DNA from: Turritopsis dohrnii
Lineage: Eukaryota; Cnidaria; Hydrozoa; Anthoathecata; Oceaniidae
Length of the DNA: 64,000 nucleotides
Direction: 5' to 3'
Assembly (NCBI GenBank): GCA_027922465.2
Contig: BQMF02000008.1
Span: forward strand, 806,001 to 870,000
Positions 1 to 64,000 of the stretch are shown here, one piece after another; the first letter of the stretch is position 1, and the number at the start of each line of letters is the position of its first letter. The translations under genes and the position numbers were made by a program. Below the pieces are notes generated by a model that saw nothing but the letters and a program-made list of their open reading frames with translations, did not search any database and had not been told where the DNA came from.

Positions 1-984
1 AGAGATATACGGTATTCACATTTGCTGTTACCAAAATAATGAAATTGTTAAACAAAAAGGTAAGGCATTGTGAATTGCAATGATCAGAAACAAACAACAA
101 AAATCAGCAAAAACATTTGAAATAATGATGATTACAGACACAGTTACCTCTCCGTGTATAATTAAAATCGAGCATAGTAAAATGCTTTGCAGTTGGAGCT
201 CTTTTGATTCCTACACTACCTTGATGATCTAAATTTATTGCAAAGTGCTCAACTTATTGCTCCATTGAATCATATTGATGAATATTTGAAGTATTTTCTA
301 GAAATTCCATCGAGTCATGCCATTTTGTTCCTGTCTTATTCACTTTGTACAGAGGAATTTCAAAGCTCAAAGCCATAAGGAAATAAATGAAACTACTGCA
401 GACACGATAGAATCTCAATAGAATTATTAGTGGCAATGCAAACCAATTGGGATAACTTTCCAGATCTGAAATATTGCACCAAGGATGGTGCATATTCATC
501 AGTAATGATGGAGTATCTGCTGCCATCAGAGCATTTTGCTTGTAACTGGGAACTATATTTCTTATAATACAAGCCTTAATAATTGTGAGTGCTCAAATTG
601 CATAAATTTCCTAGCTGTCATTCAAAGAATGTTTCTGCAGTTGTAAAAGAGACTGTAAGTTTTGCAAGAGTTAAATAATTAGTTATAAAACATTATGATT
701 TCGTGAAATATTTTTTTGGGGGAATGTGAACAGCAATTTTATTGATTAAAAAAAAACTGTTTCTCCTCACTCTCAGAATGAAGTTATTATGATAGATAGT
801 TATTATGAAGATATTATTAGATATTTATATTTTGTTATCTTTATTTTGTTCATATTTTAAATTTTAGAGTTTATAAAACTTTGACATAAAAATGCTTCTT
901 TGACTTCACAGACTCTTATCTTACTTGTCAAGAAGATTTGATACAGCATTGTATTTCACTTGTTGCTCATTTTAAAATTTTTAG
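1..984. other. unassigned 5' flank, possible exons
   Basis: No exon could be placed firmly here. The first 59 bases are open in two + frames and end in a good donor (AAAAAG then gtaagg), so they may be an exon of the giant gene. On the - strand, 148 to 247 could be an exon of about 33 codons bounded by a donor-like gtaactg and an acceptor-like ttgag, with the open stretch 254 to 526 just upstream. The product is not recognised. The 5' half of the F5/8 type C domain encoded at 985 should lie on the + strand upstream, but I could not find it. Confidence 0.25.
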
Positions 985-1132
985 TCCCTGCAAAAACCTC
1001 ATGGCTCATCAAAAGATTTTGATGTTGTTCCCTTGGCCGAGCCAATTTATGCAAGATACTTGAAGATAAAACCAATAGACTATATAGGAATTCATCCTGG
1101 AATGAAAATTGATATCCTTCAATGTGCCTCAG
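985..1132 (+). CDS. F5/8 type C (discoidin) domain, C-terminal half exon
   Basis: An exon of 49 codons plus one base between an ag acceptor and a gt donor. The translation contains EPIYARYLKIKP and ends near KIDILQCAS, matching the end of F5/8 type C domains (PI-ARY-R--P, then EL-GC). It begins in phase 0 and ends in phase 1. It probably opens the visible part of the giant gene, but its phase does not fit the next candidate exon at 1666, so an exon may be missing between them or the link is wrong. Confidence 0.6.
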
Positions 1133-4100
1133 GTATTTTGACCAATTCATCTTTTGTCAGTAACCATTTTTTTCAGTTCGTTTGAAATAATTTTTTTTGT
1201 TATTCTTATTATTACAGTCACAGGCATGTTTTCAAGCACTTTTAGCTACTACCGTTTTTTTTTTGGAAGATTGAGTTTAAAAGCCGTTCGGTTAAAGTAA
1301 TAGAGTTTATCTCATGAAATTTAGAATTTGTATGTTGAATTCCTCTGTATCTAAATGTTACCAAGGAAATGCTTCAATTGTTTCAATTGGACACCAGACT
1401 GCTTCGACTTGACTTAAGTTTCAATTATTTTGAAAGTGAGGAAATGTTGATTACACCAATATTTCGTCCTGGTTTATAACTTTTTTTAGACCCAAGGTCG
1501 ACATTATTGAGAATGTAAAACATTGAAACATTCTCTTAATAATTTTCTTAATTATAAACACTTAGATCTATTACAAAAAATTAAATAAACACAAACTTGA
1601 TAATACGATTTTCAGACCCACAAAACCAGCTATAGAAACAACTGTTTTCACTTTTTAATACACAGTGTTTCCTGTAAGTCTTTGTACTGTGCTATAAGAC
1701 AGAATGCTGAGCAATACTGGTTTTTATTGCAACCCATTTGTATCAGTGAAGCTTTTGTTGGATGGAGAATGATTCCGAAGAAGACAGTTATACTGGATAC
1801 TGGTACCACTGAATGTTGTGATCACATTCTTGTTCCAAAATTGACATCATGCAATTATACAATGTCTACATTTGTTAGAATTAATAGAAATATATCACCG
1901 GACAAATAAGTACCATTTAGCGTCTCCTTATTTTGAAATATTGTGAATTTTGTTGACTTTTTGTAAACTCAAAATTTTCCTTGCAAGAAAAGAGTATTTT
2001 TCATTGTACTTTATATTGTGAATGAATCATCTGTGTCAGCATCCGAATCATTATCGGTTTCATCAGGATCTTTTGACTAAAATTGAAATAGCTATCGTAT
2101 AGTTATAGCTTTATAGACTTATAGAATTTTAACTTAATAAAAAACAAAATAGCCAAAAGAAATGTTTTTTGTGTAATAATGTAAAGATCTTTTTTATTAT
2201 AGATGAACCAGATTATATCACTTGGAGGAAATTGAACAAAGATCCAATTTGCTTAACTGTTGAATCTGTTGATTCCCCTGGCAAATTTCGTGTAACACAA
2301 AATGTTGAAGTTGAGCGTGTATCATTTGTTCATCATAGTGGTGGTCTTAACTGTGATGGAAAAATTTGGAGCTGTGATGAAAAATTTAACATAATTTTAA
2401 CGAACAAAGACAAGGTTGCTATAGGTTGGAAAAATATGAAATATTATGCTGACCCATTTAAAACAACAGATTCTAATTATACCAAAAAGTTTAGACAACC
2501 AATCTATTTGAAATTAAATGATGAGATTCATGTTTGGTTTCAAGATAATCTTGCCCAACAGCCACATTCAGTAGTTGGTACTATCTGCTTTGACATACAT
2601 GCTTTGGGTGAGTAATGTACCTCTACCGCCTCTACTTCTTTTATGTTTTTTAAACTTGGTTTTCTGCTGATCTGATCATTTTTATTATAAACAAAAGATT
2701 CAATGTTTTTATTAAAAACACAACATAAAAATAAATCATTGGTGTATCACATCTAAATTAAAGTTTTGATCAGTTAATGAAAAGGCAAATACGGAAGAAC
2801 TTACAGATAGGAGGTTGTGGTATTGATTCCTGAAAATGTTATGTGATTGATTATTATGATCCAGCTAAACGTTACTCAGTCCAACACATTTGAAGCCAAT
2901 AGGAGATATTGGAACATTACAAAAACTAGGAAGATGAATTGTTAGTCTGAGGTAATTAGGTTAGATTGGTGTAGTAATAAGAATTATTTTTGTAGAGTTT
3001 TCTACAATACACAATTTTTTTTTATAAGCAACTGTTCATTTTGATCAGAACTCAAGTTGCTTAATTTTAAAAACAAAATCCCTACTCAAGTTGCTTAACT
3101 AGTTGCTTAACTTTCCTAACTTATGAAATCGAAAGGATGTATATACAACAACTTTATATGTTCATGCTACAGTAGTACTATTGAAAAGAACAAAATACAA
3201 CAAGAATAATAAAACAAACTACAAAAGATAAAATCGTAATCGACCATGTCTTCTTAAATCGTAAACATATACATATGATTTTATAAAGTTTTTGTATTTA
3301 CTTCTTTATTTACTGTTGAAACTGAACTATTACAATATGTATTTATTTATAGAGGGTAATTTGAAGCAAAACAAAATTTTTAGTTGCTTAACCAGTTAGG
3401 CTCTCAGTACTGGTGTTGCTTAATTTACTTACCAAAACGAGTACCGTTGCTGATAAAGGGGGTTGCTTATAAAAAAAAATCGTGTATCATTTTATCAAAA
3501 TATTTTATCGTTATTCATTGCAATTTCTTTGTTTGTTTTTTAAATTTTGATTACTGATTGAAAGTCATTCAAGAGTTACTAAATGACGACAGATAAAATG
3601 GCTCATAAAAAGATAAGCTGTGGAATTCTTGTTCATCTTGAAGATCTAAATGAAGAAAGTGTTACTTATTGTTGCATAAAACTTCACATTATGCATATAA
3701 ACGTTTCAGTCCTTGATGAATTATTTCCTCTTATTTTGCTTCTTCAGCGTACTTGTTTCATGGTTGAAGTGTTTGTTATTCACGATGCCCTCAGGGTTGA
3801 AGCACTTCTTTTACATGTTCAGCTTGTGAATCAGATATCCTACCATCAACACTTTGTTGAAAGTGTATTCATAATTTATTGAGACAGAGCTTTTACATCT
3901 TTAATTTATAGGCACAAAAATTCCAAGGCATAACCTCGTCAGTTTGGCCAGTTGTGGCCATAAGTGTTTGCATTTTGCTGTCAATCCAGACGATAAAGCT
4001 GTTTCCCTCACTTATTCAAATCATGATAAATTTTACTTTGATGTTGATATGAACCTTGTTCAAGCTGACACAGGTTTATGCATAAAACCAGACTGTTTTT

Positions 4101-7100
4101 CACCCGGCTGTCGGTTACGTACAAGTCAGAGTTGTTCCAAGGAGACATCTTATAACACAGAATATTCTCTGCTAACTACTGCTATGGACTCAACAAGAAA
4201 TGTACATCTTGTGGATTATTCAATTCCACATCCAGAACAAATTGTCCATTTATGGACTTATAGTAATGGCTTTCACTTAAGATTTGCCATGAAAACAACA
4301 CACGATGCACCATACATATGTAAGTCATTGGAAATTTTTTTGTGTTACTCAGGTAGACTATGTTAATATTATACCAGATGTATTGGATAGGCATTTTATT
4401 TTGGTTGAAAATCCAGTCTTGCGGCATGATTTTCATATTGGGTAGATATCACAACATAACAGCTTTGTATGTGGTGTTATGTATCAATGGGAACAAAGTT
4501 GGAACAGATAATTGTTTAAAACAATTAAAAACAATGAATGCAGAATGTTTTTAACTTGGCTGTGTTAAGGAATATTACATGGATTATTGTTACTACGATG
4601 TTGAAGAAGAATTTACAAAGGAAGAACAACATTAAGGTCCTTTCCTCATGCATGATTAAAATGAATTTCCATTAAAACCAGATAAATTTCAGACTGTTAT
4701 CAAATGGGAACATAGTTTTTTATTTCTAAACTTCTTGTTTTTTGGAACTTGCAATTTATATTGAGTGAAGTTTTTACATTCATTCATTAATTCATTACAT
4801 CTGTTTTAGATTTCTTACCTACTTTTTTCTATCTAGTCAGCGAAGATACAATAAAGATACATACTGAGGTTTTAGGAAAGACAGAAGCAAGAAACAAATG
4901 CCGACAGCGTGGTGGTACGCTTGTTACTCCCTTCAATAGCAAAATTTGGAAAGATCTGTTATCATATTTAAAATCAATTTCATTTACTGAACCTTTTTGG
5001 TTGTCACTTTTTAAAAACAGTGGCAACCAGTTTCAGTGGGAAACAGGCAATAATCCTGTGGATTACAGTGATCATCACTTTAAAGAAAATGAACCAAGTG
5101 ATCATGAATGTGTGGCTGCAGATCAAAATGGCTGGTTTGCTATTCCATGTAGCAGTCAATATTTTTACATTTGTCAATGTATGAAATTTTGTTAAATATT
5201 TGCTATGAAATTTAATGACGTTTTACTTTCTATTTTGAAACAATAAAAAACAATATTTTTTAAGATGAGATGTCAGTAATACTCTTACTTTTTAGTACCT
5301 GTGGCTGAAACAGACTTTCAGCAAACTTCAAACAAGGCAGTGGCTCCACTCATAAGTTCTGGATTACATGTTACTACTGATAGGTATACTGGGATTGGTT
5401 TTAGCATTGTTTATACTAATGGGAAGATAGTAGCTGCTGTTCAAACATCTGAAAAGCTATATAAAGTTGAATATATTACAAAATCAAAATTTTATGACAT
5501 CATTATGAGCTGGTACAAGAAGGAAGATCTTATCAAATTGTATTTAAATGGTGATTTAGTTGCATCTGGAAACGGTGAAGCCGCTCTTTCAACTGTATTG
5601 CCACCTCAATTTTCAAACTTCATTTGTGTGCAATCTAGCTACGCCTTCACATACACATATGCTTATCATGCTATAAAACTTGTTAATGTTTGGAGACATC
5701 CACTTCATGAAAGACACTTTCCAAACATTGGTAAGCTGTCCAGTTGTTGAATGTTTATCCATTAGATGTCCTTTTCTGTATCTATGATGACAGATTAAAC
5801 AAAATCATTTCACCTTACAGTCGACCTTACAGTTGTTTGAGATATGATTTATTCCTAGATACATTATCATTCTCTGAAGAACATTCATCTTCAACCTCCA
5901 AAATGTGGCATATACGTAATGGCTGTATTGACCAAGTCTATCCAAAAAGTCTTTGTCAAGATCATTACCAAAATACTGTTGGTAATGAAATACTTTCAGG
6001 TATTACATAAAATTGTTTTTCATATTTTAGTTCTTTTTATATTTTCGAGATGATAACAACATCAGGAAATCATAATCATTTGATAATTCCGTGGTGTGGA
6101 TGTTCATCTTAATTATTTTATTGACTCTTTGAATAACTCAACTTTGTTTTGTACTCTCTTTCTGATCACATGAGAAAATCCCAACCAATTGGAAGTAACT
6201 ATTTAATTATCATGTGGTTAAAAAGTGACCAAATCAAACTTCAGTTTGGTAGTTCAAACTAAAATACTGACAATAGGGCTCTGTCACAACATACTGACTG
6301 AGAATTTTCTTATTACTAAGATAAATTTTTATTTATGTTATGCTATTGAAAACTGTACTGTTTCATTGGTGGTTTTTTTATTATTATTTTCATCCCTTTT
6401 GTTATTTTTTCAGAATTTGTTTATTGTCAAACTGGAGTTTCTCATAGTACTCAACAAATTTTAGTCAACAATGTTGAAGAAAAAGAAGACTGTTTGATTT
6501 CTTGTTACATAAAAAAAACAGTTGATCGAAGAATAAATGGTATCACTTTCACTATGGATGGAAAATGTTTTTGTGAAAAAGAATTGGTTAAAGTCGAGGC
6601 TGCTGATTCAAGTGACCATGTCTGTTTTATAAAAGGTAGATAGTAATTTCTTCAAACTGATAGTTTGAATTTTTGTTAGCGTCACAGGTTTTATTCTAGC
6701 ATATATGAGACAAGATGAAGGGAAGTGTACATTTGCTAAGTCATAACTTTGAAATGTATCTATAGAATCAATGATTATGATAATTTTACTTTTCAGAAAG
6801 TGAATATAGAATTCAACAAGCTACTCCAGATAATGTTGGCCTTTTGGCAAATGAACAATGTTCTCAAAATTTCTCCACCTTGTTATACCATGACGACTTC
6901 CGATCCTGTTTCTTCGCATTCAATAGCATTGCTATTCCCAAAATAACAGAAGTGATTCATGCTTGGTTAAAGTTTAAAGTTCTTCAGAAGTCAGATTCAG
7001 TGTGTCAAGTTGGTATAACAGCTTTGGTACAAGATACTTTCAAAAACATTTGCTTTAATTTATCAGATTCTTTGAACCATGCCACCACATCTTTGACTTG

Positions 7101-10100
7101 GACAATCAACTTCTCAGAAATTGATACTTATTTAAAGACTATTGATATTTCTCAAATGGTTCAAGATTTGGTTGATGATGAATCGTACAATCTTGAAAGT
7201 GATTTAGTTCTTATAATTCACAATAAAGGGTCATGTAAAGATATTCTGTTTTCCACTGACATGCCACATCTAACTATTATTTATCAAAGTTTTGATGATG
7301 GTGTGTTTTTTATTTTTTTTCCTATACTTTATGTACTTCTTTTGATTCCCTTTGCATTTATATAAAGAACAATGACAAGAAGAGATGCACTTGAAAGTCA
7401 GGAGTATTTTATAAAAATGCGATCCAATTCTCCTGCAATTTAGATATTGGTATCATGAAGAAATTGCCAGATGATGATGATATTACAGATATCCAGTTTC
7501 ATCCATGGAACAACTTCTGGTATGGCTTAAAAAATGGAAATCTGTATGCAACAACTGCAGAGAAACTAGAATGGCATCAAGTATGTTCTGGGGACGCAGT
7601 GGTTGTTTTTAAGATTGTTGCAAATGGCAAAATATATGGCTTACGAAATTACAAAATTTTTGAATGTGTAAATGGACAATGGCAATCATTCATATCTGTA
7701 GGGGATTGTCTGGATTTCGATCTGGATGATCACAATGTGTATTGCATTGGTACGAACAATCATATTTATAACTGGGATGATGCTCAAAAATGTAAGTTCC
7801 TTTAAATAGGTGGAAACTGAATCCAAAATATCTTGCTTTGTATGATTGCTCTCTGTCTCATGTGTTGATATTTGATACGACACCTAATTTGTTAAAAAAT
7901 TGGCTGTGATATGAATACAACGTTTTCTTCAATGCAATCTTCTGATAACTTTTCCTGTTATTTTAATTCATAACTTTCAACTTTTTAGTTTTTAGGTGTA
8001 ATTTCGGGAAAACTGAAAAATTAATACATTCATATGAATCTTTCATTTAGAATACATTTGGTTTAAACAGTTTATTCTTTCAATATGACTTCTTAAATCT
8101 TAACAAAACTACTGTTCTAGATAGCTTTGTGGCCAAGTTAGTAGATGCTCGTAATCATAAACATGCTGGCTAAAATCTCGACATTGTCATTCCTTCCTCT
8201 TATCTAATTTTTACAAGTGCGAATCCAACTGCAAGTCACTTTAAATACTGTTATAATTTTCTCAAAATTAACATAAACAGGAGAGTAATTGAACATGTAA
8301 AAATGGCCACTATGATGGGTCAACCCTGTAATGAATAATTTCAACACTCATCTTTACAAAGAAGAGGTAGTTACAGATAAAGTTTGTGAAAGTTATAAGT
8401 GTTCGCATTAAAATAACAAACTTTTCCAACAAACTGTTGAGGAAACTTTCCATACTGTACAAAATGTATGTTTTTAAGAAGAGTGAGATTGTTAGCAGAT
8501 GGTGTGCAGAAATTCTTCTGTCCCTAATGCCATTTCAGGCAGCAATGAGCCAATACCATTTATCATCAAGAACTGTTTTGTCCTTTAATTGATGGAAACC
8601 TTTTTATCATCAACTATATCCCCAAAACATCTTCTTTGAAAGGCACAAGAAGAATTTGGATGTACAAGAAAAATTGCTTCACTTTTAAAAATTATCGCTA
8701 CAAAACACTTTTGACATTTTTTCAGTAATCATTACCAACTAAATCAGTTGGTTCTATAAATGTAAACATTAAAAAAATCAAAAATATTAAATATTGACAT
8801 TCTTTTCATGGTCAATACAGATTGATAGATTCATTATCCCTGATAATGGAAATATTCTGTTACTGAAAACTAAGACATGGTTGCTATTTAGTTTTGTATC
8901 AATTATGATAGTTTGTTTCATTCAGCATGGTTGCAAATATCAACCAACGTTACATCAATGATCCGATTCTCACCTGCAGAAGACAAAGTTATTGCATACA
9001 ACAGTCAATCTTTCTTTACTGTTGAAAAAAATAAACCAGCCAAAACCTTTGCAACAACCTATGCAGATGTATCTTCTTTCTTCATAACCAATCATAACCA
9101 GCTGTTTGCAGTCATGAAAACAAAATTGTATCTGTTATTGAAAAATAACATTTGGGAGTGTGTTGCACCAAACCATAATGTTACAGCATGTCAACAAGAT
9201 ACAGTTAAAAACATTGCATGTGTAGATATTGACAACAAACTTATTATCATCCCAAATTTTCATTGTAAGTTTTTCAATATTTTTATCTTGTCTTTCTTCA
9301 ACATGTAAAGAAAGGAAGAAATTTTAACAAAGGAATTACTCCTAGTGATTGATGCATTGTATTCCATGGAAGAATTGAAAGAAACAGCACGAATTGAGAA
9401 TGATGGGCCTGTGTGTAGCAACAACTCTGAAGATCTTATTACAGTGGATGGATCAGAACGTTATCATTTGTTTGAATTCTCTCTGAGTGTCAACAAGTAT
9501 AGCCACATAAAGAAATCTTATGCAAGTTTTTATGTCAAAACCGCAACAGCATTTCACTTAGATTTGAATATTTCCTTAATCAGCAAAACTTCCAACCTAG
9601 ACTTAAGCCAGTGCGAACCATTGGAAATGAAACACTTTACTATTATTCCATCTATTAAATGGAAACTAAAGAATTTAGCAGTAGGATACATTCCCAGTCC
9701 TGATATAGCACCCATATTACAAAGATTTGTCCAGTACGATTGGACACCTGGAGACAATGTGATCTTTGCTATTTGGAATGATAACTCTTTTGATGGTAAT
9801 GTAAAAAGTATTAAGATTGATCCACGAAAAACACTGTTAGATGTTTATTATGATGACAGTTATGCGAGTAAGTTTTTGTTTTCTAATTTTTGTTTTCTAA
9901 TGTTTGGTGCAATTATTGCTAATGGAAATCAACATAGTATTTTTCAATTTTCTACTCGCTTTGTATATAATGATTAGTTAAGATGTTTTTTTAGATAATT
10001 ACTTATCATTAACACCGAGTTCAATAATATCTTCGATGTATCAAATTGAAACACCCTATATTTCGCTTCAAGAAAATGTCATGTTTTGGCTATATATAGC

Positions 10101-13100
10101 TGGGAATGATTGTGGCATTGTGAAACTATGGTTAATTAAAGAAAATGATCTATATCCAAAAAGCGTCCTATGGTTTACAGTGGGTGGGGATGGCTCATTT
10201 TGGAAAAGGATATCGTTAAATATTCCTCAAACCACACATTCATCTTATGTAAGTCTTAAACATGTGTCGGTAAGAGTGTTTATTAAGAGCATGTATATGA
10301 TGTTCATAATAATATGTTTATCATAGCTGAGGTTTGTTTGGAAACATTATGGTTTACGATGCCAAGCTGCAATTGATGATATTACTGTTGGCAAGCAAGA
10401 TTTGTATACTCTGGATACAGAATCTTTTAAGACCATGATTTATGATGAAAATGGTAACAATTGAAATCTCTTCAATATTAAATGATAATTATGTTCTTGA
10501 GATCTTCAACATTTACCAAACCTTGAAATGAACATTTTCTTATCCTTTTTAGATTTGACTAGACATGAAAAAAGTCTGAAGGAACTAAAATATCCTATGG
10601 CAATGCTGATATATCCATTTGTTCAGGCTACCTACCTCAAAGATCATGGTCCCTATGGTTGTCATCTTGAAGTATATGCAAAAATATATTATCGAAATGA
10701 TCAGTATCATTCACCTGGTCATGCTATACATTTTGGATGGTCTGGGGATTGGAATCGATTCAAAATTAAAAATATCAATCTAGGCAATGCTGTTGTTGGG
10801 TTTGAAAGTGAATTCACAATAATGCTCCATTTCAAGTTGGATCATAATTTACATCGAAGAATTTTTAGTTTTGGATCAAATGATGATTCAGTCCAGTTAC
10901 TTGTTGAAATTGAGTCATTAAAACTATTTATACAGTAATTCTGTTTTTTTTACTTCAATGATTCTATTGTAATGTAGATAAAGCTTTTGGTAGTGTTTGA
11001 TCTCTTGTTTTTTTTTTTCTCAAGAATCATTAATAGTGATCTAAACTATCAAGAAAATATGTATTCCAAAGCAGAGATTGTTGTGCATCAGTGGCATTTC
11101 CTTGTTCTGCTGTACAAAGATGATAAAATAAAGATAATGCTTGACAATGAAGTATGATTATTGAATTGTGTACTTGTTTTTATTTTAACTGATGTTGATT
11201 TTCTCAGTCAACATTTTGATCTTTTTCTCTGTATTTTTTAGGTACACTCTGAAGCAAATCTACCAGATTCTGTATTCAATCCATTCCCAAGAGCAATACA
11301 TTTTCTTAGAGATCCATCTGAATATGGCAGTAAACCAGAATCGATTCGGAAGTTCTTCTATGGAGAACTTTCATGTTTTCAAGCTTATAATTCATCCTTA
11401 CACGTCAATCAAATATCAGCTTTACAAATTTGTCCAACAAATCAAGGTTTCATCATGATTTTTTTGCTATTGTTTGAATAACTTTCAACTTCAATGAATA
11501 TTCTTTGAGGAAAAATTGGAATTTACGGAAGAATTTTTTTCTAATAAGATTCATATTAAAAGTATTATGCATAGCACTTTTATCATTTTTCAGATGTTCG
11601 TTTTCATCAAATCAAATGTGTAAATGGTGGTTTAAATGTCCTTGATAAAAGAGAATGTCTTTGTGAGCAAAGTCACTATATTAATGATGACTGCTCGAAT
11701 GGTATTTGGTTATTGTTTATATAGAATTAATTCATGGCATCTATGACTGTCATTAATCTATTCATATTTCAGCTTTTGTAAATACCATTTACAAAGATTC
11801 GATCTTATATATCTCATTTGAAGACAGAATCTCAAATAAAAGTGAGAAAGGAAACATGACCATACACCTTCCAGATATAGAATTTCCTGGACCACTCAAC
11901 CTTATGTTATGCATTTTGGAAAATGATTGGCCAACTGTTGGGGCGGTCACTGAACCCTGTTTGATCAATTTTGAGGGATGCAAGGATGGTTTCTTGATTG
12001 GATTTTGGATGAAGTTACATTCTTCGATTGAAACCAAAAAGATATTTAATTTTGGCTATTTAGATATATCTATTCAAGATAGAAATAGGTATTCCACTCA
12101 AGGGATTGTGCAGTGGAAAGATCATTGCATCACTAATATATCTTTTCCTATTGGTTCCATATTTTATATCAGTTTATTGGTTACCCCAAATGGTATTATC
12201 CCTTTTATCAATGGAAATGATACTGTTCACGAAAGTTCAACCTGTGATGATATCAACATGAACATTCCTGATGGTTTCAGCTCTAAACTCTTTGTTGAAA
12301 ATATGGTTTGTATCGACGAACTGTCAGTGACTCCTATTTCATCCCATGTAAATGCATCATTTTTTTATTTCAGTGTAGTGACAGGTAATTAAAGAGATCT
12401 TCACGCTTACATTCAGTATTGTGTTGCACGTCATTTTCGGTCTTTGAGTAACCAAAAATTATTTGTTTTAGGAAAATTCATTGGTAGTACCAACATCAGA
12501 AAAAAGTTCACACAGCTTAAATTTACATTATCCACAAAAGACCTTCCAGAAGAAACTCATAGCAGAATAAAAGAAAATTTTTATAGTGCTGAATCACAAT
12601 TTGTTGTGGAATTGCTTTCAGATGCTGTGAGTCACATATGATTTGTTTAGACAATAATTTGCAAAAATTTCTGAATATTTAGATGGCTTCTTTGCTAAAC
12701 TGCTTCATAAAAGATAAAAAACATTCTATTTTTTTTAAGGTGCATGACTTTTTAAATTCAGCTTCGAACTATTCAACAGTGAAAGAAACAAATTTCATCA
12801 ACTTAGATTTAGTTGATGTTGCGTAAGAGTTTTTTTCAAATTTTATATTAAAAGCTGCTAGCTCTATTTAAATTTGTTATAATTTTTTATTTTTTCAGGT
12901 CTTTGGATGATAAATTTGTGTTCACTGTCAATGTGAATTTTCATTATGTCAGTTTAGCAGAGCGATTGTTAATAGAAAACGAAGGCTGTTTTGTTCACAA
13001 TGGCAGAATGTTTACATATGAGCTTTTAGATTCCTTGAGAGGTACACAACTATTTGTTTCCCTGTTCATTTACATAGTTGGTAAAGAAGATTACGAGAAT

Positions 13101-16100
13101 AACATTGAAACAACATAGTTTGCAGTTATGGAAATATTCTGCATAAAACTTAATTTTAGCACCCTGCATATACAACTCAAATTTTAAAAATATAAACCAG
13201 ACCAGATTTAATGTTTTATAAAATCTTCCAAGTTACTGTAATTATAAAGAACCAGTTTTTAGCAAAAAGAACAAACATTGCCACTACCTCGGAAACTAGA
13301 CATGTTAAAATCTTTGCATTAAAATGACTTGTCAAGATGTTTGATTTCTGAATAATTATAACATAATGGAGGCCAAGATAGTTTTAATACCAATAAAATT
13401 ATCCTCTTTTTGAAACTTTCTTCAACCTCTTTTTTCAGTATCATTTGAGAAGCCATCTTTTAATTTATCACAAAATGGTACCACAATCAAGGTAGAAATA
13501 ATTGACATTGGAAATATAGAACAAGAGAGATATCATCACGGATTTGCTGTTCGATTAAGTGAGATACATGCTATCTCTGGCGAAATAAATGAAAATTTTC
13601 ATTACTTCTATACTGGAGAGAACCTGTATATGGAGAGTACTGCAGTAAACCAATTCATTAATGTAACACTTTGGCCAATAACACACGGGGGTTTCAGTTC
13701 ATCTTCAACAATGACGATCAAAACACCACCATCTAGTAATGACTTTTTAAACTTTTACTTTTGAAATCTGTGCTTTAAGTTTCTATTTTTGTGGCATAAA
13801 AATGGCTAGTTTTTGTGTTAAAACTTGTTTTATTCATACAAAAGTTTGTCAATTTATATGATTTGTTTATATTTTTTTAAGAGAATCTGTATTTTTTTTG
13901 TTTATAGTGAATACTGCTCCTGTCACTGTCATCTCTGCTCATGGTACCACTCCTCACTCCATTAATATCTCTTTGGAAAACTATCCATTGAGTGAGTGGA
14001 AGAGTGATTTTATGACATTTCGAATATTTTGGAGGAAAGTTGACGATATGACCAGTTTTGATTTGTCTGCTTACAACTATACTGATACTGACGATCATTT
14101 GGTACACTACTCAAATTTTGTTACAGCTCCAGTTTTGAATTTTTCAATAATGTCCCTGCAGCCATTTACCAATTACTCAATATTTGTTGGAACCATGAAT
14201 GATATTGGTCTTAATGTTTCGAGTCTAACTCACTTATATAGCAGATCAGGAGAGTGGGGTCAGTAGTTGTAAAAACTTTTTTTCAACAATTTCTTTTAAT
14301 GTATTTTCAAGGGAATTAGAAATTGTTAGATTGTAGATATATGTTTAAATTTTCAATGAATGATTATCCTGATTTAGCAGGATTTTGAATTCATCCTGTT
14401 CATTTGTAGTGCCCGAGATTTCTCCTGAACAGCTGGAGATCGAATTATCTGAACATGCAGTTGATGTGGCTATATTGAAATGGACACCACTGCGAAATGA
14501 TATTGAATTAATAAATGCATGGCAACTATCTGGTTACAATATAACTGTTCAGCCAATTTATCCTGAAATTGTTGGAAATTTTACCAATACTATTAATATA
14601 GTTGTTTCAAAAGATAATCACACAATTGTTCTCCCGCCAAGACACTATTTTTCCATTTATAAAGTCATTTTGTCTGGTTTCACCGAACATGGTAGTGGGG
14701 TTGTAAAAACATTGTGTTTTGCTTTAGGAGAGTCAGGTAAATTTTGTGTTTCTTAAAGAGCTCTTGGACGGTGTTAAGATATTGAAAATGTTATGATTTT
14801 GAAAAAAAAGTTGAAATGAGAATGTGGTTAGATATTTAATGTCAGTGAATTTTTCTTCAGATCCAAAAGCTGGTCCTCACTTTGTAAAAGAAATTGGTAA
14901 AGATCACAAATCCTTGAATCTATCTATAGGTGGTATGGATATTGAGAAAGAGAATGGAATTATACTTTACTATCAAATAAATTATACATCTTTGGACTGG
15001 AATGATACTGTACACGTTGTTCATACAGATGATATTCAACATCCCAGCAAGGATTGGGAATTTTGGAATAAAATGAAGAACAATTCTTTCAACTGTTCGG
15101 ATATTAAGGAGCCTCAACCTAATTCAGCTAAAACCATAAGTTACACATTAGACAGATTGATACCTTATACTTATTACAAGCTTTTAGTATCTGGATGTTA
15201 TGTGCATGGTTGCAGTCAGGTTTATACTAATGTTACTTACAGAACCACTGAAACAGCACCATCATGTGCCCCCAAGCTAAATATGTGGAATACAAGCTCA
15301 ACATCAATGATGGTATCATGGCAACATTTGGATCACTTTTGTTTGCATGGTGAATTTGTGATGTATTATGTTGCTTTACTGAATACGATAGACTACAAAG
15401 AATTGCTTGTAGAACCGTTATCATATGATCTCATTCCATCTACTCTAATAAGAACTGTTCTGTATGATACGTCAGTGCATTTTGACAATTTGAAGAAGTA
15501 TTCAAACTATACTGCTGTTATCTATGTGGAAAATAATGTAGGATTTGGTCCTATCTCAAACTTTACATCTGGTTTGACCGGAGAAGATAGTAAGGCACTA
15601 GTCCATTATTTTGTTTGTTCAAAACGTTTTTTGGACATTGAAAACCAAAAATGCTTTGGTATTATAAGTTATTTGTCAGAAAAGCAATATATGTTGGATA
15701 AATTTTATCTATTTTTATTTATTTTAATAATTTAGCAGTTTTTTGTTCAAATTAATGTTGATCTTTTTTCATCTATAGTACCTGATGGTCCTCCAACAAA
15801 AATAGTGCTGGTGCCATTAAATAGTACATCAATATTAATCAGTGTCAGCCCACCTGAAAAACATCTTGCAAATGGAATAATCATAGGTTATGAAGTAGAA
15901 TTTCTAAATAAGGAAGGAGAATCTGGCAAACAGGTGTGCAATACCACTGCAGACCTGCCTGCTAATCTTACTGTTGTTGGTTTACGCAAATTCATGGAGC
16001 ATGAATTTTGGATTGCAGCAATAACGAGCGTAGGAATTGGTGTCCAATCAGAAAAATTTGTTGAAAAAACCTCAGAAGATGGTAAGTTTTATATATTTTC

Positions 16101-19100
16101 GTTTGCATTTCAGCTATTTAAATGTCATTCTTGTATATACATATAATTTGAGCTATATGTTTGGAAATGAAGTAAAGATACTTTATTTTTTAGCACCTAG
16201 TGCTCCGCCTGAAAACAGCACAATCAATTCTGTTACAGAAACTGGAATAAGTGTTTCATGGAGAGATGTAGAAAGGCTTTCAAGAAATGGAATAATGAAA
16301 TATTTTCTTGTGTTTTGTAGTGGAGTTCTTGCCAATGGAACTCTCCATACAATTCTTCATAATGTATCTTACTCAGACCTTTTAGATGTATTTCCAGCAA
16401 CATTTGATCAATTATATCCTGCTACTAACTATACTTTATCTCTGAGTGGATGCACTGCGCTCGGTTGTGGTCCAAATGCCACCATAATTCAGGAAACCAA
16501 CGAAATGGGTAAGTTACTTCACCACTGTACTAGAAGAGTTTATGTCATATAAGTTATGATTTCCATTTCTTGTTGAAAAACAAAAAGCATTCGCGACAAG
16601 GTAACTGACCTCATTGATATACAGCACAACTCCAAAGACAACTGAATGATTGTAATAAGGTCAAAGCGTTATGCAAATTGAAGAACATGTGGTCAGAATT
16701 TTCTTTTCATTGTTGAAGTATTTACAAAAAATAGTGAATATTCTAAATTTGGTCCAAATTTGCCCTGCATTGACCGAGTTGAAGAAGAAAAAGGAAACCA
16801 ACATTAATTTGGCGATATCCATAACATTTCTTATTCATTTTATTTTATATAATCACATTTACTACAAGCTTTCGGAAGTGCTTCCTCCGTGATCACGTAT
16901 TAAAATTTTTTTTGTATTCAAAATAAATAAATTTGAATAAATTTGATAATTTTTTTTAGCTGTTCTTATTGTAATTATTTATTTTGACACCTTAGTTTAC
17001 GTCTCTTGACAATATTTTTGATCTATAAATTACACATTGTACAAAAAAAAATTTTAATACGTGATCATGGAGGAAGCACCTCCGAAAGCTTGTAGTAAAA
17101 TGTGATTATCTAAAATAAAATGAATATTACAGATCTGTGTATCAAGCTTCTTATGGATGAAAATTTCTTATTCTAGTACCCAGTGGTACAGTAAACAATA
17201 TTTCCCAATGGAATGACACAGCAAAGGAAAGTTTGCATTTCACATGGGAAGACATTTTACCCATGATGAAGCGTGGTCGCATCATCAAATACAATATTAC
17301 ATACAAAAAAATCGTTCATCCTTGGGAGAGCATTGCCAGTGCTAGTCAATGGACCGTATTCATACCTGGAAATCATTCAAGTATATCAATTCCAAATCTT
17401 GATAATTACACCTATTATCATGTTTACGTGGCGGCCTCGACATACATTGGATTTGGACCAGTTGCGAAATCCATTTTTAGAACTGCTGAAAACGGTATTA
17501 ACTTTGCAAATGAATGACACTTCTTTGAGATTTTCTCTTGTTTTCTTCACATCACTTGTTTTTAGCGCCATCTACAAAACCTACCAATGTGACTGGCTAC
17601 AACATCAGCAGTAGTGGTTTAGCGCTTAATTTCTTACCAATTGAAATGCAACATAGAGAAGGTGTGATTCTTGGTTATAAGGTTTTCTATCGTCAAGCTG
17701 ATTATCATGTAAAATGTTCTGCTGAAGACAGCTGTAGTGCTTTGAATATGTCAATCTGCTATGGTGAACACATTTCATCATGCAATGCTACCGGCCTTGG
17801 TTTGAATACCAACTATTCAGTGTGGTTGGCTGCATTTACAGTAGGAGGAACTGGTCCAAAAAGTGATATGATTTTTGTTGAGACAGATACATACGGTAAT
17901 GTTTGAGCTCGGTTTTTTTCTGTGATCATCAAGGCATTTCTTATGGTGACTGTTCGGAAGTATTACATTTGAATCTACTGTTTAATTTTTCAGTTGATGG
18001 CAATTGGACAAGCTGGACCGAATGGGGAAGTTGCGATAAAAGTTGTGCACATGGCACCTCACTAAGACTTCGCTGGTGTATCAACCCTGCACCACAAAAA
18101 GGTGGTAAGGATTGTGAAGGAGATAGCAATCAAACAAGAACGTGTAATGATTTCCCTTGTTCCAGTAAGTTCAAAATCATTTTACACTAACCATATTTAT
18201 TGGTTATATTTACAGACCTTTTAACCAAAATGTTTTGACGCTATTAAAGAATAATAAAGAAGCAAAATAATCGTTAATGATTGCAAACAGACTAACAGTC
18301 GTTCCGTGTGCGATAACATGTTCCCACACATTTTATAAAATTTCTATTTGTTTTATCTATCTTTAAAGCTTACTATCTTGCGGTGCCTGGTGCGGACTGT
18401 GATAGGACGTGTCCTTCCGTCGACCCAACCTTTCTCTGTTCACCTTACATAAAGACGAGAAATTCTATCAACGTTTTCGAAACAGCAATGGATGCAAGTG
18501 ATTATACGAAAACTGTGGACCTAATTTGTCAAATGAATGGTCAGAAAAAGTATTCGCAAAGCAATCACCCGTTCTATGAAATAGATTCGCATAATTGTAT
18601 TGGCTTCAAAGACATCCCTGTCAGCATTAATTGTACATCGAAAGAACCTCTTAGCAATAATCAAAGAAGGCTTTGTTACTGCGTCGACAAAGGTATAATT
18701 ACAATTACAAGATAATTATTATTTGATGGAGTTATCATAATTTTAAAAATTATAAAAACCCTTAAAATCAAATCAATCGTTTATTGTCAATATCCTTTGG
18801 CATCTTTTATATTTATTTTGTAGAAACAATGATGTATATGGATTGGGCACCATGGAGCGAATGTTCTGTTACATGTGCAGGGGGACGAAAAAGGCGTTTT
18901 CGAACATGTCTCTTCGATGAAAAATACTGTGATAAAGTAATGGATGAACAAGATTGCAATATGTTCCTTTGTCCAAGTACGAAAGCTATTCTGACACTTG
19001 TTTTTAAAAAGGGTTTCAGGAACCTTTTGTTCATTTATAGCCCTTCAAAAATATTTACTTTATCTGACTGTTCCTTTCACTAGTTGACGGTGGTTGGGGA

Positions 19101-22100
19101 GAGTGGGGTGGTTATAGCGCATGTAGTCGTAGCTGTGGTTTTGGTAAACAAAGAAGGAAACGATTGTGTGTCAACCCTGAACCAAGATTTGGTGGAAAAG
19201 AATGTGAAGGCTTCGATGTGGATAATATAGAAGGATGTAATCCGCAGCCATGTCCAGGTACGATATAATACCCCTAAAGAGAATGATGTACACCTCCTAA
19301 CATTTCAATTCGATTTCTAAGGTCCTTTATGACGTCATTACTTTGATATAAACCTTGCTTCAATAAATTTTGTATTGGTTTAATCTTAATGACGCACTAA
19401 TTGTAAAAAAAATCAAAGAAAGTGGAAGAAAGTCTCCACGGCAAGTGTTCATTTCACATAGATCTGTAAGTGGGCCTGGAACGAACCCTCCTTCCCCCAT
19501 ATTCCATCTAACCCTGGCTCCGTTTCGTCACTTTATTTTTGTAGTCCATGGTGGATGGAGCGAATGGGTTTGGGAACCAATGTGCACTCAACCTTGTGGT
19601 ATTGGGGGCGTTAAAATAGCACATCGTTCTTGTACTAACCCTACACCAAAGAACAACGGAAAGGAATGTGTGGGTGAGGATACGAAACGAGTGAAATGCA
19701 ATGAGCATATCACTTGCCGCGGTAGGTAGCGATTGCTTTGTGAAAAAAACTTATCTTTCATATACAATTCATTCTGTTTATCTCTTTTTTAGAGGTTACT
19801 ATTAACTACAAAATTAAGTTGCCAACAGCAACATGGCACTACACTATGGTGTATGACAGCACTGATAGTTTTGCTAATGTTTCTACTTTACTGTTTCACA
19901 AGGTAAGTATGTGTTGTATGGTATCAAAACTCATTCGTGTTCTTGTAAAATATTGTGTTCTTGTTGATTAGCTCAACAATTCCCTGGAAAACTATCCTGT
20001 CGCATTGAGTAGGACAAAGAAATTCGAAGCAGTTCAAATGGAGTGAGTTTATTCTTGACTCTCATTTCTACACAAAGCTGTCCACGATTGAAATTTTTTT
20101 ACATACAATCTTTCGCGATTTATGATTGGTATCCATTTCTAATATTTGATGTATGTGTTTCCAGGAAAGGAAGCGTCATTGTTAACTTCACAATCACCTA
20201 CGATGCTGCGCCGTTTATAGAAGTCCTGCTTGTTCAAGATCTAATTGATCGACGCAACGTTTTTGATGATCTACCCGTGCAACCAGTGGCCATTGACACA
20301 GTTGATGGTAAAAAATAATGAAATAGAGAACAGAACGAGAAATAAGAACAATTTTCTTTCATGTATTGATTCTGTTTCTTTAGTTCCTGAAGTTTCACCT
20401 GAATTCTTCATTGATTCCTTCACATCGTTCACGATAACCGTGAAATGGGATCCACTGGATACAACCGACGGCAGCACTATCCACGGCGACTTTTATGTCT
20501 ATTATGTGTTCTATCGTCGGATGGATGACGATGTTCTGCCACAATGGAATTGTGTTGGCACAAAAAATACGACTTTAGTTTTGTCCCATTTGGCTGCAGG
20601 AAGGATGTATGGTATTCGAATGCTGGTGTCTTCCACACATGGTAACGGCATCGCCTCCAAAGAATTGATTGGACAGACTCTTGAAGGGCGTAAGATATTT
20701 CATTATTTTAACTACACACTACCCTTGTAAAGACACTAGTGGTAAGGCTTGAGAAAATATTCGCATGGGATCTGTAAACAATTGTTTTTGCTTCGGCCAT
20801 ATACAAAAACTCCTCCACCGTTACCTTACAACATCATTAGATTCATTCTTCAAGATTCATTCTTTAACGCGTATTTATCGCCAGAATTTTTTAGTTTTCG
20901 TTTTAATTGCTGATTTCGAGGAAAACTCACATCTGCAAAAGCAGAATTCAAATTTGTAAATATTTCACTTTCCAATAATAGCTCCATCTGAGCGTCCTTC
21001 TAACTTCGCCTGTCAAGACATCAACGGAAACACGCTTTATCTAAGCTGGAATGCCATTCCAACTGATAAAATCCCTGGCAAACTGCTCGGTTATGAAATC
21101 ACATGCCAGAAGCGTAATACAGACGAAACTTCCGTTTTGTACGCCACACCTGTAATGTTGCAACGAACACTAACGCAACTCAAACCCTTCACCTGGTATC
21201 ATCTATCTGTGACAGGATATACTTCAGCTGGGCGTGGACCATCATCAGTTCTTTTATGCCAAACACCTCCCGGACGTATGATCTTTGTATATTTTTTTCA
21301 ATAAGAGCTCGAGAAACATCTGCAGAAATATGAAATTTGTATTTTGTTCTTCTTAAAGCACCTGATGTTCCTCCGCCAAATGTCATTTACACCGACAAAG
21401 AAAGTTTTGATTCAATCATTATAAGTTGGGATCAGATACCAGACAATGAAAAGCATGGCGATCTTGGAGGATATAAGATCCGATATCAACTTTCCAAGGA
21501 AGGTTTCAGTGACATTCTCTATTCTCCTGTTGAAACGATCGAATTAGACAAGTATACCCTCACATATCATGTAAAAGGTTTACTGCCATATTCGGAGTAT
21601 AAATTCAATATCTACGGTTTTTCAAAAGAGGGAGACGGACCCACGTATGATTTCACAGCAAGTAAGAAGTAGATTCCATATCAAAATATTTTTCAGTATT
21701 TGCTTCAATACTTTTATGTATTTTTTTGTTTTTTGGCAGGAACATGCAAATGCCCACCGAAGATATACACTAACTTTTATCAGGTCCAACCATATGCAAA
21801 TGTTGATCCACATAATGAAAGTATTGCTACCGGATTATTTCCGACTCTTATCAAAAACATGATCGATGAAATCTGCTCAGATTGTATGTCGTACAAGCAA
21901 CCCGATATATATTTCGATCGTACCCGCAATGGTCATCCATCCGAAAAGTTAAACGAGATTGTCGTTCGTCAATCGATCGGTAACTCGAGTCAATTAAACT
22001 TTCCTGTATATGGAAAGAGTAAAGTGGACACGTTCAGTGGGATGTATCCGTTTATCGTGGTTGCTGAGAGTAAGGGCATTGCAATGATCGTTTGGAATCA

Positions 22101-25100
22101 GAAAATTAAAACAGTTGGATTTTATCCAATACTTTTGGCGATTGCCTCGTCATGGCCACTTGTAATAGTATTATGTTTAATGGCCGTTATTGTTGGCTGG
22201 TTACTCTGGTTCGGAGTGAGTTATTTATTTTTATTTGTTTTGGTTGTTTACATGAAGTATGAGTAAGTAAATAATGTGTCAATGACTTTTGTTTAGGAAC
22301 AAACTTCATCTAACAGTGACATGGCAATAAACAAAAGCCTTGTCGGAGCATTGCACGGCATTTGGACTGCCGTTGTCACCATGACAACTGTAGGGTTAGT
22401 AATTCTGGGTTTTTAGGTCTATTATTAGTAAGTAAGTAGCGGGAGTTTGCATTTATACTAACTTGCATTTGAACGAACTTGCATTTAAACGAACTTGCAT
22501 TTAAACGAACTTGCATTTAAACGAACTTGCATTTAAACGAACGAATCCCAGTTTCGAAACGATCTGTAAGTTCATAGTAACAATACATTTCTTCTTTAAA
22601 ATGTTGGGACATAACAGGAGTAACTTTTAATTCTGATTTTTTTTTATAGTTATGGTGACTTCACCCCATCCACTGTCCTGTCAAAAATCGTTATGATTGT
22701 ATGGGTTTTGGTTAGTTTGGTTGGTGTCAGCATTTTTATGGGAACCATTTCTACCGGATTGACCACGGCTAATTCCGATCGAGAACCAATCTTATATGGT
22801 ACCAAGGTAGATATCATTCATCATTTCCTGTTTACAGGAAAATTAACATCAAAAAGCAATTTAATCTAAAACCAAACTTTTTTTTTTACAAATAAAATGG
22901 CTTTATCGAAATTCGACAAATATTTCTGTTTCGCTTTAAAAAGGATTTTACGTTATGCTCCACAACTAACCGTTATTAGAGTCACGTGTGTACATCTCTT
23001 TCAAAGTGCATATGGACGAAGACAGCGTTCTTCGGCATTCTTATTATTTTGTCAACTTAAGGTTACTGTAAAGGAAAAAATTGGTAAAAATCACATTTTC
23101 TGATTTTTAGATATTATTATAGAGCGGAGCTTAATTTTCCATATGCAATAAATCTTTTTTGTCAAAAGTGTTTTTATTTCCCAAAATACGAGGAAAAACC
23201 GTTTTTGAGAGAAAATTCTGCAGGAGGGTTTTAAATAAAACATGTAAACATTGATCCTCACCTTCAGTGTTTTTTCTTTTCCATTGAGTTAATCTAATTA
23301 GTCATTGCCATTAGATTGTTGAGAAAGAAAATTTATAACAATAGAGCACCATTCCGCATGTTTGTTTATCATGCTGAAAGTTTCCAGCTGAGTAATTTTT
23401 TAAAACCGCGTTTTCTCAAAATTAAATTTATGTAAAAATTCTACCAATAAGGAGTTCCTGTGACACGAATATTTATCGAATTGCTAAAATAATTATACCC
23501 ACGTGATCACAACAGACTGTAGAACAAAACCGTGTCACAGTTTTTGAAATAATTATGCCAATCAAAAATAAATCGTTGCTTTAGCTTTGGAGTTAGCATA
23601 ATTATGTTACTTAAAACTTCTTTCATCATAACTTTTGAAAGACTTAATTATTTAAAAAACGCTGACACGGTTTTTGAGTTCGATCTTTTGGGAACATGAT
23701 GCAATAATCTTTAGAAAGAAATTTCAAAAATCTGTGTCACAGGAACTTGTCAAACACAACTACAAACTTTTTTGTTTTCAGCTCAAATTTCCAAAAAATG
23801 ATTAATTTACCTTTTTGCAAATTAGACCATCTTTTAGAGGAAAAACAGAGCTTTTCAGAAATATATACTTTTATATAATAATTGTTTAAAACTTGGGAGT
23901 TATTGTGTAAAAACCAAAGGTGTGCATTTTTCCTTTACAGTAACCTTAAAGTTTATAGATTTAAAAATATGAAACAAAAAAAAATACAAATAAAAAAATG
24001 GAAATATATAAAAAAATATATACACAGCATTTCTAAACGCACTCCCCTATGAGGTTGAAGCATCAGCGAGTCGTTTTAGAAAACACATACCTTATCGGTA
24101 AAAACTTTGTCGGCCGAAAACGACGAGTTTTTGGCGAGGTGACGAAACATTTCGACCATTTCAAAAATTTTCTGTTCTATATCTCTTTAACCTATTGACG
24201 TAAAATCAGATACCAACTGCCGTAAAAACAGTTGAGGCTTTTTTATCCAGCCTCCCCTCTTCTTCTTGTTGAATTTTAACCGCTACTTGGAAACATCTTT
24301 GACTATGTTTACACTCACTGGTTCTATTACGTCCGAAATAAGCGCCCTACAGACTTACACTCGAAGCACTTTCCCATTTACCTTGTTTATCATGAAATCG
24401 AGTAAATAAACAAAAACAAGCAATAACGAATTTTCGAAAAATGTCGAAACTTTTCGTCGGACTAAATTATTCGTTGGACGAAAATGACGAAAAGTTGTAA
24501 CGGCAAAGTTTTCACCGATAAGGTAGTTTCATTTGTACTTAGCCAAAGATTTATTCTTCCCTGCATAATACAACAACATTTGACAAATGGCTAACATGTT
24601 TCTTTTACGTTTAAAAATACAATCAAAACTGGTTGATCATTATAACCTTGTACATACGTGACGCCATAGTTTCAAAAATATGACGAAACGTGATGCTATG
24701 GAGCTGAAATTTGGAACACGAGTTCCGCTTTGACAATACTACCGAACTATCGAAACTAAACAACACGTTAATTTTGACGTTTAGCCATTTGTTAAAAAGT
24801 GTGACATTTGAGGTTAGCAAACATTCAAAAATAAGTTTCGAAATCTAACCTACTTTTCTGATTTATTAAATCTCTAGGTTCTTTATTACATGAAATTGAT
24901 GCTTGGTAGTACGAGATTTTTAGATTTTCATATGCCTTTCAAAAACTCTCCAAATCAGCAGTTGTAACTTACAAGTTTACAATTCCGGTTTTTTGATGTT
25001 CTGCTTGAGAAAGAGAACACAGATGATATTAATAATATATTATATTAATAATATAATATCTAATTACTAACACTCTACTTACCAATTCTACTTTGCTAGA

Positions 25101-28100
25101 TAATTAATAAGTACCAATTCTAGAACATCACAATCTCTTCTCTAGCACAAGCCATACCACTACGTCAGTAAGCAATATTTTTTTCAATGTTTTTTAGTTT
25201 CATTAAAAATTTTAAACCAAATATGTTACTTGAAATTTCTATTATATAGTATATGTTCATAGGCACTGGTACAGACCCCTGCGTACTCGCATTTAGTATC
25301 TATCCTCATAATGCCTATTGCAGTTGTTCGTTTACCTATCCATATAGTCTCAATTTAGTTCAATTAGTATTTCCAATTCCTATCTCCCATTCACAGGGTT
25401 GCCACGTCTGGAAAAATGTCTGGAAATTGGCTTGTGTCTGGAAAAGTCTGGAAATTCTGGAAATTGTCTGGAATTTTGAGTATTTGTCTGGAAATGTCTG
25501 GAAATTTTATTTGACTAGTGTTGAAAAAAATTAAGCATACTTTGTGTATTTTCTTGTAAAATTTTAATAATTTTAATTAGCTCAAATGAACTTCTGAACA
25601 CTTGTTTACTGTCACTTTTTGCAATTGTTTAAAATGATGCTGGTGTCTTTTCTACAATTGCTTGCTTTTCTTTCAGCGACAATAAGATGTGTTGCATGAA
25701 AAGTACAACAGTGTAGGCCTTGTACAGCTGACCTTTACATCATCACTTACATTTTTCCTGATATTTTTTATTGAAATGTTACAAGTTTTCTTACTTTTTG
25801 CCTTGAAGTGAGTTAGAAAGTAGGTGAGATGTGTCATCTATAATTTTGAACATCTCAGTTAAACTTATGCTCCCAATAAGCAAAGTAGTTAATGCTACAT
25901 TTTGGTTAATATGTAACAGACACAGATCCCAAATTACCATTAGTTCAAATGAGAACAGTTCTGCTCACTTAAGAAACTTCTCCATTGCAGTATTTTCTAA
26001 AATTTATATAGCCACTGTGTCAATTTGATATTAAAACTCTGTTAAATGCACTTGCTCACCTTTCAGGTAGTTGCATTTTCATATAGATTTGTTATTTTGT
26101 TACTTTTGTTTTTGAGCAGTAGTAAGTGAAATTGACTTTTGTTAATTTATTCAACTTATTCACAACTCACATATTGAGAAGTTTTAGAGCCTGCTAATTT
26201 ACAAGGAAAAAGTAGTCGAATTTGATGTATATGAACTGATCCCTATGATATCTGATGCCCTTTACTTCTAGAAAAATGAAGTAACAGACTGTGACAGATT
26301 CTTAGTTGTTTGCTTAACAGAACATGATTTGTTTCTTTCTTTGTTTATTATATTGTTGATGATAACGTATAAAGCAAATATTCTTTTCCCTGTGACCTGA
26401 TGTTTGAAGCCATGGCAAACTCAAGAAAAGTCCTCATTTTGTCAAATTTGCTGAAGTTTGGTTATTCTAGATTCTAGAATCAGCATAATGCCTTGAAAAA
26501 CCCAAGAAATTAACTTGTCTGATTTTGGCTGCAAACCACCTGTTGATAATTTCCTTGAATTCTGTTTCGCCTCCGTATCTGTGAAATTAGCCAATAGACT
26601 TAAGTAAGTAGTGTTTTCTGAGTGTCTGGAAAAATAGTGCCTTTTTTAAGTTTTGTCTGGAAAAAATATATCATTTTTAAACTAAGATTCTGGAAAAAAA
26701 GTATCAATTGTATGGTTGTGTCTGGAAATTTTGTTGCCAAAGGTCTGTGGCAACCCTGCATTCAATTTTGTCCAATCCAACCTAGTTCATATCTCGTCAT
26801 CTATTCCATTGGTGGTCTACCAGTATCATGTTATTTTTTTTTTTAAAGTCAAGTTAATTATTTATTTTATTTTCACCTTAAAATATTGAAAATGGCAAAC
26901 AGGCCTTGCATAACCGGTTTATCTTCGTATGGCATAGGTTTTTTTTTTTTTTGTTTTTTTTGTTTGTTTTTTTATCACTTCTAGTCGCAGGGACTAGTTA
27001 TTGTCCCAATTCTGAGTCAATCTTCTAGATATCTAATTACTAACACTCTACTTACCAATTCTACTTTGCTAGCGTAGCCGGTCAGAGCATCTCACTAGTA
27101 TACATAATATTTTTATAAATATAAATATTTTTCTAGACTTTGCACATATATACCGTATTTCCTCTATTAAGCGCCCGGGCGCTTATAAAATTTTTTCGAA
27201 AATTAGGAGGGCGCTTATTGGAGGGGGGCGCTTAAAAGAGGGGGGCGCTTATAAAATTATTTCAAAAAACCCCTACAAAAAATTGTGAGAGGTGCACTGA
27301 CAGTTTTAAAAGTGTCAAATGACACCTTAAAAGGAGTCATTCTACGGTGCCTAAAACGACACCTTTAAAGGAGTCATTATTACTCCTAAAAGGGAGTCAT
27401 TCAAGAGAGTCAAGTGACACTTTCAAGGGAGTCATGATTTAATGACTCCTTTAAGAGAGTCAAAATATGACTCCCTTCGGTGCCTAAATTGACACCTTTA
27501 AGGGAGTCATAGTATAATGACTCCTTTAAAGGTGTCGTTTTAGGCACCGAAGGGAGTCATCATACTTCGACTCTCTTAAAGGAGTCATCATACTTTGACT
27601 CTCTTAAAGGAGTCATCTAGAGAAATAGAGTACAGGAAAGCAGCAACAACATAAACATAATTATAGAAAAGTACATATTTTTTGAATTATAGTGAACTCA
27701 TAAATACATCGACGCCATAATATAGTATGTGGAACTTAAAAATTGTAAAATAAAACGCTTGGAGCAGATAAAGTCTCTTTCTCTCTCATGAGTCCTGATT
27801 ATCCAAAGATTAGATAAAAACTGGTAAATAATAGAGAGAATCTAAATTTAAAATGCTGACCTCAACTTCGCCATGATAAAAACTAAATCAGAAGTTAGAT
27901 TTGAAAGAAACTTGGAGGATTGAAAAGTTTGAAAGTTGAAGTTCATACTCGGAGGAAAACAGTTATAAACAGCAAAAAAAAAAACATTCAAAACATTAAA
28001 AATTCATATTTCTTTCGTGCTGATCGACGGAGGCTCCGTCGTTGGGAAGTTTTTGAACGCTGTTGCTCCAGAAAACGAGAAACTCCTTTCGTAACTTTCA

Positions 28101-30874
28101 AGTTTGTGGTACTCGTAGTGGTTTGCTTCAGTTTGTTGTTCAGTTTAGTGGTTTGCTTCAGTTTGTCTTGTTGTTTTCCATTACCTCAAAGTCCTTATGA
28201 AAGATCTCACAAGTTAATTTGTTCACCGATTTGAACACTTCCAAACACAGCCTCCTTTTCATTAGGCTTTCAATTCACTAACATCAACCATATTCTGTAA
28301 TGATTCAAACCAATTTCAAACACTTCTAAACTTTTTACTTTCTATTTTTCATACCTCTAAAGAAATCAATAAATTTTCTTTACTTTCCAGCTCAAACATA
28401 AACGTAAACATATATATACTTAATAAAAAATACTTTCTTCCTCTCTTCGTTTTCACTGAAATTTCGCTACCATTTCGCACTGAAAAACACAAAACCATGA
28501 TTTGCCATAACTGTTTGTTGAAGGTGATGTAAAACTTTCGCGAATAATAAGCCTTTTATATCAAATAATTCACCTTCGTATCACCAGTTCGTCGTGAATG
28601 AAAATGAAGAATTTCGAAAAGAACGCCGTTGTTGTAGTTTCTTCGATTTCGATTCGATTTCGAACACAAACACATACAATTTAAGGGTATCTATAATCCC
28701 TGCGAAAAGAGTGATCTTGAATACAGAACTCTAAAGCGCTCACAAAAGTAATGACTGAGGAAGTTAAATTTAAATGTCAGATAAAGAAATAATGAACAGT
28801 AGAATTTCACCCGAGTAAATGTCGCTCAAATGTTTACAAATATTAAAATTTATTTAAATCTATCACTCTCTAAATAAAAATGGAATGCAATGTTTATGCT
28901 TAAACAGATTTTTATACTCTAGCATTATTTGCTAAGTTTAATAATTGGAAATCATTCATAACAGATGGACCTGATATGAGCGACAGTAGTAGAGAAATGT
29001 ATAAATTTCAACAATCATTGAACGTCCACAACAATCATTGAACATCCACAACAATCATTGAACGTCCACAACAATCATTGAACGTCCACAATAATCATTG
29101 AACGCAAATGAAGGAGTCAAATGACTCCTTTTTGGTACTCATTTTAAATGACACCTTTTAGGGAGTCATTTTGACTCCTTTTAGGTACGCAAGGATTACA
29201 TGACTCCTCAAAGGAGTCAAAATGACTCCCACAAAAGGAGTCATTGCAAGATAATTTTAAATGATACCTTTTAAGGAGTCATTTTGACTTCTTAACGGAG
29301 TCATAAAGGAGTCTTTTCGCAAAGAGTATGTTTTAGGAGTCAATTGACTCCTTGAAATTTATCAGGTTAAAAATAAATACTTATTTCCACTTTTATTATT
29401 TTCTATAAAAACTATGTACAGAAAACAGAAGAAATATCAGGTATGGTTCATGTAATGTTTTCCAACTCTATATCTATGTCGCCATCTTCTTCTTAATCGG
29501 AGTCTATTAGAATGTTTGGATCATCTTCCATGTCTCGTTGAAAAGATCTACAAGCAGTTGGCTGACTGTTTTGGCTAGTTTCTAATAAGCGCCGGGGCGC
29601 TTATCTAGGATTTTGACTCTAACATTGTAACTCTAATAACTGCCCGGGCGCTTATTAGAGGGGGGCGCTTATAAAATTATTTTTGGATTAACAGGGGCGC
29701 TTATTAGAGGGGGGCGCTTAAAAGAGGGGGGCGCTAAAAAGAGGAAATACGGTACTATATAATATTTTCAGCTGAAGAGCTAAATGTAAATTTTGGAGAT
29801 TGAAATATACCATTATTATTGTTATTATTATTATTATCATTATTATTAACAATTAAACAGTAAAATAACACAATCACTTCAATAAAATCTGAAATGCTAA
29901 GTAATTTTTAAAAATAAGCAGGAAAAGGAAAACATAGCAACAACTTCCAACATGTTTAATTGACTTTCGGACACCCGTAAAGTATTTAAAATACTCGTAG
30001 TTTTTTCCTCCTCGTCCTAATGTACTACTCCAAGTTTATGAACGATTTCGTGTAACATTTACATGACATCGTTGCCGAATCACAATTTCGGCCAAATTTG
30101 GAATTTCAGTTGACCAATTTTCATAAAAATTTGCACAGGTTTGACTAAAATTTGGGTAATTTTATATAAGCCAAACACATTTGGAAGGTGCTGATTTTGA
30201 ATTTGGCAGTCATTTTGTCAAATTTGACTAAAATTGGGTAATTCAGAACGAAATTTCAAAAGCGACTTCTTGTTTATATTTACAACGCCTTGAACTAACT
30301 GAAACCATGCCAAATAGAAAAATGGTATGACACAGGTATTAATGATTTCTAAACCAAACGTAGAAACGTAACAAATATTTACGAAGAACTAAAGTAACTA
30401 GAAATCTTATATAAATCTTAATTATATAAATCTTAATTAACTTCAATCGCAGTCTTATGTAAATTTAATTTGCTATTCATCGACGATTTCTGTAGACTGG
30501 AGTGCTGTCAAACTCGCCTGAATATCATTTTGCAGTTCGTCGAAATGCTGATGTGAGGAAAGAATTCGTTTTTAATACAACCGAGGAACTTCTAGATGCC
30601 GTGGCGCGGAAAATAATTACCATAGGATTGTTGAATATCGCACTTGCCGCTGAATATGAAGATGAAATTGCTAGTCGGAACTTGAAAATTGGAAACGTCC
30701 TGAAATCAAGCGGTGATCTGGGGATAGTTTTAAGTGGTGGTATGGAGGCTATACAACAGGAAGTTCGCAGTTTTATGTTCAGCAGGAAAACCTACATTGA
30801 CCAATACATCGGGAACAACACTGCAGCTCTTCATGTGAGCTTCCCTTTTAAGGTCGTCGTCGTCGTCGTCGTCG

Positions 30875-30927
<53 letters not shown>

Positions 30928-31469
30928 ATTTAAAGATGTTTAAGTTGCACTGTTTATTTTTAGCCTTCGAAAACATCCACCGAAACGAAAATATTTTCTG
31001 AGGAGGAAGCGATCACTCTGATCTTGAAGTTTGTGATGGGCATGGGAGGTTTGATTACCTGCGGGATAATCAGTTGGCTCATCCGTAACTGCCGAAGACA
31101 CCACAAAGTTAATGTAATAGGTATGTGAGTCTTTAGTCCAAACTAATCTTGTCTCACGAATAATATTCAGATGCGAATAGATTGTGTTGAATTATTTTTT
31201 CCTTAGACCATCCACTCACATCCGAAGAATATTACTGCCAACTGAGCAAAGTGATTGACAGTTTTGTACATTCAATCAATACTCGTGCTATTGCATTAGA
31301 TAAAAAACACTTCGAAGATCTTGAGACGTTGGCGTATTTGAGGAAAAATTATAGACGCTTGCTTTTAAGAACTGGCTTCGAAAAAGATACCATCGAGAAA
31401 GGTTTTGAGAAGAACAGACTGAAGGCTGTGAAGAAAGTCATCCAGAAAAGTCAATTTGATGATTTGTGA
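985..31469 (+). CDS. giant adhesion-ectodomain receptor channel (5' partial)
   Basis: One gene, 5' incomplete. From 2203 to the stop at 31469 the joined exons stay open for about 4,213 codons, and every junction is phase-compatible. Exons: 985-1132, 1666-1802 (uncertain), 2203-2607, 3912-4319, 4837-5178, 5296-5730, 5766-5999, 6414-6635, 6797-7300, 7444-7791, 8926-9264, 9346-9867, 9995-10248, 10327-10453, 10553-10934, 11025-11151, 11242-11446, 11594-11701, 11773-12384, 12472-12626, 12740-12822, 12899-13041, 13439-13735, 13908-14258, 14410-14736, 14861-15589, 15779-16081, 16194-16508, 17177-17494, 17566-17895, 17994-18164, 18369-18692, 18824-18976, 19084-19257, 19545-19721, 19793-19902, 19972-20042, 20165-20307, 20384-20689, 20982-21275, 21359-21661, 21740-22215, 22297-22394, 22650-22806, 30496-30834, 30964-31120, 31207-31469. 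The ectodomain is a string of adhesion and carbohydrate-binding modules. The C-terminus has glutamate-receptor topology with a TVGYGD filter. I infer a surface channel opened by a ligand or by adhesion force; no named orthologue is recognised. A possible poly(A) signal ATTAAA lies near 31572. Confidence 0.85.
1666..1802 (+). CDS. Cys-rich exon, boundaries uncertain
   Basis: The open frame after the acceptor at 1665 reads VSCKSLYCAIRQNAEQYW and onward, resembling the start of a PAN/apple-type Cys-rich module. The frame meets a TAA at 1907. A donor at 1803 (gtacca) is the only one I found that leaves phase 1, as required by the exon at 2203. The upstream phase (2) does not match the exon ending at 1132. 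Treat this as a candidate exon. Confidence 0.35.
2203..2607 (+). CDS. ectodomain module of unknown family
   Basis: A phase 1-1 exon of 135 residues with good splice sites (tattatag, then gtgagt). It has two nearby cysteines in its middle and a C-terminal stretch rich in aromatic and beta-strand-like residues (DEIHVWFQDN). No family is recognised. Its symmetry and position indicate a self-contained extracellular module. The preceding intron (1803-2202, 400 bp) shows nothing notable. Confidence 0.7.
3007..3487. mobile_element. MITE with 26-bp terminal inverted repeats
   Basis: The ends 3007-3032 and 3462-3487 are inverted copies (25 of 26 bases), of the form ATACAC-A/G-ATTTTTTTTTATAAGCAAC. The interior repeats the word GTTGCTTAA several times in both halves. 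It has no coding capacity and lies in the intron 2608-3911 of the giant gene. The open stretch at 3583-3882 downstream of it is not supported as a gene. Confidence 0.75.
3912..4319 (+). CDS. Cys-rich ectodomain module, unrecognised
   Basis: A phase 1-1 exon of 136 residues (tttatag acceptor, gtaagt donor) with about seven cysteines, including DTGLCIKPDC and a following SPGC. It looks like a disulfide-bonded extracellular module but matches no family I can name. The phase-compatible next exon is the C-type lectin exon at 4837. Confidence 0.7.
4378..4640 (+). pseudogene. possible relic or alternative Cys-rich exon
   Basis: After the acceptor at 4377 a short reading continues in the frame of the previous exon for 22 codons, then reaches a stop or a gt donor at 4441. 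Beyond it a second frame reads DNCLKQLKTMNAEC, a stop, then GCVKEYYMDYCYYD. This looks like a Cys-rich module interrupted by stops. It does not fit the phase of the lectin exon at 4837, so I left it out of the main model. Confidence 0.3.
4837..5178 (+). CDS. C-type lectin-like domain exon
   Basis: One phase 1-1 exon encodes a complete C-type lectin-like fold: the first conserved Cys in ARNKCRQRGG, a FWLSLF strand, then HECVAAD, WFAIPC and FYICQC as the later cysteines. The calcium-site motifs are altered: NEPSDHE sits where EPN is usual, and WFAIPC replaces WND. Calcium-dependent sugar binding is therefore doubtful, and protein or other ligand binding is as likely. Confidence 0.85.
5296..5730 (+). 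CDS. LamG/pentraxin-like domain exon
   Basis: A phase 1-1 exon of 145 residues. Its core reads FYDIIMSWYKKEDLIKLYLN followed by GDLVAS, the typical strand pair of a concanavalin A-like (LamG) fold, with hydrophobic strands before it. This is the first of three such jelly-roll domains in the protein. Confidence 0.7.
5766..5999 (+). CDS. small Cys-rich exon after a 35-nt intron
   Basis: A phase 1-1 exon of 78 residues with four cysteines (FCIYDD, YSCLRY, NGCID, SLCQD). The family is not recognised. The only phase-correct acceptor I found leaves an intron of 35 nt (5731-5765), unusually short for an animal. Two later acceptors (5793, 5820) break the frame. The exon ends at a gtatta donor. Confidence 0.6.
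6414..6635 (+). CDS. PAN/WSC-like Cys-rich domain exon
   Basis: A phase 1-1 exon of 74 residues with five visible cysteines, among them VYCQTG, DCLISCY, KCFCEKE and HVCFIK. The Cys-x3-Cys pair followed by a CFC-type motif is typical of WSC and PAN-like carbohydrate or protein binding domains. The flanking introns (6000-6413, 6636-6796) show nothing notable. Confidence 0.65.
6797..7300 (+). CDS. beta-rich module, DNRLRE-like (tentative)
   Basis: A phase 1-1 exon of 168 residues. It reads RSCFFAFNSIAIPKITEV, then HAWLKFKVL, and later Q-V-DLVDDE, recalling DNRLRE-type jelly-roll modules, in which a strand-forming FDLSSIP-like segment precedes A-L-LYV. The match is weak and the call is a guess at fold level. 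The second propeller exon is followed by a related module at 9346. Confidence 0.4.
7444..9264 (+). CDS. two tectonin/tachylectin-like propeller exons
   Basis: Exons 7444-7791 and 8926-9264, both phase 1-1. Each has short repeats of the type 'strand, GKIYGL/LFAVMK, strand, W': for example VANGKIYGLRNYKIFECV and HIYNWDD in the first, and NQLFAVMKTKLYLLL with NIWECV in the second. This is the pattern of tectonin or tachylectin-2 type beta-propellers, which bind sugars. The 1.1-kb intron between them (7792-8925) holds no feature I can support. Confidence 0.5.
9346..9867 (+). CDS. second beta-rich ectodomain module
   Basis: A phase 1-1 exon of 174 residues resembling the exon at 6797 in length and strand pattern (HLFEFSLSVN, ASFYVKTATAF, WTPGDNVIFAIWND). 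The two probably descend from one module that now brackets the propeller pair. Family not established. Confidence 0.5.
9995..10453 (+). CDS. MAM domain (two exons)
   Basis: Exons 9995-10248 and 10327-10453, joined in phase 0. The first gives the SLQENVMFWLYIAGND and KLWLI strands. The second gives HYGLRCQAAIDDITVG, a clear MAM signature (YG--C--AIDDI). MAM domains mediate adhesion and receptor clustering. The pair starts and ends in phase 1. Confidence 0.8.
10553..11446 (+). CDS. LamG domain (three exons)
   Basis: Exons 10553-10934, 11025-11151 and 11242-11446, joined through phases 2 and 0. The fold reads FESEFTIMLHFKLD, RRIFSFGSND, then VVHQWHFLVLLYKDDKIKIM, and ends with FFYGELSCFQAYN: the W--L strand and the G-LS-FQ-YN ending of a LamG/concanavalin A-like domain. 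The donor at 11447 (gtttca) is weak, but the frame supports it. Confidence 0.75.
11594..11701 (+). CDS. short EGF-like exon
   Basis: A phase 1-1 exon of 36 residues with KCVNGG, RECLCE and DDC, an EGF-like spacing that keeps only four cysteines. It separates two LamG domains, the alternation seen in neurexin, agrin and other LamG proteins. Confidence 0.6.
11773..12384 (+). CDS. LamG-like domain exon
   Basis: A phase 1-1 exon of 204 residues with a concanavalin A-like pattern: SILYISFEDR, then CKDGFLIGFWMKL, KIFNFGYLDISI and IFYISLLVTPNG with INGND. This is the third LamG-type module. A phase-1 SEA-like domain follows. Confidence 0.65.
12472..13041 (+). CDS. SEA domain 1 (three exons)
   Basis: Exons 12472-12626, 12740-12822 and 12899-13041, joined through phase 0 then phase 2. 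The strand order (FIGSTNIRKKFTQLKFTL, a helix, VHDFLNSASNY, then DKFVFTVNVNFHYVS) fits a SEA domain. The GS autocleavage motif is absent at the turn (LDDKFVF), so this copy is probably uncleaved. Its internal intron phases match the second SEA domain. Confidence 0.6.
13439..15589 (+). CDS. fibronectin type III domains 1-5
   Basis: Exons 13439-13735, 13908-14258, 14410-14736 and 14861-15589, all phase 1-1. The last exon carries two domains. FN3 signatures include SIMSLQPFTNYSIFVGTMND, LDRLIPYTYYKLLVSG, MVSWQHLD and LKKYSNYTAVIYVENNVGFG. The first exon is the least typical. Many N-x-S/T sequons mark a glycosylated extracellular surface. Confidence 0.85.
15779..17895 (+). CDS. fibronectin type III domains 6-9
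   Basis: Exons 15779-16081, 16194-16508, 17177-17494 and 17566-17895, all phase 1-1, one FN3 each. Typical words are DGPPTKI near the start, ANGIIIGYEVEF, FDQLYPATNYTLSLSGCTA, TYYHVYVAASTYIGFGP and LNTNYSVWLAAFTVGGTGP. Each begins with the usual P-x-x-P entry and ends with the G-G-P loop. Confidence 0.9.
16833..17125. mobile_element. foldback MITE, 84-bp arms
   Basis: 16833-16916 and 17040-17125 are near-perfect inverted copies, differing at a handful of positions, around a loop of about 120 bp. The arms include CTACAAGCTTTCGGA and TGATCACGTATTAAAA. It lies in the intron 16509-17176 of the giant gene and has no coding capacity. The transcript could form a long hairpin. Confidence 0.85.
17994..18164 (+). 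CDS. TSP1 repeat 1
   Basis: A phase 1-1 exon encoding one thrombospondin type 1 repeat: the WTSWTEWGSCDKSC start, LRLRWC, GGKDCEG and TRTCNDFPC. All six cysteines and the tryptophan ladder are present, making tryptophan C-mannosylation possible. A non-TSP Cys-rich module separates it from the next three repeats. Confidence 0.93.
18369..18692 (+). CDS. Cys-rich module between TSP1 repeats
   Basis: A phase 1-1 exon of 108 residues with nine cysteines, beginning PGADCDRTCPS and ending RRLCYCVDKG. It is not a TSP1 repeat, and I cannot name the family. The RLCYC ending recalls Cys-rich modules that accompany TSP1 repeats in invertebrate proteins, but that is only an impression. Confidence 0.7.
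18824..19721 (+). CDS. TSP1 repeats 2-4
   Basis: Exons 18824-18976, 19084-19257 and 19545-19721, each phase 1-1 and each one TSP1 repeat: WAPWSECSVTCAGGRKRRF; WGEWGGYSACSRSCGFGKQ followed by GGKECEG; and WSEWVWEPMCTQPCGIGG followed by GKECVG. The middle repeat lacks an in-frame ATG and is easy to miss. TSP1 repeats bind glycosaminoglycans and matrix. Confidence 0.92.
19793..20307 (+). CDS. SEA domain 2 with GSVIV cleavage-type motif
   Basis: Exons 19793-19902, 19972-20042 and 20165-20307, joined through phase 0 then 2, as in SEA domain 1. The turn reads EKGSVIVNFTITYD, with the codons for Gly-Ser at 20169-20174. SEA domains that self-cleave (mucins, some adhesion receptors) do so between G and S of GSVVV-type motifs, leaving two non-covalently held chains. 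If active, the large adhesive part would be held to the channel by the SEA fold alone. Cleavage is inferred, not shown. Confidence 0.75.
20384..21661 (+). CDS. fibronectin type III domains 10-12
   Basis: Exons 20384-20689, 20982-21275 and 21359-21661, phase 1-1. FN3 words are ITVKWDPLD with LSHLAAGRMYGIRMLVSS, LYLSWNAIP with LKPFTWYHLSVTGYTSAG, and IIISWDQIP with LLPYSEYKFNIYGFSKEG. These domains form the membrane-proximal stalk between the cleavable SEA domain and the ligand-binding-like region. Confidence 0.92.
21740..22215 (+). CDS. S1-like ligand-binding half and TM1
   Basis: This 158-residue exon follows a Cys-rich start (TCKCPPKI). The segment YANVDPHNESIATGLFPTLI resembles the start of the glutamate-receptor S1 lobe, and VDTFSGMYPFIVVAESKGIA resembles its DFS-PF--G-- segment. 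The conserved agonist-binding arginine of S1 is not obvious, so glutamate may not be the ligand. The last 30 or so residues (AIASSWPLVIVLCLMAVIVG and onward) form TM1. The exon ends in phase 0. Confidence 0.65.
22297..22806 (+). CDS. potassium-type pore loop (TVGYGD) and TM2
   Basis: Exons 22297-22394 and 22650-22806. The first ends GIWTAVVTMTTVG and the second continues YGDFTP, rebuilding the K+ filter TVGYGD across a phase-2 intron that splits the first filter glycine codon. TM2 is MIVWVLVSLVGVSIFMGTIS. Pore helix, filter and TM2 spacing follow two-TM K+ channels and bacterial GluR0-type receptors; animal glutamate receptors have lost this filter. The 255-bp intron contains a 16-bp tandem repeat. 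Confidence 0.9.
22459..22542. repeat. 16-bp minisatellite in pore intron
   Basis: About five copies of a unit of the form GAACTTGCATTTAAAC, the first slightly divergent (GAAC for AAAC). It lies in the small intron that interrupts the filter codons. Confidence 0.95.
23057..23949. mobile_element. MITE-like element, 23-bp inverted ends
   Basis: TTAAGGTTACTGTAAAGGAA and its complement end the element at 23057-23079 and 23927-23949. The interior repeats the word CTGTGTCACAGG and relatives (near 23453, 23530, 23733). It has no coding capacity. TTAA at both edges could be part of the terminal repeat or a target site, as in piggyBac-type insertion. Confidence 0.75.
24088..24525. mobile_element. MITE, TACCTTATCGGT family, copy 1
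   Basis: Imperfect inverted ends TACCTTATCGGTAAAAACTTTG (24088-24109) and its complement (24504-24525). The inner sequence is rich in CGACGAAAA words on both strands. The same terminal sequence bounds the element at 40548, so this is a dispersed family. Confidence 0.8.
25056..25099. repeat. 44-bp direct repeat, left copy
   Basis: A 44-bp word starting ATATCTAATTACTAACACTC and ending TTTGCTAG recurs identically at 27029-27072. The two copies bracket the hAT-like element and lie just before the element at 27151. The origin is unclear. Confidence 0.9.
25394..26758. mobile_element. hAT-like non-autonomous element
   Basis: The ends are CAGGGTTGCCAC and its complement (12 bp), a terminus typical of hAT-like elements. 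CATTCA directly flanks both sides, which may be all or part of a target duplication (hAT normally makes 8 bp). GTCTGGAAA and close variants occur about seven times after the left end and four times before the right end, all in one orientation, probably as transposase-binding repeats. No transposase is encoded. Confidence 0.75.
27029..27072. repeat. 44-bp direct repeat, right copy
   Basis: Identical to 25056-25099. It lies between the hAT-like element and the element that starts at 27151. Confidence 0.9.
27151..29754. mobile_element. 2.6-kb element with GCGCTTA ends and GAGTCA arrays
   Basis: The terminal inverted repeats begin TACCGTATTTCCTC (27151) and end with its complement (29754). Each end carries several copies of a GGGGCGCTTA/TAAGCGCCC word. 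Inside, 27301-27620 and 29108-29350 are two arrays of GGAGTCA/TGACTCC words on both strands, often as palindromes such as GGAGTCAAATGACTCC. The core 27620-29000 shows no transposase. Neither array is explained by coding. This looks like a non-autonomous DNA transposon with subterminal protein-binding arrays. Confidence 0.75.
29010..29105. repeat. 20-bp minisatellite
   Basis: Nearly five head-to-tail copies of AACAATCATTGAACGTCCAC with one or two substitutions, just before the right GAGTCA array of the 27151 element. Confidence 0.95.
29956..30280 (+). repeat. dispersed repeat, copy 1
   Basis: Shares a long block with 33268-33700, including the words GGACACCCGT, GTATTTAAAATAC, a CTCC-rich run and TTTACATGACATCGTTGCCGA, ending near CTTCTTGTT. 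Both copies have the same orientation. This copy lies in the giant intron. No coding is seen. Confidence 0.75.
30496..30834 (+). CDS. S2-like ligand-binding half
   Basis: A phase 0-0 exon of 113 residues placed between TM2 and TM3, where glutamate receptors carry S2. It reads TTEELLDAVARKIITIGLLN, then ALAAEYEDEI, then LKIGNVLKSSGDLGIVLSGG and a helix with EVRSF, following the S2 order (helix, A-I-D, then VG-F-S-GYGIAL-KGS). The acceptor is at 30494-30495. Homology is inferred from order and position, and sequence identity is low. Confidence 0.65.
30855..30929. repeat. GTC/GTT triplet microsatellite
   Basis: Six or so GTC triplets followed by a long GTT run in the intron 30835-30963. It makes an artificial poly-valine reading and is not part of the protein. 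Confidence 0.97.
30964..31469 (+). CDS. TM3 and cytosolic tail, stop
   Basis: Exons 30964-31120 and 31207-31469. After a short linker, TM3 reads LILKFVMGMGGLITCGIISW and is followed by the basic stop-transfer RNCRRHHK. The cytosolic tail is about 95 residues, rich in lysine and charged helix, and ends at TGA 31469. No PDZ ligand or kinase domain is apparent. The three-TM pattern with a re-entrant loop gives an extracellular N-terminus and cytosolic C-terminus. Confidence 0.85.
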
Positions 31470-33267
31470 AATAATCATAACTACTTTGTTTGAGTCAGAC
31501 CGATTTTTTCGGACACTTGAGAGTCTAACTTAACGGGGTTGTACTGTATAACCAAAAGTTCTGTAACATAGATTAAAGAAAAGGAATGCATGGCGAAGAG
31601 TGTATTGAGTGTATTGACAACGAAACCAATAACATTAATAACATACAAATATATCTGGCTTTTACACGTAGCTTCTTTTTTAGCCTCTAGAAAGAAGCTA
31701 GATAGTAGGTGACACTTTATCCGTAAAATGAAGTTATTTCAATACTCTACGGTCTTCCCTCGAGTAATAAGTCACATGAGGACATACAAAGGACATACTC
31801 AAACAATCAATTGACACACAAAATAGCTAACTTTAACACTAAAAAATGTAACAGAATCAATGAATATGCGGTTTAAAAATATAAGTTGCATAAAATGGTA
31901 CCAAAATTATCTTTTTTCACTTAAATATAGTCTTATAAAGGCAACATCAACAAGAGGCATCTAGACAAACATACTTTCAAGAATGCCCTCTTGCCAATCT
32001 GTCAGCTTTCAAAACTTTCGCAAACAGGATTTCTGGAAATGTTTTGGTAGATTTTCTGGTTTTATTTACTCTTAGTTAGTTTAGGAATCTGTTAAAGCTT
32101 TAACTTAGTTTAGCCTGTTCAAAAGGTTCGGTAAATTGTTCTTTATATAAAATGTGGTTAAGAGTATTTTTGCGATTATATTTGCGATAAACAACTGTTT
32201 TGATGGAAGCAATGCAGCAACTTGACTGAAGTTCTTAATGCGGTCTGATTGCATTTGTATTACAACGAATGAATTTTTTCGTTTCACATTTGGTAGCATT
32301 CGCACCAAACCAAGTGGAGACAGCTTGAGACAAAGCCCTGCCAATTTGACTATAAATATTATCAGCTATTTACGGGATCAACCTGTACAAAGAATAAGCC
32401 ATATTTACTTGGCTTTTGGAGCATATAATAGGTTTATCGGCTTATAACTGATAAAGAGATAAAACAAGATAAGACTTCCTAGACTCCCGTTAGAAAGAGA
32501 TTTTGCGCTCTTTTTGGAGAAAGCTCAAGGGGAAAGAACAAAACAAACCTGAAAAGCTTGAAAACAATCGGGGCTCATGTTTTTCAAAAATGGAGAAAGA
32601 ACAAAATAATTCTCACCTAATGTAATGATAAAACTGATAAACCCGATTCAGTTACTCAAATTGTTTAAACGATTCCTTTAAGCTAGTGTATTTTTAAAAA
32701 TTGCACAAGTGTCGAGAAACCGGTTGCAAAGTAACTATAATTAAAAACGGTCAAATGGGTTTCTAGTCTGGCAGGACCTCGTTTGAATTAATTCAACAAA
32801 ATAAAATCATCAACAATATCAACTGTAGTTCAAATAGTAGGGACGGTGACATAATCTAAACAAAAGTTTTATTTGTGGAACTTCTTTGTGACGCCATAGA
32901 CGAAATTTCCTGACATAATTACATCATTGTAATATAGCACGTATTATACGCGACGTTTATAAAATCGTTGTTTCCGTTACACAATATATACATTAAATGA
33001 CTTATGAGACATCTTTAGTTTCATCGACTGTTTCAGCTCAGCAGTTACCTTACAGATTAAAAATCTTTCGACTATCAAATGAAACAATTTTGTTATTTGC
33101 ACGTTTATTTCCGAGTGTTGTTATTGTGAAGTCTTGTAGGGAAATACTCATGAACGACTCTAAATAAGTTATCTAATACTCTGGTAAAAAAAAATCAAAC
33201 AAACTTCACAAACAAATATTTCAAGTACATGTATATTAAAAGAAATCTTGAAGTGTATATTTAAGTA
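31470..33267. other. intergenic, nothing recognised
   Basis: 3' flank of the giant gene. ATTAAA at about 31572 could serve as its poly(A) signal. Short open stretches on both strands near 32105-32447 have no recognisable product. Confidence 0.6.
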
Positions 33268-33700
33268 ATTGACTTTAGGACACCCGTGGTGGAGTAAAGT
33301 ATTTAAAATACCCGTGGTTTCTCCTCCTCCTCCTCCTACTACTACTACTACTCCAAGTTATGAACGTTTTCGTGTAGCGTTTACATGACATCGTTGCCGA
33401 ATTCGCAAATTTGGTCAAATTAGGACTTCCAGTTGATTACGAATTTGTCAGTCATTTTGTCAGATTTGACCAGAAATGGGTAATTCGGGCCAAATTTGGA
33501 TCAAACTTAGAAAGTTCTGCAATATTCATAAAAATTTCTACAACGCACAATTAGAAGTTGCTGATTTTGAATTTGCCAGTCATTTTATTAGATTTGAACA
33601 TAATTTGGCAATTCGGCAACGTTGTATTTTGAGACTAAATATGCATCATTGTGTTACGTCCTGAAGTCTTCAAGCCAAGCGGCTTCTTGTTCAATTTAAC
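33268..33700 (+). repeat. dispersed repeat, copy 2
   Basis: Second copy of the repeat at 29956, slightly longer, with a CTC/CTA triplet run at about 33324-33352. From 33700 to 34750 I see only short CATT repeats (about 34070-34096). Confidence 0.75.
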
Positions 33701-34901
33701 ATGACTTGATAAATAGCATTCAACATTGTAGCATACAATGTAACACTAATGTTTATAAACAGTACAATCCTCTATAAATATCCTTAAAAACGTAAAACAG
33801 ATATGATTTTCTGTAGATAAAACATAATAGCTAGAAAATTGTGGTACAGATATCAGAGCTGCGCTTGTAGTAATTAAATCTTTTTCTCCAGATCAAGAGA
33901 GTTAATTTTAAGATGGCCATCCTATTCGTCAATATTATCTATCTTAACTAGAATCTAAGCATAAATTACAGCTCAGTTAAATATCTAACAATAATATGTC
34001 TTGATAGTTTTTCACAACATCCACCACCTTGCTCTCGAGCTGACTCTTGTGTTTCAGGAAATATCATTCATTCATTCACTCATTCATTCATTCAGGTTAA
34101 GTAATAATTATCAAACTTAGAAATAAGACCATGGATTTATGAAAAATTCTGTTGGTTCAGAAATACAGTGGGACACATCTGACAAATCGTTACCATCACA
34201 TGAATACAGGAAAAAAGTAATAAAATTTTTTGAACAAATGAGGCCAACCCTGAACCTTAGCCTCACTAACCCAAACACATTTCATAAAACAAGGTTAGTG
34301 TGATGGTAACTAGACGAACATTGATGTAGCCGGATACCTTCACTTAAGAACGGTATAATGATATAATTGCCATGCTGCATAAATTTCAATTCGCTATAAA
34401 GTACGGAATTGATTTTTTAAATCTCCAAAAATATTCTGAAAATTAAGGTTAAGATTACCTTCCCGCTCTTTTTATAAACACTTTAGGGAAAATTTACACG
34501 GCGACATAGCGACGCTTTTATCGCCTGTGTTGTTTTTTTTATTGCAATTTTTCAGTTTTCTGGTTGGTTGAGTGTCACCGTAAATGTTTTGGTTCATGAC
34601 CATACATGTTGTTTCACAAATTCCTTCTACTACTGATGTCAGTATGATAGATCTTTCTCGTCACGCAACACGGTCTATTTCTTTGAAAATTATAGGTGGT
34701 TGGATACAAATAGAATTCACCTTGAAATTACCGGTTTCACATTTATCTAGAATAGTAAGTAAGTAAGTAACCAAGAGTTTTTAGTCCTTGGGCTTCCAGC
34801 CGTAATGGTTGGTTCTTCTACCCGCCGACTAGCAACTGCTAGTTGACTTACCGCCAGAGATACGTATAGCATTAATTATCAAATCATTAATTAAAAAAAT
34901 G

Positions 34902-35090
34902 TTCAATTCAATTCAATTCAATTCAACTTGCCCGAAGGCCAGTGTGCAGTCAGTCGATGGCTCCTAATGAGCTGATACGCTGCTTTTAAAGCGCATCAGA
35001 GTGGAGTATCGAGATACGATATGACTGCACTCGAACACGGGTCGCAGCAGCCGCACTCGAAGGTACTAACCACTACACCATCGCTGCACA
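34902..35090 (-). mobile_element. tRNA-derived SINE
   Basis: Read on the - strand, the head carries a polymerase III A box (GATGGTGTAGTGGTTAGTAC) and a B box (GTGTTCGAGTGC) at tRNA-like spacing. A body of about 100 bp follows, then a tail of TTGAA repeats at 34902-34926. This is the structure of a tRNA-derived SINE with a simple-repeat tail. It sits directly against the 3' side of the LINE fragment at 35542. Confidence 0.8.
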
Positions 35091-35541
35091 AATAAATGGA
35101 CCGAGAAGTCTAAGACATGTAATAAAACTTAAATTTATTTAATATAAAGACCAGAATATAAGTGAAATGCATAGCCTTGCTGAACAAAATAGATAGATAG
35201 TTATATTTTCTGTTCATAGTAAGTTTACAGGCTGGTGATATGTAGAATGGCACAACAATTTTCAGAATGTTAAAAACAACGTAAAAACCTTACAGTTTCT
35301 ATAATTAAATATGTTAAGTGGATATTCTCGTAAACTCATAAATAACAAGGAAAACTCGTAGAAGATCAGTGTGATCTTATCATGGATAACCTATTTTGCT
35401 TGTTCTTGTTGAGATATTTTTACAAATCTAATGTTCTATAGATGTATTTTGGCAAAATGTGTGTTAGAAATATTTCTCCATGTTGTCAGTATGTAGGAGG
35501 AGCATAGCCTTAAGTTTTTGCTTAAAGTTTATATAAGATTT

Positions 35542-36103
35542 TCAATCCAGTGGAGTGTTTGTGGAATCTATAAGGATATTCCACAGGTGCGGTGCACGAA
35601 AAGATATACCGAATTGCTTAAGTTTATTGCGACAATAAGGTTCAGATAACATTCTCGCAAATCTTGTTGTGTACTTGTTTGTTGGTTTTAATTTGTACAA
35701 ATCATGAAATATGGGTGGTGCAGTTCTAGTTTTACATTTATACATAAAACAAAGAATAAGGTAGATATTGATTTGATAAATAGTGAAGGATTTCAGAGCG
35801 TCAAAGAGTGGCTTAGCATTTGTATAGCGGTCTTTAAAGTGTATAACGCGCATTGCATGTTTTTGAAGGCGATAAAGTGGCGTTAGTTTTGACTTAGATG
35901 TACTGGCCCAAACGATATTTGCATAATATAGGTGGGAATATATAAACGCATAATAAAGTTGCTTCAGCAGTTGTTTAGTCAGCAGGTGTCTTACTCTATA
36001 TAATATACCAATACATTTAGAAACTTTTGTAAACTTTTGTTTTTTCCAGGAAAGGGTTTCATCTAACATAACTCCCAAAAATTTAGTTACCGTTTCTCTT
36101 TTT
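35542..36103 (-). pseudogene. LINE reverse transcriptase, C-terminal part
   Basis: The - strand frame reads TVTKFLGVMLDETLSWKKQ, then LYRVRHLLTKQLLKQLYYAF, SHLYYANIVW and RLQKHAMRVI. This is the region after the polymerase palm in CR1/L2/jockey-type non-LTR retrotransposons. It ends with APHLWN and a stop near 35542. The missing first part lies at 39720-40491 on the same strand, across an insertion. Confidence 0.85.
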
Positions 36104-36507
36104 GCCCCCGCAGCGAGCGTAAGCGAGCGAGGAGGCATAGTAGTTTCACGAGATAGGCGAATGTCAGTTCCGATTTTGTTCATCATCATCTTCCAACTTT
36201 CGTGTTGACGTTACACGGTGGAATACAATTAATTAGCTGACTTTGCTTTTTTTCCCGTTTCAAAGCATGGCACTGTAAAGGCCCCATTACACACGAGATT
36301 TTTGAAAAGAATTCATGAAGAATTTCTAAACTCTTTTGTCATTCTTCCTTAATTCTTCAATGTTTTACACGCAAAGATTTTTAAAAGATTGATCTTTGTT
36401 AAAAGTAAAACCAATTCTTATGATGGAATTCTTTTATAAACTACAAGAGAGAATTTATCTTTCTTTTCTAGAAGCACAGGTTATAGAAAGGAGCTCTTAA
36501 AAACAAA

Positions 36508-36971
36508 ATGGATAGCGACGATGTTATTCTCGTTGCTTGTGCCACTATAACTCTGGGTTGTGCTATTGAAATTCATTCTAATTTGTCAAAAGTCGGTAAA
36601 AAAAGAAAACGGAAGGTGTGGATGAAGGATTGGCTTCGGGAGAGGGAGTCCAAAGGCGCCTACTCCAACATTCACGCCTACGAGACCAAGAAAACTTTAG
36701 AAAATACTTGCGTATGAATACAACAACTTTCGAGGTAATTTTTTTTAACGATTTGTTTTCAGTGCAAATTAGTTAGAGCAAAAATGATACGCTTAATTTT
36801 ATCTATTTTTAGATGCTGGTCAATGAAATCGCACCAATTATCACAAAGAAAACAACATTAATGCGTCGACCAATCGACCCAGAAATCAAGCTTGCCATTA
36901 CTTTAAGGTTTTTCGCAACTGGAGAGTCTTATGGCGTAAAAGCATCACTTAGAAATTCTAATTTTTCATAA
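36508..36971 (+). pseudogene. Harbinger transposase, broken
   Basis: The start reads MDSDDVILVACATITLGCAI and RKRKVWMKDWLRERESKGAY, typical of PIF/Harbinger nucleases. A frameshift near 36665 moves the reading to FRKYLRMNTTTFE. After a likely small intron the next block reads MLVNEIAPIITKKTTLMRRP and LRFFATGESYGV, then stops at 36971. The catalytic DDE region is absent, so the element is not self-mobile. Confidence 0.9.
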
Positions 36972-37001
36972 AACTTCCACACACTCACATAAACGTCGTC
37001 A

Positions 37002-37709
37002 CTACCATGAACCTTCCGTCATCCTTCTTTGGCCACCGTAGTAATTTTTTAGGTCTGTAAGTTTTTTTGTAATTTGCTGTGTTGTAGCTTCAATATCACT
37101 GTCTTTTAGACCTCTTCCTATAGCTTCCATAGATTTTTTGACGCAGATCTCTATTGAAATACGATCTGTTCTTGGTGTTATAAAGGTTCTCGTGCTGCGA
37201 CCAAAGTTCTATCAAAATTTCAACCTCCTCATCCGTCCAAGACCGAGTTGCATCATTCTTTTTTTTCGTCTGACGTTGCTTTTTGGGTTGTTGACTCTTC
37301 TTTCCAGCCCTACTTTTTTCTTTAGTCGTTTCCCGTAAAACGTCATCTCCGTTGTCCTCCGTAATGTCATCTTCATTCAATTTCTCGCCAGTGTCCTCTT
37401 CTCCGATAGCTGCCTCTTCAATCGCCCTAGAATAACAATAGCAATAAAAAGGAATAAGTATACATAGTGCACTCTATTTTTGTAGAAAGAGACTTGATTT
37501 ATTTTCATGCAAGTTAGGGTACATTTATGTTAATAAAATTCCAATTTATTAAAAATTACTTACTGGTTATTATCTTCCTGTCGCTGTTGTTTTTCATAAC
37601 TTTCTCTCAGCCTCTGATATTGTTGCTGGTGAAACAAATAACCATTTTGCATTTGATCCTGCGACGGCTGGGATTCAATATCATTAACAACAAATCTGCT
37701 ACCTTCCAT
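37002..37709 (-). pseudogene. Harbinger accessory MADF/Myb-like protein
   Basis: Two - strand exons: 37564-37709 (from ATG, MEGSRFVVNDIESQPSQDQ) and 37426 downwards. The second gives acidic and lysine-rich sequence, then the DNA-binding SWTDEEVEILIELWSQHEN. One frameshift near 37138 interrupts the domain, which resumes as ATTQQITKKLTDLKNYYGG and ends near 37002. In Harbinger elements this protein helps the transposase enter the nucleus and bind the ends. Confidence 0.85.
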
Positions 37710-37724
37710 TTTTTTTTTTTCTTT

Positions 37725-38417
37725 AGGCCCTGTTAGACGGTAAACTATTCGCTAAACTATTCCTAAAATAGAAACAGAAAATTATTCTAATAATTTAGTT
37801 TATGTTCAAATACACTGATAAACTAATCAATAAACTAATACGATAAGTTATGGGTTATAAGTGTAAGGTTCATTCATTCATAATGGAAGAAGCAGTTGAA
37901 GAAGTTTTAGTTTGTTTAAATACTGCTTCTTCATGTATGGTGTATAGCGAATCTTTTGAATTCCGGAAAACGAAACAGAAAATGTTAAGTTAAAGATTAT
38001 TTTAGAGAACGTGACCACGGAGCATTTGACTTTTCAAGAATTGAGATTAAACGATCTATATCTTCACCTTTTTTTAAAGCTTCAATAATTTTACTGTTAG
38101 CGTCGACACGCGCATTTTTCTTCATGTACAATTGTTACTTTCTTGAGTGAATTTGTCCTAAACCCGTTGCATTAACCTTTGTGCAACAGGTGTTCGATGA
38201 TTTAAATGTCGGTATTCTTTGAACTTTGCTAAACTATTCGGAATAAAATCAAAATGATTTGATTTTATTCGAAGCTAAATTAAACTATTTTTTTGCTTCT
38301 TTTAATAATTTTTGAATAGTTTACGATACAATACACAATAAATTATTTCGTAAACTATTCTATTTTAAGTAACTTTATAGAATAGTTTAGCGATTAATTT
38401 ATCGTCTAACAGGGCCT
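37725..38417. mobile_element. nested MITE, GGCCCTGTTAGACG family
   Basis: Imperfect inverted ends AGGCCCTGTTAGACGGTAAA at the left and the complement at the right, with further CTAAACTATTC blocks. It starts 16 bp upstream of the MADF start codon, so it probably cuts off that gene's promoter. No coding capacity. Confidence 0.85.
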
Positions 38418-38964
38418 TTTCTCTTTATCTCTTGACTTCTGTGTTCTGTTTTTTTTCTCTCTTCTCTTCATATTCGCGCGTGTTTTGCCTCGTTTTTTGT
38501 ACACATTTTGCATTTCTATAGCTTTTGACGTCATTCTATTGTTTCGAATTCTTCAACAAGCTTCATAAAATCAAATCGATTTGATTTTATGAAACTCTTT
38601 ATGAATTCTCCAATCATTTTTTTATCGAAATACACGTAGAATGAGAGAAGAATTCAACAAGAATACAGGAAGAATGCAGAATTCTTCATGAATTCTTTTC
38701 AAAAATCTCGTGTGTAATGGGGCCTTAAGTGGAATGTTTTTTCGTATCTCTTTCCTAATTTATTATTATATTATACTATGTTATTTAGGAAGTTCGTATA
38801 TTAAAATTGCTTAGACATTTTTCATATTACTTTTGTGTTGTTTTAGTGAAGGGAACGACAAGGATTTTAAAGCACAGCTTGAAATCTGAAATTTTGCCAA
38901 CAACGTTGTACATTTTATTTTTGTATATGTTTTAGCTCTAAATAATCTTTCGTTCGATAAATTT

Positions 38965-39345
38965 TATTCAATGCACTGATTTTTGGCAGGTCTTACCTTA
39001 AAAAGATTTTATTTGGATTTCTGTGTATGCAAGAAAGCCTACAAATTGTCGTTCTTCGTGTTTTCCTTCTTTGTCCTCCAAATCTGGTGTGGTCATGATC
39101 AATAAAACCTTCTTATATTTTTTTTCTTGTTTTTTATGTAAACTTTGGCTATTTTTTGAATGCACTGATTTTTGGCGGATCTTGCCTTTTAAAAAGATTT
39201 TAATAGGATTTTTGTGTATGCAAGAAAGCCTACAAATTGTCGTTCTTCATGTTTTCCTTCTTTCTGTCCTCCCCCAAACCTGGTGTGATCATGATCAGTA
39301 AAACCTTCTTATATTTTTTTCTTGTTTTTTATGTAAAGTTTGGCT
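38965..39345 (+). repeat. 190-bp tandem duplication
   Basis: Two direct copies, each starting near AATGCACTGATTTTTGGC and carrying GTATGCAAGAAAGCCTACAA and CTTCTTATATTTTTTTC, with about 90% identity by eye. Confidence 0.85.
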
Positions 39346-39719
39346 ATTTCTTGTTTCGAATCAAAGTTTGAAACGCAGATTTCTAATGGATTTTTCGCCT
39401 TAATATTTTTTTGAAAAAGTTTTTTTTCTTTCTTTTGGCTCTTACAGAATTTCTTTAACAAATGTTTATCTTGTTTTGATTATAAAATACGTAACCATGG
39501 TTTCAGTTCACACATTTCTTTTGTTTGTAGCCAATACTTTCTGATATTACTTGTTAAGCCTTAATTACACTTTTTGAAAGGTATAAATTAGCATCAATGT
39601 GACATAGGACCAAGAGATAACAAACATAAAAAAGTTTTCTTTGTTTTTGTTTCCGTTGTATAGCTTGCAATGTATAGCCTGCTGTGTGTACAAATTGGAA
39701 TGCTTGAGGGCGGGGGCAG

Positions 39720-40491
39720 TTTTAGCTAAAGCTACATGCTAGTTATAGAAATATTGTCTATCTTTAATGTTGGAATAATTTCTGGAAGAAATCGCTTTTT
39801 ATTGAATGGATGAAAAATAGAATACTTTGTTTTCTTTATATTTAATGAGGCCTGTTGGTTTTAAACCATTCTGCTACTTTGGTAAGCTCCAAATTCATTG
39901 TTGAAAAAAGGTCTGCGAAATTTTCGTTGGAATAAAATAAATTCGTATCGTCAGCAAACATCACTTGTGAGAGTTTTGTAGAGCATTTACAAAGATCGTT
40001 CACGTATATTAGAAACAGTAGTGGCCCTAAGATAGATCCTTGGGGAACTCCGAAGATAATATCAAGTGCTTCTGTAATTTTTCCGTGTCCATACGCCACA
40101 TATTGTTTTCGATTTTTCAAATAACTTTGAAACCATTCAAGGGTTTTCCAATGAAGTCCATAATGTATAAGCTTTTCTAAGAGTATGCTGTGGTCAACTG
40201 TATCAAATGCTTTTGACATATCTATAAATACACCAATAGTATACTTACCATGCGAGAACGAAGTAGTTATTTCATTTACTAATTGAAGGATAGCATGTTC
40301 AGTCGAAGTATTTTTTTGAAAGCCAAATTGTAGGATATTAATTGTTGCCTTGTTAAGTAATTATATACTTTGTTATACATGATTCTTTCCAGGATCTTCG
40401 AAATGACTGGTAGTACTGATATTGGCCTATAATTTCCTAATTCAGAAGTGTCCCCTGTCTTGAAAATAGTATAAAGTAACGTAAAGTTCAA
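39720..40491 (-). pseudogene. LINE reverse transcriptase, N-terminal palm part
   Basis: - strand blocks in several frames read ELGNYRPISVLPVISKILER, FGFQKNTSTEHAILQLVNEI, DMSKAFDTVDHSILLEKL, GVPQGSILGPLLFLIYVNDL and FADDTNLF, then LNIKKTKYSIFHPFNKKRF. These are the reverse transcriptase motifs of CR1/L2-type LINEs, with the catalytic FADD present. Frameshifts show it is dead. It is 5' truncated at about 40491 and continues in the fragment at 35542. Confidence 0.9.
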
Positions 40492-40547
40492 AAGTAACGC
40501 TAAGGCAACGCGCGATTGAACGACTTTTACGCACGTTTACAGGCGTA

Positions 40548-41059
40548 TACCTTATCGGTTAAAATTTCGTCGGTGAAAAGTTTTCGTCGGTTATAAAATT
40601 TCGCCGGTGAAAAGTGACGAATTTTTTCTGAAATTTCGTCACTTTTAACCGACGAAAAGTTTTAACTCTCTTTCAGGAAGAAAACAGCTTTTCAGTTTTT
40701 TACTTATATTTGACAAAACAAATGCTAATCAAGTGTTTTTTTCTTCATTTTCAAGACATTCTTCGCTTTCCTTCCTCTTCTAGTACCTCAGTACTAGTAC
40801 TTTTCATTTCAAGGTCAATTCCAAAATCACTCTCGTCATTTTTCTTATATTTCCTCCTAATACCTCCTTTTCATGGCTCCAAATATGACTTTAAAAGGGT
40901 CTGTCGACTTCAAACACGAATAAAAGCACGTAAAATAGAAGGTGAAAAATTTCGTCGGTCAAAATTTTTCGTCGATTATAAAATTTCGCCGGTGAAAAGT
41001 GACGAATTTTTTTTCAAATTTCGTCACTTTTCACCGACGGAATTTTAACCGATAAGGTA
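40548..41059. mobile_element. MITE, TACCTTATCGGT family, copy 2
   Basis: Ends TACCTTATCGGTTAAAATTT and the complement at 41059. Two internal copies of a palindromic block (about 40590-40660 and 40980-41045) carry GGTGAAAAGTGACGAA followed by its inverse. Same family as 24088-24525. Confidence 0.85.
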
Positions 41060-41507
41060 TTACCGTGAGTGGGTTCTCCATAAACAAATAAAAACAAGAT
41101 TCGCAAAAATGCGACTATATTTCCCCAAAGTTGCGAAATTTTTGTCAACAATTGTGTGTACATTGATAACCATGAGAAAAATGTATGATTAAATAATTAC
41201 AGTATAACTACCATCAACCTGATACTCAGAAATGAAGATGTCATGGTTGGTCATATGATAAGGTTTGACTTATAATTTTTGCTGAGGAGTTAAAAAGTGA
41301 GAAGTTACTATATGGACACTTAGCTAAAAGTTATAAGACCTAAATGTGACTAATATTTCCCTTAAACAAATGCATATCATCATTGTGTAATCATAAGCAA
41401 TCACAACCTCTACTAACAAAATATTGTGTGTACCATTTCAAATTAGGACAGAAGAGTTATTTTTATACTTATAAAACTAAATTCAAGTATATACCTAAAT
41501 GGAAGAT

Positions 41508-42255
41508 ATTATTTGCGGAAGAAATTTTTGTGGAATATATTTTTGCGGATAAATGACCCAAAAATGCCATATTTTGTGGGATAAATTTTGTGGATGACTA
41601 CTTCAAAAGAGATTTTGTAGAATTAATTTTTTGTGGATGCAAGAAATTTGATAAGATCAAAAGTAAGGAAACACCTAATTTAGTGCCTGGGTGTATATAT
41701 ATACAAACTTTAGTTGAATGGAAAGAGCAGATCTATGGAATGACATATTTTTCAGCAGTTAAAATATCAAAAAGAATACTAAACTATAACGAACAGATAA
41801 TGTGGCTGGGTCTTATCTATGTTCAAAGGAGGTCAATGTAATGCCAGCAACTGCGAATATGTCTCAGTCTGGGTCTACTTCCCATAAACAAAAAGTGAAA
41901 ATAACAATAAAAACTGTGATACCACCGCAGACATTGTTTCTCAAAGTAAAAGCAACAGTACGAAGCACGAAACCTGTTGCAAGTGCAGATGCTGGTTGTA
42001 AGAAGAATAATAAATGAGTCCTTAGGTGTCCAATAACATCGACTTAGTTCCTTTTTCATTTTCCAAACGTTTTGTAAAGACAAGATGCTGGCTAGGGTTC
42101 AGTTATATGCAAACCAAAGTGAAAGATCAATTCTTTATGGATGAAAATTGTGCAGAATTTATTTTTGCGGATGACCAATAATTATTCATTTTTGCTGAAT
42201 TTATATATTTTTGTGGATTTGGGCGAAATCCGCAAAAATAAATTTCGCAAAAAAA
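41508..42255. mobile_element. degenerate MITE with TTTGCGGAT words
   Basis: The left side carries ATTTGCGGAAGAAATTTTTG and TTTTTGCGGATA. The right side carries the inverse, ATCCGCAAAAATAAATTTCG. The ends are imperfect, so the limits are approximate. The open stretches inside it are not convincing genes. Confidence 0.5.
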
Positions 42256-43060
42256 AGTTCCATACAAATTTCTTCTGCAAACAATTTCCTCCTTTGAGGT
42301 ATCAGAATAAACATCTCTGTTTGAAAAACAAAACAGATTTTGGTAGTGAAAAACATATCCATAACCAAATCACTACATAGGTAGCTGAAAGCAGAAGGTC
42401 GCTGTTCTGGCTTGATTTAATTTACAGACTGTCATGTTGGATTGTGTTTTGATTTATATATGTTTGTTGTTCGTAAAAGGAAAATTGACAGTCATATATA
42501 TTTAATTTTGCAAAATAAAATATGATATACAGCATCAAATGTATACTGATGCATGACCATAGACTTTTCATTCATAGGAAACTATGTTTCTATTGTTGAA
42601 TTAAACAACTATCCAGGGAAGCACACTCGACCAGCATTCTTTCAATTTCAAGATTTGTCTCAATCCCGTGTGTATTAAAACATTATACGTAATTGGTTTT
42701 CTGAACTTCTTCTTGCATATATGACATCACATATTTACTTGCTGTTTTTGTATATATATACTCTTTGAATTAACTGGTTGAACTGGTTGTTCTGCACATG
42801 AAAAGGGTTTCCTTTACGGCTGTATATCATCGTGCTTTCAGTTCAGTTGGGCTGGCTAGCCTGGCTATTGATAATGAATTTTCACCTTTGGACTGAAATC
42901 ACAGCTTTAATGGTTTGTTGTTCCAAGTATTTAAGTACCAATCATCACAACACATTATTGTTTTCAACAAAAACAAAACATCATCGATATTAATGTTTTT
43001 CTGTTTTTTACACGTTCATTCAAAAGTTTTTACAAAAGTTTTTAAGAAATAAAACGATTT

Positions 43061-44217
43061 ATTTCCATCATTTAATGTTTCATCTATTAAATCATTTTAA
43101 AAGTTTGCAGAAAAAAGCAAAGTCTTCCAAGGCCCATCTGCACCAACTGACTGAAAATGGCGTACTACGGTACACTAGAGCCTCTATTCTTGTATACTAT
43201 GGGTAGGCGAAAATTCAATACTGAACCGCAGCTATAAAAGTGAACGGAGAAGAAGGAGGAGAAGAAAAGAAGAAGGAGAAAGAAAATGCCGATTTTAACA
43301 TATATATATATGGGGAAGTACATAAAAAGTCTATAGGGTAAAGTAATGATAATACTACATTTTTCGATGTTAATAATTAATTATGTAAGATAAAGTGGTC
43401 CCATTGGGCCATTTAAATTCTGGTTCCACACATCTAATTATAGAAATTGACTCCATCGTAAGATCTTTAATGTTCTTAAAATATCTCTTTTCACAATAGA
43501 TATTCATGGAGCGGATCTTTTACATTTGGTTTCAGAGTCCAACATGAAGGTCATGAATGTGACATGAATAAGTAACTAAATCAACAGGAAATTGTATAGA
43601 TGTTAATTATTCAAGTGTTTTCACCAATTTCAACAAACAATTTCCATCATTTAATGTTTCATCTATTAAATCATTTTAAAAGTTTGCAGAAAAAAGCAAA
43701 GTCTTCCAAGGCCCATCTGCACCAACTGACTGAAAATGGCGTACTACGGTACACTAGAGCCTCTATTCTTGTATACTATGGGTAGGCGAAAATTCAATAC
43801 TGAACCGCAGCTATAAAAGTGAACGAAGAAGAAGGAGGAGAAGAAAAGAAGAAGGAGAAAGAAAATGCCGATTTTAACATATATATATATGGGGAAGTAC
43901 ATAAAAAGTCTATAGGGTAAAGTAATGATAATACTACATTTTTCGATGTTAATAATTAATTATGTAACATAAAGTGGTCCCATTGGGCCATTTAAATTCT
44001 GGTTCCACACATCTAATTATAGAAATTGACTCCATCGTAAGATCTTTAATGTTCTTAAAATATCTCTTTTCACAATAGATATTCATGGAGCGGATCTTTT
44101 ACATTTGGTTTCAGAGTCCAACATGAAGGTCATGAATGTGACATGAATAAGTAACTAAATCAACAGGAAATTGTATAGATGTTAATTATTCAAGTGTTTT
44201 CACCAATTTCAACAAAC
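43061..44217 (+). repeat. 579-bp recent tandem duplication
   Basis: 43061-43639 and 43640-44217 are direct, nearly identical copies. I see only single-base differences, for example GGAGAAGAAGG versus GAAGAAGAAGG and TAAGATAAAG versus TAACATAAAG. The unit has a GAAGAAGG-rich run and a TATATATATATGG stretch. No coding is supported. Confidence 0.95.
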
Positions 44218-44584
44218 GGAGGACTAAATTAATTGGAAAGAACCAAACTGTATCGCTAAGAGATTGTCAAACAAAACAAGAAGGTAACAAACTTGTATTG
44301 GAATCGTTTTCATTCAAATTTCTTTAGCTCAGCAAATTCCATTGATCACAAACCCCTGCATTGATAGATAAATACCGTATAAATAGAGGCCTTTGCCACT
44401 CCATTGGTAGGAGGTTTCTGCAAGACCGTGTGATATCGAATCAAGAACTTAACTAAGGGAGATATGATTTGCTTGTGGTTGTGCAAGTTACACGCCGTGA
44501 ATTGCATTCTTGTAAGTGCTGCTTCCTGTGATACGATGACGTCACGGTAGAATGACATCATATCCTGGTATCCCATATTTCAAA

Positions 44585-44693
44585 ATTATTATTATTATTA
44601 TTAATGAAATATATTTGGCATTTCCACATTACATGGCTATTCGTCCAAAATTTTAAAAAGTATATACATTATTAAAACATTATTATAAATATA
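44585..44693 (-). mobile_element. 3' end of a LINE, TAA-repeat tail
   Basis: Read on the - strand this ends GGAAATGCCAAATATATTTC followed by a TAATAATAA microsatellite, a common form of CR1/L2-type LINE 3' ends. The matching coding end is at 47188-47363. The Helitron chain at 44694 has been inserted between them. Confidence 0.65.
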
Positions 44694-46971
44694 TCTTATT
44701 ATACTAATACACGGGAAAGCGAGATTTTTGCACACATTAAAGTCGTAAAAAACTTTTACGCGAGATACTAGTCTTATTATACTAATTCGCGTTGTGCATC
44801 CCACTTTTATTTTAGAGAGTGATAAATTTAACTAAATTTTACGTAGGATTTCCTATATTGGCCGCGTAAAGCCACGTAGAAGCGAGAACGTTTTTTTCTC
44901 AGTAATGACGCCAGATTCTTCTGAATCATTGATTTGACGTCAGTTTTTTTATCAGTACATACAACAAGGTTTATACGCTTACACACGGGATTTGAATAAA
45001 AGGATCATTTTCGAAATAAAAGCCGGTAAGAAATGTATGTTGATTACGGGCGGCGTGCGACGACGCCTTGGCGTCTAGTCTATATATACTAATTCGCGAT
45101 TGTGCATCCGGTTTTTATTTTAGAGAGTGACATATTTAGTTTTAATTTACGGTCATCGTCCTCTTATGTGCGCGTAAAACCACGTAGAGGCGAGAGACAC
45201 TTTTTTCACGATCATTCCAAAAGCACGTGGCATCATTTGACGTCAGATGTTTTATGATCACGGGGAATCATTGCATTGCATCCCCTATCGAACGCGACGT
45301 TTTTGGGGAAATATGCTCAGTTTTTCAAGCTCTACAACATGGGTACACTTTTGAGTTGCGATTCCTAAATTGAAATTTTCATCACGGGGATCGTTCACGG
45401 GAAAGGCGATTTTGATCCATCCTTTTCGAAGTTAAGTTCGATAAAACGTTTTTGCCCGGGATACTAGTCTACTTATAATACTAATCCGCAATCGTGCATC
45501 CCACTTTTATTTTAGAGAGTGTTGTGTCAAAATCTTCTTAATCGTGGTCATTTTTTCGTTAGACCATTGATAATTGACGATTAGTATAATAGCACGCGGC
45601 GTGACGTCAGTTTTTTTATCTTATCACGGGGGAACCATTGCATTGCATCCCCAATCGAACGCGACGTTTTTGGGGAAATATCTCGAGAACCAATAGGGAT
45701 AACTGACGTTTTTTAGGGTCCGCGATACGGGTGACGGGGTGACGCAACATTTAGGCCTAAATTTAATTTGGTACTGCGGATATGACGTCATTAAAATCTT
45801 TGATCAACGATATCTCTGCAACCGTTGGTCGTAGCCAAACAATCCCATATACTTTTTTGATCAGTTTTTCAAGCTCTACAACATGGGTACACTTTCCAAT
45901 TCCGTAATTAAAATTTTCGTCACGGGGTACACACACGGGAACGCGTCGTATTTCTGCAGATTCTTTTCGAAATTAAAGTCGTAAAAAACTTTTACACGAG
46001 ATACTAGTCTATATTCTAATACGCGCTGTGCATCCGCTTTTTTCACGCTTTCACTCTCTAAAACTCACTCACTCTCGTTTTTGCGGTCACTTATTCATAA
46101 TGGAGTGTCAGACCACGGCGGTTAATATTTTTCTACGATTAGTATAGGGGAAAACATTGCATTGCATTTAATCGTTTTGATTATTCGTGAAATCAAGAAA
46201 CAACAGACAACAGCGAAAGTATTGCGCGAAGATTTATTAATGTTTTAGGGTAAGTGCGCTTTAGAACTTTTTTGTTTGTTTTGTTTTTTCTTATAGTATT
46301 AATAGGGTTTCTGCGTCATTACTTTTCAAATAATACGCGATTGAAGAAATGAATATCATGGTTTTTAATCATGACGGTCTGGGTTCGTAAAGAAACTCGC
46401 AATTGTTTTTAATTCACATTTCGACACTTTTACGACTTTCGCGTTTGACTTTTATTTACATTGGGGTTTGGATTCCATGAACAGTTACAGCGATTTTAAT
46501 CTTTTTGTCGTTTACCTGTACGCACAATTTATTTTTACTACTGCATACATCGTATCGTGAAAGATTTATTACGAATATTTTGATGTGTTTCTGATTAAAA
46601 AGCTTTTCTGTTCATACTAAATATGCTTTAGCCGGAATACCTAGAGATTTTTAATTAAAAGAGTGAAGAGTGTTTTTTTCTGTATTGACGTTAGATATTT
46701 TTAATCATGGGGAACCATTGCATTGCATCTTCAATTTATACAATTTATGTAAAAAGTGAAAAAAGTGGACGCACAGCGCGTATTTTTTTTTTTTTTTTTT
46801 TGATGAATTAAAACCCGTGTTCTACACGCTGTTCTACACGGGATACTACATTCTAAACATTCTACATTCCAAACAATTGAGGAACTTACTAAAATTCATT
46901 ATAATAAGCCTTTCTCTCTGTTCAGCTCACATCGATTAAAACCTGTAAAAAATTTTTACACGGGTTACTAG
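44694..46971 (+). mobile_element. chain of five Helitron-like units
   Basis: Five consecutive units, each starting TC and ending CTAG: 44694-44771, 44772-45078, 45079-45467, 45468-46007, 46008-46971. The starts share TCTWWTATACTAATNCGCG and TGTGCATCC-type words. The ends have a hairpin just before CTAG, for example GTAAAAAACTTTTAC or GACGCCTTGGCGTC. These are the structural marks of Helitrons (5' TC, 3' hairpin, CTRR, insertion between A and T). The larger units also carry a GGGGAACCATTGCATTGCAT block. No Rep/helicase is encoded. Confidence 0.85.
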
Positions 46972-47187
46972 TTATTATATAAATAACAATTAAAAACTAG
47001 GTTCAAAAGGGAGAAGTAGCTGACTGGAACATTGAATGAAACAAAATGGAGGCGGAACCGCTAGGAGTGGGCAAAAAATAAATTAAATAAATTAACACCT
47101 AACAAAGGCTAAATATATACTAAATAAATAATTCAAATAAAAAGAAACATTAGAATAAAAAATATTTACTTAGGCTATTTCAAAGTT

Positions 47188-47363
47188 CGAGCAAGAGCTT
47201 CTGTCAATTAAATAAGTTTTGCAGTTTGTTACAAATTTTTTGTACTGGGGTTCTTGTCGTATATTTATAGGCAGCTCATTGAAGATTTTAAAGGCGTCAT
47301 TTTGTAGCGAATTTGTAACGATGTCTTCTTGCAACAAAGTACCGTCATTGTACCGAAGCGATC
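47188..47363 (-). pseudogene. LINE protein, C-terminal fragment
   Basis: The - strand frame gives TRSLRYNDGTLLQEDIVTNS, then AFKIFNELPINIRQ and KFVTNCKTYLI, and a stop. The FN-LP--IR / FK---K-YL pattern is the C-terminal end of CR1/L2-like reverse transcriptase proteins. The rest of the element upstream is missing. Confidence 0.65.
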
Positions 47364-47369
47364 TTGTTT

Positions 47370-48896
47370 TCTTCTTTTCTTGAAATTGCAGTAATCTGGA
47401 TTACCTGCAATAAATCTGGTAATTTTACTTGCTTAGTGGAATGGGATGTTTTTTAACACAATATCATTTTAATTGCATTTTTTTATATCAATTCAAGAAG
47501 CCAAAGAGGATTGATCTGTTAAATTTAAACAGCATTTGGCTTCGTTATTTCTAACTACGTAATTTCATCTGCCCACATGTGCAGTTGTCAATGGATATAA
47601 TCAAAGCAAATCACATTCAACCTTCTAACCTTTTGCAACGATACTAATTTCCTGACAGCAAAAAAGATGTTGAAATAACGATGGAACTTTCGGAGGTTTT
47701 TCTCTGTGTGATAGGTTAATGAAATGTTGTAAAAAACTTTCGAAATTTTTTGTTCTCATCTAGATTTAGTATTTTCTAGAAAACTCTCGTTTGTATAAGT
47801 CGTAATGACTTATAATGACTTATACAAGTCGCTATAAGTCGCTATAAGTCAATTTCGTTTCATTTTCGGTTTCCGTTAAAATTACTACCGTGGAATTCAA
47901 AAACAATTTATTTCAGTACTTTTTACAACAAACTTAAAACACAATTTTTGATTCGAATTATAAAACATGCCAGGAACAAAAGTCGTGCATTTTATCAAGA
48001 CATCTTCTTGAATTGAATTTGAGCACCTCGTAGAAATCATTACAAGGTTTAATAATTTTCCGGGATTTCAACAAACTGTTTTCCTGAGTTCATAAGGCTT
48101 ATTTGGATCTTGCTTGTTCTATCCAACTTGTTGTCCTGTTCAAAAATCATTAACCAAGATTTACAGTGACTGAAAATTTTGTTTTTTCCAGTTTTGTCTT
48201 GTTAACTATTGTTAATAGGCCATCAGAGTCTTCGTTAAATAAGCATAATAATAAGCATGAAGCAAGTTAGAAACACAACACTATATGCATGAAAAGAAGT
48301 GAGTTATTAAGTGAATAATATCAGATTTCAACTATCAAGTAAAAAGAAATCTAAGCAAGAGTCAGGGGCAGTAGGTGAGGTAGCCAGGAAACCTGTTTCT
48401 AACCCTGCCTCCAGATATGTAGCTGATAGTCAGAGAGACAGGTAAATATTATTGGTTTTTTTTCACATATAGAAACTGAAAAATCTCGTGAAGCCTTTTT
48501 CACTTTCTCCAGAGATTGGAGAACAGAGAGGCCTAAATAAACTGTGGAGGCGTTAATTATTTGCTGCAAATGAACTGTTGACGTCACCAGTGCATCTCCT
48601 AGTGCGTGTTGTATTCTCTTTTAAAATCTACAAGTTAATTCTATAATCATTTAATTGGTCGTCGAAACTAGTTACCGATTATAATAAGCTAGGAAAACAG
48701 CACACAGGATAAAGGGACATTATCACACAAGAACCATTATGAATCTAAGCATGTCATTCTCCTGACTCACCTAAGAGTAAAAACAAAATGCTTGGTTGCA
48801 ACCAGGTGACTATCTGCAAAGAAATCGATCCACTGCTTAAGCTAAACATTATCTTGAAGAAATCATTACATTTGGTTTTGAATTCTAATATGGAGC
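47370..48896. other. intergenic, nothing recognised
   Basis: AT-rich sequence with a few short local repeats (TATAAGTCG words at about 47800-47850). No gene, RNA or bounded element is supported. Confidence 0.6.
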
Positions 48897-49016
48897 TTAA
48901 GCAATCGCAACGGCAACGAAGACGGTGACGTGTTTAAAATAAAAGCTTTATTTTCTATGTAATAAGGTTTTCTTTTCCTCACGTCGTCGTCTACGTTGCC
49001 GTCGCAGTTCCTTAAT
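48897..49016. mobile_element. 120-bp foldback element
   Basis: TTAAGCAATCGCAACGGCAA and the following GAAGACGGTGACGTG are mirrored as CACGTCGTCGTCTACGTTGC and CGTCGCAGTTCCTTAA. Arms of about 37 bp enclose an AT-rich loop, a short MITE-like hairpin of GC-rich type in AT-rich surroundings. Confidence 0.75.
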
Positions 49017-52000
49017 CTTTTCCCCTGAACGCATATGAGCTACTACTTTTCTTGATACAAAACGACAGTGGAGAATGTTTTGCAAACTGCTAAGCTGCAA
49101 CATATGTTTGGTGATTCATCGAGTGACTCATGAGCCCTTGGAGGTTTTGTTTCAAAATAGTCGATCTCTTTCCGCATGTACATACTTTGCATTTTTAAGA
49201 ATTCATTATAAAAATAATCTTTTAGATTTCTGCTCTTGAACGGTTTCCAACATTAAAATACCGTATTGATGTTTTTTTTAAAAAAAACTCTAAGGTGAAT
49301 TAAAAAGACTAATACTTTAAAAGCATGTTTTACATTATAATGTAAATGCTGCGTGGGTTTACGCGAATTCTTGGTTTAGGTCAAACATAGCTTTTGGTTT
49401 TGAATAATTGAAAACTGATTTGTATTCGACGTAATCTGATCAGATACTCACTAATGACCGAACTTTTATATCGATTTTTATGGTGATAAAAATAGAATTG
49501 AGGTTTAGCCAATCAAATTTGTAGTTCAGACAAAACTACTAGATTTGCTGGTTTCTGATCGAAAGGCATGCTACAAAAACAAAAACAATCCTCTTGGAAT
49601 TTATAAAAAAGGAATACGACTCATCCAATACGCAAAACATCTTAATTTATGCAAATTTATTTCGTGCAGAAACAATTCTATCGGTGGATAACATTTTCGC
49701 ATTTCTCTTATGGTAGTCATCGGCTTTTGACTTTTTTGGTGGATATGAGTAAGGCTCCAGACATTCTGTTGACAGGAATTATGGTTGTCGAGTGATCGAG
49801 GTTTATGACATTACCTCGATCTTTTAATTCTTATGATTTGAAATTCCAGAAATTTTTTAGTTCAGGAAAAGAAGGAAAAACATTAAAATTTTAAAAAATT
49901 TTGACTTTTTTTTCTGCCAGTGTTTTCGTAAAGACAATTATTCCCTTGATGTGATGATAAAATTCAAAGATTTAATTCTGAGAATATTGATTTAAAAAGG
50001 GAATTTGAAACACCGGGGAATTCTCTGATTGCGAATGATGATGCAATGAACGCCCATGGATAGAAAGATTCGATTACGCCGTCTGTGTGTAAGTTAGCTG
50101 CACATGTTCATAGTAGTTTACTTACAATGAAACTACGCATTAATTATAATTTAATATTCAGTAGAACTGGACATAAATTATATTATAATTAATCATAATA
50201 TACAAGGGCTGAAATACACGACGACTAAGTTCTTAGTACACCGAAATGAATGATTATTTTGAGTTTTGCACAAAGAAACAGTCTAGAATATTCTAAACAT
50301 CCATGATGATTTTCAATTCATCTTTCACTATGATCAATGCTTTCAATAAAAAAACAAGTATTCCTAAAGAAGAAGTTGGGAATTCTGCTTTAAGTAGCTA
50401 AGAAAGTGTGTAACCAAAAAAATATGGGATGACATCATCTTTCATTCAACACTGTAGTTCAAATAATTCATTCAATAAATCATAGTTGATATATATTTAA
50501 CATGTAACACATTATCCTCAAGTCTGATTTGATACATATCATGTAACATTGTATTAATAAAATGATTTTTATTCAAGAACAACTGTGACGTCATTCTAGG
50601 TAGAATTTCATTCGAGAGCGGCTATGATGTCATTGGAGCTTGTTTTCGTGTAAAATAGATGTGCAATGAAGAGTTTTCAGTTTTCCGTAAACTGCTTGAT
50701 TATTGTCACGTGATACAAGTTCAATTTTTCGTTTTTCTGTGCGAAGGGAAATAGACAGCCAGTAGCTGACTTGGCTGACCGGTTTATGAAAATATTTGAA
50801 TTTACTGTGTCCTCATGCGATCACCGGAAGTAAGAAATTGTTGTGGTGCAAGCATTCACTAGTTTGTGTTAATGGTGGAGTGGAGAACCGAGCCTGAAAC
50901 TGGAGCAGACAACAGTCGCACTCCATTTTCAAAACGAGAAAACATTTTTCTTTCAAAATTAAACTACTTGTCCTCCAACCACTTTCCTCCTCGTGTGTTC
51001 CGGCCTTACTAACCACTTTCCTACTCGTGTGTTCCGGCCTTACTAACTATTTAACTTATTGCAACTGTTGGCTTGCAGAACGCGAACATGCCTTCCATAT
51101 GGTTAGCAAAACTAGTTATTCACCATTACCATACTGTCATGGACTATATTTATATAATTATCCTTTTTTCATTTACTAATGTTGCTCATAATAATCTTTC
51201 ATCTTTCCTAGACGCTCTTAGAATTCTTAATTATGCTATTTAATACTATGCCCGAAGCTGGAGAGCTGTAAGCACTAATTAAATAAACTGCTTGAAACTA
51301 ATTCATCATTCCCTTTCAATAGCCGCATGGTTTCTTCTGTTGATTTTGAGTTGAAAATCATGGGAAAAGCTTTCCAAATGCCTTTTACACTTACTATTTT
51401 GAGAGGAGATTTAAAAATATTTAAAAAACGAAGTTGTCATAAAACTGAAGCAGTAGATTTTGCTCTCTTGTTTGTTTGCTTATTATCCATCGAAAGGAGG
51501 CTGGACTGCAAACCATTTGGTTGTTTTATACCTCACTTTTGAATCACAAACAAAGGAGGGTTACACGTAAAGATTCTTAAGAGATCCTTAAGAGAAAGAT
51601 TTTTAGATCGGACTCTAATATCGTAACCAAACGTACTTAGCTCGCATTGCATTCAAAACTTTTACATGAGTTAAACTGTACATGGAAATCCAGTCGAATA
51701 AAATATCTTTCAGGCACGCAATGGCCGAAGGACTCTTTGAGAGATTATCCTAGCTAGGTTGTCAATCTTTCTATCGGTTTTTTTTTTCCTCTTGGGACAC
51801 GGAAACAAGGAGCATGGAAACAAGAATTGCACGAAGGAAAACGTCAGCCTATGGATCGAGACGGTTTCGAAATTGTCAGATTAATAATAAACGAAATCGT
51901 CCCATAGCTTGATGTTAAAGTTTTATTGATTTGCAGCTATAAACGAATATGTGCATAACACAGCAAAACATTATCAGCGAATCACATTTACGAATTATTG

Positions 52001-52150
52001 TTATGATCTTAATTTATTTCAAATACTTTAGCATAAATTATGATGGAAACTTGTAATTAGTTTTCATTATGCAAATATCTTTCTGTATCGAAAATAATAT
52101 TTATAAATGAGGTAATCTTTTCGTATGAGGACAGAAACCTATGACGAAAT
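49017..52150. other. intergenic, one 34-bp tandem duplication
   Basis: The only structure I see is a two-copy 34-bp direct repeat at 50977-51044 (AACCACTTTCCTCCTCGTGT and onward). Open stretches at 50813-51016 (- strand) and 51327-51542 (+ strand) have no recognisable product. Confidence 0.6.
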
Positions 52151-52161
52151 TAAACACTGCA

Positions 52162-52170
52162 TATATAAAG
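52162..52170 (+). promoter_or_regulatory. TATA box of the small secreted gene
   Basis: TATATAAAG lies 79 bp upstream of the ATG at 52241. A start about 30 bp downstream gives a 5' UTR of roughly 50 nt. Confidence 0.75.
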
Positions 52171-52240
52171 AAAGTGGAAATGTATGCAGCAGTAGTATAT
52201 CATCAATTACGAGGAGTAATAATTAAGACAGTGAATGAAC

Positions 52241-53247
52241 ATGGATTTATTAAGTATATTCAGAATGATGTATGGAGCCATATTACTTAACATCACACTG
52301 GTAAGTCAACATTTGATCAGTCTCGAAGTGAAGGAATTAAAGACAGTTCAAATTCACATTATAAGTTTATTTTTTTGTGAAGATAAATGAAGGAATGAGC
52401 GAAATTTTGTGAAATCAGAAAGCTAGAATTACTGTTTTGATCTTCTTTAACCTCCGAGAACTATTTTTTAGATATGTTTTTTTTTTTAAAAAAAAATTTA
52501 TAAAAAATTATCTTTTGGATTCCCGCTTTATTTTAAAGCTGTCGAACGTTTTTTAATTTATGCGTTCTTTAGCAATGACATAATTTACAATGAATGCTCC
52601 ATTCATGTGTTCTGAAAAACAATTCGTTAACATTGATGAAACGTAGTTTCATTTTCACGTGGCAGCAGCATCAATAATATTCCCCCCACTTACAGAATTT
52701 CGATTCTGTAATAGTAATGGAGGGAAATTTCCTAGAATAATCTATAAAATATGTTGTGATGTTTTTGTATCTATTCAGACTTCTCTTCAAACATTGAAAC
52801 ATAAAGATGTTGAAGATTTTTATACTGTTCCTTTCCTTTCAGTCTTTGGTGAATGCACGACCAATGGACTCTACTGCTGAGAAGATTAAAGCTAAACTGA
52901 TGACCAGTCGTTATCTACTGGTCGATACCGATCAGGCTGATCAAATTGAAGACAAAATCACTTCACATCTTCATGAAAGAGCAAATAACCTGAAGGACAG
53001 TACGAAATTATGTCCTGTGAAAACTCTAATGTTTGCCACAAGCGGCTATCCAGAGAACATTCAATACGTCACGTTAGAGAAAGGAGCCGAGAAAAGCAAG
53101 TGTCGGCCTGTAATAAAAAAAGTGACTTATCTGACGCCAAAACACCAACAAGATACAAACTTCAACATCAAAGTAAACGGTAAAAGGAAAAAAATTTATA
53201 AGCTGAAGACCAAAAAACTTGTTATCGGTTACGAAGCCGTGAAATGA
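52241..53247 (+). CDS. small secreted basic protein, cytokine-like gene layout
   Basis: Two exons, 52241-52300 and 52843-53247, joined in phase 0, give 154 residues. The first exon and the first codons of the second form a signal peptide (MYGAILLNITLSLVNA, cleavage likely before RPMDS). The mature chain of about 129 residues has an amphipathic helical half, then LCPVKTLMFATSGYPENIQY, a second cysteine in SKCRPVIKKV, and a very basic end. Only two cysteines remain, so one disulfide. CP...YP--I loosely recalls IL-17-type folds, but the usual four-cysteine pattern is missing, so I do not claim it. The start is chosen by the TATA box and signal peptide. Confidence 0.8.
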
Positions 53248-53275
53248 GGAAAGGATGAACTAAAAAAGAATTGAC

Positions 53276-53390
53276 AATTATTTATTTTATATGAAAAGAT
53301 GTATTTATTTTTGTAGAAATGTAAGAATAATGTATTTATTTATGACTCGACTAGAAGGTTTTGTACAAATTGTTTATTTATGGAATTTCA
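53276..53390 (+). promoter_or_regulatory. AU-rich element cluster in 3' UTR
   Basis: At least four TATTTAT or TTATTTAT words (about 53278, 53302, 53333, 53372) in 115 bp after the stop. Clusters of AUUUA are recognised by mRNA-decay proteins in cytokine and early-response messages. Confidence 0.65.
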
Positions 53391-53402
53391 AAATATTGTT
53401 GT

Positions 53403-53408
53403 AATAAA
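53403..53408 (+). terminator. poly(A) signal AATAAA
   Basis: Canonical AATAAA, overlapping a second one (AATAAATAAA), 156 bp after the stop codon of the small secreted gene. Confidence 0.85.
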
Positions 53409-54540
53409 TAAATGAATTTAAATGACTGATAAACTGTGCCTTTTGATTCCCTAAATTTCGTTCTTTTTTCGAAGTTGTGGTGATATCAGAAGATGAAAAT
53501 CGTTCCACTCAATATATTGTTCGGGAATTTCCCCAGGGCACATTAAAAACACAGAAGTTTTGATTTTATCGAGACGCACACTCAATTTCCGTCACTTTTG
53601 AATTAAACAAGATTTGCTTGATCGTGTATAGTCTCGTTTATTCGAACAGAACGACAGGTGGATGCACCACTTTCAACGGCAACAATGAAGCCGAAATTAA
53701 GCTCGTGTTAGCTAACAACAAAGTAGTTTTAGATAAGAACTTTTGATGAATAAAGTCTTACTGAGGAAGTTTAAGATTTTACCCATATGACGGAGTGGGT
53801 GTCGAAAGGACGATGCAAGCATATTTCAAAGATTGATAAGGCACATTCAATTCAATATCCGTGAACTAAATCACACTTAATTTGCTTGTTTATAAATAGA
53901 GAATACGATTAATTTATTGTGAATTGATTAACTTGTTCCATTAATTAGCGAAATTTTTGAATTGGTTACACAACAGAGAATATCTGACGCACGATATAAT
54001 AAATATCCGACATCCGTTCACAGTTACTCAATAAAATAGTATTCATTACGTATTTCGTCGTTTGCTCTTCTTTGTTGAAATGTAGACACAGTGCAAGAGA
54101 TGTTCTCGTTTAGAGAAGAAAATGATTTTTATTGGTAAATGATCTTGAAATATTTACAAAACTAATTCATAATTATATAAAATTCTAAAAAAACCCAAAC
54201 AAACCCGGATAAAGAAGTTACGCAGCCACTTCATAAGGGATAGAGTATCACACTTCCATCATTTGAACAAGTGATATTGCTAAATTAAATGAAGACTGGT
54301 ACTAGAAATTTCATGAAGGGAGGGAAAAATATTTCTGGTTTCAGTAGACATAAAACATAAACATGTCAACCGGGTAAAGATGATGAATACATTAAAAAAA
54401 TAATAATTTAGAAGATGTCATCCGAATCATCACCATACATCTGCGATTTGAATTTCAAAGGTACAGGAAAGGCTCGGCTGAGAAATAAGCGCAAATGATC
54501 CTACAAACTTGAAATAAACATAACTCCAGTATGGTATTTG
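53409..54540. other. short convergent intergenic region
   Basis: Between the poly(A) signal of the small + strand gene and the - strand stop of the PDZD8 gene. A - strand AATAAA (plus TTTATT at about 54127) could end the PDZD8 transcript with a 3' UTR of about 400 bp. Confidence 0.6.
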
Positions 54541-56001
54541 TTATAGGTCATACTGATGGGTTCCGTGCAACATAAGACATTCGTCCAGAGCTGCACAGTA
54601 TTGAATCATCAGTAACGCCAACGCTTGGCCTCGTTCTTCAGACTTGCGCTAAAACGTAACAAAACGTAACATGTATGAGTCTGGGGAATTACTTTCGAAA
54701 AAATGAACTTTGGAACATAATCTGAAAACATTCAGATGAACAGATTTATAAAAAAGCCGATGAGTCACATGATTTCTCGACTTTTTCAACTATTTGAAGT
54801 AATCGCATTAAAACTTCGCTCATAGCAATTTGCGCAACGTCAATTTTTCCCCGCCAACGAGAAAAATGATTATTCTTGAGGTTTTATTTATATGTTCGAA
54901 GATATTTGGTAACATCGGTAAAAATTATGTTCCTGGTTTCCCCGAAGAAAATTCACACAACCTACCAAGAGAGTTTTCAGTTTCTGATTGGTCTCTCGAT
55001 TGTCAGTGGTTAGCAAGATATTTTGCCGAATGCTGTTTTGTTTGTCATATTCGACCGATATCTCCTCTTGTAATTTCTCCACCTATAAAAAACGTAGAAG
55101 TTAGAAAGTTAAAAAAAAAATAAAGAAAAGAAAATACTAAAGAATTAAAATCGTGTTCAAAGGAAAGGAAAAAAATATTTATGAAGAGTAGAATAACCGC
55201 GACATTTGTTCGATATAGAAAATTCTTAATAACTCGAAAGCTAAATGACTAGATAACTGGAATCCTTGATAACTCGACTGCTACCTAACTCGAACTTTTT
55301 GTTGTGTTAAATTGTACTAATCCTTTTGAAGTAATACCGTAAGACCATTCACTAACTCCAACAATACTCGCCATGGAGGTTCGAGTTATCGAGTTACCTT
55401 TATCTGAAGATCATTTTCTCGATTTTGTTCGTCTAAAGATGCAAACAATTCTCGACCAGCCTGTCCAATATACAAAAAAGAACAGTTCAGTTTTCTAACA
55501 CAATCAAGGAACAGTAAAAACACAGAAACACACCTCCTTGGCTGTAACAGCAGCTGCCGTTATAGAATCATTCAAATCACCATCTTCTACGTCCTGTCAT
55601 AACAGATTGAATATTAAAACCAACCAAACCTTGTTACCGTTCATCACTACCTTAAACTTCATATTATTAATTGTAAAGGAAATGTAAAAAAAGAAGATTA
55701 ATAGACCTCGGGTATTCGACTTATCGGATTGTCTCTGTTGGCGAAATCGTCCAAACTTAAACGACGATGAAGCTGTTGCGGTTGCTTTCCACGTCGACGC
55801 AAACTATTAGACGGTCTCAGTTCATTTTTAATACCAGGACGTAGATCTTTCTCGCTTGGTATCTTAGGTGGATAAGAGCGGGCAATGTTATTTGACCCCT
55901 CAGCAGGTTTTCCAGGTGAGTTCGGTGTAGAGTCGTCGTTAGTATTAGCCAATAGAAATTCGTTCTTTTGCCAAATAGGTTGCTTGGCTCTCACACCCTT
56001 A
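54541..56001 (-). CDS. PDZD8: PDZD8 C-terminal linker, coiled coil and stop
   Basis: Exon 55707-56001 is a basic, proline-rich linker. Exons 55534-55593, 55398-55460 and 54966-55082 form a helical coiled coil (AGRELFASLDEQNRENDLQI, VEKLQEEISVEYDKQNSI). The last exon ends with RGQALALLMIQYCAALDECL and TAA at 54541. The intron 55083-55397 carries several TAACTCGA words, probably a small repeat. The intron 56002-56781 shows nothing notable. Confidence 0.85.
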
Positions 56002-59000
56002 CTAAAAATCAAAGATTCGTGAAGAAAATAATTTCCAATGGGACTTATTGTGGCGGGAGATTAATTTTATTTTAGATATTCTAAATAGCTGCCGTTACTA
56101 TGGATATAGATTTGACAGTTTATGCTAATTAATTAATGACAAAATTTTTGAAAAGTTCATATTTTCACGAGTTTTCTTATGAATGATTTAAAAATATCAA
56201 CCAATAGATTGATAAGGATCGAAAATAACGAATCATGTATTAGAAAATCGAGACGGATAAAAAGGTTCAATCAGTTTCTGAAGCAATGACAGGTTGCTAA
56301 GTGACAGGTTGCCAAGCCGACTGGAAAGCATACGATTTCTGAATGAGCGTATAAAAAGGCTATCTTTTTTCAGACTTGTACTTTCCCTATGACTAATGAA
56401 AGCAAGATGCTATCAGCAACAGTATACACGGACTGATACTGTAAAATAAACTTCCACAATTATCTTTTACTGAAAGCTTGCGTCAACAAGTTCTGTAAAC
56501 TGCTTACAACCATTAAAAAGATGGAAGTATGTTCTAAATTGCTTCTTGAAACAAAATTAGAAACATTTAAATCATCAAGTTTGCATAAATTACTGATATC
56601 AGATAATTCAGCTTGTTTAAAAACAAATCACAATAATCGATTTGGCCAACCTCTAAGCCTTAAAACATAATTGAAGGCAATACCAACACCACTAAACACA
56701 ATTAAAAAGCAATTAAGCAGAGTGAGATGAATGTGCTTTCAGTCACAAGTCAACAGCAAACATAACTGCAACATTACTTACCTGGTGCAGTATGTATTAG
56801 CTTGAGCATTTTCAATGCATCGTTTGTGACAGATCATTGTACACACAGTACACTGGAAGGAGACCTTACGCCACACCTGAAACATGAATACAAACATCAA
56901 ACTCCATAACATATTTGATCTTCTTCATGTATCGCTCAACCCTTATGAAATGGAAAGTGGACAAAATGTTGAAGTGCATTTTTATTTACTCTTCTTGATA
57001 ACAAACAAAACACAATAAATCATTTAACCTTATTTTGACAGTAGGAGCATCGGGTAGGGAAATATAGCTCAGTTCCAATAAAATGATGTTCTCGTGGCCT
57101 AAAAATATCATTAAATTTCGATTCAAGACTGTTTTTTTAATCTTTAACAAAAAAAGGTAGAAGGAAAAGAACAAACAACAACAAAAACTTATTTACTTTT
57201 CCTCGGTTTCTTCAGATACCACCACTCTGTCCTAACAATGATAATGGAAAGAACTTTAATTTGTTTTCTTCAAAAACAGAAACTTCAAAAGAACGAGGAA
57301 AAACAATTACCTTTTCTTGACCATGCTCAGAATGGACTTTTTCTAACTCCTCTTCAGTAAGGCTTGTCCAATATTTATAAGCAATTGTAATATCACCATT
57401 ACAACATCCCAAGTTTAATCCAGGCATCATGGTACGCAAATGAGCACGACTGAAGGAGATAATGATGATGTTCAATGTTTTGGTATTGCTGAAGATCTCT
57501 GAAAGGTTACTTCCAGCTGCTTCTTAGAACTTGACGTTCTTCAAAAATTGCAAGTAAATCAAAGATTTAAAACAAATGTCACAGTAATATGAACACATAC
57601 TTGACAGCTTGCCGGTTACTTGTTGCAGCCAGGAAAAAAGTTTGCAAATTCTTATGACTAGCAGTTGATAAACATTCCACAGCTAACTCCATTAAAGGAA
57701 TAGACACCTATTTCAATGATAAATGTTTTAGAGAAAAAGTTGAGAAGGAAAGGTGAGAATATTTCGTCAACTATAACAATATAAAGACATACATAACCCA
57801 AAAGAATATCTTTTTCAAAAGCCATTTCACATTTGCCCCACACACAGATGTTTAAGAATTTCTGTTCTTTTTCAACATCAAAAGAAAATATCTCATTCCA
57901 AACAGGATCCTAAAAAAAGCATTGAATAAACAGAAATGCATTCCCTGTTTCAAAGTCTTAAAATTAAAACTATAAAAATAATGGAGTAATTTTGAAAAGC
58001 TTATCCTTTTGTACCTGACATTAACCTACGTAATATATTTTAAATAATCAAGATAATAGATAAAATTAATGAATCCTGACAACTAAATACTTGGCATTGA
58101 AAAATGAATTCAGAATAAACATTAATGATACCTGGTTGGCATTACTCAGGGATGTCTTTTGCTTCTGTTTTTGTTCTGCCATCTCTTCATCTTCATCTAC
58201 AAACTTGTCACTAACTGCTTCAATGTTATGTTGAGAAATATTATCCCATTCACAATCTGCAGCAGCACTATGGATACTAGTATCTTGCTCCAATTTAACA
58301 GGATGATCTGGTTCACCAATGTAAAATTCATTTTTAGGGTCTTCGTATTTTCTATCATCTACAACTGTTACATGTTTTTTATTAACAGACCGTTGCGACT
58401 TTTGAATAAAACTATCAGCAGATGAAGGGACTTCCTTTTGTAAAGTTGACTTTTTAGGCGTTGAAACACTTGAGTCAGATTGGGATTTATTATGAAGAGT
58501 GTTTTTATTTTTCTTACGAAATATAAATGGAAGAGATCTGCGCCTAGTTGTTCTTGCATTTTCGGCATCAATATTTTGGCTAGTACTAGTTTCAGTAATA
58601 TTGCTTTCAGAGCTATCGGTTTGACTTTTAGTTGCGACATTATCACTACCAGCAATTGAATTTCTATTAAGAAGCTTGCCAATAAATTCCTCGGTAGTTT
58701 CTTCTCCCATCATTTCTTTTTCAATTTCATTCACAATAATGTTTACAAATTCTTCTGTTTCACTATCCTCATCTCGTAGAAGAATGCTGTTGTAGTCAAA
58801 ATTTTCTTCGGCTTCATTAGAGAGTCTATCAAGGGGAAGAGTTTTTTCTACAGTATTGTCAGACGCTTTTTGGTGATAATCTTCTTCTTTAACTTGACTT
58901 TGTTCTGGAGGCCTTTGCAGTTTTAAGGTAAATCTTTAAACACAACAAAACAAAACTATTAAACAGAAATAGAAACAAAAAGCAAGCAACTATAATCTAC

Positions 59001-62000
59001 AGGTATCTGAGTGATTGTGTGCATTTATTTTTGTTGTTATCTCAAATTGCACTTCCAATTCCCTTATAAAGTTTCTAATGAATAAAATACTGTTAAAATT
59101 AACAATAAGCATTATTCATAAAAGCTAAAAAATGATTTGAACATACTTATTTGGAGCATTCTTTATTAAACGAACAGCCTGCTTCATTGATGCAACATCA
59201 ACATTATTTACACTGATTAAGATATCTCCCCGCTGTATATCAAGCTGACTTGAACGAGAGGTCGGATTCACTGTTTTAATAAGTATAATTTCTCTCTTGT
59301 CATCTTCAGTAGTTTCTGCTTCACGACAGAAACTAACACCAATTGAGCCAGATGGATCACGGCAAACTAACACCTAAATAAAATGGAATTAAAAAACTAG
59401 GCCAAACAGAACTGATTACAAAGCCAAGACTAACAACGATCCAAAATTAATCATAAAGGTTTCTGCAAATTAACTGACCTCGTGAACGGGCCACATTGAT
59501 CTTCTTAATGGCATATCTTCTTTCCAAGGTAATGGATCAAGTGATAATGTACAATAAATATGAGATCCTTTTGGTAACTGTGGAATCCGTGTACATTCAA
59601 CTATTTCCACATCAAGTTTACCAACAGTTATCAGAGAATTATGAAGGAAAACCTGGAAGAAAAGAAAAATAATAAGATAATAAGATTGTTGTAACTAGAA
59701 TCAAATTAGGTTTTTGCAATCTACCAACTGTTTTATTTACTCTGCTAAAACCATGTCATAAGGGACACATACTGTTTATCAATCTCTAATCCTTAGGCAA
59801 GTTCTCACGTTATAAGAAAAGAAAATCATGATACAGAAACTACCAGCTTCAAAAGATGAAATTAACTCTACATAAAGTAATTTTCATCACATGATAATTT
59901 GGAGAAACAAATTATCAAATTGATGTAAACAATGAAGAATATTTTGAGACACACTAGACAGGACTAAATAGTTTGATGACATCACAGTCATTAAAGAAAA
60001 CAACCCTAACTTAATTTAACACATATTTTTGTGAATATTTTTGTAAATATTTTTAAGAATCTAAATTATCTTGGACAAAAGCTATTTTGATTCCACTCAA
60101 AAGAGAGTTAATGAAAAACTCTTTTTGTGTGCTACAAAAGGTCAAGTTAGGATTTCTAAGGTATCAGCCTACCTAAGGAGAACTAACTTCAAAAATAAGA
60201 TTTAGGATTAAACTGTTACAAAATTTTCTAAAAAATATTATTTTGCTCTTAATAAAGGAATCATCAATTCATTGAGAGGTCATACTTCCACTGCAATCTA
60301 ATAAGTTATCAGTGGCAACACAAAGGAAATTTTTTTTAAGATGCAAGTCTCTATACATAGGAAGCCCTGTACCAAAAAGAAACTACACAAAGAGAGCATT
60401 ACACATATCGAAATATTCTGGATAACTGTTGGTACTGCACCAGATTTTTTTAATGCTTATGTTCACCATTAGTTTTCATTAAATTCGTCACTAAAAACTC
60501 AAAATATTTGACAATGAAGTTAGACAAGTTCTTATTCTTGTAGAATAATGCTCCATTTAGAATAAGATTTATCCTTCACTTTTTATTCATAATCGCAACA
60601 GTTTAGGTGCAACTGTGAAGTCATATTTATGACAAAAAAATCAACTTTGAACTAATATAATCTAAAATCAATTTACTATAGAGCTTAAAAAGCACCACAC
60701 AATTTTTGACTTTAATTCTCCTTAAATAAGATTACTTAACCTGAACATGCAAAATAAATTCATTACCTCTTTTTTCCCATCTTGAGGTTTTTCTTGAATG
60801 AAAAATGGCTTGTATCTGACTTTATATCGAGGAAATGTATGCTTTTTCTTTATTGAACGACGTATCTGATTATGAATAAATGATGTGAGCTTGGGTAAAT
60901 TTTTACCCTGGAAGTTAGATGTCACATCGATTTCCATGAATGGATCCTACCGAGAAAAAAAGTACTAAAACAATTAAGATAATTATAAGCTTAAAGTTAT
61001 ACTACAAAATGAAAAAATATTGCTAACATTTTATATCATTTTAACAATGCATTGTTTTTACTTACACTATTTTCAATGATGATTTTTTTAAACTACTTAA
61101 ATTTTTATAATATTTCTAGAGGAAACTACAAACCTCATAAAATGAAAACGACCAATGTGTGCAGGGGTTTCGTGTGAACTGAAGCCGTATTCTACCAACA
61201 AGGGAATTTAATTTAACAGTGAAATGTGCAGACTTTCCAAAAATCAAATCCACATTTAATGAAATAATAAAACCACCAGAATATTCGATATCTAGGGCAA
61301 TGTCTATTTCTCGTGGCACTTGAGTTGGGTTACGAGAGTCAATCTTCATCACAGTTGCTTCTATGGTTAAAATGTAGCATATTTCAGCCATTTAAGCCAT
61401 ACCTCAATGAAACATTTATTTTAAATCTCAAATAACTTTAGAATTTCACATCGTTTTTTTTTGAGATACTTGACCATAATGTTGGGCACCTACAATACAG
61501 TTGGGCACCTGCAATACAGTGGTTTCAGAAAGATGTTAGAAAGCCCACCGTATTTCCAAATTCATGCTTTTAAGGTGATGCGCTTATTAGAGGATGGCTT
61601 TTTCATAACCGTGGGAAATGAACTTGGTCTTGTGGTTCCCACCAAATTCAAGTGCATTTTGATGAAAACATAGCTCAGATATTGCATAAAGCCGGTGATA
61701 CACGAGTCGATTAATTGCTTTCGATTAATTGCTTTCGACAAATCGCCTAGTGTATCACTGAAAAATTGCCGAAAAAAGTTGCTTTTTTCGAGTTGCTTTC
61801 GATAAAAAAAATTTCCAACATGTTGGAAATTTAGCAATTAATTGCTTTCTTTTTGTGCAGCAAATGTGCAAAATTAGATTTTGAAGGAAAATGAGAATGT
61901 CACAAATATAGTGTTGTACGTTCTTGTATTCAAGTGAGAAGAAAAATAAAAACTGACTTTACTGAATCTTTTATTAACGAATGGTACAAAGAAGAGAGTT

Positions 62001-63920
62001 TATGGAATGTTAAAAAGCAAAAGCAATCAAAAGCCTTGCTCATCCTCAAAAAGTTATAATAGTGTCAGCTTCGCTTTCAAGGCGAAATTCACTCAAAAGA
62101 GTATCGTAAACACCAAAGTTAACAAGTTTTGTCCATGTTTTGCGTTTTCGTTTCTGATTTCTTTTATTGAGGCTACATTTCAAGATAATCATAGCAGCAG
62201 CTGTGATTTCAATCTTATCCTTGCTGCCTGAAGACATTGTTGAAAGGAAAAATTGCTTGCAAAGATCACCTTTCATACAGCAACTTTTTAACATACGCAC
62301 TACGAGTTCGACGAAAGTCGAAAGCAATTAATCGACTCGTGTATCACCGGCTTAAAAGAACTAATAAAAAAAGAAAGCTACCTATCCTTACTTAGAACTT
62401 TATGGGGATGATTTTAAAAAGAGAATTGGTTACGCATAAAAATTGCTATTTTTTATTATTGTCAATACAACTTCAATAAGTACTATATTCAAGGTGCGGT
62501 GCTAATCAAAGGGTAGCATTTATTTCAATTTCATGGTCTGAAGCAGTTATTGGAGGGTGATACTAAAAAGAGATTAATGTAAAACTTTGATTATTGTGCT
62601 CGTGAAAAGCAGAAAATTACTCCATGTTTTGACTGTTAAGGATACGGTATACATTACATACATCTAAAAAATCAAAAAAAATTTTTTTCAGCAATCTATA
62701 TAAAAAAGTCTAAGCTTTTCAGTGGTAAAGCTAGTTTTTAGATTTTTTTACAGGAAAGCATTTTTTTTCCAAATAAATCTTTTTCTTCAATTGATCTTTC
62801 ACGCATTTTGTGTAAACATGAGTTATTTAAAATTGATTACTCTTTCGTGTATACATTTTGAATTTTTTTGTTAAGTTGCTAATCTTCATTATGATCATGC
62901 TGGATATGTGATCTGTTGCAAAGATTTTAAAACGCTTTTTCTCAGTGTTCGTTTTTTAGCAAAGTTCATACTACATCTTGGATCTCTTTTACAAAACTGA
63001 AAAAGCTCTGCCAAGGAGACTGCTACCATGCTCAAATATATAGATTTTTCTAAAAACGATTTTTCTAAAAACGTTTTCACTCACACCTTTTGTGATTCTA
63101 TCAAGAGTGGAATGAATGCTGAAAACTGAGTAGTTTTGTAAATGAAGTCGCTTTTGTGAAGACGGGGTGTAAATTTTCCAAGGCTCCTAAATTCTTACTA
63201 GTATAAAATTTTCTAATAACATTAATACCATTCGATAGCTTATAAAAAATGCTTTCCAATAATATATAATTTTGCAAACATTTATTTTTTCTTGGCATAA
63301 AAAATCGAATTTGTAATAATTACACTCATAACCTATACCGTAACCTTAAGACATACTTGATACAAAGTAGAACTACAACAACTCCTTACTCTTGATTATT
63401 GGCAAAGAGTCTCCTAAATAGTAATCACTGACTGTAATTTGTTCCATGAGCTTCCCAGCAGCTCGATTGAGTAGCATCTCTTGAAATTCTAAGTTCATCT
63501 TCCTTATGAAAAAATTTCTTGTTTTAGGAGAATCTCGCCATTCTTTCCACAAAAACTGAAATATCAGGTTCAGAAACATACATGTTTCACTATCAGTGGC
63601 ACCTTCAATGCCACAATACTCACGAATACTCTGAAAGAAAAAAGTATCAATAAGTTAATTCGAAAATATTATCTTTTCTTACGGAATTGAACCCAAACAG
63701 AAATTAACAAAACAAAGATGATGATCAGAATAGAATTTTGGCCAGTTACAAATAGCTCACAAATAAAATATTTTACCTGTGGATTTGTCACTGGTTTGTG
63801 AGCAGGGATTAATTTTGGATAGTCATCAGGAAGAGAAGTAAACCAACGGTAAACAATAACTATTTCGACCAAAATCAAAAACACAATGCCAGCCAAGAAA
63901 GATGCAATCAGAATTAACAT
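54541..63920 (-). CDS. PDZD8: PDZD8, ER membrane-contact lipid-transfer protein
   Basis: Eighteen - strand exons, all splice-consistent, encode 1,066 residues (human PDZD8 about 1,150): 63777-63920, 63390-63630, 61134-61360, 60767-60946, 59479-59652, 59147-59373, 58132-58933, 57793-57909, 57601-57707, 57311-57449, 57197-57231, 57029-57098, 56782-56876, 55707-56001, 55534-55593, 55398-55460, 54966-55082, 54541-54648. Order: N-terminal membrane anchor, SMP domain, C2-like strand block, PDZ, disordered linker, C2, C1, linker, coiled coil. In animals PDZD8 sits in the ER membrane and tethers it to mitochondria and late endosomes while moving lipid through the SMP domain. All landmark domains are present in order. 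Confidence 0.93.
56782..57231 (-). CDS. PDZD8: PDZD8 C1 zinc-finger exons with 35-bp microexon
   Basis: Microexon 57197-57231 (DRVVVSEETEE) precedes 57029-57098 and 56782-56876, which together encode a complete C1 domain: HHFIGTELYFPTRCSYCQ, then VSFQCTVCTMICHKRC. The H-x12-C-x2-C ... C-x2-C-x4-H-x2-C ... C zinc ligands are present. In PDZD8 the C1 contacts lipids or Rab7; the split across exons keeps phase throughout. Confidence 0.88.
57311..57909 (-). CDS. PDZD8: PDZD8 C2 domain exons
   Basis: Exons 57793-57909, 57601-57707 and 57311-57449. DPVWNEIFSFDV and KFLNICVWGKCEM with KDILLGYVSIPLMEL are C2 strands. The usual calcium-binding aspartates are mostly lacking. The third exon gives RAHLRTMMPGLNLGCCNGDI and a short acidic helix. 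Confidence 0.8.
58132..58933 (-). CDS. PDZD8: PDZD8 disordered linker exon
   Basis: A large exon of 267 residues, rich in Ser, Thr, Asp, Glu and Lys (RTTRRRSLPFIFRKKNKN, SQSDSSVSTPKKS). The RRRSLP and SVSTPKK words are basophilic-kinase-like sites. It separates PDZ from C2 and is probably flexible and regulated by phosphorylation. Confidence 0.85.
59147..59652 (-). CDS. PDZD8: PDZD8 C2-like block and PDZ domain exons
   Basis: Exon 59479-59652 gives VFLHNSLITVGKLDVEIVEC and SHIYCTLSLDPLPWKED, a short C2-like strand block. Exon 59147-59373 is the PDZ domain: SGSIGVSF is the carboxylate-binding loop and strand B (SIGV in place of GLGF), then LDIQRGDILISVNNVDVASM and AVRLIKNAPNK. Confidence 0.88.
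59653..60766. other. PDZD8 intron, nothing recognised
   Basis: A 1.1-kb AT-rich intron between the SMP end and the C2-like exon. No coding or repeat structure is supported. Confidence 0.65.
60767..63920 (-). CDS. PDZD8: PDZD8 membrane anchor and SMP domain exons
   Basis: The first exon holds the start and a TM helix (ASFLAGIVFLILVEIVIVYR), then SLPDDYP. The next three exons form the SMP lipid-binding domain: ETCMFLNLIFQFLWKEWRDS, DSLPIIK, the strands REIDIALDIEYSGGFIISLN and VGRIRLQFTRNP, and the closing FTRNPCTHWSF and MEIDVTSNFQGKNL with LTSFIHNQIRRSI. The order matches the SMP fold. Confidence 0.9.
61361..63389. other. PDZD8 intron with a MITE
   Basis: A 2.0-kb intron between SMP exons. 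It contains the MITE at 61690. The rest, including 62353-63389, has only short open stretches without a recognisable product. Confidence 0.7.
61690..62353. mobile_element. MITE with 33-bp inverted ends
   Basis: GCCGGTGATACACGAGTCGA and onward to CTTTCG at the left, and the exact complement (to about 62353) at the right. The left end continues with tandem ATTAATTGCTTTCG words. The internal open stretch at 62046-62327 is not a recognisable transposase. TA or TAA flanks are possible. Confidence 0.85.
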
Positions 63921-64000
63921 TTTACAATCTTTTCATAGATATTGCCTGCTAAATTGAGTCTGGAAAATAATAAAGGTTTACAAATAGAGTAATACATAAA

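Follow-up and report, generated by a model that had tools for sequence, protein, structure and literature searches.

Ionotropic glutamate receptors (iGluRs) and the bacterial receptor GluR0 share a gating principle, in which closure of an extracellular clamshell pulls TM2 open; a TVGYGD pore loop passes K+, and a K+ conductance hyperpolarises a cell that maintains a normal K+ gradient. The standard ligand contacts are an arginine of S1, which binds the α-carboxylate of the ligand and is regarded as defining, and an acidic residue of S2, which binds its amino group. Canonical animal iGluRs have an amino-terminal domain (ATD) before S1, generally keep the S1 arginine and are seen as excitatory, fast ionotropic inhibition usually being attributed to chloride flux through pentameric receptors. 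In the parts of the literature consulted, GluR0 is described as having neither an M4 helix nor an ATD (PMC11479355), and an iGluR with a K+ filter is described from an animal, AvGluR1 of the rotifer Adineta vaga (PMC11479355, PMC12332018, PMC12226733). According to the same partial sources AvGluR1 is activated by amino acids, and they mention no mosaic ectodomain of the kind reported below. The original prediction had named the GluR0 type as the known receptor of this build; with the rotifer precedent it is not the only one.

The window, a 64-kb stretch of Turritopsis dohrnii DNA (C8:806001-870000 in a genome of 436 Mb and 891 contigs), contains a gene that probably encodes a ligand-gated, K+-selective and inhibitory receptor channel of the iGluR/GluR0 superfamily. 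With the canonical animal iGluRs (AMPA, kainate, NMDA, epsilon) it has in common the order ligand-binding lobe, pore, ligand-binding lobe, M4, but it carries the K+ filter that they lack, does not conserve the S1 arginine that they keep, and has fn3 and TSP1 domains where they have an ATD. GluR0 (Synechocystis Slr1257) and the bacterial GluR0-type proteins possess neither a mosaic ectodomain nor an M4, whereas this gene has both, and the amino-acid contacts of GluR0 are not conserved in it. The likeness to GluR0 originally proposed thus holds for the split domain around a K+-filter pore but not for the topology, which is eukaryotic-like: the chain does not end after S2, as in the bacterial form, but continues through a third membrane helix and a tail.

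Six exons of the plus strand between 21740 and 31469 encode 496 residues in phase, in the order S1, TM1, pore loop, TM2, S2, TM3 and cytoplasmic tail, with TGA at 31467-31469 as the final codon (Table 1). The exons, all open and in phase, were taken from a splice-aware dynamic-programming model, from which six entries (two of zero length) within the 7.7-kb intron were deleted manually, since 22806 and 30496 join without a change of frame. Both the proposed domain order of the 3' exons and the reading of the filter across a splice junction were confirmed, the former by the in-phase splice model and by homologues, the latter at the nucleotide level. Exon 22297-22394 ends in ACTGTAGG/gttagt and exon 22650-22806 begins at tttttatag/TTATGGTGAC, so that the spliced codons ACT GTA GG/T TAT GGT GAC read TVGYGD. 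The TxVGYG signature of K+ filters is therefore present in the pore loop, where Pfam Ion_trans_2 matches receptor residues 175-227 (E 1.9e-9) and Ion_trans also matches. Repeats occur in several of the introns: a 16-base tandem repeat (22447-22542) in the intron within the filter, GAGTCA/GACTCC-rich units and GGGGCGCTTA units, both in tandem arrays, in the intron between TM2 and S2 (22807-30495), and (GTT)18 at 30874-30927 in the intron following the S2 exon.

Table 1. Exons and introns of the candidate receptor gene, in window coordinates.
Feature	Position	Strand	Basis or remark
Possible further N-terminal ectodomain	2203..13735	+	Open exons, most in phase 1
C-type lectin domain exon	4837-5178	+	Pfam Lectin_C, E 1.3e-11
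Further fn3 exons	13908..16508	+	Phase-1 exons; outside the main P0001 HSP
Two fn3 exons	17177..17895	+	Upstream limit of confirmation by the homologue
Four TSP1 exons	17994-18164, 18824-18976, 19084-19257, 19545-19721	+	Pfam TSP_1, 4 stretches, E 2.7e-26; collinear with P0001
Cys-rich exon	18369-18692	+	Within the TSP1 block, 17994..19721
Three small exons between TSP1 block and fn3 exons	19793..20307	+	Splice model; last exon matches P0001 611-658
Three fn3 exons directly before S1	20384-20689, 20982-21275, 21359-21661	+	Pfam fn3, 3 stretches, E 1.4e-29; collinear with P0001
Exon: lobe 1 (S1) with the Cys pattern CxC...CxxC, then TM1 (about 22123-22212)	21740..22215	+	Splice model
Exon: pore helix and first half of selectivity filter, ending ACT GTA GG	22297..22394	+	
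Phase-2 intron splitting the filter TVG/YGD	22395..22649	+	Same position in 4/4 paralogues read
Exon: remainder of filter (YGD), then TM2	22650..22806	+	Splice model, alignment
Repeat-rich 7.7-kb intron, TM2 to S2	22807..30495	+	Clytia P0001 continuous across it (blastp HSP)
Exon: lobe 2 (S2); LLNIAL has Asn where a ligand-contacting Asp/Glu is usual	30496..30834	+	Alignment to homologues
Exon: TM3 (M4-like), about 31009-31083	30964..31120	+	Splice model; helix 366-398 of the Clytia model
Exon: cytoplasmic helical tail and stop TGA	31207..31469	+	Splice model; helix 407-496 of the Clytia model; tblastn piece 31242-31460

The position that the ATD occupies in iGluRs is held here by fn3 domains, three of which end directly at S1 with the TSP1 block upstream of them, and none of the five pieces scanned with Pfam, which together cover 2,842 of 3,688 model residues preceding S1, showed an ATD family. 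A SEA domain, present in some homologues, was likewise not called by Pfam in the exons at 19793..20307. The piece covering 13908-17895 gave a Pfam fn3 match in five stretches (E 7.6e-49), and the exons at 13908..16508 probably belong to the same gene. Upstream of about 17177 the model rests solely on open frames, phase-1 exons and Pfam matches; it is possible, on these signals, that the region 2203..13735 with its lectin exon is also part of the receptor gene. The start of the gene and a start codon were sought but not found.

Homologues were identified in corals, anemones, octocorals, a jellyfish and Clytia. A search with the receptor part gave seven protein matches, among them Clytia P0001, Oculina P0002 and Nematostella P0003. 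Another search yielded 31 proteins, 29 of which contain at least part of the receptor module (P0135 without the pore, P0137 without most of S2), while P0156 and P0157 do not. Wherever an organism is given for these 29 it is a cnidarian, namely a stony coral, an anemone, an octocoral, the jellyfish Rhopilema or Clytia; three proteins are nameless. A second protein search (lengths of about 273-868; best 120 of 932) retrieved short forms, including some of Paramuricea and Montipora, and 108 GluR0-type proteins. The searches scored 7,990-7,997 candidates sharing most words, a scope that does not imply absence elsewhere. In the databases the homologues are named 'uncharacterized' or 'hypothetical', some of them 'sidekick', 'PTPRQ' or 'potassium channel'. 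These uncharacterised cnidarian proteins (P0001 of Clytia, P0002 of Oculina, P0138, P0139 and P0143 of Nematostella, P0148 of Rhopilema and others) share the receptor module, and many of them, like the window protein, have an ectodomain with fn3, TSP1, SEA or EGF domains of varying make-up.

The family alignment comprised 38 rows, 37 proteins and the window; the bacterial-type set, P0004-P0007, P0014-P0016, P0019, P0020, P0076, P0156 and P0157 were left out of its counts. TVGYGD is exact in 32 of the 38 rows, the remainder having SVGYGD (one), TLGYGD (two), THGYGD (two; Rhopilema P0148 and P0150) or, in one case, no pore. In the tree the window protein pairs with Clytia P0001 (bootstrap/SH-aLRT 100/98; SH-aLRT 97 in a second tree).

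Moreover, reading of the same genome points to a large expansion of the family. The DNA pattern for TVGYGD occurs at 75 places, against 17 for the reversed control, and all 75 were read (L001-L061); 73 lie in frames of at least 25 residues, and L004 and L008, situated between stops, look like chance occurrences. The receptor profile scored above 100 bits in 34 of the 73 frames and at most 65.9 bits in the other 39, a separation on which an ordinary voltage-gated K+ channel was rejected as a candidate. Medians of the S1-only and S2-only profiles were 12.4 and 15.8 bits in the 34 frames, some values being near zero, and the maxima in the 39 were 1.9 and 4.0; the best S1 match precedes the filter and the best S2 match follows it in 30 of the 34. 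Since five pairs are near-identical, these reduce to 29 distinct frames that resemble the family and keep TVGYGD intact, in addition to the window gene. In 26 of the 29 the filter lies deep within a frame of 400 residues or more, which holds S1, pore, S2 and tail. A hydrophobic segment follows S2 in 25 of these 26 and stands at the N-terminus in 24. Many paralogues are clustered, for example on contigs C86 and C139, and in a tree built by a quick method 26 of 27 rows from this genome fall into one 30-row group (SH-aLRT 97) together with the unnamed P0014, P0015, P0020 and P0076.

A genome search with the window receptor itself gave at least 92 matches (86 of 170 candidates scored). Among them are at least 23 further matches to the S1 exon, which begin at query residue 2 and reach residue 157 or beyond, with 22 ending at 157-161 like the window exon and one at 179; some of these may be allelic copies. 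Separate matches to the post-filter and S2 exons were also obtained. In the four such loci that were read, the exon starts at YGD after AG and the preceding exon ends in TVG (two) or TLG (two), so that the position of the filter intron is conserved and the filter is T[VL]GYGD in all four. Five long canonical iGluR frames of this genome, read at L064-L069 (L067 has none of such length), lack a K+ filter, and an ordinary animal iGluR was rejected on this ground as a candidate for the window gene. Their pores have sequences such as LLQQGPDYTP or MFQRDMGGENP, and in each of the five the usual S1 segment contains an arginine (for example TAEREEYVDF, EKRTQVVDF and TPVREEHVDF). In L065, L066, L068 (contig C159) and L069, frames of 314-335 aa, the open frame ends shortly past the post-pore helix, a stop that is probably an exon end.

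The predicted fold of S2 and of the whole receptor, which is that of the Clytia homologue and not of the spliced window protein, has S1 and S2 as the two lobes of a ligand-binding domain around the pore. In the structure comparison the superposition on AMPA and NMDA receptor chains takes in about 305-330 residues, and the binding core of AvGluR1 was among the matches. Plain Foldseek also matched iGluRs, but with TM-scores by query of 0.32-0.45 and an rmsd above 10; such low scores would be expected if the lobes and the pore differ in orientation or if the monomer model is off. The structural comparison supports the split bilobed domain around a K+-filter pore. In the profile searches proposed alongside it, S2 retrieved GluR0 cores first and Ion_trans_2 marked the pore, but Pfam Lig_chan reached only 25.4 bits on the window protein, below its cut-off of 30.8.

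A pore-free profile of 16 S2 segments, the window exon included, was compared with the whole PDB. Nostoc GluR0 and Synechocystis GluR0 came first (whole-sequence E 1.2e-4, 7.8e-4 and 7.9e-4; the best single stretches behind them are weaker, E 0.045 and 0.0017 in the two printed), followed by binding proteins at 0.017 and 0.028 and by mixed matches from 0.14. An S2 profile of 12 short relatives gave PDB matches at E 0.11 and above only, mostly binding proteins, with GluR0 at 1.3. Among the 108 GluR0-type proteins, which had been chosen by the family profile with its pore and were called bacterial from their SBP_bac_3 domain and a few names, the family S2 profile matched 12 at E<0.01 and 54 at E<1, compared with none of 1,080 shuffled or reversed control sequences. 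The S1-only profile matched none of the 108 at E<1, and the identity of S1 therefore rests on fold and position. Furthermore, a profile-profile alignment of the whole module with the GluR0-type proteins extended over 293 columns with probability 100, pore included. Pfam SBP_bac_3 and Lig_chan-Glu_bd matched five members out of 32; judged by the Pfam domains listed for them, the five are presumably the bacterial-type rows, with no cnidarian row among them.

At the ligand site, no arginine column of S1 exceeds 9 of 36 rows, except one inside the first Cys pair, and the segment aligned with the bacterial TxxREK stretch is variable in the family. The S2 acid position is D in 32 rows, E in four, N in one and a gap in one; 36 of the 37 residue-bearing rows thus have Asp or Glu, the Asn of the window being the exception. 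In the 29 relatives from the same genome this position is N in 15, D in 10, A in one and a gap in three. With no conserved S1 arginine and with Asn replacing the family acid, canonical amino-acid binding appears doubtful and the designation 'glutamate' receptor is weakened, although the pocket is probably still used, by something other than an amino acid held in the usual way. The absence of these contacts, together with the large fn3/TSP1 ectodomain adjoining S1, could also mean that the clamshell is vestigial and that the K+ channel is gated by its adhesive ectodomain, through matrix contact or tension, or is constitutively leaky. We consider this unlikely: the S2 acid, which nearly all rows of the family alignment retain, and the strongly kept N-S/T-x-E start of S2 suggest a working cleft, and 26 of the 29 distinct TVGYGD relatives in the same genome are short single frames that leave no room for an ectodomain of this kind.

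Regarding origin, the third membrane helix, as found in eukaryotic iGluRs, would suit an ordinary animal iGluR that has regained a K+ filter, as opposed to a lineage kept or acquired from GluR0-type receptors. Regain seems quite improbable to us, given that the S2 profile matches GluR0 and bacterial binding proteins with no animal iGluR among its 21 PDB matches, and that the canonical iGluRs of the same genome are quite unlike the family in the pore (for example MFQRDMGG) and in S1 (PLTIFEKRTQVVDF). The size of the ectodomain and the filter variants in the family, such as THGYGD in the two Rhopilema proteins, might instead indicate a non-conducting or modulatory subunit, chiefly an adhesion receptor with a relic pore. 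This is very improbable in view of MTTVGYGD, the longest invariant run among four homologues, and of the filter kept in all four paralogues read.

On whether the receptor is a single gene, the homologue of Clytia hemisphaerica is informative. In the protein search P0001 matches the receptor part with 33% identity (E 3.8e-78; 99% of the query covered), and a single blastp HSP joins residues 2725-4183 of the corrected model to P0001 2-1449 (34.6% over 1,477 columns), spanning two fn3 domains, the TSP1 block, three fn3 domains and the entire receptor. The S2 and TM3 exons are therefore part of the same protein, and the splice over the repeat-rich intron is supported, as is, by homology, a single transcript unit of ectodomain and receptor. 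A chance join of unrelated exons was rejected on the same HSP. With P0001 as tblastn query against the window DNA (E up to 1e-3), matches were obtained to the exons for FN3, TSP1, S1, pore and tail, with no separate piece at 30496-30834 or 30964-31120. The long intron separates TM2 from S2, and the S2 and TM3 exons lack their own tblastn piece, but the notion of an artefact, in which a K+ channel fragment was wrongly joined to unrelated downstream exons, is largely refuted and hardly credible, for S1, pore, S2 and TM3 stand in one chain in P0001 and other cnidarian proteins, the HSP spans the intron, and 26 relatives in the same genome have the receptor in a single open frame.

What is seen directly here is the anatomy, the filter, the predicted fold and the conservation across cnidarians and paralogues. 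In the ligand-gated K+-selective receptor that we favour, each subunit would have three membrane helices besides its re-entrant pore loop, and assembly into tetramers would be expected. The extracellular S1-S2 clamshell would bind a small ligand, which is probably not glutamate held in the canonical pose, and its closure would pull TM2 and open a K+-selective pore, whereupon the cell would be hyperpolarised; selectivity and hyperpolarisation are expected, from established knowledge, because of the TVGYGD filter. The fn3/TSP1 ectodomain, perhaps with the lectin domain, may anchor the receptor to the matrix or to neighbouring cells, or may tune it. If true, cnidarians could achieve inhibition through a K+ conductance that a ligand gates directly, and an animal phylum would have kept and expanded what is presumed to be the ancestral, K+-selective type of iGluR, beyond one rotifer receptor.

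A full-text search of the open-licence literature, with subscription journals and other wording outside its scope, brought up no title or abstract on a cnidarian K+-filter receptor family. In the main text of a 2018 survey of metazoan iGluRs (PMC6307864), whose reference list includes the AvGluR1 paper, a term search found no potassium, fibronectin, thrombospondin or GluR0, and in the text searched of a cnidarian Kv survey (PMC9989356) it found no glutamate receptor, GluR, two transmembrane, selectivity filter or ligand-gated. We rate K+-filter ionotropic receptors as already known, and as new that they are widespread in cnidarians, multiplied and partly fused to adhesion-type ectodomains. More tentatively, ligand-gated K+ channels might form a large family in cnidarians that has been overlooked, with several tens of loci in this genome. 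It would serve fast inhibition or chemosensation in parallel to the canonical iGluRs, and its mosaic members would couple contact with cells or matrix to a hyperpolarising K+ conductance; we regard this broader view as possible but fall short of endorsing it.

Elsewhere in the window, Pfam identified a PDZ domain, together with a partial C2 domain, at 57658-59373 (minus strand) and onward to about 63900, a combination reminiscent of PDZD8; the other frames scanned up to 63.7 kb gave no Pfam match. A reverse transcriptase fragment (Pfam RVT_1) lies at 39842-40360 (minus strand), and the frame at 35542-36210 (minus strand), without a Pfam match, resembles the 3' part of a retroelement. An open frame at 52807-53247 (plus strand, 146 aa) has a signal-like start and no Pfam match up to E 0.01. 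Finally, the segments 42994-43380 and 43600-43959 are two nearly identical copies, with near-identical open frames on both strands.
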